Shown one piece after another: positions 1 through 64,000 of a stretch of 64,000 nt of DNA. Position 1 is the first letter of the stretch. Each line of letters begins with the position of its first letter. The position numbers were made by a program, and so were the translations under genes. This DNA comes from Fragilaria crotonensis (Eukaryota; Bacillariophyta; Fragilariophyceae; Fragilariales; Fragilariaceae). The notes beneath the pieces were generated by a model. It ran no database searches. It was not told the origin of the DNA and worked only from the letters and a program-made list of their open reading frames with translations. The stretch covers positions 1-64,000 of the forward strand of contig JAKSYS010000214.1 in the NCBI GenBank assembly GCA_022925895.1, in the 5' to 3' direction.

Positions 1-750
1 GACAGACGATGACATAAAACATAAGATGTCCTCTATCCTCTCTACATAGAGTAGGAGCTAGGAGTATATGATGTCTTGTAAATAGTTGCGTCCTGTACTT
101 TGTTGTACATGGTAAATGTACTCCAGTTCAAGGTATGCACAACTGGTACTGAATGCACCAATAGGATGTACTGTCACTATTTCGTATGAATAACTCTCAA
201 GTATTCATTGCATACGTCGTGCGACGACATGCTTTATTGTACCGTGTACCCCGAACCCCGATCCCCGAGAACAATTAATTACTACTCTGGAGTACCTCCT
301 GAGTCCTGAGTACAGTACTGTACAGCGTACTGGAGTACAAGTTATTCGCATGTACTTTACGTGTGCGCATTGCGCATTGCGCTCGATGGTCCCAATCGTA
401 TGTTTCACGTAACTTCTCTATTATGTTCTCATCGTCCTTGCGAAGAAAGGAAAGCTGAACGGCACTGGCTGTTTCGTATTGAACGTCAATACGACATCCG
501 TACGGCACTTCGGGGAGGGTTGGCAGCACGGCAATTCAGCAACCCCATCATTTATTTACCCCTGAATTCTCCTAATCCTCGCATCGCTTGCTCCTGAGAC
601 ATTACATGTAGTCAACCTCGTTCTACAATCATAAGTACTCCATTTGATAGGACCAAGAATTTGGATGAAGAGAAGTACACGGTACCATTCGACGTCGCAT
701 ATTCCGTCTGAGGGTGCTCTTGCCGAGATCCTATAATCAAAGACAGACAC
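1..750. other. Intergenic, no supported gene
   Basis: Short overlapping ORFs occur on both strands but none shows a recognisable domain. The sequence is rich in GTAC and AGTAC words, as are other gaps in the window. An in-frame stop at 709-711 separates it from the first gene, whose first ATG is at 751. Confidence 0.5.
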
Positions 751-2520
751 ATGCTCCAGTCTACGAGAAGGCGACGGGCGACTGAGGCTGGTGGCGACTT
801 CATATCGCCATCCTGCCCTGTATGTCACAAGTCCCTACCGTCAGTGGTAAGCATACACGTCAGGCAACTCTTTCTCACACAGAAATAAGCTGACTATACG
901 TCCCTCGCCTACCTTGCTGACTCTTGTTTTCAATCCTATCACGACTAGAGAAATATGGATCCCCTAGATCATGAGAGAATGGTTTTGCGACATGTTACTC
1001 GATGCACATCAGCTCCAGAACGCCCTCCTTCCAAAACGGGGTCGGTACTTCGGAAACGGGAGATACAAACGTTCAGCTTGCCACAAGGACCGGAGGAATC
1101 GGATAACACTCCAAGCTTTGCGTCATCCCCGATGTCGTCGCAATCGCATTCGCTTTACAGCGATGTCCCTACAATTGCTGCTTTGGACGGGGATAACAAG
1201 ACTTCTGGAATCGATTCAAGAGTACTCGAGGTGCAGGTTCCAGCTCAGCCGGGCGGCCCAAAGATGATGCTTACTGCTCAGTTACCTGAATCAGTTGAGA
1301 ATGTCGCTTCTGTTGAAGTATCGATTGGCGAGTTACACTCCCCTAAAACGATGATAGCGGACGGTGGTCGTACGCCCAAGATAGCTAAAGAAACAACGAC
1401 CCTCTCGAGTCTTGTGTCAGCAGCAGAGTTCGCTCAGCCACTGCCATTGGAGAATGTTGCTTCCCGCGTTGATCGGAAGCTTGTCGCCGCGCGGCATGCC
1501 CAATCGCCTGTGTCGGATGCAGCCCACTGTCCTGTTTGTCACAAGTTGTTTCCTCGAATGGTAAGGATCCGTATCGTGCCAAACACAGCTGACGCTGTAC
1601 GATCACCCTCTCTCACGCAAGCCCTGAATTGTCATAAGTACTCCACTTCTTCCAAAGGTTACGAGCGAGACGTCTTCAATCATGTACTGGCATGTTCTAG
1701 AGGCGCTGATGTGCCCTCGGCGTCTATTCCTGTGAAGTCACAGCAAATCACCTCCAAAGCACCAGGCCCAATGCCAAGGCCCCCTTTGCAAGATGATGTA
1801 CAACCAATAACGAGAGGGAAGGCGCCGGGAGCGGACTCGACAGCTTCGGATTGCAGCACCTTCACTGATAGATCCAAGTCACTGCCGATAGCGAAAGAAC
1901 CTGCAACGAATAAGCGAGTTATATCCGATCCGCGGCATTTCCTTCTGCAGACGTGGTGGAGGCCTCAGAAGCTCAGACGAACGTTGCCCACAGTTCCGTT
2001 TAGCCTCCAGCAATGCGTTGTTGTGAATTCAGAAGAGAGTCAAATAGTGGAAACTACTAAGCAGCGAAGTAGTCGGAGGTCGCAGACTAGAAGTTGTTCG
2101 AACGCTCCTAATCTGACGCTTCGTTGTCCCAATTGCGCGCGGGAATTTACAAGAGGATGGCTGGTACGTACTTCTCGCTGGTTTCTCTTGACGCTATCGT
2201 CGGTGCGCTGACGCTTGATCCTTTCCCCCCATACCATACAGGGTTCTATTACTGAGGAGTCCATGAGTCGTCACGTCACCAAGTGTATGCAGAAAATATA
2301 CAGCACAGTTCCACTAAATAGAACGGTCACCGCAAATCGAGACGCTGACGGTGGCGGTGCGTCTTTGCCTGGTGGCAAGCGTAATCGTCGCGTACTTCCT
2401 GACAACGTGAGAAAGCAACGCAAGAGATCATTCGAATGTAGAGCTGCCAGCATTCTTGCGATGCTAGATGGTGAAGGAAGACAAGCCCTCGTCGACATGT
2501 TTCTCGCGTCTGGTGTCTAA
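751..2520 (+). CDS. Triple C2HC (UBZ-like) zinc-finger protein, four exons
   Basis: Best reading is join(751..846, 949..1560, 1639..2163, 2242..2520), giving 503 aa. All three introns are GT-AG and phase 0 (102, 78 and 78 nt). The start is the first ATG after an in-frame stop at 709-711. Three fingers of the form C-x2-C...H-x3-C are seen. Finger 1 begins CPVCHKSLPS and ends HVTRC, finger 2 begins CPVCHKLFPR and ends HVLAC, finger 3 begins CPNCAREF and ends HVTKC. Each is cut by an intron a few residues after the CxxC. With the splice at 1639, fingers 1 and 2 both have 21 residues between the second Cys and the His, which supports that acceptor. The pattern resembles RAD18-type UBZ fingers but with wider spacing. 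The linkers are Ser/Pro-rich and the C-terminus is basic. Function is unknown; ubiquitin or nucleic-acid binding is a guess. Convergent with the downstream oxygenase. Confidence 0.65.
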
Positions 2521-2677
2521 ATTTGGTTCATAGAGGCATAGTGAACGCACATACAATTTCTGGTAGCCCTGCACTTAAGAGCCAAACTAGTCGTAGATAA
2601 AGGAGTTTCGGAAATGAGCGCATTGAATGATATATTAAACGAGGGTGTTATCGCATTGGTTGGGAAATCCCAGCATT

Positions 2678-4003
2678 TCACGCTTTGCTGTTGCAATAGG
2701 CAGCTATGGCATCTGTGGCTGCAATGTAAGTATTCCCTGGTGGAGCAGTTGGTTTATATGACTGCTCCCGCAACCACAATTGGGCAATCCACTTGTCTTG
2801 CTTCGAATCTTCCGAAACAGCTTCGCCGCAGTGCAGCGTCCGAATGTCGAGGGGTCGTCCTTCGATCCCACCTGCAGCGGGAAAGAATAACAGGGCCGAT
2901 CCCTTGTGTGGACGCACGCGCATAGGGCCCTCTGGCCCCCCTAGATCTCGAAACATTGTGGCTCCGCCCTCATTCTCGTCCAAATCTGTCAGGTAAACAA
3001 GCAAAGTGGCCGTGCGCTGCCCGGCTTTTGTCATGGCATCACTTCCAGGTGCGAGTGCATCTAGATGCCATGTAAACTTCTCAGAACGACGATATCGAAC
3101 GGTCTGCGGCTCCTCAAATCGATCAATCGATTCAAGGCCGAATAGACGGGATGCTTTGGCCATAAGTTCTGGCACCGCCTTGTAGTGATGAAACCAAGTC
3201 GTACTCGTACGCTGAGATTCTGCGCTTGAATCCTTGCCGACTGTCTTCGATCTGCTCTGCAGCGGGGAATCAAAGTTCTTGGGCGGCGCTTGCGACATCG
3301 CGATGTAGCGATCGCACTCCTCCATAGTGAAAAAATCTTCGACAGAAATGACGAGAGGATCGACGTGAAGGACCTTGAATTTTTCAAAGGGAGGAAGCTT
3401 CGAAACAGCTAAGCCCTGTGGCGGGGCGTCGATGCTTGTGGATGTTGCCTGCCTTCCAGGTGCCACCAACAAACTATCAAGGTTCCTACCCAACGGAGGG
3501 TTGAGAAGGTCGTTGAAGCCAGGGTTGAAGGCTTCTGGTTTGCCGTTCCCAGTCGAAGTTAAGAGGTCTTGAAACGACAAAACAGGCTCCGGATCATATG
3601 AGGTTTCTCCTTCGTCGGCAAGATAGTTGAAACTGCGAAATCCATATATATGTGCCAGGCGCTCATAGATATCCATTGGCAGATCTGCAACAGGAGCATT
3701 TTGGTTGCCCGTAAATGGGAGCAAGGTTTTCCCAACGTCTAAATCTAAGGCCGGGAAGGCAGCGTAATCGTCCTGAACATTGGTAACAACTTGCTTGGTA
3801 GTGGGAACCGCCCCGAAACCACCACTCCTTCCACTGGAGGACTGGGTACTAGTACTATGGTTTTTCGAGCTCCTACTAGCGGACTTCTTTACTTTCGCTA
3901 GCAAAACACTGGAGCGACGACCATCCCACAACGCCCCAGAGGATACTGGAGCAAAGGCATCAGCAGATGAGATCAACAAGATTATTAATGGAGAGATCAA
4001 CAT
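2678..4003 (-). CDS. Prolyl-4-hydroxylase-like 2OG-Fe(II) oxygenase with plastid-type presequence
   Basis: A single exon of 441 aa. The C-terminal third has the double-stranded beta-helix signature of the P4H alpha-subunit family: an iron-binding HxD in FTWHLDAL, a distal His in RTLHCGEAV, and a basic residue shortly after for 2-oxoglutarate. Such enzymes hydroxylate prolyl or other side chains using O2 and 2-oxoglutarate. The N-terminus has a hydrophobic signal segment ending in SSADAFAPVSS, which fits the diatom ASAFAP motif that directs proteins across the four plastid membranes; Phe is at the expected cleavage position. A Ser/Lys-rich stretch follows, like a transit peptide. A region of about 180 residues between presequence and catalytic domain is not recognised. 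The substrate is unknown. ATG at 4003 is chosen because the signal segment starts there. The gene is convergent with the zinc-finger gene, about 160 bases apart. Confidence 0.8.
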   Translation of the reverse strand: MLISPLIILLISSADAFAPVSSGALWDGRRSSVLLAKVKKSASRSSKNHSTSTQSSSGRSGGFGAVPTTKQVVTNVQDDYAAFPALDLDVGKTLLPFTGNQNAPVADLPMDIYERLAHIYGFRSFNYLADEGETSYDPEPVLSFQDLLTSTGNGKPEAFNPGFNDLLNPPLGRNLDSLLVAPGRQATSTSIDAPPQGLAVSKLPPFEKFKVLHVDPLVISVEDFFTMEECDRYIAMSQAPPKNFDSPLQSRSKTVGKDSSAESQRTSTTWFHHYKAVPELMAKASRLFGLESIDRFEEPQTVRYRRSEKFTWHLDALAPGSDAMTKAGQRTATLLVYLTDLDENEGGATMFRDLGGPEGPMRVRPHKGSALLFFPAAGGIEGRPLDIRTLHCGEAVSEDSKQDKWIAQLWLREQSYKPTAPPGNTYIAATDAIAAYCNSKA

Positions 4004-4701
4004 TGCCGACTCCTATGCATACAGTACTCCGGAGTCCAGAGTATGTGGTACGACCACTGGGGTCTCGTGTGACGTTTACGAGTAAGTTTCATCATCCAGG
4101 GTCGTCGTGGTACTATGCATACCTAGTAGTAGATTACGTACCCGTAGTAGCTGAAACTCCCAGGTCCCAGTGCTCACAACTCACAACGTCCTTCAATGTC
4201 GCACCTGATGTCTTCCTGTATTCAGATTTTAACTTATAGCTGAGCTTAAGTTTTTTTAGTTGAAGTTGTCCGCAGAACAAAAAACCATGGCCAACTCGAT
4301 CTTAAAACGCCCTTTACGGCCTCTGTCCATTCGTTTTTTTGTACATAGCGTTTTTCAAGGTTCCAATGGCGCATAACCAATTAAATTATGGTTCGATTTT
4401 TACATGGACAAAGGACAAAGTTGTGTCCATTCGGAAAAAGGAAATCCAAGTTCCGAACTTCCAAGTTTGACCTAACTGGTGACGAACATCATGTTCCCCG
4501 AACAACATATGAGGCGTAGCTCACAACTTTCAAGATGACAAGAAAGTCAAGGGTGTCCAGCTATCCATCCTCAGCCAGCATCTGTCCTGAACAACATAGT
4601 AGTTGCACATGCGGCAGCTATCATGACCCCTAAGGCAACGAACAAAGACAACTGTAGGATCTAGGCCAGAACGTGTTTTTTGACCACGCCAACGAAGGTC
4701 A

Positions 4702-5629
4702 GTGAGGGACATTTACAATCAACTTGGGGATGTCAGTTTTCGGAGGGCGTATCGAACGAAGTATGAGACGTTCCAGAATCTTGCCTCAATGCTCCGCCAG
4801 CACAGCAAAATTGCCGCATCTGGAAAGAAAGAACACTCAAGGAACTTTCGTCAGAATGGACAAATATTGATGGATGTCCAACTTGCGTGTGCCTTGCGTT
4901 GGTTTGCAGGAGGATCCTCTGCATACGACATCATGACTACTTATGGAATTGGTCATACAGATGCCATCAACAGTTGACGATATGCATGTTGTTGTTGATG
5001 CTATCAACTGTCATCCAAACTTCAAAATTGCATACCCTCCTGAAGAACACAACAACCAACAATCTAGTATAGCTGAGGAAGGTTCCTGGCAAGTTTCTGG
5101 TGCCAATTATGCATGCTGTGCAGGTGCAAAGGATGGAATCCTAACATGGATTCATAAAGAGTCCGAGAGAGATTGTGCAAAATCTGGCTGCAACTCGGGA
5201 AAATGCATATGTATGAGAAAGAGGAAGTTTGGTTTGAATTGTCATGCAGTGAGCAATGTTCAGGGCATCATGTTGGACATGATATCAATCATGTACTATC
5301 CCGGATCAACTTCCGATTGTCTGGTGGCATTCGAAGGGATGAGGCTATTTCAGATGCTGGAGAGCGGCATGTTAGCCCCAGGGTTGTGCCTATTTGGCAA
5401 CAACGCTTACATAAACACATCCTGCATGGCAACTCCGTATGCCGCTGTTTCAGGTGGCTCACTAGATGCATTTAATTTCTACCATTTGCAGTTGCCAATC
5501 CGAATTGAATGCATTTTTGGTATATTAACTCTTCAATGGTCCATATTGAGAAGTGCGACACCCATGAGTGTGAGTATCCAAAAGGCTGTTGCACTGGTTC
5601 TTTGTCTTGCAAAGTTACATAACTATTGA
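4702..5629 (+). pseudogene. Harbinger transposase (DDE_Tnp_4 type), broken
   Basis: Two overlapping frames carry consecutive parts of a Harbinger transposase. 4702-4977 has the helical N-terminal part (LGDVSFRRAYRTKYETFQNL, then ALRWFAGGSSAYDI). 4943-5629 has the catalytic part: a GANYACCAGAKDGIL segment with the first acidic residue, YPGSTSDCLVAFEG, LFGNNAYINTSCMATPY, and the closing RIECIFG with the glutamate. In most relatives the third segment reads GDNAY; here the Asp is Asn, so a catalytic residue appears lost. The frame changes near 4943-4977. The N-terminal DNA-binding part is not seen. The family cuts and pastes DNA at TTA sites. Confidence 0.75.
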
Positions 5630-6250
5630 ATTGATGCTAGCTAACGACACTGTTGCTTTGTCTAGTACAGCCTCAGACGAGTGGCAACATGAGATCCATG
5701 GAGCAGTTCCGATGGTACTCACAGACCATTCCGACATTCCAACGGTGGGATTACTCCTCGCCAGTTGCTTGAAGGTGGGAATCATTTTGATGCCATTCGG
5801 AATCAGTGGTTGCTAAAACTGACAACAACAATGCAACTACATAAGCCAGACTGAAGGGACACCACTGGTGCAGGATAGGTTACATCATTTTGTTGCTTCT
5901 GCCGGTCTCACTAGACCATCATTATTTACTCCTTAGAATAAGTAGTAGGAGTTTATAATAAGTTCTAGTAGGTCAATGTCAAAAATCATTTAATAAGCAT
6001 TGTTGTTAAAGAATTTCAAGTTCTAGACTCCGAGTTTCAGTTTCGACTTGGCAACATTCACAAACATAACACGCTGACAGCCTTGGAGTTTGTTTGTTAG
6101 TGGGATCTAACTCTACATTGATTTTCCTGTACAGCCTTGCTGCATCAGTCAACTCGGCCTTTTGACGTACAAGGCGTCGCGATGTTGTTCTCTCAAGGTT
6201 ATTGATTGCGTTTGTTCATTCATTCGTTGCTCGTGTTTTTGATCCTCATC

Positions 6251-6751
6251 TCAATCATTTAACAATTGTTGCTGACAATCTGCAAGTTCTCTAATTGACT
6301 GGACAAGAGGAAGCAATGTTGATTCTTCACAGTTGTCATCTTGTTGGTGACATTTGTATTTGCGGCTGCTGCCACGACTGCTCGTGCTGACACCAGCACA
6401 AGATGCATCGGATGCACCAGTGCCATCGCTCAGACGCTGCAGGGATGATTGAAGCAGTTGGTGGCAGTCTGCTACCTCCCAAAAGTATAAAAGATGGGAA
6501 GGTCGACCGTTAAAGATGGCGGCCTGAGTGTTCAAAGCACGAGCTGGCCTTCCAACAAGTGACCCATGATGATATCTTGGTCGGCGTTGCTTCCGGCCTT
6601 GATCTTGTTCCTCGTCATCCAAAACAGACGACAATGCACAGGACAAAAATTCTGCATCATGATTTTCATCATAGTATTCTTGATCAATTCCACCCTCGCC
6701 CTGTCCACTCTGTTCCCACCTACTGATGCTACGAAGTAAATCAGATCGCAT
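6251..6751 (-). pseudogene. Second Harbinger-associated ORF, partial
   Basis: A 166-aa frame with SRWEQSGQGEGG, a GSLVGRPARALNTQAAIF segment, LLYFWEVADCHQLLQSSLQR, and a Ser-rich then helical C-terminus. From memory, diatom Harbinger elements carry a second protein with WERSGQGDGG, RPQRALDSRAAF and YLLYFWEVLDTYQLL motifs; this matches it in order. The further N-terminal part appears in broken minus-strand frames up to about 7420 (for example WTQQQTIEWLQQNPV near 7220). Its role is not established; in PIF elements the second protein helps the transposase bind DNA. Convergent with the transposase inside the same element. Confidence 0.55.
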
Positions 6752-7878
6752 CGACGCAAAAATGTCTTGAATCTTCTGTGGAGTTGCTGGCGAGAGTGCA
6801 GCTAGTACGTGGTTGTACTCTCATTGTCAGCGTGACAATCCGATGCTGGTGCAATCGGATTGAATTCCGGACTATTCCAAAGTCCAGATATTACTTTGAA
6901 TACAGTTTTTGGTCTGTCGTGTTCAGAACAAAAAATGCAGCACCAGCCAGCAGAAATCATTCTTCATGGTGCTTACCTACTTTCACTATGGCGTGCATCT
7001 AATTCATGTTGACTTTGGACATCAGCTCTTGTGAGGAAAAGAGCCTTCACTTGATCCGGTGTGAGACACCTTATAACACAAAGATAAGGAACAGTTCTGT
7101 GCCATCACCCTCCAACGTTGCTGGTATTTGCCGCCACCAACTCACAAGTCTCTTGTTGTTGCTGCTGGGTCCTAATCAAGACGTTGCGAAGTCAACGTCC
7201 ACATTGTCATGAACTGGGTTTTGTTGGAGCCACTCTATCGTTTGCTGTTGAGTCCAATTACTAGGGCAACGGATTGGGGATATGTTGAACAGCGTCGCCC
7301 GTCTTGCAAGTTCCTTACCATAGTCCGTGTTTTAGGACGTAGTGACCATGGTGCTGTTTCAAAACTGAAAAAGGAGCATTATCGCTTTGCATGCCAATAC
7401 ACATTAGACACAGTATCTTCTTCTCATTACCAGATTCTTCGTACACTTTCTGGCACGGACATAACTCCTCATCTTCAGAAGTAGAGGCGGCAGGTGTAGC
7501 TGCAAGCAGCAGCGGTGATTCAGCACTTTCTCAACCATAGGTGCAGCACTTTCATCAAGTGAGACTTTGATGCTGCTCATTGTTGTGTACACGACCACCA
7601 GGTGCTGTAATGATTTGTCTGCTTTGTGCTTTTGGTAGTACTATGTGATTGCCAAAATCTAAGATACCTCCAGGCAAAGAACACACGTTCTTCATGCAAA
7701 TGCTGTCAATCCAATGGTCAGCATAAAAGGCTATGAAACTTGGATTTCTGAACTTGGCTAAAAAATCTTGTTACTTGGATCTCCAAGTTAACGAAAGACG
7801 AGTCCCACTAAACCAAAAAGGTTGTGCACCCCGGGAAACTTGGAAACTTGGATAAAAACCCGAATGGACAGGCCCTTA

Positions 7879-9463
7879 GAGTTATGAAATTAGGCAATCC
7901 CTATTTCGTGTGCGCATGGATCTCCTTTAACCAGGGCCATGAATTTCCTCCTTGTTGCTACACAAGATTACCAGAGTCCTTCACTGAGGTCACGTGAGCA
8001 CATTCCTGCTGTGCAAGATGATCACATCTTCAAACAATACATGATCAACTTTTTCATGTCATTATTCACCAGAGAGGACATACGCTCATCTTATTTCCAG
8101 CTGCTGCCAAGGTTGCCAATACCTCCTCTGGTTGATACTGACTATGCAGTAACCAACTTGCCCGCCAAGGAAGTTTTGAGAATGTAGGATCTTCTGTTCT
8201 TGATGGTCATGAATCCCCACCATATGGAGTTGACATTAGAGTTGTTCTACGATGAGCCGAGAACCAGTACAGCATTGATGAGATTGGCTTGGAACTCAAG
8301 AAGATCCCTGTTTCCATTGATACTTGTAGCGCTCTATGGGGTCAAAGAAGGACTGGACATACAAGAACACCTTCACTAAGGTTGAATCGTTTTGTTTTAG
8401 ACAGATGCAACATGAGACCTTGGAACTTGACTAGATGTCCTTTCTTGGATATTTCCTCCATAAAGACTAGTAAAATGGCTTGAATCGAGGCACCAAGCAA
8501 ATTTGGATTAGGTGAATGCTTCAGTGCATGAAGTGTAAGTGGTGCATTTTTGTTCGTGAAATGTTTGACACCATCAGCAACAACAGCCACATTATTGTCT
8601 CCAATGTGCGAGATGATCTGCTTCTTGTCCCTGACGAGGCATCACCCGAGACCATTCTTTCCCATTTCATTTACATGCTTTTAGTATCGGGAGAGAGCCG
8701 TGGAAAAGTGCAGATGCCGTGGTTGTGTCAGCCAAATCTCAGCAGTGCTGTGTTTGACCATGAGTCCAGCTGGTCCTTGTGATTCCTTTGATCAGCTGCC
8801 TCACGAATGTCAAACAAGCATGTGCCTGTGGAAAAGATACTCGACCAAGCCAGAAGAATTCAGTGTTGTAACAATGAATGTAGAAATGCAATGTCATGGG
8901 GCGGCCTGATCAAGTCTCTCTTTGCAGCAGAATCTCACCAGACAGGTTATAGGCACTGCCATTGGCACAAATGTTTGTCTGTGTCACCCATTTTGTTACT
9001 CCTCAAACACTCATTTTCTATTTTTCACGTATGCCGTCATCACCTATTGTTGAACCTCTCTTACTAGTACTCCACAAATTAAAAATTAACAAAATGAGCA
9101 TGACAGCATTCCCATATTACAATTTACAATCGACACTGTGCACTGTCGGAAGTCGAATGCCTATACTGGATTATTCCGAGTAGCGATATAGTGTATCGAG
9201 TATCGAGTATCGAGTACACGTACTGTGCACTCAATGCAAAGAGCTCGTACTACGGATGTACCTCAAATTCATGAAACAAATAAAGCAACCGTGTACGGCT
9301 CGGTAAATTCACCAAGTAGGAAAAACATCGTGCTATCACCGTGCTAAAATACTAGGTAGAGTACCAAATAACACTAAAAAGTGTGAACAGTGAACTGTAA
9401 AAATGCACGAGTGCAATGAACCGCATGAATAACAGATGAACTACTAGAGACTAGTGGTAGAGA
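7879..9463. other. Unidentified decayed ORFs
   Basis: Outside the Harbinger ends. Short frames are seen at 7939-8187 (+), 8342-8590 (-), 8516-8782 (+) and 8807-9067 (+), the last with a CCNNECRNAMSWGG segment. None was recognised. Their density suggests remains of another element or gene. From about 9180 the DNA turns into GTAC-rich intergenic sequence with a short GAGTATC triplet repeat near 9200. Confidence 0.3.
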
Positions 9464-9518
9464 CTAGTCTACTAACATTAAGATTGGGATTGAGAGTCCC
9501 ATCTGCCAAGACAACTTT

Positions 9519-9960
9519 GTGTTAAGAGAAGTGTCCCTCAGAGGAACGACGTCGCGGACACGAATGCAGGCAGCAGAGTTCTGCTCCCGAAAGACATCAG
9601 CGAGCCGAGGCAAAAATGGTGGCGGAGGAGGCTGCGTGGGCTCAGCATCTTCAACACAAAAACACGCCGCCAAGTCTGCTAAAGCGGAAGCACGTCGTCT
9701 TGATGAGAAATCGGCGGAAGTTGCTGCAAATTTGGTCAGCAAGAACAAGAACGTGCGGCAAACAAGGCTGCTGTAGAGCAAAGCAGAAGCGCGTCGTCGT
9801 GATTATGCCGGAGGCAAAAAAGGCTGCTGCTTTTACTGCAGCTCAGTGTCGCAACCGAGGCTCAGGCCCAAAAGGAAGCTGCTGAGAGGAGTTGACAGCA
9901 GGAGGAGGAGCGACAAAGACTGGCCGAGGAATTCAAGGCTGATAAAGAAGCTGCTGCTCT
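9519..9960 (+). pseudogene. Remnant of an Ala/Lys/Glu-rich coiled-coil ORF
   Basis: Coding-like sequence rich in Ala, Lys, Glu and Arg runs across shifting frames: AKSAKAEARRLDEKSAEVAA is followed in other frames by QKEAAERS and RQRLAEEFKADKEAAAL. This looks like one coiled-coil coding stretch broken by indels. No family is recognised. The gene or element it came from is unknown. Confidence 0.35.
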
Positions 9961-10372
9961 GCTTTCCCCCCGAGTAGGAGGCTCCGCCAAAGAGCGTTGC
10001 CAAGATCAAGGAAGGGAAAGGAGGGGGGAACAATGTCATCCGGAATTTGTGTGACAACGAGAGGAGGCCGCCAAAGGCGACTCCAGCAGCAAAGCCGCCA
10101 ATCGCATCGTTGATGGTTTGTTGCGGCTCTTGTTTTGTGTCACTCTGGACTATGTAGTCTAGAGAAATCTTGGGTACAAGCACAAACATAGTACCTGGAT
10201 TAGTAAAATGTATCGTTGTGTTGGCACACTTCATAACCAACTTCTAACGGCAGCAAATGATAGATCTCGTTACAGGCTTTCTTTTTAGCTACTTAAAGTG
10301 AAGCAAAGATGTATATTGATGAAGATATGACGAATCGAACAAACTTTTTTAAAGATTTTGTGAAGCATAGTA

Positions 10373-13300
10373 CCTGGACAGGTGAGTCACTAGCGTACCA
10401 AATTGAATCCCTTTCGTCACCCTGTTCATCAATCTCTTTTCTATTGTACTAAGATGTTCATTGACACTCAATCAGCTATGAGTCTGTCGTTTTAGAAATG
10501 TTATATCTATTTTTTAAGGTCTTCAATTTTCCGTTAAAGCACACGACAGAATTTTTTGTGACTTCGTAGATGAAGTCGTCCCGTTTGGGTACAAACCTTC
10601 ATTCGGACCGAAAGAAGAGGATACCAATCAGTCCATTGATGGCCAAACATTGCCTTGATACCCCTTGTTACTCTGTGGTTAGTTGGATGGCTGGAGCCAC
10701 CTGTTGACGAGGAATGTATGTGGTCCAATCATTTGGAAAGGTTGCAAGTTTTGCAATCATTTGATCTCGCTTCTTTAGATCTTTGAGTAGGAAGTCAACC
10801 TTTGCCTCAGGGAGCACCCACCTCACAACGTCGCCCCAATCCTTCTCGGTAAGTGACTGTGCATCGAGTTCAAACTTCGCCAGTGCTACTGGGCGCCCCT
10901 TGCGCCTTGTCCAAAGCCTTCAGGTGTGTCTCATTCCTTTTCTCTTCTGCCTGCAGTCGTACAGCTTCATTGAGACGCAGCTGCTTTTTTTGTGCCCTGA
11001 GCGTCACCCCTGCATTTCCGATTCGCGACTTGCAGTAGTTCCATTGTCCTGAAATCGAGAAAGCCTTGCCATTGCTGAGCAGTTCGTCCTCCTGTGCTTC
11101 CTCAGTCTCGGCTCTTTCAACGTGAACTGCAAAAGGAATTGTTGCATCAAATATGCCGGGATTAAGGCCATCGGCTTCGACGGCATCAACACACAGATCG
11201 TATCGAAATTGTAAGTCTTCAAGAGCAGCATCTTCTTTCTGTTGTCCTCGCTCTTTTCTAACCCTTCTGTTGTCCAAGCAGCTTCTTGTGAAGGGTACGA
11301 AGCCAACCTTTGCCCACGACCAAAGTATCTTCTGCTTGGTGAAATGTTGATCAAATGGCCTGTCTTCAATACTGTCAGAGGCCGTGCCGTTCACAATAAT
11401 GGGTAGATCATTGAAATCGAGGTTGAGAACGGCAGATTGGAGTCGCTTGCCGTTCCTTCTTGCAAGTCCTCGCTGTTTCAACTTCTGCTGTACCACCTTC
11501 TCACCACGAGAATAGGTCGCAGACTTGAATGGTCCATATAAGGCATCCATTTCCTGCTGGACGCTGGTGGCACTAGGTAAGCCCATGATGATCGTCAATC
11601 CTCGTTCGAACAATTCTTCACGTCTTGCCAACACAATTTCTGATGACACTATCCTTCCAGGCCCAGCGTCGAGCTTTAAGATAACTGGACCTTGGTTTAA
11701 CTTTCCTGTCTTGGCATTAAAGATTGCTGTCTTGTTCATGTTTGGGTACAAAGGAATTATGACGGATTCGATGTACTGATTCAGTAACTCATCATCCATA
11801 GATCCTCGAGAGCGAACTGCGTAGAAACTGTCAGATTCCACTTGAGTTGGACAGCCAAACCTCCCTTTGATTGATGGAAGTCCCTCAAGCCATTCCATCT
11901 TGACTCGGAAATTGTTTTCGGTCTTAGCAGTTGAATCGAAGATGAAGAATGGAGGTAAAGCTTCACCGGCAGCATTTGTTGCATACACACCTGTAACGTG
12001 CTGCCTTCCAGACTTGACACCTCTCACAGCGCCTCTGAAATGCCGGATTTTGATACGAGACAGCGAGACCCTCCCTTATCTCCTGTAATTGCTAAGTTAT
12101 GGTGAGTTTCATCCATATTTATGATTCGGCGCTGAGAATCCCTTTGAAGCAAACCTCTGACACCAATTTGCCGTCGTTGTCCAGAACTATTTTATCATCA
12201 ACGAGTCCTGTTGAAATCAAGTCTCTCTTTGCATCATCAAACCATTGGTTTAGGTTGTTGAATGTTGTCCACTGTGCTCGTCATCAACAGAAATCTTGTT
12301 GGCGGCTTGGAGTGCATCAGGATATTCAGTGCAAACCTTTCTCCAACAGATTCCACCTTGAATGCTAACTCATGCCCGTTCCCACAATGGATGCTCCTAT
12401 CAATTGTTTAAGATCCCTGCCGCGTAACTCACCATCGCCAACCTGGCAAACTTCGGCGTGCGTTGCCAAGGCCTTCAAGAAAGTGACGGGAATCTTTGGC
12501 AACGGTCCCTTCTTCATAGGACTGGTGCCAACCTTACCATCCTTTGCAGCTTGATACACAGTACTTCGGGCCAACTGTTTTCTTCAATCAAGGTTGAACT
12601 GCTTGTTCAGTCTCTCACAAATACTTTGGACTGGTTCGCCATTTGCATTTCCAGCTACAAGGTTCATGGCATCCTTGAATGCTGCTGAGTACCTTCCATC
12701 GTAATCCAACTTCAATCGCTTTGCTTCAAGTCGGGTGGCACTGGCTTGTTTAGGAGACTGTCGGGGCTTCTTCTTTCTTGTTGACTCTGATGAGCTTGAC
12801 GATTGAATGGTATTCATTGTAACAGGCGATACCTCAGCGTCATCATTTGACATGTCGATGACAAGGCCAACTTGCCTTGCTTCCGCTATCCTTTTACGTA
12901 TAAGTGCATCATAAGTACCTCTTTCCCTCCTTACCTTTACACGAGAGTAGATGGTACTAGCTGGAATTGTCGTTTGGAGAGCACAAGCCGCCAAGGCTTG
13001 ATCAACGCAGATATCATTGACGATCACCTTGATTGATTTTGTGTAAGGTCGATGATGCAAAAAATTTAGTTAGTACAAGATTGCCGTAGGGAGAAATTGA
13101 TCGGAGGGCCGAACTCATTTTTTTCTGAGTGTTTTTGTCCTCCACCATGTCAAGCTTTGTCACAGTCGCTAAGAATGAAATACTTACCAATTTTACCACA
13201 TCTTTAACCGTGTACTTGGTTGGCCGTCTACCAAGAAGTACTGGCTGGATCGTTGGAGCACTGCTGCCATTGTTTCTGCTTGTCGACATGGTATGGCGAG

Positions 13301-13507
13301 GAGCAATTAAATTACGAAACTATAACCAACGCGACAAAATATTATACGAAAATTGATATCGCGCCATCTTTTGAACACAACCTTCTCACCAAAAACAACC
13401 TACGGCAACCTCATATGTTTCAGTCTTCTGTATAACTCTCTACTGAGTGCCTTTGTCAATCTTCGTGAATGTATACGACGTATTTACTCATTTTCAATTC
13501 GTCCAGG
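10373..13507. mobile_element. Tc1/mariner-pogo-type DNA transposon, candidate limits
   Basis: The transposase remains at 10870-13289 are enclosed by a short inverted match: TA then CCTGGAC at the left (10371-10379), and GTCCAGG then TA at the right (13501-13509). This would give TA target sites and seven-base inverted ends, 218 bases upstream of the transposase ATG. The inverted match is short, so the exact limits are tentative; the transposase assignment is firmer. Confidence 0.5.
10870..13289 (-). pseudogene. Pogo-like DDE transposase, one intron, broken
   Basis: It starts at the ATG at 13289 (MSTSRNNGSSAPTIQP). A GT-AG intron at 13028..13187 (160 nt) is phase 0 on both sides, joining KYTVKDVVKL to VIVNDICVDQALAACA. 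A Ser-rich linker with a basic RKKKPRQSP cluster and a helical region ending SICERLNKQF follow. The middle part (about 12030-12580) is broken by several stops and shifts but shows MDETHHNLAITGDKGG, the first catalytic Asp. The last 385 aa (10870-12027) are open: HVTGVYATNAAGEALPPFFI, LKLDAGPGR (second Asp) and ALYGPFKSA (third Asp). The family moves DNA by cut and paste into TA sites. Not functional as read. Confidence 0.65.
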
Positions 13508-13889
13508 TACTGTCGTAATGTAATTCGTCCAGATATAGTGTTTATGCTTGTACTCCACTACAAGTAGAGCTAGTATTGCAAAACGTCGAAGAGTACCTCG
13601 GGGACAAAGTTGCATTTGTTCCATATACGAAGCATGTAAATATACTGTAGGTGCAACTGATGTTGCAGCTCCCAATTGCTGGTACTATCGTTTTCAGTTG
13701 ATATGCCCCACGCAAACGCACGAAAAACGTCACCAAGTACCCCCTATTATGCAACATAGTACCAGTTCTAATTAACCCGCAAGATCCGTGGATTCCTATT
13801 GGATAGTACAAAACCGGTTGTATTTCCGAAGTAGTACTCTACTAGTACCGGAACTCAAGTTGACTTACTCAACACTGTAATAGCCTGGC

Positions 13890-14521
13890 CAGGGGTCGGT
13901 GAAGTTAAACTTCAACTATAGGTCTACTGGACTTACGCTGCCTTCAGCGGTTGCAACTTAGTACTGCGAGGTACGTATGGTTGGTTACTGGTACTGCAAT
14001 ACGCAATTCTCAGTAACTAGTCACCGGAAATACTTATGTTTTTTAGCCTCCAGTATTCAGTTATTTGCGAATTTCGTAGTTAATTGCAGTTATACTGCAG
14101 ACGGTACAAGTGGTGTAGTAGCATAGTAATCATTACTATACCTACGTACAGTACCCGAGTTTTCAGGGATCCTGGTGAGTTCCAATAGAAATCAGGGCAT
14201 ACGTCATCAATATCCACTTAAACTATGTTGCGAACACCAATCATTTCCTACGCATTTCTCTACGTATCCCTAGTACATAATTACTCGCACCCACGACCAG
14301 CCAGTTACCCTTTAACTTAGTTAACCCCGCCCTATCTCAGTAGTATCCTACTGGACGTTGCAGTTTTTAGTTAAGTAAGCAACAAGTTTCAGTAGTTAGT
14401 TAAGTTACTCGAGGAGTCACAGTAGTTGGTTAGTTAACTGTCGTGATTTCTTTAAAAGTTGGTCACTGCAGTTAACTAACTGCAGTGAACTGGTTCTCCA
14501 GTAACTTATCACCGACCCCTG
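13890..14521. mobile_element. hAT-type MITE with 8-bp target duplication
   Basis: Ends are inverted repeats CAGGGGTCGGTGA (13890) and TCACCGACCCCTG (to 14521). The 8-base direct repeat AGCCTGGC flanks them exactly (13882-13889 and 14522-14529). An 8-bp duplication and a CAGGG start are hallmarks of the hAT superfamily. The 632-bp interior has no coding potential and contains inverted GTTAGTTAACTG/CAGTTAACTAAC words, so it is a non-autonomous copy. Confidence 0.8.
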
Positions 14522-14553
14522 AGCCTGGCCATAGGCCTTACATTCGGGGCGCA

Positions 14554-14589
14554 GGGTCCGATTAGGTTTCACCAATTTGACGTCAGCAC
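14554..14589 (+). repeat. MULE-1 left terminal inverted repeat
   Basis: 36 bases starting GGGTCCGATTAGG and ending with TGACGTCAGCAC. It matches the right end at 24103-24139 in inverted orientation with about one indel, and matches a detached copy at 30080-30123. Confidence 0.75.
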
Positions 14590-16402
14590 TTTTCTGCACT
14601 TTTGTTGCGGAATTTAACTTCTTGTATGGAATCTTTATCTTTGATTTTATCAGTGCCCTCTTTTCAAACCACCTCTTGTACAAAACTTCATTCTAGAGAA
14701 GGAACATAAATCTGCGCCACATTTGTTTGAATAGAAATAAAAATGATCCTGTCTAGATATGTATATGTCATGGTACCAGTAGTGGATTTGAGTTTACTCG
14801 CACAAAACTCATCATTTTGATATTTTATACAACTGCGATGGTATGGCACTTGTTCTCCCTGTCATTCCTGTTTCTCTTGTTGTTCTTGCTCTTCTTGCTC
14901 CTTTTGTTTCTCTTCTTGCCGTTGTTCTGTTTTTGCTCTTGTTTGTTCTCTATCTGTTGTCATTTTGCTTGCGTTACTACACCACCTACCTACCCATTAT
15001 TCTGTAACCACCAACCCCATGTTTCGTTCTCTTTAGGATCATCCACAACAAGAAGCACCATTGCTGCAGGATCCACATGCTGTGGATCAGACTCTATCTG
15101 ATCTCAAGGCTATGTCATGGACTTCTTCTTTGCCCTTCAAAGGTCATTTTTGTCATGCAACCGATGATTTCAATGCATCATTGGAAACCGAGTACGACCT
15201 CTTTGAGTACACTACCTCCATGTACAAGGGTTCCAATCACATTATTCGGTTCAATGCATCTCTTTATCCCATCAACGGTGGATTTGGAAAGGATTCAGGA
15301 GGCCATAGTCTTATCTCTGACTTACTCCAAGCTGCAAAATCTGTTGGGAATTGTGCCCTTGTTTCCAATGGTTACGGTTTGCATTCCCCAACCAATGTCA
15401 CAGATGTACTACTGACTGACCAACGCATATTGAAATGCAGTAATTTCCGCAAGTATTTGTCTGAACAAGGAGGAATGTCCTCCACACTGAATGAAAGTAC
15501 TGGAACCAACTCTTATCGTGTTACCACCTACACTGGAGATAAGAAGAATGCCCGTGGGTGCAAGAGTTCTGGCATAGCATTGAAACGTCGCAATTCAACT
15601 CTACGGTACCTCCTGCACTTGTCGTGTCAAATTCACACTCCGAATTGACCATAATAGCTTTTCCTGGTTTGCGGAATTGGAAACAACCAGCACACTGGCC
15701 ATCCTCCTCTTCTTTCCAATGAAATAAGGAATCGTAAACGCTTTCTTGACATTTCAACCCTGAAACTGTTGCTGCAATGAGTGTTGCCAACATCCAGCCT
15801 GCCAAGCTGCTCTGTTTACTAAAACCCGTAATGGCAGATTTTTACTCGTGGTCAGATGGCATATGTGCAAGGATTTACAAAAATGGCAAAAGACTTCATA
15901 GGTTCCCCAAATGTTAATGCTACCACAACAGCATCGAGTCTTCACTGTGAGAATATGTTGAGTTACTTACAAAAAAGTGGTGCCTCGTATGTCTGTCTGT
16001 ATCATCATGGCAAATCAAAGAACTACGTGGTAACAGTGTAAAGGCTGCACGCATGAAGCCATTCCTCATGATTTATCAGGTGAACTAACCAGCCTTTCTG
16101 TTATCCCAACTGACGATGACACTGATGACACTTCACCTAGTCATGAGAAGTCAGTACCTCTGGAGGTGGCAGAGACATCCGCTTTTAAGAAATATGCTTT
16201 GGAAAGCAGACTCGCGGTTGGTGCAAGGGAAGACCAGGATATACTCATTGCCTGTTGTTGGGTTTTACCAGAAGGCAGGCGCCTGTTCCACGCTTTTCCT
16301 GAAGTTGTATGCGTTGACGGCACTCACAAGACGAACAATGAAAGCAGACCATTGCTGACACTCTCTGTGAAAGATTCAAATGGAAAGGTGACTGTGGTTG
16401 TT

Positions 16403-16888
16403 TGTCAAGATCTACAGTGCTACTGTACCGTACAATGGGAACGGTACTGTCGTGTCAGCTTGTCCGTGCTCGGACTACGACGCTACAGTAGATGTCTGTT
16501 CTGCCTATCATACCTTTGATGATGGTTGGATAACTGTCTATACCAAGAAGAAGAAAGAAGGAGATCCTTTGGGCAACAAGGGAATGAGTCAGGGGCCTAG
16601 GAAGGTCAAAGACTTTACAAGAATTCATGGGATTGAACCTGTGAAAGGTGAGATCTATGGGACTGGAGTTGTTCCAGTAGGTTGTACTGCAACATCAATC
16701 CCACCTGGTGTTCCCAGAATGAGAAGGAACAGAGGCCTAATCAGTGAGATACAAGGTGGGAATGATAGTCTTAGTAGGAGATTAAAACTAAGCTCACAAT
16801 ACATGAAACTGAAATTCACGACGGTGATAAGGTAGTACTGGCAAAGGTAATACTGTATATTGAGATACGGTATCGGAATTATTTAACA
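16403..16888 (+). repeat. 5' LTR of nested Copia-type element
   Basis: 486 bases, TG...CA ends, nearly identical to 18771-19258. Confidence 0.9.
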
Positions 16889-18770
16889 CGTTTATAAACG
16901 GTCAGTTTATATCCAAGGCAAGATGGTGAACGAAACGGCTGAATCCGGGACAGGGTTTGGAACTACGGTCCGCGCATTTGCGTTCGACGGCGACGAAGCT
17001 AGATACCGCTCATGGGAGGGTAAGACACTTGCGCTCGCCAGCGCGAAAGGATTTTTGCTCGCACTAACCAGAGAGTACCGGAACGGCACTAACGGTTGAA
17101 CAGTTCGAGTATGGAGAGGTCGAAGTCACGCCAGCGACGGCGGCTACTACGGGCGGCACGGCTGCCGCTACAGTCATGCGTCCGACGACAACGGCAGAGA
17201 ACCGGAAGTACCTGGCAAAGGCAGCAGCGTGGACATATTTGGTCGCGAGTTGCACCGACAAGGCCTATGCACTTATTGAACGGTGCGAAGGGGATCCGTA
17301 CAAGGCATGGTCTATACTACAAGAGAAATACTGTGCAACGGACGCGGAAGAGAATTACCCCAGCTGGATCAGGCATTTAGCGATTGCAAGCTTGTTGGGA
17401 CGAAGAAGGACCCAGAACTCTGGTTCAATGACTTGGACCACTTGAATATGAGGCTCGCAAGGATCAACTTGAAGTATGAGAAGGACGATCTGCAAATGAA
17501 GAGTCACATAATGACAGCTATGTCGAAGGACTATGACAGCGTCATCGTCAAGTTCCGTGGAGACCTAAGCGATACGCCTTTGCGAAATTGCGAAAGGAAG
17601 TGGTACTCCAATTCAAGACCCTTGTCAAGGATGGTTGTGGAAGGGGCTCGGAATCGGTACTCAGCTCCAGCAACACATTTAAGGGAACATGCAGGAATTG
17701 CGGCAAGATTGGCCATAAGGCACATGAGTGCAGGTCGGCCAAGGTCGATCTACGGAGGGTCCCACGAAGGAAGCCAGTACTGTCGACGACGTCGATAAGT
17801 CAAATGTGACATGCTATAATTGTCAAGGGAAGGGGCATTATGCGAACGAGTGTGCGAGCGCAAAGAACTTCAAGTCTGACCCTACAGCTGATATGGCAAT
17901 GTTTGTCGGAGCGTCATGCGTGGGTACTATGCCCGTCTACAAGGGCTATGACTATTGTGCGGATGTGGGAGACAGCTTCTTCGACAACATGTCCGATTCA
18001 GTGGCTTTGGCGAGCATGAAGACACTTTGTTTGGTCATTTGATCCCGGCCTGTGGCAGTGGAGGCCGTACTAAGAACGATACTAAAACTGCACGCATTGA
18101 GGACATTGCGGCGGAGACCGAACCATCTGCCATTGAGGTTGAGTTGGTTGAAGAACAGGTATCCAAATGTGACTTGGACGTTCTTGCAACTGACATGAAC
18201 ACCCTATCATGGCTACGAATGAAACTACGGACGAATATGATAATGTCATTGTCATACCAAGCGCTTTGTCGGATCAGCAGTTACGCTGGGACTTGCGGAG
18301 GAAATGCTATTTAATGATAGCGGCGCCAATGGTGGTGTCGCATACGACAACAAGCATACAACGAATTCGACGGATTCGAATCGTGAAGTCACTATCGGAA
18401 ATAGTGGAAAATTTGCAGCATTGGGAGATGACGCAATCAAGTTGAAGGACCTACCGGATGACAATGTACCATTGGATGTGCCAGGACATGTTTCGATCGC
18501 GGAGGACATTCCTATTACTATGGTCGTTACTGGTGCTGCAACGTTGGAGACGGGTGTCGCACCGATGGAGTCATTTTCGAAAATTCTGAAGTCACTCGGG
18601 CTTATTCAATGCAAGACCGACCCATGCCTCTTCTACCTATTTGACAGGTACGGAAATTTAGAGGCAATGGTGGTCGCGTTCTGCGATGACTGCATTGCTA
18701 CTACTGGTCGTGAGTGGTGGGTCACGAGACTCAAGATTGGCATTTTGTATGATCCTCAGAACACGGAGGA

Positions 18771-19258
18771 TGTCAAGATCTACAGTGCTACTGTACCGTA
18801 CAATGGGAACGGTACTGTCGTGTCAGCTTGTCCGTGCTCGGACTACGACGCTACAGTAGATGTCTGTTCTGCCTATCATACCTTTGATGATGGTTGGATA
18901 ACTGTCTATACCAAGAAGAAGAAAGAAGGAGATCCTTTGGGCAACAAGGGAATGAGTCAGGGGCCTAGGAAGGTCAAAGACTTTACAAGAATTCATGGGA
19001 TTGAACCTGTGAAAGGTGAGATCTATGGGACTGGAGTTGTTCCAGTAGGTTGTACTGCAACATCAATCCCACCTGGTGTTCCCAGAATGAGAAGGGAACA
19101 GAGGCCTAATCAGTGAGATACAAGGGTGGGAATGATAGTCTTAGTAGGAGATTAAAACTAAGCTCACAATACATGAAACTGAAATTCACGACGGTGATAA
19201 GGTAGTACTGGCAAAGGTAATACTGTATATTGAGATACGGTATCGGAATTATTTAACA
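18771..19258 (+). repeat. 3' LTR of nested Copia-type element
   Basis: 488 bases, nearly identical to 16403-16888, followed directly by the GTTGTT duplication and the resumed MULE transposase sequence. Confidence 0.9.
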
Positions 19259-20605
19259 GTTGTTAGGTGCATTGCCCCAAATGAACGATCTTGGTTCTTC
19301 CATTGGCTATTCCAAGAAGCCATTCCTGTTCTTCTTGGTGCACAATCACTACATGCTGTGAAACTTATCATGACTGACGGTGATTCCCAAGAAATGTCAC
19401 AAGTTGACTATGCCATCTCCACACATTTTGTCAATGCAGTACATACTCGATGTGGGTGGCACCTTGTTGATCAAGGCTGGCGACGAAATTGTAAAGGCTT
19501 GGGTTATCGGAGAGGCAAGGATGATGCTGCCAAGAGGCAGGTAAGAGTGATAAAACCTGGATCTACAGCTGGATGCGGCGAGGATACTTTTCCAAGACGA
19601 GCACGAAATGTGAGTACACGCATATGTTTATTCTGTGTGATATCTGTGATACCATTTTTCTAAAAGAATCGTCAACATCAAAGAAGTTACGCCCTTTTAC
19701 ATATGTACTTGAAATCAGACACTATTAAGGCAATTTTGGGGAGGATGGTGGAGACAAGATATTGCACTTTATCCGCAATTAGGTAATTCCACAAGAGCAG
19801 AGTTATTGCTTTTATCTGAGGAAGGGGTGAGACACCGAGACGAACACAAATTCTGGGCACGAAGGTACAAATAATGCTATCAAAGCTGGTCCTTCCTGTG
19901 TGCTTCCACAGCACGGTGTTGACAAATCTATCATACTTTCTCTCCATTCCATCGTGTCTACAAATGGGAAGAATTCTAATGAGCAATTCAGAAATGCCAC
20001 TGAAAGTACCATTGACTCCCTTTTCCAAAAACCATCGAAACTGGACAGTGTCGTAAACTTCACCAGGGATGAGGTTGAGATTGCCCTGAAGAATGCCAAA
20101 AATACTGTTCCCGTATCAATGTCGCAAGAGATCCACTTACCTGAGGAACCACTCATCGACGTCTGTGCTGGACATGAAACTGAGCACATGAATACTCATC
20201 TTGACAACAATGACAACATCCTCATGGAATCAACAAGTTTAGAAACTGACTGCATTGATTTTGGATCACGTGCTCTTCACCATGAAGACGTAGCCAAATT
20301 GGAACGTTACAATGCGTACGACAGCATTATGCCAAGAGCAAAGGAACTAGTTAGTCTTGTTGATGCCTCAAAAAGCCCACATGAGAGAGGTCTTCTTGTT
20401 GAGGAGGCACTTGACAAGATTATCTTCACCGAGAAAGCCAACATGGCTTCTGAGAAACCACCACCCAAAGGGTCCCTAGTATCGGGTGTCCTGTTGGCAA
20501 GGTGTAAAAACATATGTCTCATCATGGAGTTTTTAATAGTAGATTTAGAATTTATAACAATGTTGACTTAGACTTTCGTTCTTGTTCGACATCATGAGTA
20601 GGATG

Positions 20606-21668
20606 GGGACTATTTGGTGATCGAAATTGATCTTCAAATAGCCATCACCACAGTACGAGTAACACCAGGACAGTACAATGGGGACTATTTGGTGATCGAA
20701 ATTCGATCTTCAAATAGCCGTCACAGTACGAGTAACACCAGTACAGTATGATGGGAACTATTTGGTGATCGAAATTTGATCACCAAATAGCCGTCACAGT
20801 ACAAGTAACACCAGTACAGTACATTGGCGACTATTTGGTGATCAAAATTCGATCTTCAAATAGTCATCACAGTACGAGTAACACCAGTACAGTACAATGG
20901 CGACTATTTGGTGATCGAAATTTGATCTTCAAATAGTCATCACAGTACAAGTAACACCAGTACAGTACAATGGCGACTATTTGGTGATCGAAATTCGATC
21001 TTCAAATAGTCATCACAGTACGAGTAACACCAGTACAGTACAATGGCGACTATTTGGTGATCGAAATTGACCAAATAGTCATCACAGTACTGATAACACC
21101 AGTACAGTACAATGGCGACTATTTGGTGATCAAAATTGATCTTCAAATAGCCATCACCACAGTACGAGTAACACCAGGACAGTACAATGGCGACTATTTG
21201 GTGATCAAAATTGATCTTCAAATAGCCGTCACAGTACGAGTAACACCAGTACAGTATGATGGGAACTATTTGGTGATCGAAATTTGATCACCAAATAGCC
21301 GTCACAGTACAAGTAACACCAGTACAGTACATTGGCGACTATTTGGTGATCGAAATTTGATCTTCAAATAGTCATCACAGTACGAGTAACACCAGTACAG
21401 TACAATGGCGACTATTTGGTGATCGAAATTTGATCTTCAAATAGCCGTCACAGTACGAGTAACACCAGTACAGTACAATGGCGACTATTTGGTGATCAAA
21501 ATTCGATCTTCAAATAGCCGTCACAGTACAAGTATCACCAGTACAGTACAATGGCGACTATTTGGTGATCGAAATTCGATCTTCAAATAGTCATCACAGT
21601 ACGAGTAACACCAGTACAGTACAATGGCGACTATTTGGTGATCAAAATTCGATCTTCAAATTTCAATC
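20606..21668 (+). repeat. Palindromic satellite array, about 15 units of ~72 bp
   Basis: Tandem units each contain CTATTTGGTGATC, a short centre, then GATCTTCAAATAG, followed by a spacer with CACAGTACGAGTAACACCAG and TACAGTACAATGG. Every unit can fold on itself (CTATTTG pairs with CAAATAG); in units near 20758 and 21267 the palindrome is complete (CTATTTGGTGATC...GATCACCAAATAG). Small ORFs across it are produced by the repeat itself. It is the mirror image of the array at 23165-23765. Confidence 0.9.
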
Positions 21669-21820
21669 TTTGACGAGTGTTCTGAGTGATGTCGCCCTTG
21701 AGCACTGACATACTTCTGACACGTGCGACGTGACAGAAGTATAAACTCTGATCACATTTTTCCTCCTTCGATTGCCTTGCTCAACGCTGTTGCGAATGGT
21801 TATCAAACGGCAGAAACAAC

Positions 21821-22354
21821 TTGGAAACCATCATGAGTACGTCAAAACAGGTCACTGTTATCTGTGACTTGGGGCACAGTAACAGCAGTTCCAACCTTGA
21901 CGTTAGAAAAACCATGATGAGGAGTATGGTTGTGGAATGCAAATGTAACAACTTGGAAACCATCGTGAGTACGTCAAAACAGGTCACTGTTATCTGTGAC
22001 TCGGGGCACAGTAACAGCAGTTCCAACCTTGATGTTAGAAAAACCATGATGAGGAGTACGGTTGTACAGAATGATACCACAAGTGATGACATTGGCAAGA
22101 CTGGAAAACGAGGTTTTCAACATGTATATAAATCAGGGAAAAAGTCAAGCATCACGACGCAGGAAGCATACAAGATGGAAATACAAAATGGCAAGCCAAA
22201 GAGTGTTTATGCAAAGAAGCGCAATTATTTGAAGAAGAAAAGGCTAGATAGTTTGATGCAAGTTTTGTTGTCGCATGAGCATACACTGGGCAAAGCACTG
22301 TTGCAGAACAGTTGTAAACCTTTATTCTATAGTGGAGCCGATATGGAAAACTGA
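21821..22354 (+). CDS. Cargo ORF A, unknown protein with internal duplication
   Basis: An open frame of 177 codons, read from ATG. The first 44 codons (132 bases) are repeated almost exactly in the next 44: ETIMSTSKQVTVICDLGHSN then ETIVSTSKQVTVICDSGHSN. The rest is Lys-rich (KTGKRGFQHVYKSGKKSS, YAKKRNYLKKKRLDSL) and may bind nucleic acid, but no domain is recognised. It lies between the two mirror-image arrays and in line with the oxygenase-like ORF downstream, so the two may be exons of one gene. It ends in a stop 30-60 bases before the next frame. Confidence 0.4.
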   Translation: METIMSTSKQVTVICDLGHSNSSSNLDVRKTMMRSMVVECKCNNLETIVSTSKQVTVICDSGHSNSSSNLDVRKTMMRSTVVQNDTTSDDIGKTGKRGFQHVYKSGKKSSITTQEAYKMEIQNGKPKSVYAKKRNYLKKKRLDSLMQVLLSHEHTLGKALLQNSCKPLFYSGADMEN

Positions 22355-22387
22355 ACGAGACTTTGCAAACGCATAGGTGATGCGCAC

Positions 22388-23169
22388 ATGCTGTTTGCAA
22401 TCAATGATCTTAAAGTCATTGACACTATGTCTGGTGCCCGTTTGATGTTACCAAGTGGAGATAACGTATTCACTTTGATCCCACGTCCGTATGTTGTTGA
22501 AAAACTTACAAGGGTTAACCAAACCATCGAGGCACTTTATGCACTTGAGGATGCAGAATCCAAAGCAGAAGTGCGTTGAATTAAACGACTACCTGTTGCG
22601 GAAGATAATGGCAAATACACCACTGTTGGGTTAAAGCCAAACCGTGGATCACCTGGCATAACCGAGTCTTGGCCAAAAACATTAAGTGAATGGAGCAAGA
22701 CACAAATCCGTGACTTAATGAGGAGGTGTCATGAAGTGGCAAAGGGGTTCATTCCAAGGAATGATCTTCGAGGACTGCGAAGTGCCCAATGGTTGCCGAA
22801 TGGCCAAGTATGGTAGGTATGCAATCCGAACCAATCTGGGGTAGTCTTGCCTGTGGCAAGAACTATTGTTTGAATTCTCATACCGATGACGATTTTTTCT
22901 ATTCCTTGACAACAATCGTTTCGCAACATGGATTGCAACCAGGACGGTATGATAAATACCGATTGGATGCTGAAGTGACAAACTATTTTGCATTTGCTGA
23001 GCAAGGGATTGCTGCGGCACTGAGGCCGGGAGATATGTTACTTTTCAATCCATTGTATCACCACTGTTTGACATCCCGCACATTGCATTGTCAAGAGAAA
23101 GATGTGTTTTGTGTGTCATTGTACCTTAAGACAGCAATTGTTGGAGGAAACAATAATAATGCGCTGTAA
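22388..23169 (+). pseudogene. Cargo ORF B, 2OG-Fe(II) oxygenase-like, probably broken
   Basis: Two open pieces (22388-22579 and 22789-23169) with coding-like sequence between them in other frames (GITESWPKTLSEWSK, DLMRRCHEVAKGFIPRNDLR). The last piece has the marks of a double-stranded beta-helix oxygenase: NSHTDDDFFYSLTTI with an HxD iron motif, ALRPGDMLLFNP before a distal His in LYHHCLTSRT, and a following Arg. It ends in LKTAIVGGNNNN. Similar HTDDDF proteins are recalled in diatom genomes without known function. Introns or indels could explain the frame changes. The enclosing satellite arrays and MULE ends suggest it travels as cargo. Confidence 0.5.
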
Positions 23170-23765
23170 AAATAGTCGTCTTCGTACTGTCATAGTGTTA
23201 CTTGTCCATTCGTGACTATTTGAAGATCAAAATTCGTGCACCAAATAGTCGTCTTTGTACTGTCATAGTGTTACTTGTCCATTCGTGACTATTTGAAGAT
23301 CAAAATTCGTACACCAAATAGTCGTCTTCGTACTGTCATAGTGTTACTTGTCCATTTGTGACTATTTGAAGATCGAAATTTGTACACCAAATAGTCGTCT
23401 TTGTACTGTCATAGTGTTACTTGTCCATTTGTGACTATTTGAAGATCAAAATTTGTACACCAAATAGTCATCTTCATACTGTCATACTGTTACTTGTCCA
23501 TTTGTGACTATTTGAAGATCGAAATTCGAACACCAAATAATAGTCGTCATCGTACTGTCATAGTGTTACTTGTCGATTCCTGACTATTTGAAGATCAGAA
23601 TTCGTACACAAAATAGTCGTCGTCGTACTGTCATACTGTTACTAGTTGTATGGAGCCTATTTAAAGATCAAAATTTGTACACCAAATAGTCACCTTGGTA
23701 GTGACATACTCTTCCTTGTCCATTGGAGCCTATTTCAAGATCAAAATTGGTACAGAAAAATAGTT
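23165..23765 (-). repeat. Mirror-image palindromic satellite array, about 8 units
   Basis: Units of about 72 bp with GACTATTTGAAGATC, a short centre, then CACCAAATAGTCGTC, separated by TACTGTCATAGTGTTACTTG. Read on the minus strand they correspond to the units of the 20606-21668 array, so the two arrays face each other. Units at the outer (right) end are more diverged. Confidence 0.85.
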
Positions 23766-24094
23766 CTAGTTGTGTCGATTAAGAAGAAAAGTGTATGATA
23801 GTTGTCTTCAAGGAGATTTGCAACCCTGTTGTAATCGAGTACAAAGTACTGTCGTTGATGTACTCGACTACAATCTAGTGCAAGTTCGAGTGATTCAAAA
23901 CAAGGGAAACACATGAATCACTGATAGAAGGAGATATGTTGCAGTTATCTTTCTGGCATGACAAAGGGTTGACATGCGCGTTAGGAAAAGCGCCGAAAGA
24001 AGTCAACAACAAAGATTCCGTGATTTGTCAGCCATTCAAATTTCCGATGTCTTCAAAATTCTTCTACAGGAGGAGTCACTGTAGTTTATTACTA

Positions 24095-24139
24095 TGACGT
24101 GGGTGCTGACGTCAAATTGGTGAAACCTAATCGGATCCC
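24095..24139 (-). repeat. MULE-1 right terminal inverted repeat
   Basis: 45 bases ending CCTAATCGGATCCC and containing TGACGTCA. Inverted relative to 14554-14589. It is about 93% identical to the 44-base copy at 30080-30123, including a further TGACGTGGG word upstream. Confidence 0.75.
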
Positions 24140-24297
24140 GTACTAGTGTACTAGTACATGACATTGAGACTTGTCCTGTAACTTGTACATAACCAACAGC
24201 CAACAGCCCCACGACCACCGCCAACACCACATCAAGATCACCCCCGTAGACGTGTCAGGAGTCTGGACCATGGGATTTCTTGGGTTGGCTCGTCTTC

Positions 24298-24905
24298 ATG
24301 ATTCCTTGCAGTGTAGCAGCGCTTGCGAGTGGCTGTGGGTGCAAGTACTCTGCAGTGACAACGAGGGCGAGGACAGAGTTATTCGCTACTAGTACGAAAC
24401 GATTAGCGTTTCGCCTTGTTGCGACTTACGAAGGACAGCGTTGCGAGTTGATGCCTATCACGACGAAACAATACTGGCCGCCTTGGAACGTAATAGCGTG
24501 ATGGATAGTCTATGCTTGCCAACGCTACCTGCTGACTGCCGAAGAGGCAATTGCATGACTTGTGCAGGACGATTACTAGGAACAGGAAACCCTGCGATAG
24601 TGCAAAGGGGCGCGGACGGGTTGTCTCCGTACGTATCAGAGCTGCTTCAATCTTCGGACTACATCTTGACATGTTCCAGTTTCATTAAAGGTGACGGGGT
24701 CGAAATACTGCTCGGTGAGAACAGCCAGTTGTGGGAGGAAATGTACCATCATCGCTTCGTGTCAGAAGAATCTCGCATGACTAAGCTGGAAACAGTTGCC
24801 ATGCTGCACAGACTTAGAGCAGAGAGCAATGTTCCGAGGTGGACCGCCGAGACAGAACAAATCCTCGAGAAAAGTGGAGACGACGAATCATCTTGTATTT
24901 TCTAA
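24298..24905 (+). CDS. Plant-type [2Fe-2S] ferredoxin-domain protein
   Basis: The C-terminal 150 residues (frame of 24441-24905) contain DCRRGNCMTC, a C-x4-C-x2-C iron-sulfur motif, and the fourth Cys in DYILTCSS, the arrangement of plant-type ferredoxins. The sequence VDAYHDETILAALERN just before is the usual strand-helix leading to the cluster. The expected first strand (FRLVATYEGQR) lies in a different frame starting from ATG 24298; the change is near 24435-24445 and could be a missing base or a small intron. A hydrophobic, Cys-containing N-terminus (MIPCSVAALASG) may be a targeting signal. The tail after the cluster is about 70 residues longer than in photosynthetic ferredoxin and ends SSCIF. 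An electron-transfer role is inferred from the family; the partner is unknown. Confidence 0.65.
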
Positions 24906-25051
24906 TATGATTGTCTCTAAATCCTCTGAGGACTCTAGAAATCATATCTTGTCACTGACCCTCAGTCGGTACAAATGTACACAGTAGGAAAGTAAAACCA
25001 GGGTGGTAAGGAGGAACAGCGGTTGGTTCAAATCCCCGATACAAGCTATGC

Positions 25052-27755
25052 TTACACTACAGGAAGGGACTCCCCTTCGGGAGTAAACCTGTCCACAATG
25101 CTGTTCGGCCATCGGGACCACAGAATTCGATTGATTCGAGGGGCTAGCTTCATCTCCACAATGCGGCGTTCTCGATCGGTTAATCCGTGATATGACTTCC
25201 AACCTCCACTGGTGCCTGTCTCTCTGAATCTGTACCGCCAGCGCCGATATTCATTGGGATAGAAAACCTGATCGTCGGCTTTCACATGAAAGCCGTTCAA
25301 TTCTTCCTCGCCGATAGCTTGCAACGCCTCGTCGTGGTTTTCGTCGCTCTTAACGATATTAGACTGCCCTTGCAGTCGAACCTGCTGCTTTCGTTGCCAG
25401 ATCCCCGTAAGATCATGCTACCGATATGTGTCTGTCTCCCTCTCCACCACGCTTCGCGACATCACGGAGGAGACCATTTGCCACGCATCATGTTGACGCG
25501 GAATCCTGACTGATTCCTAAGGCCGAACCACGGGTTCCAATGTGACATGTGTACACTGCACCCTGCTGATCAAGGTCGAACACTGGCTGTTTGGTGGTAT
25601 CCACCCACGTCACAGAATGACACGTATCACCCCGCAAAATCCACACGGGTTTCGGAGGTCTGGTGAGCGCTTGCCCAACTTCGCCGGCTTTACTAGACAA
25701 GATGCCAAACCCAAGGGATCCGCTGGACCACCCCTGAAAGAAGAGTGAGCTTCCACAGACGATCAAACTAAATAATTCAATGCTCAGGCACTCATGACCG
25801 GGCGGGTTGTGTCCAAGTTTGGCGCGCCCAAAATTCCACCAAGAGCCTTCCCGGTTTGAAATTACCCTGACGCATTTCGCAAGTACACGAAATCAACGAA
25901 GCGCATTTTCCCAAGGGTAAGCCACATCTTTGTCTCGATTTACGAACCATTCGCTCCACGGTGCCTTCGCCATGAATTCGAATGATATTTTCAAGAAGAA
26001 GTGCGCAACCACGCTTTCCAGCGAAGTACCTCATGTTGGACTTGACGTACGAACGCAGGTCAAAAATATTCGTGAAGGAGGGTACGACTTCAACGACACT
26101 AGCATCGCGAGCCTCGGCAAGTCTTGCCTCCCCAACGGCCGGATCTTCCCGCCATCGGCAGGTAGGACATAGTCGAAGTCTTCGTGTGATCATCTGCCTT
26201 TGCATTTGCTCGAAATCCCCATTGCCTGGATTCGACCGTCTTATTTGCTTCGCGCGAGCCTCAATTGCTCTTTGTTTGCGCGCGGTAGACGCCTTTAAGG
26301 CGACAAATAGAAGGGCTGCAATTGCATCACCTAGTCTGGAATCGAATTCACGTAAGCGCTCCTTCTCAGACAGTTCCGCAAAGGGAGTTCGAGCCGATGA
26401 GCAATCGACGCAGTTGCCTTGAATCGATGCACCAGTCAACATTGTTGCGTGGACAACAGCGAGGACAGCTGTAAGCGCCTTACAATGAAAAGGGGGCAGT
26501 GCTAAGTTTCGGGTATCGCCGGCTCCACTATTCTGTTCTTGCTTCCAGCGATAAAAAACCACATCCTCCTCTGTCGGCGGTTTCAGGGCGAGGCCACCTC
26601 CGCTCGCCGCCATACTAAACCCAGCGTGCATCCACGTTCCTGGGATCTTTGTGGTACACATCGCAAGGTCAATATGCTCAAGTTCCTCGCTATCAGTATT
26701 GGCAACTTGTTGGCTGCTTTCTCTTGAAAAAAGACCCCATAGGTTTTTTGGAGGGTTGATGCGGATTCGCGATACCAGTCGATTTTCCTGTGAGCCAGTC
26801 ATCATCGCTGAGATGAGCCTCGTCATCATCATTGTCTGCCTGCGTCTGCATGCCAGGATCGGCATCGTCGCAGTCACGGATTTGTAAAGCTCTCGTAGAA
26901 TCATCGTTATCAGCACCATCATGCACTGGGAGTTCTGCGCCATTTGAGACGTTCCGAGTGAGGCGACCTACTCCGATGTTACGGTGAACGGCATCTTCAT
27001 TTTGAACAGGTTGACGACGTCGACGCTCGGTTCTCCAAATTCCAGCGCCTTCATCGTCTGACACCGAAACGCTGCCAGCTATGGCATCGGGGTTGGCTTC
27101 CCTCTCGGGTATGTCATCAGCTTCTTCCATGTCATCTTCGACATCCACTTGGTTGTTGTTGTTGACGGCCAGGACAGGGGGAGGAGGGGGATCTTGGTTG
27201 GAAGGATGATCAACATCGGTGCGATCTTCGCCTTCTCGGTTAAAGCGGCCTTCAAGACGTTGGCGGATGGTACGCACGTCTTCGTTTTCCCTCCAAGTCG
27301 TGACCGCGGTGAGGCGGGGATTTTCTGGCAGCGGCCCTGTTGGATGCACTCGATGAGGCGTCGGATCGCTTCCGCTTGCCGAATGGTGAATTGTCTTGTT
27401 GACCCTTTCCCGGTGGAAATCGACTGGCACTAGCAAGAAAGTTGTCCCAGAAGAATGCTGCGGCCACGTCAATGTCTCCAGAACTGGCTTCCAATAGCTG
27501 CAGAGCTAACTCCGGATCCAGTTCGGCATCTAAGTCTTGCGGATCACCGCCATCAAAGTAGTCACGAATCCGCTTCATCAGAAGTGGTACTAACGGGGAT
27601 GGGCCGCGAGAGTGTCGAATATGCGGCTGCGGGTTTGAGCCACTTGTTGTACTGTTTTTGGCTGGTGGGTTTGTGTTTTCATCTCGAGAATCGGGCTTCC
27701 CCTTTTCCTGCTCGTCTTCGTCGGCTTCTCCTCTTTTTAATCCAGCTGGAATCAT
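25052..27755 (-). CDS. UBA-domain protein, multi-exon or frame-broken; possibly MINDY-like
   Basis: Five overlapping minus-strand frames (27755-27252, 27472-26693, 26943-25792, 25766-25488, 25324-25052) read as one protein. It starts MIPAGLKRGEADED at ATG 27755. A UBA-like helix set (ELALQLLEASSGDIDVAAAF) is followed by a basic GKRKRSD patch and a long acidic linker. The conserved core has KIPGTWMHAGFSMAASGGG, LPPFHCKALTAVLAVVHA and RLRLCPTCRW. Near the end are KPVWILRGDTCHSVTWVD and MKLAPRINRILWSRWPNS. A 55-nt GT-AG intron at 26721..26775 would join the second and third frames; other joins are unresolved. The WILxG...HSV and C-terminal RWP...DRFTPEGE segments recall MINDY deubiquitinases, but this is a weak resemblance. 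Transcribed toward the ferredoxin gene. Confidence 0.5.
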
Positions 27756-28469
27756 GACCAAGATTATATGAAAGTTCGATGGGGAGGAGAGATGGATATG
27801 ATGTGAACGAGTTCAAGACTAGGACTTGCTATGACGTAGTGTTACGCTGGCCAGATGAGGACAACGAAGGATGGTGTTGAACAGTCCGAGTTCAAAAAAT
27901 TCTATTATGTTTTACCAGTACTGGTACCTCTACTACAGGTATGTAGTAGAATGCGTTACGGTACTCCAGTGCTAGTACGGATGCTCGAATTCCAGTACAG
28001 TACTCAGTACTCCAGTAAGTATCAGTTGCAGAGTTCTACCGGTATCCTATCGACTATGACATACAAGTAATGTATCGACTAGACTATATGCATTTGTACG
28101 GCATAGATATATGGAAACAAATCAGAACAACTGTACTGCAGTATTAGTACACTGTAGTCTGTAGTATACCAAAAATGGGAAAATCCCACAACACAACTTT
28201 TGGAGCCTCTGCTTGTTTTCAGTTTTCATTAACAGTCGAAGAGACCAGAGACCAGAGTACATCAATTTTAGTTTGTTTGCGGTACTGCCAGCTTCCTGAT
28301 GGTTCCTTGGGTCGCCACAGGGCCAGACTTTGACACAAGCAATTCAGAAAAATTATGGTGTGGCAGTATCGATCCCTTTTGGTCTAGGTTTGATTCTGAA
28401 CGTGATGGGAGGGACCATCATCCGTCATCACCCAGCACGATACCCCACCCAATAGTCATAAAAAAGCAT
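27756..28469. other. Intergenic, GTAC-rich
   Basis: Lies between the start of the UBA-domain gene and the stop of the FAD oxidase gene, so it should hold the UBA gene promoter. Dense in AGTACTG/CAGTACT words. No gene seen. Confidence 0.5.
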
Positions 28470-29810
28470 CTAGCATGCTTTAGCAGCTAGTAATTCGTAG
28501 ATACGATTGGCTGTATCGATCCCGGAGAGTGCTGCACCCTCGAATCCTGGAGTGTAACTGGACACCATGTCTCCTGCTTGAAACAACATTTTACTTTCAT
28601 CTGAAACAAAACTGCCGCAGAGTGCTCTTTCTACTTGCGTCGGCGCAAGATCCCCACCACCAGGATCGTAAGCGACTCCGGATATGATCTTCCGGGTTGG
28701 GGATGTTTCGTCCAAACTACGATGTGCAGGCAAGGCAGATCCCCAGCGTTGCGCATTCAAATGAATCGTTTTTGGGAGATCATGTCCGCTGCCCCGGCCA
28801 AGTCGTCCGCTGGATACAATCCGGCGAAATGCAGCTTCCAAAGCGGGTCCTGGCACAGTAGTAAGATAATCTGATGATTGAGGAATGAACTCTCCTGTCG
28901 TTTGGTCTTGCATGGGCGCTTCCTCGATCGCGCGCATAGCGTACTCGGGAGTGGATACAAGAGTCCAGCAGTCATGAGCCAAGTGCTCCAGACCCGGTTT
29001 GCTGTTTGATCGTGACACAAACCACAGCGTTGGGTCGTCTAGAGTGGCAGCATCGATTTCAACTGGTATTGGGGAATCAAATGCAATCATGCAGGCAAAG
29101 AGAGGAACGCGAGAACCAGCTCGAATCCGAACTTGGTCGGAAAAGAGCTGCGGAACGCCGGCTGATGCGCGGTGCCAAGAAGAGAAGGACGAGGAAATGT
29201 CAGTCAAAACAACTGCATCATATCCTTGGCCAAGCACACCACACGCAGACGCTCGGGCGATCATTTCATCCGTGTCATGATATGCACCCTCGCCTCCAGT
29301 TCCATATAGTGTCCACTTTTCTTCCGAATCATCTTGAGTCATTCTCGAAACGCGTTGGCCTTCAAAGACTTGGATACATGCAGGTGAGTTGTTCAGAAGA
29401 CTAAGAACTACGCTCTTGATTCCTCCAACGCCAACAAAAAAAGGTGGTTTAGATGGTAATCCAAAGAAGTCAGCAGCGCCTGTTTCTTTAACAAAGGTTC
29501 CTTCCCACTGCGCTGCGATTCTTACGTCAATCCATTCGTCGACAACTTTTTTAAAACGAGGGGTATCCGCTCGAAAGAATTGACATCCGTGATCCCATTG
29601 AAACGTCTTATCATCTTCGATAGTTATTCTATGGCTTGCACGCCCACCGACACTGCGACCTTGATCGAAGACATGCACGGTGATGTGCGGGTCAAGGCTG
29701 GCCAATGTTGACGCGACACTCGCTCCTGTGATGCCACCACCAATCACCGCAACTTTATGACGTGTAACTGCCATCATGAAAGTGGAACAGAGGAAGCGAA
29801 TGAAAGGCAT
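28470..29810 (-). CDS. Renalase-like FAD/NAD(P)-dependent amine oxidase family protein
   Basis: A single exon of 446 aa. Near the N-terminus is a dinucleotide-binding fold, VAVIGGGITGASVASTLA, followed by VHVFDQGRSVGGRAS, the GGR motif of flavin amine oxidases, and FQWDHGCQFFRADTPRF, typical of renalase-like proteins. The C-terminal FAD-contacting segment reads LFQAGDMVSSYTPGFEGAAL, then SGIDTANRI. Length fits the family (about 340-450). The reaction is probably oxidation of a reduced nicotinamide or amine substrate; the substrate cannot be told. ATG 29810 is the longest start; ATGs 12 codons further in would also serve, just before the binding fold. It is divergent from the BRCT gene and shares a 586-base promoter region with it. 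Confidence 0.8.
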   Translation of the reverse strand: MPFIRFLCSTFMMAVTRHKVAVIGGGITGASVASTLASLDPHITVHVFDQGRSVGGRASHRITIEDDKTFQWDHGCQFFRADTPRFKKVVDEWIDVRIAAQWEGTFVKETGAADFFGLPSKPPFFVGVGGIKSVVLSLLNNSPACIQVFEGQRVSRMTQDDSEEKWTLYGTGGEGAYHDTDEMIARASACGVLGQGYDAVVLTDISSSFSSWHRASAGVPQLFSDQVRIRAGSRVPLFACMIAFDSPIPVEIDAATLDDPTLWFVSRSNSKPGLEHLAHDCWTLVSTPEYAMRAIEEAPMQDQTTGEFIPQSSDYLTTVPGPALEAAFRRIVSSGRLGRGSGHDLPKTIHLNAQRWGSALPAHRSLDETSPTRKIISGVAYDPGGGDLAPTQVERALCGSFVSDESKMLFQAGDMVSSYTPGFEGAALSGIDTANRIYELLAAKAC

Positions 29811-30396
29811 GCACGGCTACAAGTAATGACCGTCATTGTGCTTCACGTGCCACATGATTGTTTTCTGAATACTAGTAGAGACTAGTTGAGTGCTGCTTTG
29901 TGTAAAGAACGTATGCATATAATTAAATGAGTCATAATCCGAGTACGTCCCATTCGCACACTGTAGTACTTGTACGCGCAGTAGTAGAGATCTACGTACC
30001 AATCAGGATGCTCTCAGTATGTTACTGTCGTATTGTAGTACTGTATGTCAGTACGTTGAACGTGAATACATCAGTACTGTGACGTGGGCGCTGACGTCAA
30101 ATTGGTGAAACCTAATCGGACCCATTTGTGGTTTGTGGAGTGTGGAGTGTGGAGTGTGGACATCTTGCACATACGAGCTACTACCGGTACAGGTACAGTA
30201 TCATAGTAGTACTCGGAGTAAATGCATACTATTGTACCGGTAGTCGTACATACGAGTATCATATACGCATGAATAGTGAATAACTAAATACAGCTATTCC
30301 AACTCGGTTCGACGTGAAATGAACATGGACAGAAATCATTGAAAGCATTACTTGAGCCGCCATAATTCCATTACCGTCGGTGGCTAAGTGGTCAAC
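29811..30396. promoter_or_regulatory. Divergent promoter region with MULE terminus remnant
   Basis: This gap separates two diverging genes (FAD oxidase and BRCT protein), so it must hold both promoters. It contains the 44-base MULE end at 30080-30123 with TGACGTCA at 30091-30098, and a GGAGTGT short tandem repeat directly after it. No TATA box was assigned. Confidence 0.45.
30080..30123 (-). repeat. Detached MULE terminal repeat
   Basis: 44 bases nearly identical to the right end of MULE-1 (24095-24139), ending CCTAATCGGACCC. No transposase or matching left end lies next to it. It is about 270-310 bases from each flanking start codon. Confidence 0.75.
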
Positions 30397-33360
30397 ATGG
30401 AGAATGAAGTAGAAGAATACTCGCACGTGCTGGAGGGACGAAGTAATGAAGTCCTTCACCTCTGCCAAGGCGAAAACTGGCTGCGTCTGGTAGTTTCAGC
30501 CGAAGGGCTAGATATTCTTGCTGACACACAAGATGAAGACCTTGATGGCGTCCCCAACCCTTCCATTATTTCTCTCGAAGAAGTTGGTTCCGTTCAGTGG
30601 CCAACGGAAGATTGCTACATATGCATTGATCTTGACGGAGAATCCGCTGCCGTCAAGGACATGCGAAACATAACCGACCAAGATTCTGGGGGCTTTGTTG
30701 TTTGTCTCCAGAAGCGGCTTAATGCTTTAATGGATGACGACGAGAGTGGTGATGATAACGACGAGGATGCTTATGGCAAGCTTGAAGAGTTACCTCGCCG
30801 ACAACTGCGCCTGATATACTCGGGAGACCGAGTATGTACCCTGACGACGAAGCCCTCAACTAATGAGGAGCCATCGCAGGAGGAGCGCACTGGTCATCTC
30901 GGGCTAGTATTGACCTATCGACGATGCCGAGGTTCTTCGAAGTACAAGTGTTCAAACACGCAAGCCTCGCAGATCACGACAACGTCCGCTTTGGACATTC
31001 CCCGTGCAAGTCTGAGAGATGCAAGGAGCACCCAAGACTCGAATGAAACTACGACCGACAGGACCGAGTCGCAGCTGCCGCGTTCGGTTCAAGCCTCATT
31101 GCGTCCTGGCGCAACGCAAAGCGAAGAATCCGTCGTGGATGATTTCGATGTCGAGCTTGACGATGACGGAGAACAAACCCAGCTGATTCCGTTCGCAACC
31201 CAGGAGGAGGAGGGACTAACCGTCGAGGACACCCTGCGTGAGGAGCCCCAAGTCAAGGCATCGATGGTTGAAAATAAAGATCCAACTGAAGGGGATGTCC
31301 CGCGGACGGATCTTTTAGCCAAGGAAATGACACCAAGCCTCAGCAACGACCCTGCGATGAGCCACACAACACAGGGCACACGGAAAGGTATGGATGCCGA
31401 CGCGGGACTAATAGGGGCATCCTCTGTTGCTGACTACACAGGGGAACGTGATGACCTCTCAAGGAGTCCTTGCCATGATTATCTAGTTGGAGATAACGAA
31501 AATGACACTCCTGGTCACTATAGCGACAGAAGGATTCGTCCAGATGAATGCATTCGAAAATGCATCACAGGTGGTAATAGCTTGCGTAAGATTGAGACGA
31601 GCCAAGAACATAATCTGGAAGCTTCTGGTGACCATATCGCAGCTTTGAAAGAGAAACTTGGGAATATTCCTACAGATGAGACCTCATCATGCCGGCCTCG
31701 ACTGGACGCTGACCAACTGTCGTGCCAACGTCCAGTTCGAGAAGACTTCGACGATGAGACTGTTCTTGATGCCCCAAGAGATGCCGCGTCAAGTGTTTGC
31801 ACTGGACGATTCGAAGAGCCTACGCAGTCCCTACCTTTCTCGTTTGCAGGCGTGGCCGACCAGAATTCAACTGAAGTGCCCGTCGCTATAGAAAGGATGG
31901 TTCGCCGTTGCTCTCATGATGAGGAAGCAGAGCAGCTGTCGTCAACCAAACTGAAAGACACTCTTTCCGTCGATTTCAAGGGTCCAGCTGACGATGACAA
32001 ATCCGAAAGCACTGTCTTAACTGACGTCGACGATGACAATCGTCAAGGGGGAAGCAGCATCCAGCAAGGGGTCGAAAATCTCAATGCCAGGGACGAAGAA
32101 GAGGTCCTTGATGACCCCGAGCACGTAGCTTTGGGTCCATTCTCTCCCAGGTCGCAAGACACGCGAGCAAGAAGTGTTGTGGAATCTGTCTACTGCGTGC
32201 GAACAGATGTCTGTGAGGAAAATTTCGAAAGCGGCGGTAATGATACAACCACGCTGCCCAATACTAGTTCGAAAGCGTCTGATATGATTTTTGGGGATAG
32301 TAAGTATGGACGACAGTCTCCGATGTCGAACATAACATGCTCTATACGGAGACAATTGGTGCCAAACACTGCTTTGGAGTGTTATTCGCATTCGGCTTCA
32401 GGGGCAATGGAAGACACAGATAAAGACTCAAGAACAGAGCTAGATTGCTCTGCGGCCGCTCCACACGAAGAAACAGACACGAGATCTGGGTCCTCCCGAA
32501 AGGGAGCTGTGCGCGATCTCCCCCCGAATTCTGAGAGTGAACCTAAGACTCGCTCCTTTCGTCGAACGCATGGATTAGAGACGGCGGGTGACGACAAGCT
32601 GTCTTCGAATTCCATCGGTAGTCGGAAAAGGCAGAGGAGAGAATCACAAAACATCAATGTACTTGTAACGGGGGTATCAATCACGGCAAGGCATCGCAGT
32701 GTAAGCTCCTCTCTATCTGGTGCTCTAATTTTTTCAATCAGCTTTGTCGGCACTCACACTTTCCAACAGAAAATAAAGGCTATCGGAGGCAAGATTCTAG
32801 AAAGCACAGCCCAGGCAATAGAAGCTACTCACGTGATTGCTAGCGACGGCGTGGAGTCAATTCGTCGGACTCCGAAGCTTATGATTGCTCTCTGTAAAAC
32901 GTCCAATATAGTCTCAATGAAATGGTTGGACGATTCTGCAAGGAAACGGAAGCCCCTTTCAGCAACAGACTATCTGGTGCTGGACGACGTCGAAGCTGAA
33001 ACGAAATACCATTTCAACATGCGGCGAACTCTTCAGAATGGCGACAGTCTACGCCAATGTGGGGAAACAATTTTTAATGGTCGTTACATTTTTGTTTGCA
33101 ACGGAGTAGCGGGCAAGAAGGCTCCGCCAGAGGACGAGTTGAAGCAGATAGTAGCCGCAGCTGGTGGGAAATGGATCAGTGATGCTTCGCGACTGATGCA
33201 ATTTCGCGTTGAAGAGGCGATCATAATCACGAGTGACCCACCTGCGAAGGGACAACTGTCAACAAAGTACGTGGCCAATGCAATCAGAGTAGGCATACGA
33301 CACTATTCGACCTCCTGGCTTTTCAACTGCTTGCTTTGCCAAGAGTTGAAGGACGATTGA
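30397..33360 (+). CDS. Large acidic protein with C-terminal tandem BRCT domains
   Basis: Open from ATG 30397 (MENEVEEYSHVL) to 33360, 987 codons unspliced. The C-terminal 230 residues form tandem BRCT domains: VLVTGVSITARH opens the first, ATHVIASDGVESIRRTPKLM and SMKWLDDSARKRKPL follow, then the second with GRYIFVCNG and HYSTSWLFNCLL. This is the layout of MDC1, PTIP, Rtt107 and Crb2-type checkpoint proteins, which bind phosphorylated partners at DNA damage. The region before it is about 700 residues of acidic, Ser/Asp-rich, probably disordered sequence. A canonical intron (32701..32769, GTAAGC...CAACAG, 69 nt, phase 0) sits inside BRCT 1; removing it brings TARHR next to KIKAIGG as in relatives. 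The intron has no stop, so retention would insert 23 residues. An exact orthologue cannot be named. Confidence 0.75.
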   Translation: MENEVEEYSHVLEGRSNEVLHLCQGENWLRLVVSAEGLDILADTQDEDLDGVPNPSIISLEEVGSVQWPTEDCYICIDLDGESAAVKDMRNITDQDSGGFVVCLQKRLNALMDDDESGDDNDEDAYGKLEELPRRQLRLIYSGDRVCTLTTKPSTNEEPSQEERTGHLGLVLTYRRCRGSSKYKCSNTQASQITTTSALDIPRASLRDARSTQDSNETTTDRTESQLPRSVQASLRPGATQSEESVVDDFDVELDDDGEQTQLIPFATQEEEGLTVEDTLREEPQVKASMVENKDPTEGDVPRTDLLAKEMTPSLSNDPAMSHTTQGTRKGMDADAGLIGASSVADYTGERDDLSRSPCHDYLVGDNENDTPGHYSDRRIRPDECIRKCITGGNSLRKIETSQEHNLEASGDHIAALKEKLGNIPTDETSSCRPRLDADQLSCQRPVREDFDDETVLDAPRDAASSVCTGRFEEPTQSLPFSFAGVADQNSTEVPVAIERMVRRCSHDEEAEQLSSTKLKDTLSVDFKGPADDDKSESTVLTDVDDDNRQGGSSIQQGVENLNARDEEEVLDDPEHVALGPFSPRSQDTRARSVVESVYCVRTDVCEENFESGGNDTTTLPNTSSKASDMIFGDSKYGRQSPMSNITCSIRRQLVPNTALECYSHSASGAMEDTDKDSRTELDCSAAAPHEETDTRSGSSRKGAVRDLPPNSESEPKTRSFRRTHGLETAGDDKLSSNSIGSRKRQRRESQNINVLVTGVSITARHRSVSSSLSGALIFSISFVGTHTFQQKIKAIGGKILESTAQAIEATHVIASDGVESIRRTPKLMIALCKTSNIVSMKWLDDSARKRKPLSATDYLVLDDVEAETKYHFNMRRTLQNGDSLRQCGETIFNGRYIFVCNGVAGKKAPPEDELKQIVAAAGGKWISDASRLMQFRVEEAIIITSDPPAKGQLSTKYVANAIRVGIRHYSTSWLFNCLLCQELKDD

Positions 33361-33436
33361 CTACATACTAGATTTGACAGAACATTAAAAGGCAATCATA
33401 TCTTGAACTTCAAATAAGTTGTGTTTCTGAAGAGGC

Positions 33437-34609
33437 CTACGATGATGGGGTCTCCAAGTCTTCCGCGGGCTTCTTGGTTGCTGCAAACATACCATATTCC
33501 ATCAAACCACGTTTGAAGGCTCTGTGCATCCTTTCTAAGCAGTACGCATCTCTCACGCACTTGATGTACTTGGTCGGCTTGAATATGAATCCGCGAGGAT
33601 CATAGATCCCAACCCAAATGGAATGACGCCACGACGCTACCGTCTCGTCCACCCAATTAGCAGTTTTGGCAGGGCTCATCATCTTGGTGTCTGCAATCAA
33701 TTCTGAGTATGCTTCGATCGAAATAAAATATGGATGAGTCCATTCTTCGTAGAGAAATCTCAAATCACGCTTATCCTTGTCGTCAAACGGCACCTTCCGA
33801 TCATCTCGTTGACACCAAGTGGCCATGACATATTTTCCACCGGGCTTGAGGACTCTCATCATTTCGTCGATGTATGCCTTCTTGTCGGGCATGTGCTCGC
33901 CTGATTCACAGGCCCAAACGATATCAAAGGTATTGTCGGGAAAATCCATCTTCAGTGCATCCATGACTTGGAATTTGACGTTGGGCACACCCTTCGCAAC
34001 CGCAAGTTCCGTCCCACGCTTGACTTGACCAGGACTAAGGGTTATGCCAGTCACGTGGGCTTCAGACCCCAAGGCCTTGGCGAGGTAGCGCGACGTACCA
34101 CCAAAGCCGCATCCGACGTCCAATACCTTGGCACCGCTGTCAGTTTCAGCGGATATTCCACCAAATTTCATCATTTCGTCAATGAAATCGTACTTGGCCT
34201 GAATGAAATTCTTCTTCTTATAACCTGCTTCCATTTCGTCTTTGTCGTAGTATCCTAGGTGGATGTGTTCACCCCAGTAGTATTCTAAAATTCCATCTTT
34301 AGTCCATGCATCATATTCTCTAGCGACAGACCCCTCTTCATAGGCTCGGGAGGGACGATCTAAAACGTACTTAGCACCACCAACGACGGCAGCCGTTGTG
34401 GCAAGAGCGGCAGCTGCGGTCGCAGTGGGAGTCGAAGTCGTAGCAGCTGCTGCCGTGCCGACAATGTTCCTGACGGTGGAACTAACGAGACCCATCTTTA
34501 ATGACGATGCTTTTCTTGAGGTCCTCGGCAGAGGAGCCACAGCCGAATACGAATTGCATGAGTTGATGGCTACACTCAGGAAAGCTAGCGTCAAATGAGT
34601 GATCTTCAT
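33437..34609 (-). CDS. VTE4: Tocopherol-type (gamma-tocopherol) methyltransferase
   Basis: 390 aa from ATG 34609 (MKITHLTLAFLSVAINS). A longer frame upstream is ignored because the hydrophobic signal segment begins at this ATG. SAM-binding motif I is LDVGCGFGGTSRYLAKALGS, followed by GITLSPGQVKRGTELA and FDIVWACESGEHMPDKKAY, which are characteristic of the gamma-tocopherol methyltransferase group. These enzymes methylate gamma-tocopherol to alpha-tocopherol with SAM in the plastid. The signal segment followed by SYSAVAPLPR resembles a variant of the diatom plastid motif. An Ala/Thr-rich linker lies between presequence and enzyme. Other plastid methyltransferases of this fold are possible, so the symbol is a best guess. 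Convergent with the BRCT gene, 76 bases apart. Confidence 0.7.
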   Translation of the reverse strand: MKITHLTLAFLSVAINSCNSYSAVAPLPRTSRKASSLKMGLVSSTVRNIVGTAAAATTSTPTATAAAALATTAAVVGGAKYVLDRPSRAYEEGSVAREYDAWTKDGILEYYWGEHIHLGYYDKDEMEAGYKKKNFIQAKYDFIDEMMKFGGISAETDSGAKVLDVGCGFGGTSRYLAKALGSEAHVTGITLSPGQVKRGTELAVAKGVPNVKFQVMDALKMDFPDNTFDIVWACESGEHMPDKKAYIDEMMRVLKPGGKYVMATWCQRDDRKVPFDDKDKRDLRFLYEEWTHPYFISIEAYSELIADTKMMSPAKTANWVDETVASWRHSIWVGIYDPRGFIFKPTKYIKCVRDAYCLERMHRAFKRGLMEYGMFAATKKPAEDLETPSS

Positions 34610-34722
34610 GGTCAGCAACTTTGGGTGTTCAAGATTAGTGAAGTGATCGATTTCAAAACTTCGTAACTTGTCCGTGCAAATAGATGGTAAATGGGATCGG
34701 CTGACTGAATCATGCCCTGAGC

Positions 34723-34743
34723 ACGTGTATACACTATACACGT
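34723..34743. promoter_or_regulatory. 21-base palindrome with G-box upstream of methyltransferase
   Basis: ACGTGTATA, three bases, TATACACGT: perfect nine-base arms about 115 bases upstream of the methyltransferase ATG. The left edge forms CACGTG, a G-box for bHLH or bZIP factors. A regulatory role is inferred only from sequence and position. Confidence 0.35.
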
Positions 34744-35134
34744 CACGTACATATTCCTCTGAGGAGGCGCGCAAGTACGTGGTCTGTACGCCATTGTATA
34801 TTGTTCTCTACCAGTACGTAGTAGTATGTCCTTCTACGGCATGGTTGATTTTTAACACAGTAACTAGTCTTACTGAGTACCTATGCATAAGGTACCGGTA
34901 CATGGCTACTGTAGTATCCAAGCATCACAGGTCACAGGTACTCGTCGTATGATACTTACCACTTTGCATCGGCATCTACAACTCCCATACCACCAGGTAC
35001 TTGCACTTTTGCAACAGTACTTTCATATTTTGGTGCGCGCACCGAACCGTTTGCAAGGATGCTGACTTTTTGTAACTCAAACTTCTGAGTGCCGGAGCTC
35101 GCGATCCGGTACTCGACGAATGCTAAGAGCATCA

Positions 35135-35764
35135 ACACCGGTAACGCTATTTTCTGATTTCGGTCAGATCTGCCCGAAAAATTGTAAAATTATAACCACC
35201 GGTTGGGCCCGATACGCTACATTGTAACTTTTGCGACGCAATTTTCTGACCAAACGCTATTCCAACGTCTACATGTGGACGTTGGAATAGCGTTTGGTCA
35301 CCAAATGTCAGATTGTAGCGTGTCAAAATATGTCCTATTCGATCAGTTCGATTGCAGCATTTCCTCTAATTGATCACTTCGATTGACTTGCTTCCACCGA
35401 TCGTGCGATCGTGCGCCGCCTGTCATATCTTGGGAAGGAAAAAAAAACGAAAAATGACACCAATCAACATGGATGTTCTTTTCCTTCTGTATATTCGACG
35501 ACAATGTCTTCAGCCCTGAAGTTTGGCATACATTTTGCACGCAAACCAGGTACCCCATTGTCTTCTGCTCCTGTAGTGGTGCCTGGTACAGTACTCATGA
35601 TAAAAGTTCGAGACAAGATACAAGATGCGTCGAGAGACGGAGTGAAGAGTGAAGTATGGATCATACTTCGTAATTAGGCGCGGGGCGCGGGTCAGACCGT
35701 CGTAATTTTGGGCACGGGTCCTCGCCAGTTTTTGAATCTGACAAAAAAATAGCGTTACGGGTGT
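35135..35764. mobile_element. MITE with ~18-bp terminal inverted repeats
   Basis: Inverted ends ACACCGGTAACGCTATTTT (35135) and AAAATAGCGTTACGGGTGT (to 35764) match at 18 of 19 positions. A third related end, AAAATAGCGCTACCGG, lies just outside at about 35846. The 630-bp interior is non-coding and holds the long palindrome at 35247-35300. No clear target duplication was found. Confidence 0.55.
35247..35300. repeat. 54-nt near-perfect palindrome
   Basis: Arms of 23 bases (TGACCAAACGCTATTCCAAC then GTC, and the exact complement) flank TACATGTG, itself almost palindromic. The whole forms a long hairpin with one mismatch pair in the loop region. It lies inside the MITE and repeats its ACGCTAT terminal word. 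Confidence 0.85.
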
Positions 35765-35980
35765 GGGATAGGACCCACACAGGACATTTCCGAAACATCC
35801 AAAATAGGTTTCTAAAGACACCTTAAGTTTCTAAAGACGCTACAAAATAGCGCTACCGGCGCGCATGCTGCTCTAAGTTGTGCGCGCGCACAACTTTTCC
35901 AAAATTTGCTTTAAGTCCCATATATTTTGTACTATTCATACCTGGTACTACTCTGGAAGTACTTGTACTCGGAGTAGAAG

Positions 35981-36878
35981 TGTTAAACATTCCGTATCGC
36001 CCTACATATTTTTATATAATCCCTATCCCTAATTACTGACGCCCGAGCGCACAGTAAAACAATACATCGATGCTCCAGTAACCAGTGCGACACTACACGA
36101 CTGGAATCAAAACTCACGTCGATTCAAAACATGTTCATCTCATCCCATGAGATTGAACAATCAATTTCAAACGAGGCTCAACGCCTCGTATACCAAAAAC
36201 AACGTCGCGACACGAAACGACGTCTTCCCGAAACGAGGAGTGTTCCTTATTGTTCCAAAGGAACACTCCCTTCATTCAGACCTCTCATCACGGTTGCCCT
36301 TCACTTCTTCTCACAATTGTCAATTTTGTACATTTTAGTGTCACTCACCTTTTTACTTACACTCCATATTTTTCTCACGATGATGATGATTGACCATGAC
36401 GAGTTTTTACCCGCCGTCGTCATGACATCATATACACCGTGCTGTACAAATATCGGTAGACAGTACGACGGTACTCACTACGACAACAATACAGCACAAC
36501 ACGACGACGAGTACAACAGTACTCCTCGCACATCACTTCCTCTGCCCGTCGATAGTACGCGCACGTCTGAGTTTAACGTTACTGTACATAACGATAAACT
36601 ATTAGACAGTGCACACTATACGACACGCGATATTTCTACTAGTCAGTCTCTCGCACATTTATGTAGCGATAGGACGACAGATAGTACACATATCGTTATC
36701 TGTAGCGGTAGACAGCACTGCGTAGCTGTACCGTTTATAGATGAACTAAGCAGTAGTCAGTGTCGTACTAGACACTTACCTACTGGGGGCGTACCCCGTA
36801 ACGGTTACGTCCTGGTTCTTAACCCTAACCTTACACCGACCTGCGCGTCGACAGGTTCCGTTATCCCGAACCATATCA
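35981..36878 (+). repeat. 5' LTR of large Copia-type element
   Basis: 898 bases with TG...CA ends, very similar to 46075-46928 apart from a 44-base segment near its start. A 270-codon frame (36131-36943) is an accident of the LTR sequence; a matching frame exists in the other LTR. Confidence 0.9.
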
Positions 36879-37548
36879 TGGTTGCTCGCCGGGTTCCCTC
36901 CCAGGACCTGAGCGGAGTACATACACTGCAGTACCAGGTATAAGGATTTTCCCGAGAGTCATACAATTAAAGTATACTTTCCGACCTGCCCTAAGGTCCA
37001 GTTGTCCGTACATTCTCGTACAAACGACACGTAGGAACAAGGGCAAATGTCGAAAATCATACACTAATTTAGTTGTATGACTTTCCGCGCGGCCCTAATC
37101 CAATTCACGTCCGTGTTTTGACGAGCGTTGACAGTTAAAAACTGGTTATTGCGTGTACTTACATAAACATTTTGAATTTCGCACACTAATCGTGTTTGCA
37201 GTACTCGGAGTACAGTACCTGGTACTATTACATAAGAAAAACGACCTACAATAGAGCAGTCCTACAGTAGTACAGTACCTACGTATCCAGCGTCGTGTCG
37301 TGGCAGTTCGTGTTGTACTATTAAGAAGACAACTACTACCGGTAGTGTGCATGCTGAGAAATACTAAAAAATAACAAGCCTGTTAAACCTGCTGCCACTA
37401 TGCCCAAGATGAAGGTATTTGACTCACATGGATAGGCACTACACTCCTGTGGGATCTGCAATCATTTTTCATTAGGTGACATCATTTAAAATGGCAAATT
37501 AAAGAATTGCTTCTCTGATAAGTCAATAACTTTCCGAAAGATAGTCGC

Positions 37549-38492
37549 ATGAATTGCCAACAATTTTGGTTACTCCTATTAGGGGATGTTGGTCGTGATC
37601 AGAAACGTCTTGATGTGACAACTTCTGTACGTTCACCTCGTACTGCATTGAATGAGGACGTCAGTACTGATAGACCTCCGTTTATTGCTGGTGGGGCGGC
37701 ATGTTGCATTTTGAGGCCTTTGCTCGGGTGTGATTGTAGTGCCCGTGTGTCTCTTGATTCTGATGTTTCCAAAGCTTGCACCATTGTTCCCAACATATGA
37801 GTTGGATTAAACCTGCCATGCCAAGCTAGTATATTGATTGAGGTCATCATTGTCATCTCATTGAGGGGATGAGTAGTAGCATTGCTGGTGTTGACTCCAG
37901 CCCATGCTAAATCTCCTCCAAAATAATGGAGCCCATCCAATCCTGTTTTGTTGTATGATTATGTGTTGCACTGTGGGGTGATAGTTCTCACATATCAGTT
38001 CAGGAGCAGAAGAACCAGCACTGGCATAACCCATCCAACAATAGGGCAGCAGCACAAAGCACCAGGAAGGTGTTTGGCTGAAGAAAGAAATTCTTGCAAG
38101 TTAAGTCCAGTCAAGAACTGATTGTGCCATTGTATGCAATCGCTAAGCTCAGCACATCATATAGTAGTACTAGTACTGTTTGCTTGATCACATTTGTTTG
38201 CTTGATCAGGAGCTTGACCACATGAGTAGTATGGGCCACTAAAGTCTGGTGAATTATTATAGAATGAGCTTCCCAGTTGATCAATTTAAGGGTAGACAGA
38301 TTCCATGCATTCTTTTGTCAACAAATGTTTGGCAAATGCCCCTTGAACAGAAGCTTGTGAACGCACCACCAGTGATGGTCCAATTGGGAGGAATAAATGG
38401 ACTCTAGCCAAAGGAAACATAAGAACAATCCCACAGAGTTGTGCATCGCTGGTAATACTCTGCTGCGTTTCTATCTGGACTCTGGAGTACAA
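37549..38492 (-). other. Possible fragment of another retroelement ORF inside the LTR element
   Basis: Minus-strand frames read PTVQHIIIQQNRIGWAPLFW then RRFSMGWSQHQQ. This faintly recalls the C-terminal region of diatom reverse-transcriptase ORFs (QNxIGWxxxLRGRxSxxWxxxQ). If so it is a nested fragment of a LINE-like or similar element. Very tentative. Confidence 0.25.
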
Positions 38493-41400
38493 GTTGTAAG
38501 TACTGTACTGCTAGAACCAAAAGCACTAGTGTACTACGGAATGTAGTACTGAATTAAATACGGAATGTACTTAGTACTATGTAATGGAGTACTAGACTAC
38601 TTAATTTACTATGGAAATCACGTGCGTATTACGTAGTGTTGAACGTAATGTACTTGTATTCATACCTGGTACTCGGAGTACAATGTATCGCACTATATGA
38701 CGTACGTAATGGAGTACTCGTACTCGAGTATCAGTACTACGTAATGTCCTACGTCATGCCCTACGTAAGGCGATGCACACATTCCTGTCTTATTGATACT
38801 ACATGGTTGTTTGTTTCAATATAACTAACATTGGATAACTACATTTCCTGATACCATTTACGTACCTTTTCAGAGTCATACCTTAGGTGTATGATTTCCT
38901 CCACCGCTTATCAGGAAACTCCGACCTGTCTCAATTAAAGTCTGGTGCCTAGCACCGATTTAAATTGCTCTAACCCTTGTTCTTTTTCATTCCAGCCCTC
39001 ACCCAATACCAGCAGTACTACATGTCCCTACTGCTGGGGAACAAAAATTCTCATTCCTTGCGCTCACTTTTTTTTGCAAAACTTGTCTCACCCAACTAAC
39101 ATTTCATCCTCAAACTTTGCAACACTCACCATGGTCAACCCAGCGCCCTCCCGTTCGCCTCCAACCAAGGCCAACCCTCCCTCCGCCCACTGTGTCAAGC
39201 CTACGAAGCACATGGCGAACTACGTCGCCGCCGACGGCGATTATGCAGCTGCTTTTGATGCAATCAAAAATGCTGTTCTTCCTACCAAGAAGCATTCTTC
39301 CATCTACATTGCTGCAACTAACACTTCTTCCTCTATTTATGCTGAACCTACTAACACCTTCACGCCCAAGAAGAGCACCAACAAGGCTCCAGGCGATTTT
39401 CAGCGCGCTCGCACGGCCCTGACTCCTGAGCAAGAGTCCGCCGAGATCTCGCGTTTCCTTGCACTCGTCGAGCAAGAACGCGCCCAAGACAACAAGACCA
39501 GGGTTACCTACGCCTGCAAACCCTCCAACGAAGCAGGATCTACCGAAATGGGTCGCTCCCATTCTATTTCCATCGACAAACGGCGCCACCAACAACATCG
39601 CAGCCGCCGAACTCCAAAGTGACAACGACGACGATGCGCGCAATAACACTTCCCCCACCTCCCTCCTGCGCCAAGACGACTCCCCACTCGCCTCCTACAA
39701 AAGGCCTATCAAGAAACAACGTGTTAGCTTCGATACCAACGTCGAAATCATCAAGAACAAGACCAACAATGAAGTCGCAGAATGCGACTCTTTCAAGTTC
39801 CTGGCGTTTGACGCCGAAGCCCTCTCCAACAACAAGAAGGGTACCATTCAAACCGCCTTTAACAGTGCTTTCCAATGCACTTCTCCAATCCGCAATCCAA
39901 CGATTACTCGTAGAGAAATCGTCGAAACTGCGAAGCCCATCAAGTTATTTCAAGAAAACGCACGTTTCACTACCGTGCTCTCCAAGGACGACCTCCCCGA
40001 AAATTCTGACGACGCCATCCTCTTTGACGACAAAAGAGCTTTCGAACAAGACCTCACTGACCTTAATCCGCCAGAAATTGGCGGAGAACGAGACGAAACA
40101 GTGACGGCAAATTTGGATGAACACCATTCCAAAAAACGCAAATTCATGTCTGGCGCCGACAACGAGTATACACCCGCGACGCCAGAACATGTGGTTTTTC
40201 CTCCTGGTACTGTTTTTACGGAGGTCTCTACGACGCCAGAAGAATTTTTCCTCACGTACTGCCCTTCTACGCCTGGGCACGAGACGCGCTTCTTCCCACA
40301 CCGCATCAATGCGGTCATACACGGCGGCAGAGTGTTCTTCCCTGGCACCCCGCCCAGCACAACCTCCGGCCGCACTCGCGGCATTTCAGTCACCAGTCTC
40401 CCCGACGAGAACACCCCCGTCCACGGTGACGCCATCAATGGCCCCGGTCCAAACGACGGCATTGGTCCGATGTCCGAGCGCGATCCCGGAATCGAAAATG
40501 CCGTTAACCCCAACTTCAACGACGACATTTGCGAAAATGTCCTTGCTGTAGTTAACATGTCAGCCAATACCTCTATCTACTCGCCGCCTGCGCTGAGTAG
40601 TAGACGTAGCGTGCATTTGTACATGCCTGAACTCACACGTACGTCATGTACTACTCACACTGCCTTTACAGACGGAATCCGAACAAAACCAATGGCTGAA
40701 ATTTTCATCAAGACTCCCCAGGACGAGAAATCAAAATTCCCTACGTCGAATTCCCCTCCCACGCCACCCTACACAGACAAGACTCCCGCGGACACCACCT
40801 ACGCGTCTGCGGACATGCTGACGACTACGATTCCAGCAGCCACACGCAATGTCCGCCTTCCATCGCCCGGACACCAAGATCTAGCTACGGTGAGACAGAC
40901 ATGACGAACAAGAAACCTACCCGCTTTTCGTCAGTCACATATCACAATTTTTCATCCAAGAAAACTGCAGCTCCTACAAACTGCAACCCCTTTCACTTCC
41001 AACCCATCTCCAACGACCCTCATATTTTTCATCCCATCGTCGACAGCGACGACTACGAGACATCATCTACCGCGTGCAACGCCTCACGTCTCATTCAAGA
41101 CTTTGAAGCCTTCAGGATCCCTACGCCCTGCAGCTTCAACAGACATCCATCTCCCTTCACGTTTGCATCCGAAACTTTTTCGCCTTTATTCTCCCATTTC
41201 ACCGCCACCGACGGCGCCTACGACTGCCTTTCTACAACTACAGGCATCACCAACTTCATCGAAGCCATGTCAAGCAATCACCCTACGGATCCCTACCAAC
41301 TTGACACTCCATTTGTCCCCCTACCGACAGACAGCATATTGGACCCAATCCACCATGTGCCCTTCCTGCAGCACTCCTCTGAGCTTGACTCAAGGACTAA

Positions 41401-44400
41401 CCCTCATGCTGCCCTTCTATATTACCCTGACGCAACTTTACAGGATAATGTTAATGGGCTAGTCACCATGCGCAACCTACCTGCATGCGTTGACGTTAGC
41501 ATCACCGCTGCATCCTTCTGCCTCCAATACATCCAATCGGACGCCGCGACCAAGAAATGTATCCGTGACCTCACTACGGACCACCTACGTCATTTCTTCC
41601 GCGAACTTCACCCTGTCCTAACTGTGGATCATACAACTATTGCTGACAATGATGACAGCATTGAGTACATCCAATGTATGCAACACACTTTGAACAGGAC
41701 AACCAACTTAGTCATGGACAATTTACCTGCTGAATTGCTCCAAACTAACTTCCCAGATGGCACTCCTGCCTCTTATCTGAGTCTCCTGACTGATCATGAG
41801 CCAGACACCCCAGGCCATGAATGTGCCCTTGCCATTCTCTATGCCTTCAAGACACTGCATCTTGTTCACTTTCTGACCTACCCTTCAAGTCAAGATACCA
41901 CTTTCAAGTTTATGCCACATGACCTCTCTGACATCATCCGGAATGTGCCATCCTTCGCGACAGCACTGAGTTTATTTCCCAACCGAAGTAATTTCAGAGA
42001 CGTCCCTGCATTCATTCACACTTTCTTCCAAGACCAACAAGTTGCTTCCAACCCCTTCGACAAGCGACAAGACAGCCAACGCTCATCCTACAATGAGCAT
42101 CCTACCAACTTTGGCTCAACCTCACTATTTGCCTTCACTTATTCTCCGCTTGTGAACGGCTTTGGTGACCCATCACCCAAAATCCCACCAAGAAGCTCTC
42201 TAGCTGCTAGGTCCCTCATCTCAGCTGCCCTCCAACACCATGCATCTCCCTCTACCAAGGTCACCAATGGTGATGACCCAGATTTGCAACCTACCAACAT
42301 CATTCTTGGAGCCCTACCCTCAGCTGACATGATCTTCAACTACCATTGCTCTGCCTTCCCAATGGCTACTCTACCTACAACTGAGCAGCTAAATGGCAAC
42401 ACTACCTATGCAATGAACCCTGCTACCACCCTAGCAGTGAACTTCGTGATTTGTTGAGATATATCTCCAAATTACCTCCAAGAGATTGACATCCCCGATG
42501 GAAACCATCAATATTCCTCGGACAAGTCCCACTTCATCCCGATTTCTACCAACACCTACAACTACTCGATCGACTGTCTACCAGATCATGAGTACCTACT
42601 CTTCCGTGTTGTCAAGACTCTTGATGTTATCGATCCCCAACGTGTGCTACCACAGACCCCAGAACCATCCAATGTTCTCATCTTCCAAGGCACACACTCT
42701 GACAATCCCTCCTACACCTCTGGATCTCAAGTTGAACTGCCTATTCCAAAGGAAGGAGCACACACTTTCCCTATCAACTATGATTCAGGTAACTTACCTA
42801 TCATTTTTGATCACAGAAATGGCAATGTTGAACCCTACACTTCAACCACAGTTCAAGCCCTCTTTCAGACTCAAGCTTGCATTCCTATGACTGCAAACTA
42901 TGAAGCAAATCAATGGGCATGTCCTAACAATCCCAGTCAACTTTGGCGCCAGTCAAATCCTGTCCACCATGTTGTTGATGATCCTCACACTGTCCCCCTT
43001 GATCTTGCTATCAGACTTATCCAAGTTATCACCACGAAACGTGGATCCGACAGTGTCTACCGCGCTTGGGCCTTGCCACATCTTCAAGACGCCCTCCAAA
43101 AGCCGGCTGATCAGATCAAACACAATCGCTTTTCATTTTTCTGGCAACAACACAATCACCCAGAATACCCATACACAAACAAGACCCCAGAATTACTCCT
43201 TAATGTCATTCCTGGTGAGTCTAGCTCCTTGTGCTCTGACAATGAAAGCACAGCCAAATCTATTACTTGCAACTCACTTTATCCCTCCAGGCCACAGACA
43301 CTATGATGTGAATGTAGCAACAGAGGATAATTACAATGTAATTAGATATGAATTGGAAAAACAACAATGTCCTCTTGAACACAATGCATTAGTTGTTCTA
43401 ACACGCAGATCATCGCTTCTACCGGAAAACAACCCGGGAATCGAACCTGCAACCCCCACTCCTGAAAATTTGGACAGTTCTACCGAAATTGACAAAACAG
43501 AACATGAAACGTCAGCAATTCCAACAAAATCCGACAGAAAATCCGTCGAATCCCTTGCAGCGACTATCACGTGCAGTCGGACAAATTCTAACACCAAAAG
43601 CCCCCTTGTCCGACACAGCAGATCAAAACCAGCCTCCAACCGCCAAAATTGTTCCCAAAACACCAACGTCAAGACCAAACGCTCCGTTGCCGACGAAACG
43701 CTCAGAAGCTCACCCAACGTTCGCTTACCCGCCAAGACAAGAGACATTCTTCGACGACGATGACCAAGACGACGAACAAGAGCACGACAACGGACCGCCT
43801 CAGATTCCCTTAGGTTCCCCTGATGCCCTGACTTCATCAACAAGAACCGACTTCACATATCCTCCGATTGAAGATCTAACAAGAACGCTCCTGAAATACG
43901 CCAAGACTGCAAACCTTCGAAAGCTGAACTATCCAAGTGATCTTCTCCAACGACGACGTCAGTTCAATGCCTTTATGGACAACCTTCAAATTGTTTGCAA
44001 CATATCTCCATGGACACGCAATGTCTTTGACCTTTGGCCAAAGCAAATCAGCTACTCCCATCCATGCATTGGCACAGCACTCTACAACCTGATCTTCACC
44101 AACATCAGTGATCCTTGCCAGAAGCACATCATTGACTGTCCACCTGATGCCAGAACTGCCATTCTGACTCTAAGACGTCATTGTGCACCGCTCACCCAAG
44201 ATCACATTGAACGCACGCGCGAATCCTTCTACTCGATCAAACAAGGTCACAAAGAAGTTGCGACATCATACTTGAATCGCATTCGACTCTAACGCGCGAC
44301 TGCTATCATGCCGGTATCCCTAACACCGATGCCGACATTATCAAAACCATCCGTGGCGGCAGCAATCACCACTTTATGCTGCTTCCTACCAACGCTTTGA

Positions 44401-46074
44401 CGCCGACATCCGTCGAGCTGAGTTGAATGACGAAGAACTACCAACTTTTGCGGAACTTGAGAGCCATTTGCTGAACATTGACGATTCACGTGGACTCACT
44501 CTCCCTTCCCAAAATCAACGCAATTACAACCAGCATGCAAATTCTGCACGTCAACCGTTTTCAAACCAATCCTCTCGCCCTCGCCAAGGCACAACGCGCG
44601 TTTTCACACCACGCCAACAACATGCCTTCAGTTCTATATTGCGACCGTACACTGCTTCAAACAGCAGGCCACCGCCTCGACCGAACAATTGAGGACCGAA
44701 TCAAGCTCCTGCACCATCAAGACAAAACAACAATGATCGCAGAAGCACACCACAACAATCTCGACCTTCTCAACAACAGACTCGCAGCTCACACCCTCTT
44801 TTCAGACTGATATCTTCAAACAATGGAAATCAACGGCGCCCTCCAAACAACACACCAGCTGTGAGACGAAACCCTAACACATCCAATGCTGCAAATATTG
44901 TATGCAACAACTGTGGAAGACTTGGCCACTATGCTAATCGATGCATAACCGCCAATCGCTCACAAAATAACCAAAACAACCGTGGAGGACCGCCGCCCAG
45001 AAATCCAAACAATGAAAATGCAGCACCCCGCAACCAGCATGCTTACTTCATTACTGACTCAACTCCATCCCAATCACATGCTTTCCACCATCAAGCATAC
45101 ATGGCCTCCTGTGATCTCCAAGACACCTTCAATGCCCCATCTGCAGTAACCTCATGGCCGGATACCAATGCTCCTCAGATGGAAATCAACAGAGCATTGC
45201 TCAACAATAAAGACAATCGACCTGTCACCGATCATGACAAACAAGTTGTCGAACAACACGAGAAACGCCTCCCATTCCGCTCCGCTGTATGTACGCTACT
45301 CTACCTTGCCTACAACACCTGTGCTGATATCCTCTTCGCAGTCTGCAAACTTGCAAAAGCCTGCGTCTGCCCTGGCGAACTCAACTTTCGTGCTCTTATC
45401 TGGCTGATTGGCTACCTACGCCGTCGCCCATACTATGCCATCAAGTTCTACCCGAATGCCACGACCAACCCTGTTTACAACATATGTTGTCAACACCGCA
45501 TTCCCAATTCCGACTTAACCGTATTTTCCGACGCCAGCTGGCAAGATTGCCCTGACACGACTGGCTGCTCTACTGTCGGTTATATGATTTTTCACAACGG
45601 TGCTCTCATCGAAGCCAAGAACTCTACGATGCCAACACCAATTGCTATGTCAACGTCCGAGGCCGAATACATGGCCGCATGCTCTGCATCCATGGCCACA
45701 GCTCACATTCGGATGTTACTCTACGACATGACGTATCTCGGAACCAAACATTGGCGCGAATCTATGCAGCGTCTTCCAACCATTCCATCGATCCTCATGA
45801 TCGACAATGAAGCCACTGTGCAGATTGCCAAGAATGGCAAACTAACCCGCAAGACTCGTCACATTGAACGACGCTTCCACTATGTCCGTCAAGGTCAACA
45901 AGGCGGTACACATCAACTACATTGGATACCTTGCGATTCCCAACTTGCCGACATTCTCACAAAAACACAAGTCTCTTCCAAAATTGATCTACACATCAAC
46001 AAAGTCTTCTGTACACTTCCTGATCACATGTTACAATCTACAAGTGAATCTACAGAGATTTGATTCAAGAGGGG

Positions 46075-46928
46075 TGTTAAACATTCCGTATCGCCCTACA
46101 TAGTAAAACAATACATCGATGCTCCAGTAACCAGTGCGACACTACACGACTGGAATCAAAACTCACGTCGATTCAAAACATGTTCATCTCATCCCATGAG
46201 ATTGAACAATCAATTTCAAACGAGGCTCAACGCCTCGTATACCAAAAACAACGTCGCGACACGAAACGACGTCTTCCCGAAACGAGGAGTGTTCCTTATT
46301 GTTCCAAAGGAACACTCCCTTCATTCAGACCTCTCATCATGGTCGCCCTTCACTCTTCCTCACAATTGTCAATTTTTGTACATTTTAGTGTCACTCACCT
46401 TTTACTTACACTCCATATTTTTCTCACGATGATGATGATTGACCATGACGAGCTTTTACCCGCCGTCGTCATGACATCATATACACCGTGCTGTACAAAT
46501 ATCGGTAGACAGTACGACGGTACTCACTACGACAACAATACAGCACAACACGACGACGAGTACAACAGTACTCCTCGCACATCACTTCCTCTGCCCGTCG
46601 ATAGTACGCGCACATCTGAGTTTAACATTATGAACCCATAACGATAAACTATTAGACAGTGCACACTATACGACACGCGATATTTCTACTAGTCAGTCTC
46701 TCGCACATTTATGTAGCAATAGGACAACAGATAGTACACATATCGTTATCTGTAGCGGTAGACAGCACTGCGTAGCTGTACCGTTTATAGATGAACTAAG
46801 CAGTAGTCAGTGTCGTACTAGACACTTACCTACTGGGGGCGTACCCCGTAACGGTTACGTCCTGGTCCTTAACCCGAACCTTACACCGACCTGCGCGTCG
46901 ACAGGTTCCGTTAACCCGAACCATATCA
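46075..46928 (+). repeat. 3' LTR of large Copia-type element
   Basis: 854 bases, paired with 35981-36878 and followed directly by the AGAAG duplication. Confidence 0.9.
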
Positions 46929-46933
46929 AGAAG

Positions 46934-48076
46934 TGATACGAGTACATCGAAGGGGAGACTGAGAGAGGGCACACGGCATACGGCATACGCAGACACCGAG
47001 TCACCGAGTATAGTACTCGGAGTACTCTTTTTATTAGTACTACGGGATACGTTTTTAAATATAATGCAAGGAGATGACGTCAAGCCGTACCAATCCAGCA
47101 TGCTCGCTCCTTTTACAACTCAGTGTCAGAAATGTACAGTATGCCCATACAGCATATATGTTTTGAATGACTGCTACTGGAGTACTTGTACTTGTTGTGT
47201 CTACTGTACGTAATCCAATACCAACTGCGAGGGCAGAATTTCGTGTGTCGAGTAGTACAAGTACTATGTACTCCTGTATGCACTTTGAACTTTGAACGCA
47301 AGCCTATGATACATCATGCATTTAACCAACTATGATTGATACAGTTGCTGTGGAGTCTACGTACGCAAAAGAAATGGAGAAACGTCGAAGGGAAAGTATA
47401 CAAAAGTAAGCACAAAATGTAAAACAACGCCCAGATAACCGTCCAACTCTAAACACGCCCATACCGTGTCTATGTCCATAATCGAGCCGATCGAGCTTTT
47501 CTAAAAAATCGACTCCATAATAAATTATATTGCAAATTTAGCTAACACATTAACTTTACCGACGAATCTCAGACTGCTCTTCTGACCATAGAAATACCGT
47601 ACACTGTACCAGTAGTAAGTACATCTCAATACTCCCGTACACTAATTCAGGTTATGGCGGGCTCGATTAGGAGACACACACGGGCCCCAATTTTGTAGGG
47701 GATGTTATCCGTTATCCGAATGGTTTAAAACGCCGTATGCATACTGTATGAACATACTTTATGTAGATGTGTATATGGTGTTCGCCAGCATGGACACTAT
47801 GACGTACAAGTATAAACCGGTCGGTACGCGTATGAAAAGAACGATCTCCGAGTACTTGTACTTGTACCGTAGACCTACTCCATAGTTTTAATTTGGCAAC
47901 GGCATTCGCACCAAGGGTCGGTCATTTCTATTCTGGTTCAGTAGAGTGAATGCTTATGTTGAAAACTGTTACAAATTGTGCTTTCACATACCGCACATAC
48001 CACACCTCAGTTTTCGAATTGAAAGCGTTCTCACTGTTGCTTTCCACGTGCGCATATCTCAACATAATCGTCTATC
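46934..48076. other. Intergenic with MULE-end-like 20-mer
   Basis: GTAC-rich DNA without a supported gene. At 47063-47082 it holds AATGCAAGGAGATGACGTCA, matching 19 of 20 bases of the inner part of the MULE-2 terminal repeat (56803-56822). The last few hundred bases should hold the UDP-glucose dehydrogenase promoter. Confidence 0.5.
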
Positions 48077-49745
48077 ATGTCTGAAGAATGGGATCTCCAA
48101 ATTTGCTGCATGGGTGCTGGTTACGTCGGCGGCCCGACCATGGCCGTCATCGCTAAGATGTGCCCCAAGGTTAGTGCACTAATCTGAACCCGCTCGTGCG
48201 ACTTCCAGTTTCAATTGTTGTAGTCCGTCACGCCCGTGCATATCAGCCGCATTGTTGTGACTGAAATGGCTGGCTTTTGCGGTCAATTGTATTGCTATTG
48301 AGATCTTGCCTGCCATAGCCTCTACGTGGCATTGCCCAACAAACCACCTCATGCTGTGCTGCAACACTCAACGCTGTTCTGTCGCTCACTTGCTTGCTTC
48401 CAAATTGCTCTCTACTAGATTCGTGTCTGCGTCGTCGACATCTCTCAAGCCCAAATCGACAAGTGGAACTCTGCGACTCTCCCTATCTACGAACCAGGTC
48501 TCCCTGAAGTCGTGGTAGAATGTCGCGACAAGAATCTCTTTTTTTCAACCGATATCAGCGCTGAAATCAAGCGAGCCGACATTATCTTCATCTCTGTTAA
48601 CACCCCGACGAAAACACAAGAATTGGTGCCGGCCGTGCCGCCAATATTAAGAACTGTGAACTCTGCGCAAGAACCATTGCCGACGTTGCCGACTCTGATA
48701 AGATTGTTGTCGAAAAGTCGACTGTGCCTGTACGCACCGCGCAAGCAGTTAGCCGTGTCTTGCAGTCCAACTCAAAGGGCCTCAACTTCCAAGTTTTGAG
48801 TAATCCTGAGTTTCTCGCTGAAGGTACCGCCATGTCGGACTTGTTCAAGCCCGACCGTGTGTTGATCGGAGGCCACCAGACTCCAGAAGGCCTCAGGCTG
48901 CTGAGACGCTTGCAAGCGTCTACGCGAACTGGGTGCCTGCGCTCAGATCCTCACCACAAACTTGTGGTCCTCCGAATTATCCAAGCTCGTGGCCAACGCC
49001 TTCCTTGCCCAGCGTGTCTCCTCCATCAACTCCATCTCTGCCCTATGCGAGGCTACAGGGGCTGATGTCTCCGAAATCTCTAGGGCTGTCGGCATGGATG
49101 CCCGTATTGGAAACCGTTTCCTGAATGCCTCTGTCGGTTTCGGAGGATCGTGCTTCCAAAAGGACATTCTCAACTTAGTGTACCTTTGTGAGACTTACGG
49201 ACTCGACGAGTGCGCGGCCTATTGGAATCAAGTCATTCTCATGAACGACTACCAGAAGAAGCGCTTTTCAGAGAAGGTCGTTTCCAAAATGTTTAACACC
49301 GTCACTGGCAAGAAGATTGCTATTATGGGATACGCCTTCAAGAAGGATACGGCGATGTCAGAGAGACGCCAAGCATGTTCGTTGTTCGCGACCTCCTCGA
49401 AGAGCAAGCCAAGCTTTTCATTTACGACCCAGAAGTCACTCGGGATGAGATGTGGCACGAAATGAACTACACCTGTGGCGTCAATCACGACAACACTCCA
49501 AACCTGACACTCTATCATTACGGCCACCGATCCCTACGACGCCTGCGATGGAGCTCACGCTCTTTGCATCTTAACCGAGTGGGATATGTTCAAGGACCTG
49601 ATTACACTAGATTTTCAACAGCATGACCAAGCCAGCCTTTCTGTTCGACGGGCGCAACATTTTGGACCACGCCAAATTGCGCGAGATTGGTTTCGAAGTT
49701 CATGCGATTGGGAAGCCGGATCCTATGGCCTTTACCGATCTTTAA
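48077..49745 (+). CDS. UGDH: UDP-glucose 6-dehydrogenase, reading frame broken
   Basis: Oxidises UDP-glucose to UDP-glucuronate with two NAD+, feeding cell-wall and exopolysaccharide synthesis. Exon 1 is 48077-48169 with the NAD-binding [11 protein letters not shown]; a 249-nt GT-AG intron (48170..48418, phase 0) follows; exon 2 continues [18 protein letters not shown]. Downstream are [25 protein letters not shown], the catalytic-Cys loop [39 protein letters not shown] and the end [11 protein letters not shown]. Between these well-conserved blocks the frame changes near 48619, 48896, 48940, 49350, 49509, 49600 and 49610. Most fit one missing base next to a doublet. So this is either a very recent pseudogene or a good gene with sequence errors. 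Convergent with SMC4, about 255 bases apart. Confidence 0.85.
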
Positions 49746-50000
49746 CAATTCTGAAGGGGATGTAGGACCTTGATCATACAACGGCGAGATCTTTACGTTT
49801 AGTTTTATTTAATACTACAGTATCTGTCAAGAATGATGATATCTCAGATAGGAATGCTAAAGAATTTTTGTCTTTTAGCTAAGCGCCATGCAGTATTCAG
49901 GCTACGAATGGATGGCAGTTATGTCTTACGATGATACATTTCTTAAAGCACACATACGTTTCCCCATTAATTCCTGTTGTTAGTACCCCATTGGAATTGC

Positions 50001-53000
50001 TCAATCAACAGACGTCGAGCTTTGCCCAGTGGGATCCCTGATATTCTTGCCAGGCGCTCCCAACCTGTCAACGTTTGTCCGGTCAATAAGTGGAGCCGGC
50101 TGCTCAGAAGCCACGCCGAACGCACGTGGATCAATGGTAATGCTCTTAGTACAATTGTCGGTCTTGTACACACCTACAAGTCGGTCGGCCAATTCAAACA
50201 TGTTATTTCTGAGTGAAATGATGATGAACTGGGCATTCTTGGTTCGTTCCTTTATATAATTGGCAACAATTGAAACATTCTTGAAATCCAGCGCAGCATC
50301 AATTTCATCCATGACGTATAACGGAGTTGGCTTGTAGTGATGAAGAGCGAAAACAAGTGCAAGCGAAGACAGCGTCTTCTCGCCTCCGGACAAGTTTGCA
50401 ATATTCTTCCATGACTTTTTCGGCGGTCGCACAGAGAAGACGATACCCTCAGAGAAGGGATCGAGAGAATCCACAAGCTCCAATTCGGCGTCGCCGCCCA
50501 ATGTTATCATTTGATACATCTCCTTGAGCTTGAGAGTAATCTGACCAAAGCCCTCCATGAACTTTTCAAGACGCATTCTCCTGAGATCTTCGTGAGCTTT
50601 GCGAGCCTGGTTTCGCTCCTCAGTGACGGCATCTAGTTCCAACACGCTTTGAATGACAAAAAATGGAACAGAGTCAGATGGCGCTTTAGCTGACCAAGCC
50701 AATCCATGAAGAAACCTTTCTCGTGCCGAAAAAGGTCACAACGAGATACTTACCGAGACAAATAGTCTGCTTCCTTTTTTCGATACTCTGCGATTGCCCC
50801 CATGTTAGCGTTCTTAGCAAGCGTTGCCTTCTCAGTCTCTAGGATACTAATCTGCGCCTTGACGTCCTCTTCTCGGTATTGCTCAAGCGATGTTAGAGTT
50901 AATCGCGCCAAGGATGATGAACGGTGACTGTTAGCGAAACCTTTGTGTGTGACGTCTGAGGCGCCTTCGCCCGGAATTTTCTCCTCCTCCTCTGCTTCGT
51001 CGTCAGAGGCATCATATCCTTCTTCGTCCTCCTCTGCCGCGCAGAGCTTTTCAATTTCACTTGCCCAATGCTGACGCTTCTTTTCCAACTCAAGAAGTTG
51101 TTTCTCAAACGCTTCCGCCTGACCCATAAGCTCAATTTCGGCGCCCTTCAACACAGACTCGGATTTTTTTACAACCTCTATTTCCTTGGAGATCGCCTCC
51201 AGAGCTCCGCGCTTTTCTGCTTCTAGCACCTTTACCTCTTCATACTTCTGCATCACTTCAAGTGCGCCGTGTTCCAGAGTTCTGAACTCTGTCAACTTAT
51301 CATGCGTTGTTGCCTTCAGCGTTTCCAACTCTTCCTGGTTTGCCACTTTCGCAGCCTTCGCCTTGGCGATGGCCTTTTCACTGGTGGCAATGGTAACACG
51401 GGCTGCGTTGAGTTTCTTCTCGGACTCGTCCAGCTCTTTAATAACCTTGTCGTACACAGATTGCTGCTGCTTCAATTTCGGCCCACCTGCTTCGAGAATC
51501 GCCTTTTGAATTTTAGCAACTTCAGATTCCAACTTTGAAGCCTGGATGGAGCATGAAGCCATTTCCATCTTGCGTTTCTCCACTTCCTGGTTGAGTTTCT
51601 TCAGCAGAGCTCTATCCTTCTCGCTCAACTCACACTGGGAACGCAGTTCTGGTAGGCGTTCTGTCAAAGTAACACGGGTTGTATCGAACCCTTCAATTTC
51701 AATTGACAACTTCGGCACCTTGATACTAAGTGCTTTGATGCTCTTAGTCAACACTTGAATCTCCTGTGCAATATCCCGGCGTCGCTGACGACACCCCTTG
51801 AGCTCTTCAACTACCTTGCTGGTCTGTTCCTCAATGGCCTTGAAGTCATCGACAGTGTCGCCTTCGGCAATCGACGGAATGGTTTTCGCACCATTTTTGA
51901 GACGCATGCCTCCTTTGCGAACGGAATTTCCTCCACCGGCCATGGTTCCAGAAGTTTCAATGAGCTGGCCATCCAGTGTGACGACACGCCACCTCTTGTC
52001 GAATCTGTAGGCCCAGCGGGTGGCGGTTTCCAAATCAGGTGCCACTAGGGTATTGCCGACACACAAGTAGAGCGCCGGCGTTACCGAAAAGTTTGCAGGG
52101 TTAATGAGTTCAAAGAGGCGCGTAGCGCCTTCTGGGGTCTCGACAGCACGATCGTGAGCGCCCTTTTTCATCTTGTCGAGAGGAATGAAATTGGCACGCC
52201 CTAAACCACGCTGGCGAAGAAAGGCAAGACATCGCTGGGCACCGGCCGTTGTCTGTACCACAATATGGTCCAACATGCTGCAAGCAGTAGAAACTGCAAC
52301 GTCGAATTTTTCGTCAACGGTTGCCAAGTCACCCAAACGACCAAGGATTCCGACGTTGGCTAGCTCACCTCCTTTCGAGCAGCCTGCAGAATACCTTTCA
52401 GCCTCTGATCCTCCTCCGCCACCACTTTGGTGCGGAGAGCAACTTTCTTTCTTCCGCTATAGCCTATCGTGATGGCGTTGTAGTTAGTATTGCAGTTTTT
52501 GTGACGCGTTATAGTTCACAGTTTGATCGACATTCAAGACATACTAAGAGTTTTTTGTTTCGAACAATCAAAGCTTGCTCTACACTCCAATTCCTTGTCT
52601 TCCTTTTCCAAGTCCTCAATGTGGTTCTTGGAGGCGACTAACTCGTCCTCAGCAGCCGAAAGCTCCTCGCGTTTCTTCGATTGACATTCGTCTAAAGATG
52701 CCAATTCCTTTTCTGACGATTTCAATTGCTCTCGATTGCGTTGAACGGAATCCGTCAAGAGGGCCGCTTCTGTCTCTGCCATCTCTAGTGAGGCTTGGAA
52801 AACAGCACGTTCCTGTTGAAGCGGTGCCAACTCATTGGTCTTCATTTCCAAGTGCGATCGCATTTGATCGGTGGCATCCTTCATTTCATCAAAAATGTTT
52901 TCAAGCCTTTTGTCTTCCACTGCTTTCTTATCTTGCAATTTTTGATGGTGGCTTCCAGCATTGGAATACTCTGGTTCGCACACCTGATGGCTTCGGCTGC

Positions 53001-54207
53001 ATCCCTTCTCTTTGGGATTCCTTTTTGATCTTGGCATCAAGGTTCTTCGTCTGCGCCTTGCAGAGCTTCAAATCTTCTCGGAGCTTGATATCTCTCCTTT
53101 CGTAGGCAGCGAATTCTTCCTTCGTTCTTTGCAATGAAGAATGAATAAGATCGTATTCCTTTCGCTGCTCCACAACCCCAGCGTCAATCTCATGGACCCT
53201 TGTCGCGGCATGAGCCAATTTCTCTCTTGCCAGTTCCAATTTTTGATCGACAGCTTTCTTGGACTCGACAATGCTCAACGCCTGTTGACTGTATTTGGAT
53301 TCGTACAGTTGATATAAAATGTTTTGCTTGCGACGAATTTCGCGCTCCTTTTGCAACAACGCTTCAGCTTCAAGTTTTGCTCCTTCTAAAGAATCCTTTT
53401 CTTGCTCCAAAGCCTTCACACGATTGAGCTTTTCTTGTCGCTGTTCTGTCAAAGCATCCACTTTCTCCGCTGCAAGATTCGTGTCGGCGACGAATGCGTT
53501 CGACCCAATAATGTCTTCCAAATACTCCAGCAATCCTTCGTCATGTTCAGTCTTTCCCTTGGGAGCCATCATGGAGATCATCTCAACCTCTCCTTGCAGA
53601 ATAAGGAAGCGATTATTGTCGAGATCGATGCCTTTGAACCGAGGTACTCTGCCACTTCCTTGAACGAACACGCCTTGCCATTAAGCTTGTAGGTCGAGGA
53701 GTTGTCTTTCCGAGCTGTCCGAGTCACGACGGTTTCGTTGCTGGTACAACAATGTAATCCTCATCACCACTGCCGGTGTCGATAATGTCTTGAAAATAGA
53801 CGGACACTTGAGCCGAACGCGCATCCTTGACAGCACTTGACTTGTGAATGAGTTCCGACACCTTATTCAGGCGTAGCTTTTTCGCGCGCTTGCCAAAAAC
53901 AAAGAGCATGGCATCAATGACATTGCTTTTCCCAGAGCCATTTGGACCGACAATGCTGGAGAAGCATTTGTGAAAAGGCCCAATCTCGCGGATACCGGCG
54001 TACGATTTGAAGTTCTCAAGAACCTGATGATAGCATATTCTTTGAGTTAGTGGATTTGTCGATAGGATGACACGTCGCATACATCAATGCAGATCTCGAG
54101 AGATTCACGACACATGGGTGTGCATTTAATTCAACACTTACCATCTTGGTAATCATTAGCCGCGGCGGCGGCAGAGACGAGCCATCGTTCTCAGATATCT
54201 CATGCAT
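50001..54207 (-). CDS. SMC4: Condensin subunit SMC4, reading frame broken
   Basis: The core ATPase of condensin, which compacts chromosomes with SMC2. Exon 1 (54142-54207, MHEISENDGSSLPPPRLM) is followed by introns 54024..54141, 52464..52583 and 50647..50753, all GT-AG (118, 120 and 107 nt) with matching phases. The N-terminal ATPase part has VLENFKSYAGI and Walker A VGPNGSGKSNVID. Then come about 400 residues of coiled coil, the hinge (GILGRLGDLATVDEKFDVA, LRQRGLGRANFIPLDKM), a second coiled coil, and the C-terminal ATPase with signature LSGGEKTLSSLALVFALHHY and Walker B PLYVMDEIDAALDFKN. SKSWKNIANL-type and KSITIDP segments identify SMC4 rather than SMC2. Frames change near 53738, 53641, 53020, 52940 and 52372, each fitting one missing base, one of them in a run of A. 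SMC4 should be essential, so error or a decayed allele is likely. Confidence 0.88.
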
Positions 54208-54445
54208 GTTGTCCTGTGATCGGTTTGTGAAAACGGTCAGCTCAGCGCGCCCAACCCGAACAAATTCAAATCTTCAAAACCGTTATCCATGCATACAGGG
54301 CGCCTTCTGGAAGGTCCGGCCCATGCACGTTCCAGCCGTACCGTTAGTGGCAGTTGAGTTTGCGCGCCAGCCTTGCTCCGATTTGCATGATGCGAGAATT
54401 TTAGCAATGGTAATGATCCATCCGAGCCGGCAAGGTTGCTGCATC

Positions 54446-54748
54446 GTAAGCAAATTTTTCTTGACAGTAAGCAAAATCAGTAAGCAAATTATGCCGGTAA
54501 GCAAATTTTGTAAGCAAATTTTTTCTGTAAGCAAATTCTTCTTTGCTGTAAGTAAATTTTATTTAGGTGTTTGAAAATTGGTATGTTTTTACGTAGAAAA
54601 GACAGTCCCTGTAAGCAAATGTAATCTCCCAGTAAGCAAATTTTGTAAGCAAATTTCTGCTTACAATAGATTTGCTTATTGTAAGCAAATTCCGTAAGCA
54701 ATTTCATTCCGTAAGCAATTTTTTTTCGCTGTGAGCAAATTTTCTTAC
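54446..54748. repeat. Cluster of about 14 GTAAGCAAATT words
   Basis: GTAAGCAAATT or close variants occur 14 times in 300 bases, with irregular spacers of 3-60 bases and one inverted copy near 54660-54680. It starts about 240 bases upstream of the SMC4 start codon. Minus-strand ORFs across it are artefacts of the repeat. No known element is recognised. Confidence 0.75.
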
Positions 54749-55013
54749 AGACGTCAGCCGTGTCACCACCACGCCGGCACATCCAATTTTGCGCCAGCCA
54801 GACATCGATCGGAACTTGTTTCCCTCCCGGCGGGCGCGCGTACTTCCTTTATTCAGGACTTCGCCCGTATTGCCGGACTTCCTGTTGATCTCGCTCTCAC
54901 TACATGAGTACCAGGTACGGAGTACAGTCGTACTTGTAGTGCACTTTACATACTTCGACTCAAACCCGTAGTATGTACAGTATACGATAAATGAGTAAAC
55001 AATGACATATGTA
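54749..55013. other. Intergenic, no gene seen
   Basis: GC-rich patch near 54820-54850, then GTAC-rich DNA up to the TA-flanked MITE. Confidence 0.4.
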
Positions 55014-55380
55014 CTACCGTATTTCTCGGTATTTTGTACCCCTTGGATTCATGTACCCACCACCCCAAAATTATGTATTTTTTCGAACCACTCGACTCCA
55101 AAATGAATCAATATTTGATCCTTTGGTAGGAAAATCCTGGCATTTCACTGAAACGTCAGGTCATTTGAATTCCACACGTTGAAAGCCACCTATGAATGTA
55201 TAACTCTAATCATCAGAAGACGAGTTTAAATCTTCATTTTCCATTATTTGAGTCGTCAGCCCGATGTCCATTTTTCACGGATTCCCTTTAACCGTCGGAC
55301 ATTTTTGACGAACTTGTGGTGGGATTTCTGCACCCATCGGTGTACATTTGGGGGGTACAAAATACCGAGAAATACGGTAG
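55014..55380. mobile_element. TA-flanked MITE with 37-base perfect inverted arms
   Basis: The arms 55006-55042 and 55352-55388 are exact complements; they start CATATGTACTACCGTATTTC and end GTACCCC. TA lies at both borders if the element is taken as CTACCG...CGGTAG (367 bp), which fits a Tc1/mariner-type (Stowaway-like) MITE. The arms extending past TA on both sides reflect a palindromic target CATATGTA/TACATATG or longer ends. The interior is non-coding. The perfect arms suggest recent movement. Confidence 0.75.
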
Positions 55381-55388
55381 TACATATG

Positions 55389-56786
55389 ATACTTTGATAC
55401 TCATGAATTCGAGTATGTATGCGAATAAAGGTGTATTGTACTATACGTCTACTTCAGTGCGACGTACAAGTGCACGTTGCGTTTGTATTACAGTAGTCCA
55501 GTACCAGTACGCAGTTGGTAGGAGGTATGACATAGGAGGTAGGGTGTGGGTTATCTGTTATTAGTCATACTGGTATATACACACATTAACCCTATGGCAA
55601 CCATAGTGACACCCTCATTGTGAAGAAGAAGTAATCGAATCCTCTTTCCGACCCATTTATTTATAGTACAACACGCATATATGTAATGGTATGCAATTTG
55701 AGGACCAGCCAAGGATAGGACCAATGGTATTCATTACTTACCAAAGAGATCAGGCAAAAGAACCTGCATGACAATGATTTGAAACAAGCAGGAACCAAAC
55801 AAATTGAGCATTCATCTGCTGTCATTTTGGATAGCAGTTGTGAGTGCAACCACATGCAACAACATGTTAAAATTCCAAAAGAGGATTTCTCTATTGTAGT
55901 ATCGTCCTCCACCAACTTGCCAAGGAAGTCCACAATATTCCCAAGTTTCTTCACGATGACTGTCGGGGCAGTAAGCTCCTCCACAAATTACAGTCCAAAA
56001 TGAGGGCAGTCTCAATGCCCATTGTCATGAACACGCCGCACTGTCAATTTTGACCAATCAAATGCCTGCCAATTCTTAAAAACAACGTGTCCATGCCTGC
56101 ATTGAGGATCAAGTGAGCAGTTTGGCCGGGGACAGCAAGGAAGGAGAGAATATGGTCAAATAAGTCCAGAACAAGCAGTCCAAGCAAGGCAAGGAGATGA
56201 ACATGAATTTGAATCAACACCAGTATCTGTCTATTACCTTGAGTCTTTGTTGCTTCCATCTTGGGCATCATCATTCATACCCAAAATCCTGCAGAGCACT
56301 CGATTTACTGTAGAAAAAAATGCTGGCCGGTTGGCCGACCTTCTTTGTAGTGTTGACGCTGTCGGCCAGTAGCCGGCTGGTACTACTACGTCTGGCCGTC
56401 ACCTCACTGGCGCAATCGGCCGGGCGGCATTACTGGCAGCAGCCGGCCTGTGGCGACCCCAATTCGCAGGTTCGCAGGTCGCTGCCAGGTGCCAGGCAGA
56501 GACCCCGGACCACGGTAGTCGTTATACTGTACTCATACGAACGCTTGGAATGTGTTCGATGTTTGTTGTTGCTTTTAGATGTCGCAGGGATTTTCCACAT
56601 TGGGGTTAAGGGTTTAACGTAGTAGTTTAACGAAGGCATGTCGTCTGTCTGTCCGTGCTTCTTCATGTTTTCGTGAACCGAGAAGAACCAACCCTTGTTG
56701 TTGTTTCGTAATACAGTGTAGTAATGGCAATAAGCAATAAAATGAACTCCTCGGACTACATACGAACTTTCAGTACTTTGCACTAT
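55389..56786. other. Intergenic, unidentified short ORFs
   Basis: Short frames on both strands (55661-55984 minus, 55779-56003 plus, 56044-56274 minus, 56320-56622 plus) show no recognised domain. A patch at about 56325-56460 is rich in GGCCGG/CCGGCC words. Nothing firm can be called. Confidence 0.3.
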
Positions 56787-57096
56787 GTATGGATCCGATT
56801 AGAATGCAAGGAAATGACGTCAGCATTTTCGTCACAGTAATGAAGCTGCGTGGGACCATCATGTAGAGCACCTGTGACACGCGTAGGCCGAAGAAAACAC
56901 GGAATCTTCGTTTCTCATTTCTTTTGTTGGTTTTCCAATACGCCTGCCCAGCCTCTGTCACGCCAGCCAGTTAATTTTTGAAATTTGTTATGAATGCAAC
57001 AGCATACGTGACATACGTGATACGACACTCCGTTGGTCTATGATAACGGAATGATTTCCCTTGCTACGTGTGCATATGATGTTTATTCCCGCCACA

Positions 57097-57372
57097 CGCA
57101 CAACAGGGCGGCTTTGCGGATTTTTTCACACTAATGCCGCCACATGTACAACAGGGCGGCTTTGCGGATTTTTTCTACCAGTAATGCCGCCACTAGTACA
57201 ACAGGGCGGCTTTTGCGGATTTTTTCTTTCAGTAAATGCCGCCACTAATACATCACGGCGGCATTTGCGGATTTTTTTCTACCACTAATGCCGCCACTAC
57301 CTTAGTACAGCAGGGCGGCATTTGCGGATTATTTTCACCAGTAATGCCGCCACATGTACACGACGGCTGCAT
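57097..57372. repeat. Subterminal tandem repeat, about five ~58-bp units
   Basis: Units read ACAGGGCGGC(A)TTTGCGGATT, a T-rich spacer, then AATGCCGCCAC. GGCGGCATT and AATGCCGCC within each unit are inverted, so each unit can form a hairpin. It lies about 300 bases inside the left end of MULE-2, comparable to the arrays in MULE-1. Confidence 0.8.
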
Positions 57373-57483
57373 TTGGGAATAATCGTCATCATAACTCATC
57401 ACACCTTAATACATATCAAGCAATGTTGTATGAACTAATATATTTTTCAGTGTCTATGTGTTTGCCTTTCTTCATCATGCGCC

Positions 57484-59494
57484 TTACTTCTTCTTCGCCA
57501 GTCTGCTCTTCTCTGTCCACATCGCTTGTGGACATTTCAGCTGCCTTTCTTCGCTCTTGGTTTCTCGTAATCTTTTAATGACTTCCTCACCTTTGTGACA
57601 ATTTGTTCGCGCGGCATTTGCTTCCAAACACCGTCCTTGTCCTTGTGGACAAAAGTATATTCTTCTTTTCCAAGTCTTCAACCAATCGCAATGTAATTCT
57701 TCTTTCCATCCGGCGATGCATTCTTAAACCCGATGCGACTTGGGAAATCTTTGTTCGATACACAGCATTATAAGGATTGCCCTTCGCCTCATTTCTTTTA
57801 CCACACAATTGCCCTTCCGGCTGGTGCTCCGTCCATCTGTACAAACGGACCTGGTGGTCTTTCTAACTTTCCCAACAACTTTTGCTGCTTTCGCTCTTGT
57901 CGTGAGTCAGACGTTGCATGCGTCTCCTCATAACATCGATTGCAGATTCGATGCTCATTTCCTGCCATCCGCCATGCGTTGCTTTCTCCTCAACAAATCG
58001 AAAGCCTTCCTTTCTCAGTGTCATTACAATGTTTTTCAGAAGATTTCTTTTCTTGTCCGTCCCCATAAGCGTATCATATTGTGTAGCAAACTCGGAAGTG
58101 CGCTGAAGGTATGACCTTGGTGGCTTTGTCCCACGACCTATATCCATGTTGCCAAGCTCAAGAGTAACGATAGGTGATTCTTGTTCCAAACTCTGCCTTA
58201 TGCACGTCATTGTATCAAGTACGAGTGGAAAACGTTTCTTGTCGTAACATCCTGAAAACTGTCCACATCACTTCCTCTTTGCCTGTTCCAAGTACTCGCT
58301 CTAAAGTCTTCAGCGCAAATCCTAGCCAGGGGAGCAATATCCATCACAGATGGATAGCCGACACACGTCACAACTGTGTCGTGACGCCTTCCTTCAATTG
58401 ACAAATCCCAATGTGGGTGAACCTCTGACAGTCTCCTCATTGTTGCAAGTATCGCGGCGGCAACGTCTTTTTACCTTTCCTTTTGTGTCTCTGACCCTTT
58501 TCATGTTTTTTCATCTGTCGTGCCACCCAATGATATCCTTCCAATAAACTTATCATTGGGTGGCAGAGGCGCATCTAATGCATCCAAAGGAACTCCCCTT
58601 CTCTGCCTAGTACGCAGCGTCTGCAACCTTCTTAACGGCGTCGTCTGAGACTCAGTGTTTCTCCTCCTAGGCTTTCTTGGCAACATCTTTCGAATTTGTT
58701 CTGATTCCAATTCGACTCCTCTTCAATGTCGTCCTCATGTTCGATCTCAGAATCTGTGTCAACCAGATCGTTTAAGCCTGCATCCAAGGGCACTCGCACG
58801 GTCTCTTTGGCTGTGAATCTTCTCTGACGATTCCGGAAAAGATTTCTTCTTCCGAAACTCGTTGTTTGTCATCAAACTCTTTCGAACACCTGCTGGAGCC
58901 ACCGTTACTTGCACGTTCCCTTGCTTTCCGGAATTCTTACCAGTCGAGTTATGAATACAATTTTTTGCCTTTCGCTTTTGGGGGATTGTCTCTCCCAGTT
59001 GTTCTGAATCCGATTCGATTTTTTCTTCAATCTCAACGATGTCAGAATCCAAAGCAACGAGAGAGTCTAATCCTGCAGCCACGGGAACTACCACATTCAA
59101 TGGTTTCCATGAATTACCACCACCGCACAAGTCGGGAAACCTTTTTGTAGGTTGAGGCATTTTGATTTCTTTGTGATCCTTGTTATTTGGAATGATGAAT
59201 TTTGATACTCGGTTGCCTCTTCCCGAGACGATCCCAACTGGGTGCTTGCAATTCTGTCAATCACTTGAAAGATGCATAACCGCATGCCCTAAGAAATGCA
59301 GTCAACTTTGCTTTCTGACTGGGAATTGAAACGCCCATTCCTGATAGTGATACCTCATTCTTATTGTGTTTGAAATTGATGCTCTCCAACGAAAGACAAA
59401 AATCTAGAAGAGAAACGAACGCCAAGATTCCACTTTCGTTCTGCAATTTTCCCTTCTGTTCAAGGAGAACATGATACGCATTGGGAACTTTCAA
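57484..59494 (-). pseudogene. MULE-2 cargo ORF(s), DUF6824-like part
   Basis: Degenerate minus-strand frames. 58210-57863 ends FRFVEEKATHGGWQEM followed by SAIDVMRRRM, and near 57670 RRIYFCPQGQGRCLEANAAR is seen. This recalls the diatom-expanded DUF6824 domain (RFLK...GWxEV...A..K, and xxVxKDxDGxxWKxMPRE). Upstream frames (59160-58759, 58710-58501) are charged, with RKMLPRKPRRRN and IVEIEEKIESDSEQ, and not recognised. They lie downstream of the transposase on the same strand. The reading frame is broken several times. The domain assignment is from memory and moderate at best. Confidence 0.4.
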
Positions 59495-59632
59495 ACACAG
59501 GAAACGTCCATGCTTAACGTCATCGTCGTCCTTGTTGTTCAGTGTATAACCAAAATTGAACTTCTGTAGTCACATCGATCATGTTAGGTACAGTCAACAA
59601 CATACATGTGGATACCCACCAAATAATTTGAC

Positions 59633-61400
59633 TTACACTTCATATTCTTCTTTGGAATCTACCCCGCGGCGCATCCAGCTATACAGCCAGTTTTGAATTA
59701 CTCTCACCTGACTTCTTGCAGCATCTCTCTTTCCCTTCCGAAAGCCTAAACCTCTACATTCTCGTCTCCAGCCTTGATGAACAAGATGCCATCCACGACA
59801 GCGACTACGAACTGCATTGACAAGATATGTCGCAATGGCATAGTCGACCTGCGCCATTTCTTGGGAGTCGCCATCTGTCATGACAAGCTTAACCAACCGC
59901 AGCGTTTGAGTACCTAAGAGCACAGGAAGGCAGGGCTTCTTGAAATAAACAACGGAACAACCAAGATCTTTCATTTGGGGCAAAGCATCTGACCACTACC
60001 ATCACATTTCCGTCCGAGTCCTTGACAGAAAGAGTAAGCAAGGGTCTGCTTTCATTGTTTGTCTCATGCGTCCCATCGATGCAAACAACTTCTGGAAAGG
60101 CTTGAAAGAGACGTCTACCATCTGGCAACACCCAGCAACATGCAATAAGAATGTCCTGGTCGTCCCTTGCTCCGACGGCGTGCCTGCTTCTCTGGGCATA
60201 TTCCTTGAAATCGGCAGTCTCTGTGACCTCCAGAGGTACAGACTTATGGGCTGGGGCGCTTTCCATTGTGGTCACCATGGAAAGGCTCGTTAGATTAACC
60301 CCATCATCAACAGGATTGCCTTCGGTTCGTGCAGCCTTGCGATTTTGACCACGCATTTCTTTCGTATTCCCATTATGAAACAGACAGACAAATGATGCAC
60401 CAATTTTTTGGAGATAATTCAGCATACTGTCTGACGGTGACATATCAGAGGGTAGTGCAGCACCCTGAGGTGACGAATCCATTAAATCTTGTGCCATTCG
60501 GGAGAAACCTTGAACATAAGCCATCTGTCCGTGTAAACAGCTCACCAGTACTGCTTCGGGTGAACAATGCAGCTTGTGAGGGCAGGATATTGGCAGCAGC
60601 CATTGCAGCTGCATTTTCCAGGGTTGGAGCGCCCAGAAAACGTTTGCGATTGGTTATCTCGTTACGAGACATGGGTGGGTGACCCTATGCTGGTTGTCTC
60701 CGACCCCACAGACTAGATGAAAGCTGTACTGGTCCAGTCGGATGACAATTTTGGCAGAACAAGTGCACCTTGTATCGCGTTGCGTGCAATTACGTCGCGC
60801 AATGCCTTTCCTGAGTTATTGGAACCACGAGAGTTTTTTTGTCACCAATATAGGTTGTCACACGATAAGCATCGGCTTGGGCACCATCCAAACGCTGATG
60901 ATACTTTCGGCCGTTACTGCACAACAAAACACGTTGGTCCTTGCAGGCTTTAGCACTACTTCCATTAGATATCAGAGCACAGTTACCATGAGATCTGGCG
61001 GCTTGTTGGCATAAATCAGTGATAAGTTTTTGGCCTCCAGAATCCTTGCCGAATCCTCCCACAGTAGGGTACAGCAATGGACTGAAGCGCACAATAAACT
61101 TCATGGGGCCTTTGTATAGGGAACTAGTAGTGTACTGAACAGGTCGTGCTTCGTTTCCGATGAGGCACAGAAATCTTCGGAAGGTAAGCAAAGGTGTCCA
61201 TTGAATGGGAGCGACCCAATCCACGTTGCAGTCTTGAAAGCAGTTAAAAAGCATCCACAGGCTTTGTAGGGGAAACTACTAACTTGTCTGGATCCTAAAG
61301 GCAGAAAACGAATGGAGAGAGCATCGTGAGCATCGAAGAGTATTTTGGGAAAGCAACACGGATTGAAGCAACAAAACAAACGAACCATGGTGTGGACCAT
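59633..61400 (-). pseudogene. MULE-2 transposase, broken
   Basis: Pieces in three overlapping frames follow the MULE-1 order: IVRFSPLLYPTVGGFGKDSG and YRVTTYIGDKKT (61254-60790); ARDDQDILIACCWVLPDGRR and VVCIDGTHETNNESRPLLTL with the first Asp (60614-59889); and LVMTDGDSQEMAQVDYAIAT with the second Asp, then RGWHLVHQGWRRECRG (59983-59633). The 61400-61101 frame carries a further N-terminal part. The third acidic residue was not found in an open frame. Sequence between the pieces includes possible short introns and stops. It is similar enough to MULE-1 to be the same superfamily branch. Confidence 0.65.
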
Positions 61401-61711
61401 AAAAGGTTGAACCTGTGGTAAATTGTGGCGGAAATGTTGTGGGTATTCAATGTTATAATCACATTAACAGACGGATATTTTTATTACTGTTCAAACAAAT
61501 GTCGGGCAGATTTATGTTCCTTATCCATGACGAAGTTTTGACTAAGGTTGCTTGAAAAATGGCTCCTGTTGAAGCGAAAAAATGAAGATTCCAAAAAGTT
61601 AGATTCTGCGACTAAAATGTTGACGTCATTTCCTTGCATTCTAATCGCTTCCATACACCAATAAAAGGAGTGGGTCTTTCTGTTCTGGTTTCTGTCATCG
61701 TCTCAACAACC

Positions 61712-62893
61712 ATGCCCTCTGCCACTGCTGCTTTTGCATCGCTGAACAGGGTGCATCACTACGATCCCCCGGAATGGGCCAGCGATCACTTCAAATCCTT
61801 TCCAACTCCATTTCCTCGATTGCTGCTCGCCCATCTACCCACTCCCATCTATGAACCAACAGCGCGATCATTAGCAACACAACACCAACCTTTGTCTATT
61901 CTCCAAAAATTCATTGATTTTGATGTCACATTACTCATAAAACGAGATGACTTGACTGGAGGAGTCGAATTAGGAGGCAACAAGATTCGAAAGCTTGAGT
62001 TTTTGCTCGCCGAAGCCTTAGAGCAAGGATGCGATTCTGTCGTTACCATTGGTGGCGAGCAGTCCAATCATTGTCGTGCCACCGCATGTGCTGCTCGTGC
62101 CTTGGGACTCGAACCTCATCTGATTCTTCGAACGAATACTGATTCGCTCGGGTGGACAGGGAACCTCCTCCTTGACCGCATGGTGGGAGCCAAGATTTAC
62201 ACTTGTACAACTCGAGAATATGGAAAAATAGGGTCGGATGCGTTGGTACAACAGATATGTTGCCACCTTCAAGATATGGAAGGCAAGAAAGTCTATGGAA
62301 TACCGCTTGGTGGTTCGAATGCCGTTGGAACCTGGGGATACTTGGAGGCGGTGAACGAATTGAAGATGCAGTTGGATGACACAGACGCTCAGATTCGTCT
62401 GGATCACGTCGTCTTTGCCTGTGGTAGTGGAGGGACTGCCGCTGGACTTTCGATCGGATTGGCACTCTGCCCGTCGCTACAACCACAAGTTCACGCTGTA
62501 GCAGTTTGTGACGACCCAGACTACTTTTACGGTCGTGTGACAAAGATTGCAGAAGAAATGGGCTTTCGAAACAAAAATCCAGGACAATCCAGGGCTGATT
62601 TCGTGAAGGAAAGCTTGATTGTTCACCAAGGCAAGGGGAAGGGCTATGCTTTGAGTACATCGCAAGAGCTGCAGTTCTGCGCGGATTTTGCCACCGAGAC
62701 AGGGATTATCCTGGATCCGGTCTACTCGGGGAAAGCCTTGTATCACTTTGTCACTAATGTCTTCGGGGCCGATCCTGAAGCTTATCGAGGATGCACAATT
62801 CTCTTTTGGCACACGGGTGGCGCTCTTGGAATGTACGACAAGGGTTGTGACTTGAATTTGGACGCCAACTCGATCCGTCATATCAGCTTTTGA
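61712..62893 (+). CDS. D-cysteine desulfhydrase / ACC deaminase family (PLP fold type II)
   Basis: 393 aa from ATG 61712 (MPSATAAFASLNRVHHYDPP, good CAACC context). Key parts are the substrate loop LLIKRDDLTGGVELGGNKIR with the PLP lysine in GGNKIRKLE, IGGEQSNHCRATACAARALG, the phosphate-binding VFACGSGGTAAGLSIGL, and LFWHTGGALGMYD near the end. Length suits the family (330-400). It would release ammonia and pyruvate plus H2S from D-cysteine, or ammonia and 2-oxobutyrate from ACC; the residues cannot separate them here, though the overall pattern favours D-cysteine desulfhydrase. The open frame continues upstream of the ATG as a hydrophobic GLSVLVSVIVSTT run before SATAAFA, like a signal peptide with a plastid-type cleavage site, but no upstream ATG exists before the MULE-2 end at 61652. 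The original start may have been displaced. Confidence 0.8.
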   Translation: MPSATAAFASLNRVHHYDPPEWASDHFKSFPTPFPRLLLAHLPTPIYEPTARSLATQHQPLSILQKFIDFDVTLLIKRDDLTGGVELGGNKIRKLEFLLAEALEQGCDSVVTIGGEQSNHCRATACAARALGLEPHLILRTNTDSLGWTGNLLLDRMVGAKIYTCTTREYGKIGSDALVQQICCHLQDMEGKKVYGIPLGGSNAVGTWGYLEAVNELKMQLDDTDAQIRLDHVVFACGSGGTAAGLSIGLALCPSLQPQVHAVAVCDDPDYFYGRVTKIAEEMGFRNKNPGQSRADFVKESLIVHQGKGKGYALSTSQELQFCADFATETGIILDPVYSGKALYHFVTNVFGADPEAYRGCTILFWHTGGALGMYDKGCDLNLDANSIRHISF

Positions 62894-63195
62894 CATGACA
62901 GTGGCAGCATCGATGGAATGCTGCCAGTGTATTGGTTTCGAAGATGATATAGTTGAGAGACATGCAACAGGATAGCTTGTATGTTGGCTGGGGATGGGGG
63001 AGTTGGAGTCACCTGTCAAATGGTACAATCCGCACCATTGAGTTTTCAAGGCATTTCTTCGACAGGGTTGGTGATTCTTTTGTGTATCATTTTAGTATTT
63101 ACTCTAATACTATGTGTACCTGTTGTATATATTTCTCCATAGTATGATAGAACACGATCATGCCTGAATTTGGTTCGAGATTTCGTCTGTTCTCT

Positions 63196-64000
63196 CTACT
63201 GCGTGTTCTCACTAACAATTGCTAGTGACGAACGTTGCGATCCAGGGGTCAAGCAAGACCTAGCGACACTTTCAAACACCTTTTCGAGCTCAGACGCAGC
63301 GTGTACGAATGGATGACTCCAAAATTGATAGCGTTGATTCTTGATGAGCTCAATGAACGTGACCAAGAGACCCCAGGGGTGTGGGCGATGAAGAATAAGC
63401 CTCTCGAGCAAGACACGAGTGACTTGCTCTTTGACAGCAACATTTTTCTCGCCGAACAAGAAGAGCATCACGCAGGAGAAGTAATGGGTGTGACTTGAAG
63501 GGTAACGCAGCTGATTTGCGATTGCGTTCAAGCTAATGTATCGGCCATGGTCATCAAGCTCCATAAGCTTTTGGAGAATCTCAAGTTCCGGAGTCTGGGA
63601 GAGCGACTGATGAACTTGGGAGTTTTGAAGCCTATTGATAGCCTGCATTCCAACGTACAAGACAAGAGAATTCACGCGGGGAGCATCGACATCACGCGTT
63701 CCGGCCTTGTACAAACGAGGAAGCAACCCAGCAACAAAGGTACTATCCTGACGATCCTTGAGGAAGGCGTCCAGGTCGGCTCGGAGTGACTGAAGGGGCC
63801 CCAATACATTGGACAACACGACTGGGCTTTGCCCGATTTCCGGCAACGAATCGATCTTCAGATTCGAGTGAACGGATCTGTCAAATTGATCCCTTTGGTA
63901 CCGCGGAAAGAACGACGTTGCGTAGCTGCACACAGTTCTCGGGAATGACATTGCAGAGCGATAGGTGGTACCCAGAGAGGAACAACGGGAAGTCGTGGAG
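63196..64000 (-). CDS. NOT1: CCR4-NOT complex scaffold NOT1, C-terminal part (runs off window)
   Basis: The scaffold of the CCR4-NOT deadenylase complex. The part here is the conserved C-terminal NOT1 domain that binds NOT2/NOT3: [65 protein letters not shown] and [20 protein letters not shown], ending SENTQ at the stop (63196-63198). Upstream blocks [20 protein letters not shown] and INLTDPFTR, typical of NOT1, are in other frames; the frame changes near 63863 and 63891, each fitting one missing base. The 251-codon ATG frame at 63951 is therefore not the true start. Most of the gene lies beyond 64000. Confidence 0.9.

Follow-up and report, generated by a model that had tools for sequence, protein, structure and literature searches.

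Inverted tandem repeats are found within MULE-related elements such as FARE, in which they make up the TIRs. They are also found in the Tm1 Mutator/Foldback elements, whose repeats form the TIRs and of which 45 of 53 have 8-10-bp TSDs in the available part of the report (PMC3169594). VANDAL elements are MULEs with extra genes and with tandem-repeat motifs in their non-coding parts, and VANC is described as using these motifs for sequence-specific anti-silencing in the accessible sections of Hosaka 2017 (PMC5735166). In diatoms, MULE-Diatoms group 37 is listed with a MULE transposase, one ORF, 123-124-bp TIRs and the entry 'No TSD and not indicated', as given in the part of Dupeyron et al. 2019 at hand (PMC6446971); VANDAL has a 9-bp TSD in its Table 1. 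Accessory TET/JBP dioxygenases, argued to counter methylation-based silencing, are carried by several lineages of fungal DNA transposons according to Kojima 2025 (PMC12730594), whose abstract does not name MuDR as a carrier. Insertion of a DNA transposon with a DDE transposase usually duplicates a few bases of the target, and the bacterial IS1272 leaves no TSD and replaces a target inverted repeat (PMC5678879, in the part available).

The window analysed here is a stretch of 64,000 nucleotides from the diatom Fragilaria crotonensis; copies elsewhere in the 62-Mb host genome are named by their contig label, C followed by a number. Positions 14554-24138 hold a damaged, rearranged and dead MULE copy that is probably a member of a three-gene diatom MULE family of about 12-13 kb, a degree of belief that applies to our best explanation as a whole. 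At least nine complete relatives of 11.9-13.0 kb were found in the host genome. All nine share one plan, which runs from a TIR through a forward transposase gene, array A, a reversed oxygenase-like gene, array B, a forward gene2 and array B2 to the other TIR.

The bounds of the window copy are fixed by TCCGATTAGGTTTCACCAATTTGACGTCA, present exactly at 14557 (+) and 24107 (-). Genome-wide, the TIR 29-mer had 91 + 90 matches at no more than 2 mismatches, and its reversed control had 0. The TIR is nearly perfect over about 33-36 bp. End matches and copy comparison place the left one, at the transposase end, at 14554..14589 (+, starting with GGGTCCGATTAGG) and the right one at 24103..24138 (-). 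The latter is preceded by a subterminal region belonging to the gene2 end (23766..24102, -), which matches its counterparts in C175 and C878 at about 87% identity. The outermost three bases differ between ends, being GGG at one and AGA or GGA at the other in most copies; one short copy has TAG. Compared by description with the accessible listing of group 37 (PMC6446971), the family shares the diatom host and the MULE transposase but has much shorter TIRs and three genes instead of one, carries arrays and lacks 6 bp at the target.

The transposase gene is interrupted. Its 5' part (15000..16402, +) is spread over several frames; its first 1.85 kb share 93.7% DNA identity with the C31 copy, and 16034-16519 has a Pfam ZSWIM1-3_RNaseH-like match (1.1e-10). 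For its 3' part (19259..20571, +), a Pfam MULE match was obtained on the fragment 19148-19663 (E 1.4e-6). In the C105 copy, PF10551 (MULE) and PF21056 matched at 1.9e-13 and 9e-14, which identifies a MULE-type DDE transposase. Both the shared inverted ends and the MULE transposase put forward for 14554-24139 in the original prediction were thereby recovered. Window and C105 transposases gave dN/dS values of 0.27 and 0.22. Between the two parts lies the remnant of an LTR retroelement (16403..19258, +), with LTRs at 16403-16888 and 18771-19258 that are 99.6% identical and a zf-CCHC match (Pfam, 1.4e-6). Visual comparison with C31, in which the transposase is uninterrupted, shows the insertion flanked by the 6-bp TSD GTTGTT. 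From one of its motifs we take the remnant to be Copia-like.

The MULE itself behaves differently from its superfamily at the target. In a scripted comparison of 31 copies, the two borders repeated each other exactly over 0-3 bp, and whenever 8-11 bp were compared there were 4 or more mismatches, so that the 8-11-bp TSD of MULEs is absent in all 31. The name MULE is kept on the grounds of transposase and TIRs, since Table 1 of PMC6446971, in the part available, lists diatom MULEs as 'No TSD'; diatom MULEs of this kind are already on record. No report of a fixed target deletion by a MULE was found in the literature searched, a search that lay largely outside subscription journals and Repbase reports. 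As judged from sequence, 6 bp of target are gone at the junction in eight of the nine loci with an empty counterpart. The ninth, C418 against C602, had 0 net loss and two mismatches at the junction. At C304 the net difference is 8 bp, of which 2 fall within a TA run close by, and at C40 it is 6, with a T-run shift. Weaker junction-spanning matches were left out (C342/C219, 86%, +22; C437/C99, 76%, +5; L042/C382, 76%, +10).

The missing bases could stem from wrongly placed element ends, or from footprints that excision left at the empty sites, as the loss-free C418 locus and the unequal outer three bases might suggest. This is improbable. At each end, nearly all copies have the same outer bases, which hence belong to the element, and the LTR element inserted in the window copy has a normal TSD. 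Moreover, three of the eight targets are dispersed repeats, most of whose other copies keep the bases: the L046 repeat has +6 bp in 17/17 other copies, the C416 repeat in 11/18 (other amounts in 7/18), and the C451 repeat +5 bp net in 28/38 (other amounts in 10/38). Against repeat copy C309, C451 has 6 bp missing at the junction and one T gained further off. When its ends are shifted by 4 bases, C437 shows an imperfect 9-bp direct repeat (1 mismatch) that overlaps the TIR ends.

The transposase would attach both element ends to the target across a 6-bp stagger whose sign is opposite to the usual one. Because of this reversed sign, the bases between the joints would be lost instead of copied. 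If true, such a fixed loss would represent a different strand-joining geometry within a well-known superfamily. Replacement of a target repeat as in IS1272 was considered and rejected, because by eye one missing 6-mer lies in a palindrome (AGCATG in AGCATGCT) and most are not palindromic. The two systems are alike in lacking a TSD and in replacing target bases, and differ in that IS1272, in the part of its description available (PMC5678879), replaces an inverted repeat, whereas a fixed 6 bp of mostly non-palindromic DNA disappears here.

Between the transposase gene and the right end, the window carries two arrays around a gene cassette. Array A (20603..21661, +) consists of 14.5 copies of a 73-bp palindromic unit (TRF period 73, 91% match) and array B (23170..23764, +) of 8 copies (TRF period 73 at 23170-23754, 8.0 copies, 88% match). 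They face each other, since their unit types match at about 70-80% in opposite orientation. The facing arrangement and the numbers predicted, about 15 and 8 hairpin units of about 72 bp, thus hold, and the hairpin itself does so for A and only weakly for B. The A unit folds strongly as DNA: four folds, of which two came from overlapping stretches of a single array, gave z -3.4 to -6.9, and at most 1 of 200 shuffles did as well. The B unit has kept outer arms of 9-10 bp, yet its folding does not exceed that of shuffles (five folds with z +0.5, -0.3, -0.5, -0.6 and -1.0, the first two cutting through the palindrome).

It had been proposed that this block is either cargo captured by the MULE or a foldback-like element with its own gene sitting inside it, and that a search for the block 20606-23765 without MULE ends, or for MULE ends without the block, would help. 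The array/ORF block had 260 genome matches. Among the matches listed, 30 separate array loci could be distinguished on contigs as far as C504. For 28 of them an exact TIR lies no more than about 15 kb away, and in the remaining two, C17 and C114, a transposase match adjoins; among these loci the block was not found apart from the MULE. Arrays and ORF belong together inside it. MULE ends without the block do exist, both as seven short copies (six of about 160-170 bp, one of about 540 bp) and as mid-sized copies of 2.3-2.9 kb, which in 3/3 examined kept array A and lacked the cassette. A foldback-like element inside a MULE would account for inverted arrays flanking one gene in the window. It is nevertheless extremely unlikely, given these neighbouring MULE ends and transposase matches, the third array and further gene in every complete copy, and the position of the arrays, which are internal and do not form long tandem-repeat TIRs. 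The same position, between genes, sets the family apart from Tm1 as described in the available part of PMC3169594. Chance capture of a satellite was rejected because the arrays sit at the same gene borders in all nine complete copies. Capture as cargo is likewise not upheld, as the arrays are, on the layout of these copies, intergenic spacers in a fixed multi-gene plan and the oxygenase-like gene is old and selected.

The oxygenase-like cassette (21662..23169, +) lies the other way round between its arrays than in 12 other copies, and its ORF is broken into four open stretches. Three of them (21752-22354, 22355-22579 and 22580-22816) share a frame and are separated by stops; the fourth, 22765-23169, which carries HTDDDFFYS, is in a different frame. 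The frame is open in C105 (420 aa, unflipped) and C305 (433 aa, flipped). H326, D328 and H387 are invariant in the three sequences of alignment A1, and the same columns are invariant in the four of alignment A2. We take this HxD...H motif to be the 2OG-Fe(II) iron ligands. Of the 2OG-Fe(II) oxygenase-like sequence predicted here, the motif-bearing ORF was found; its oxygenase identity, based on the motif, is putative and unproven. No Pfam match above cut-off, no NCBIfam match and no PDB match better than E 0.7 were obtained, and TET/JBP was absent from the Pfam scans. Below cut-off, TBK1_CCD1 appeared at 4e-4 (window fragment) and 0.022 (C105) and TRI9 at 0.023 (C411). AlphaFold models from a single sequence and from four sequences reached a mean pLDDT of only 31 and 32. 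One scan of viral contigs confirmed no relatives, and no diatom MULE carrying an oxygenase-like gene was met in the literature searched, again largely outside subscription journals and Repbase reports.

Well-kept copies of the gene have dN/dS values of 0.11-0.32: 0.13 and 0.11 for C54 against C105 and C305, 0.26 for C305 against C105, 0.32 for the window against C105 and 0.22 for the window against C305. The last rests on 12 synonymous and 10 non-synonymous changes (binomial 0.002, assuming a non-synonymous share of 0.76). Higher values were observed for C41 (0.37), C878 (0.46, 8 changes), C93 (0.76), C63 (0.82) and C17 (1.33), and comparisons with C411 were saturated. Among 34 diverged oxygenase-like loci, a transposase lies near 13, convergent in 13/13, and gene2 near 4, divergent in 4/4; 19 have neither match within 10 kb. 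By these substitution patterns and positions, the gene is an old, selected member of the element plan.

Gene2, a long frame with DUF6824, has dN/dS values of 0.53-0.70 and is missing from the window copy. A PDB search with it gave nothing better than E 1.8. A GNAT identity is not claimed, the one pointer being a rimI match that is weak and well short of cut-off (E 0.027), nor is an Ulp1 identity, for which the searches made gave no support. The loss of gene2 apparently occurred by recombination between B and B2, as suggested by a single observation, namely that window array B is continuous at its outer end with the subterminal region, like B2 where the element is complete. Window array B is 82-84% identical to each of B and B2, no closer to B2.

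Recombination between arrays would also explain the cassette orientation, with A x B exchange flipping it as B x B2 exchange deletes gene2. Six copies, the window copy included, have the cassette flipped between the inverted arrays, and in a tree of 18 copies they form one clade (bootstrap 100). The tree indicates that the cassette flipped once and that the window layout is derived. One might instead see a dedicated, recombinase-driven switch of the phase variation type, because open frames exist in both orientations. We consider this very improbable: orientation maps to one clade, so that one flip suffices, and Pfam and NCBIfam scans recognised no recombinase in the element.

As for function, the oxygenase-like protein and gene2 would be counter-silencing factors, with the array units as docking sites. 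A counter-silencing platform as for VANC/VANDAL is our best guess for the arrays, an unproven one, and the likeness has its limits: the VANDAL system (9-bp TSD in the part of PMC6446971 available) is to be set against 73-bp units and the missing TSD here. A bolder reading, less likely than not, is of a MULE lineage in which a fixed negative stagger deleting 6 bp goes together with an ancient counter-silencing pair (oxygenase-like and DUF6824), docked on palindromic arrays that function either way round and enable the element to rearrange its gene order. The gene set is also a candidate for counter-silencing in a host that is neither plant nor fungus, and the arrays would mark its possible docking sites on the DNA.

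It is also possible, although we would not favor it, that the arrays are ordinary intergenic regulatory DNA (hairpin terminators for A, a bidirectional promoter for B, or insulators) with no counter-silencing role. In complete copies, A is the common 3' spacer between the 3' ends of the transposase and oxygenase-like genes and B lies between the 5' ends of the oxygenase-like gene and gene2, the A units are strong hairpins, and in C105 the CAAATAG of the array itself supplies the TAG stop codon of the oxygenase-like gene. However, B and B2 are of one unit type and sit at a 5' and a 3' end, respectively, and in flipped copies the gene, which still shows selection, has A on its upstream side and B on its downstream side. 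For these two reasons the arrays do not look like a dedicated promoter or terminator, and because both cassette orientations kept a selected gene, they appear to work in either orientation.

The rearranged MULE copy in the window (14554-24138) is bounded by matching inverted ends and harbors a MULE transposase, array A (20603-21661), array B (23170-23764) and, between the two arrays, an oxygenase-like gene that is split into four open stretches (21752-23169); the subterminal region follows array B. The original prediction of a MULE enclosing two facing hairpin-repeat arrays around an oxygenase-like gene was accurate overall, but the array B units are weak hairpins, and the LTR element splitting the transposase (16403-19258; LTRs 99.6% identical; 6-bp target-site duplication (TSD), read by eye) was not part of it. 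Another MULE of this kind, diverged and with a broken transposase, lies on the minus strand of the window at 59199-61619 (58% protein identity; ~69% DNA identity to the copy C31). On the same strand, a truncated short family copy was observed at ~29990-30123, with one exact terminal inverted repeat (TIR) at 30092-30120.

The block of arrays and oxygenase-like gene gave 260 matches in its own genome, which spans 62.1 Mb on 881 contigs. Eleven loci were mapped besides the window, nine of which (C175, C878, C31, C451, C183, C48, C304, C105 and C150) are complete copies with both ends and all parts, spanning 11.9-13.0 kb. All nine share one plan: TIR, transposase, array A, the oxygenase-like gene in reverse direction, array B, a third gene (gene2) in the direction of the transposase, array B2 and TIR. 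As far as the literature was searched, this conserved three-gene plan is new. Gene2 forms a long frame that matches DUF6824 (9.9e-12) and measures 961 aa in C451. The other two mapped loci either end at a contig border (C305) or are rearranged (C41). Short relatives of 2.3-2.9 kb carry internal deletions and retain array A (3 examined), and the shortest family copies measure ~160-170 bp (6) and ~540 bp (1).

The orientation of the cassette, the oxygenase-like gene between arrays A and B, was scored relative to the two array types. It is opposed to the arrays in 12 copies, namely the nine complete ones, in which the oxygenase-like gene faces the transposase, and C77, C765 and C17, the last scored from the B side only. 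It agrees with them in six: the window, where the oxygenase-like gene follows the transposase, C305, C41, C93, C63 and C418. In C41, the whole block is turned round and B adjoins a truncated transposase. C114 was left out; this copy (L039, C114:34600-36800), which carries B-type arrays on either side of a deleted cassette, is a further product of rearrangement. In a tree of 18 cassettes, the six agreeing copies form one clade (support 100), so that a single inversion suffices: the cassette flipped once. Recombination between arrays may have caused this flip. The outer end of array B in the window continues into the subterminal region, like B2 in C31 and C305, which would fit loss of gene2 through recombination between B and B2; the units of this array are no nearer to B2 than to B. 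The arrays are gene spacers through which the element appears to have rebuilt itself, which is new as far as the literature was searched. Of note, C93:6906-7069 (L056) and C305 near 8.4 kb (L021) have an almost identical flank at the gene2 end, as in alleles or a duplication, despite which their cassettes differ by ~6%.

Beyond the main family, the oxygenase-like protein matched 34 further loci (~39-79% identity across matched stretches), a count obtained after merging by hand in which some may be duplicates of each other: similar scores are shared by the two C57 loci, and by C12:2156 and C841. Several retain open frames of up to 500 aa. A transposase or gene2 match lies within 10 kb of 15/34 loci; within this distance, the remaining 19 had neither. 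The 13 with a transposase neighbour, for ~0.4 expected by chance (34 x 38 loci x 20 kb / 62 Mb), are convergent in 13/13 cases, and the four that neighbour gene2 are all divergent. Since these diverged relatives are convergent, the convergent cassette state is ancestral. In that orientation, the oxygenase stop codon comes from the first array unit (CAAATAG, at the end of the 420-aa ORF of L032).

The oxygenase-like gene and the transposase are under selection. For the former, dN/dS was 0.26 between C305 and C105; the window copy gave 0.32 when compared with C105 and 0.22 with C305, and comparisons with C54 gave 0.11-0.13. It was 0.37 for C41 and, on few changes, 0.46 for C878. Decayed or short copies gave higher values (C93 vs C305 0.76, C63 vs C105 0.82, C17 vs C105 1.33), and comparisons with C411 were saturated. 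Values were 0.22-0.27 for the transposase and 0.53-0.70 for gene2.

No TSD was found in any of 31 copies: direct repeats matching exactly at the borders span just 0-3 bp, and when 8-11 bp are compared, 4 or more positions always differ. In C437, shifting the ends by 4 bases gives a 9-bp repeat, imperfect and overlapping with the TIR ends. To find empty sites, the flanks of 30 loci were joined and searched in two queries, which yielded usable sites for nine; three weaker matches (C342/C219, C437/C99, L042/C382) were not used. Target sequence was lost at eight of these nine, with 6 bp missing at the junction: C150, C451, C416, C40 (with a T-run shift), C268 (L046), C143 (L041), C34 (L040) and C304 (2 further bases gone in a TA run). 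C418 showed no net loss. At L046, C416 and C451 the target is a dispersed repeat. Relative to the joined flanks, its other copies carry 6 extra bp in 17/17 (L046) and 11/18 (C416) cases; for C451 the excess is 5 bp in 28/38, where the junction lacks 6 bp and a single T has been added some distance away. The missing 6-mers have no clear common motif; several contain CAT. As far as searches go, a fixed 6-bp target loss is new.

Membership of the element among MULEs rests on its transposase and TIRs; the 8-11-bp TSD typical of MULEs is absent, although a group of diatom MULEs is already entered as 'No TSD' in Table 1 of PMC6446971. The transposase would join the ends to the target with a negative stagger. 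The oxygenase-like protein and gene2 may act in counter-silencing, with the arrays as putative docking sites, modelled on VANC, which is described as binding tandem motifs within non-coding VANDAL DNA (PMC5735166). Fungal transposons carrying TET/JBP dioxygenases (PMC12730594) offer a parallel for the putative oxygenase, but Pfam scans gave no TET/JBP match here.

Several other features were observed. The genome is presumably that of a diatom, judging by the silicon-transporter family, which gave 19 matches in it, 18 over the cut-off; the control matched in 1/14 genomes, with 0 over the cut-off. One 1456-aa open frame (G000:C97:29749-33762) contains three silicon-transporter domains. In the window, judged by motif, 2678-4003 (-) presumably holds a host gene resembling prolyl 4-hydroxylase, and 40146-46063 (+) contains frames that we take to resemble another Copia-type retroelement.
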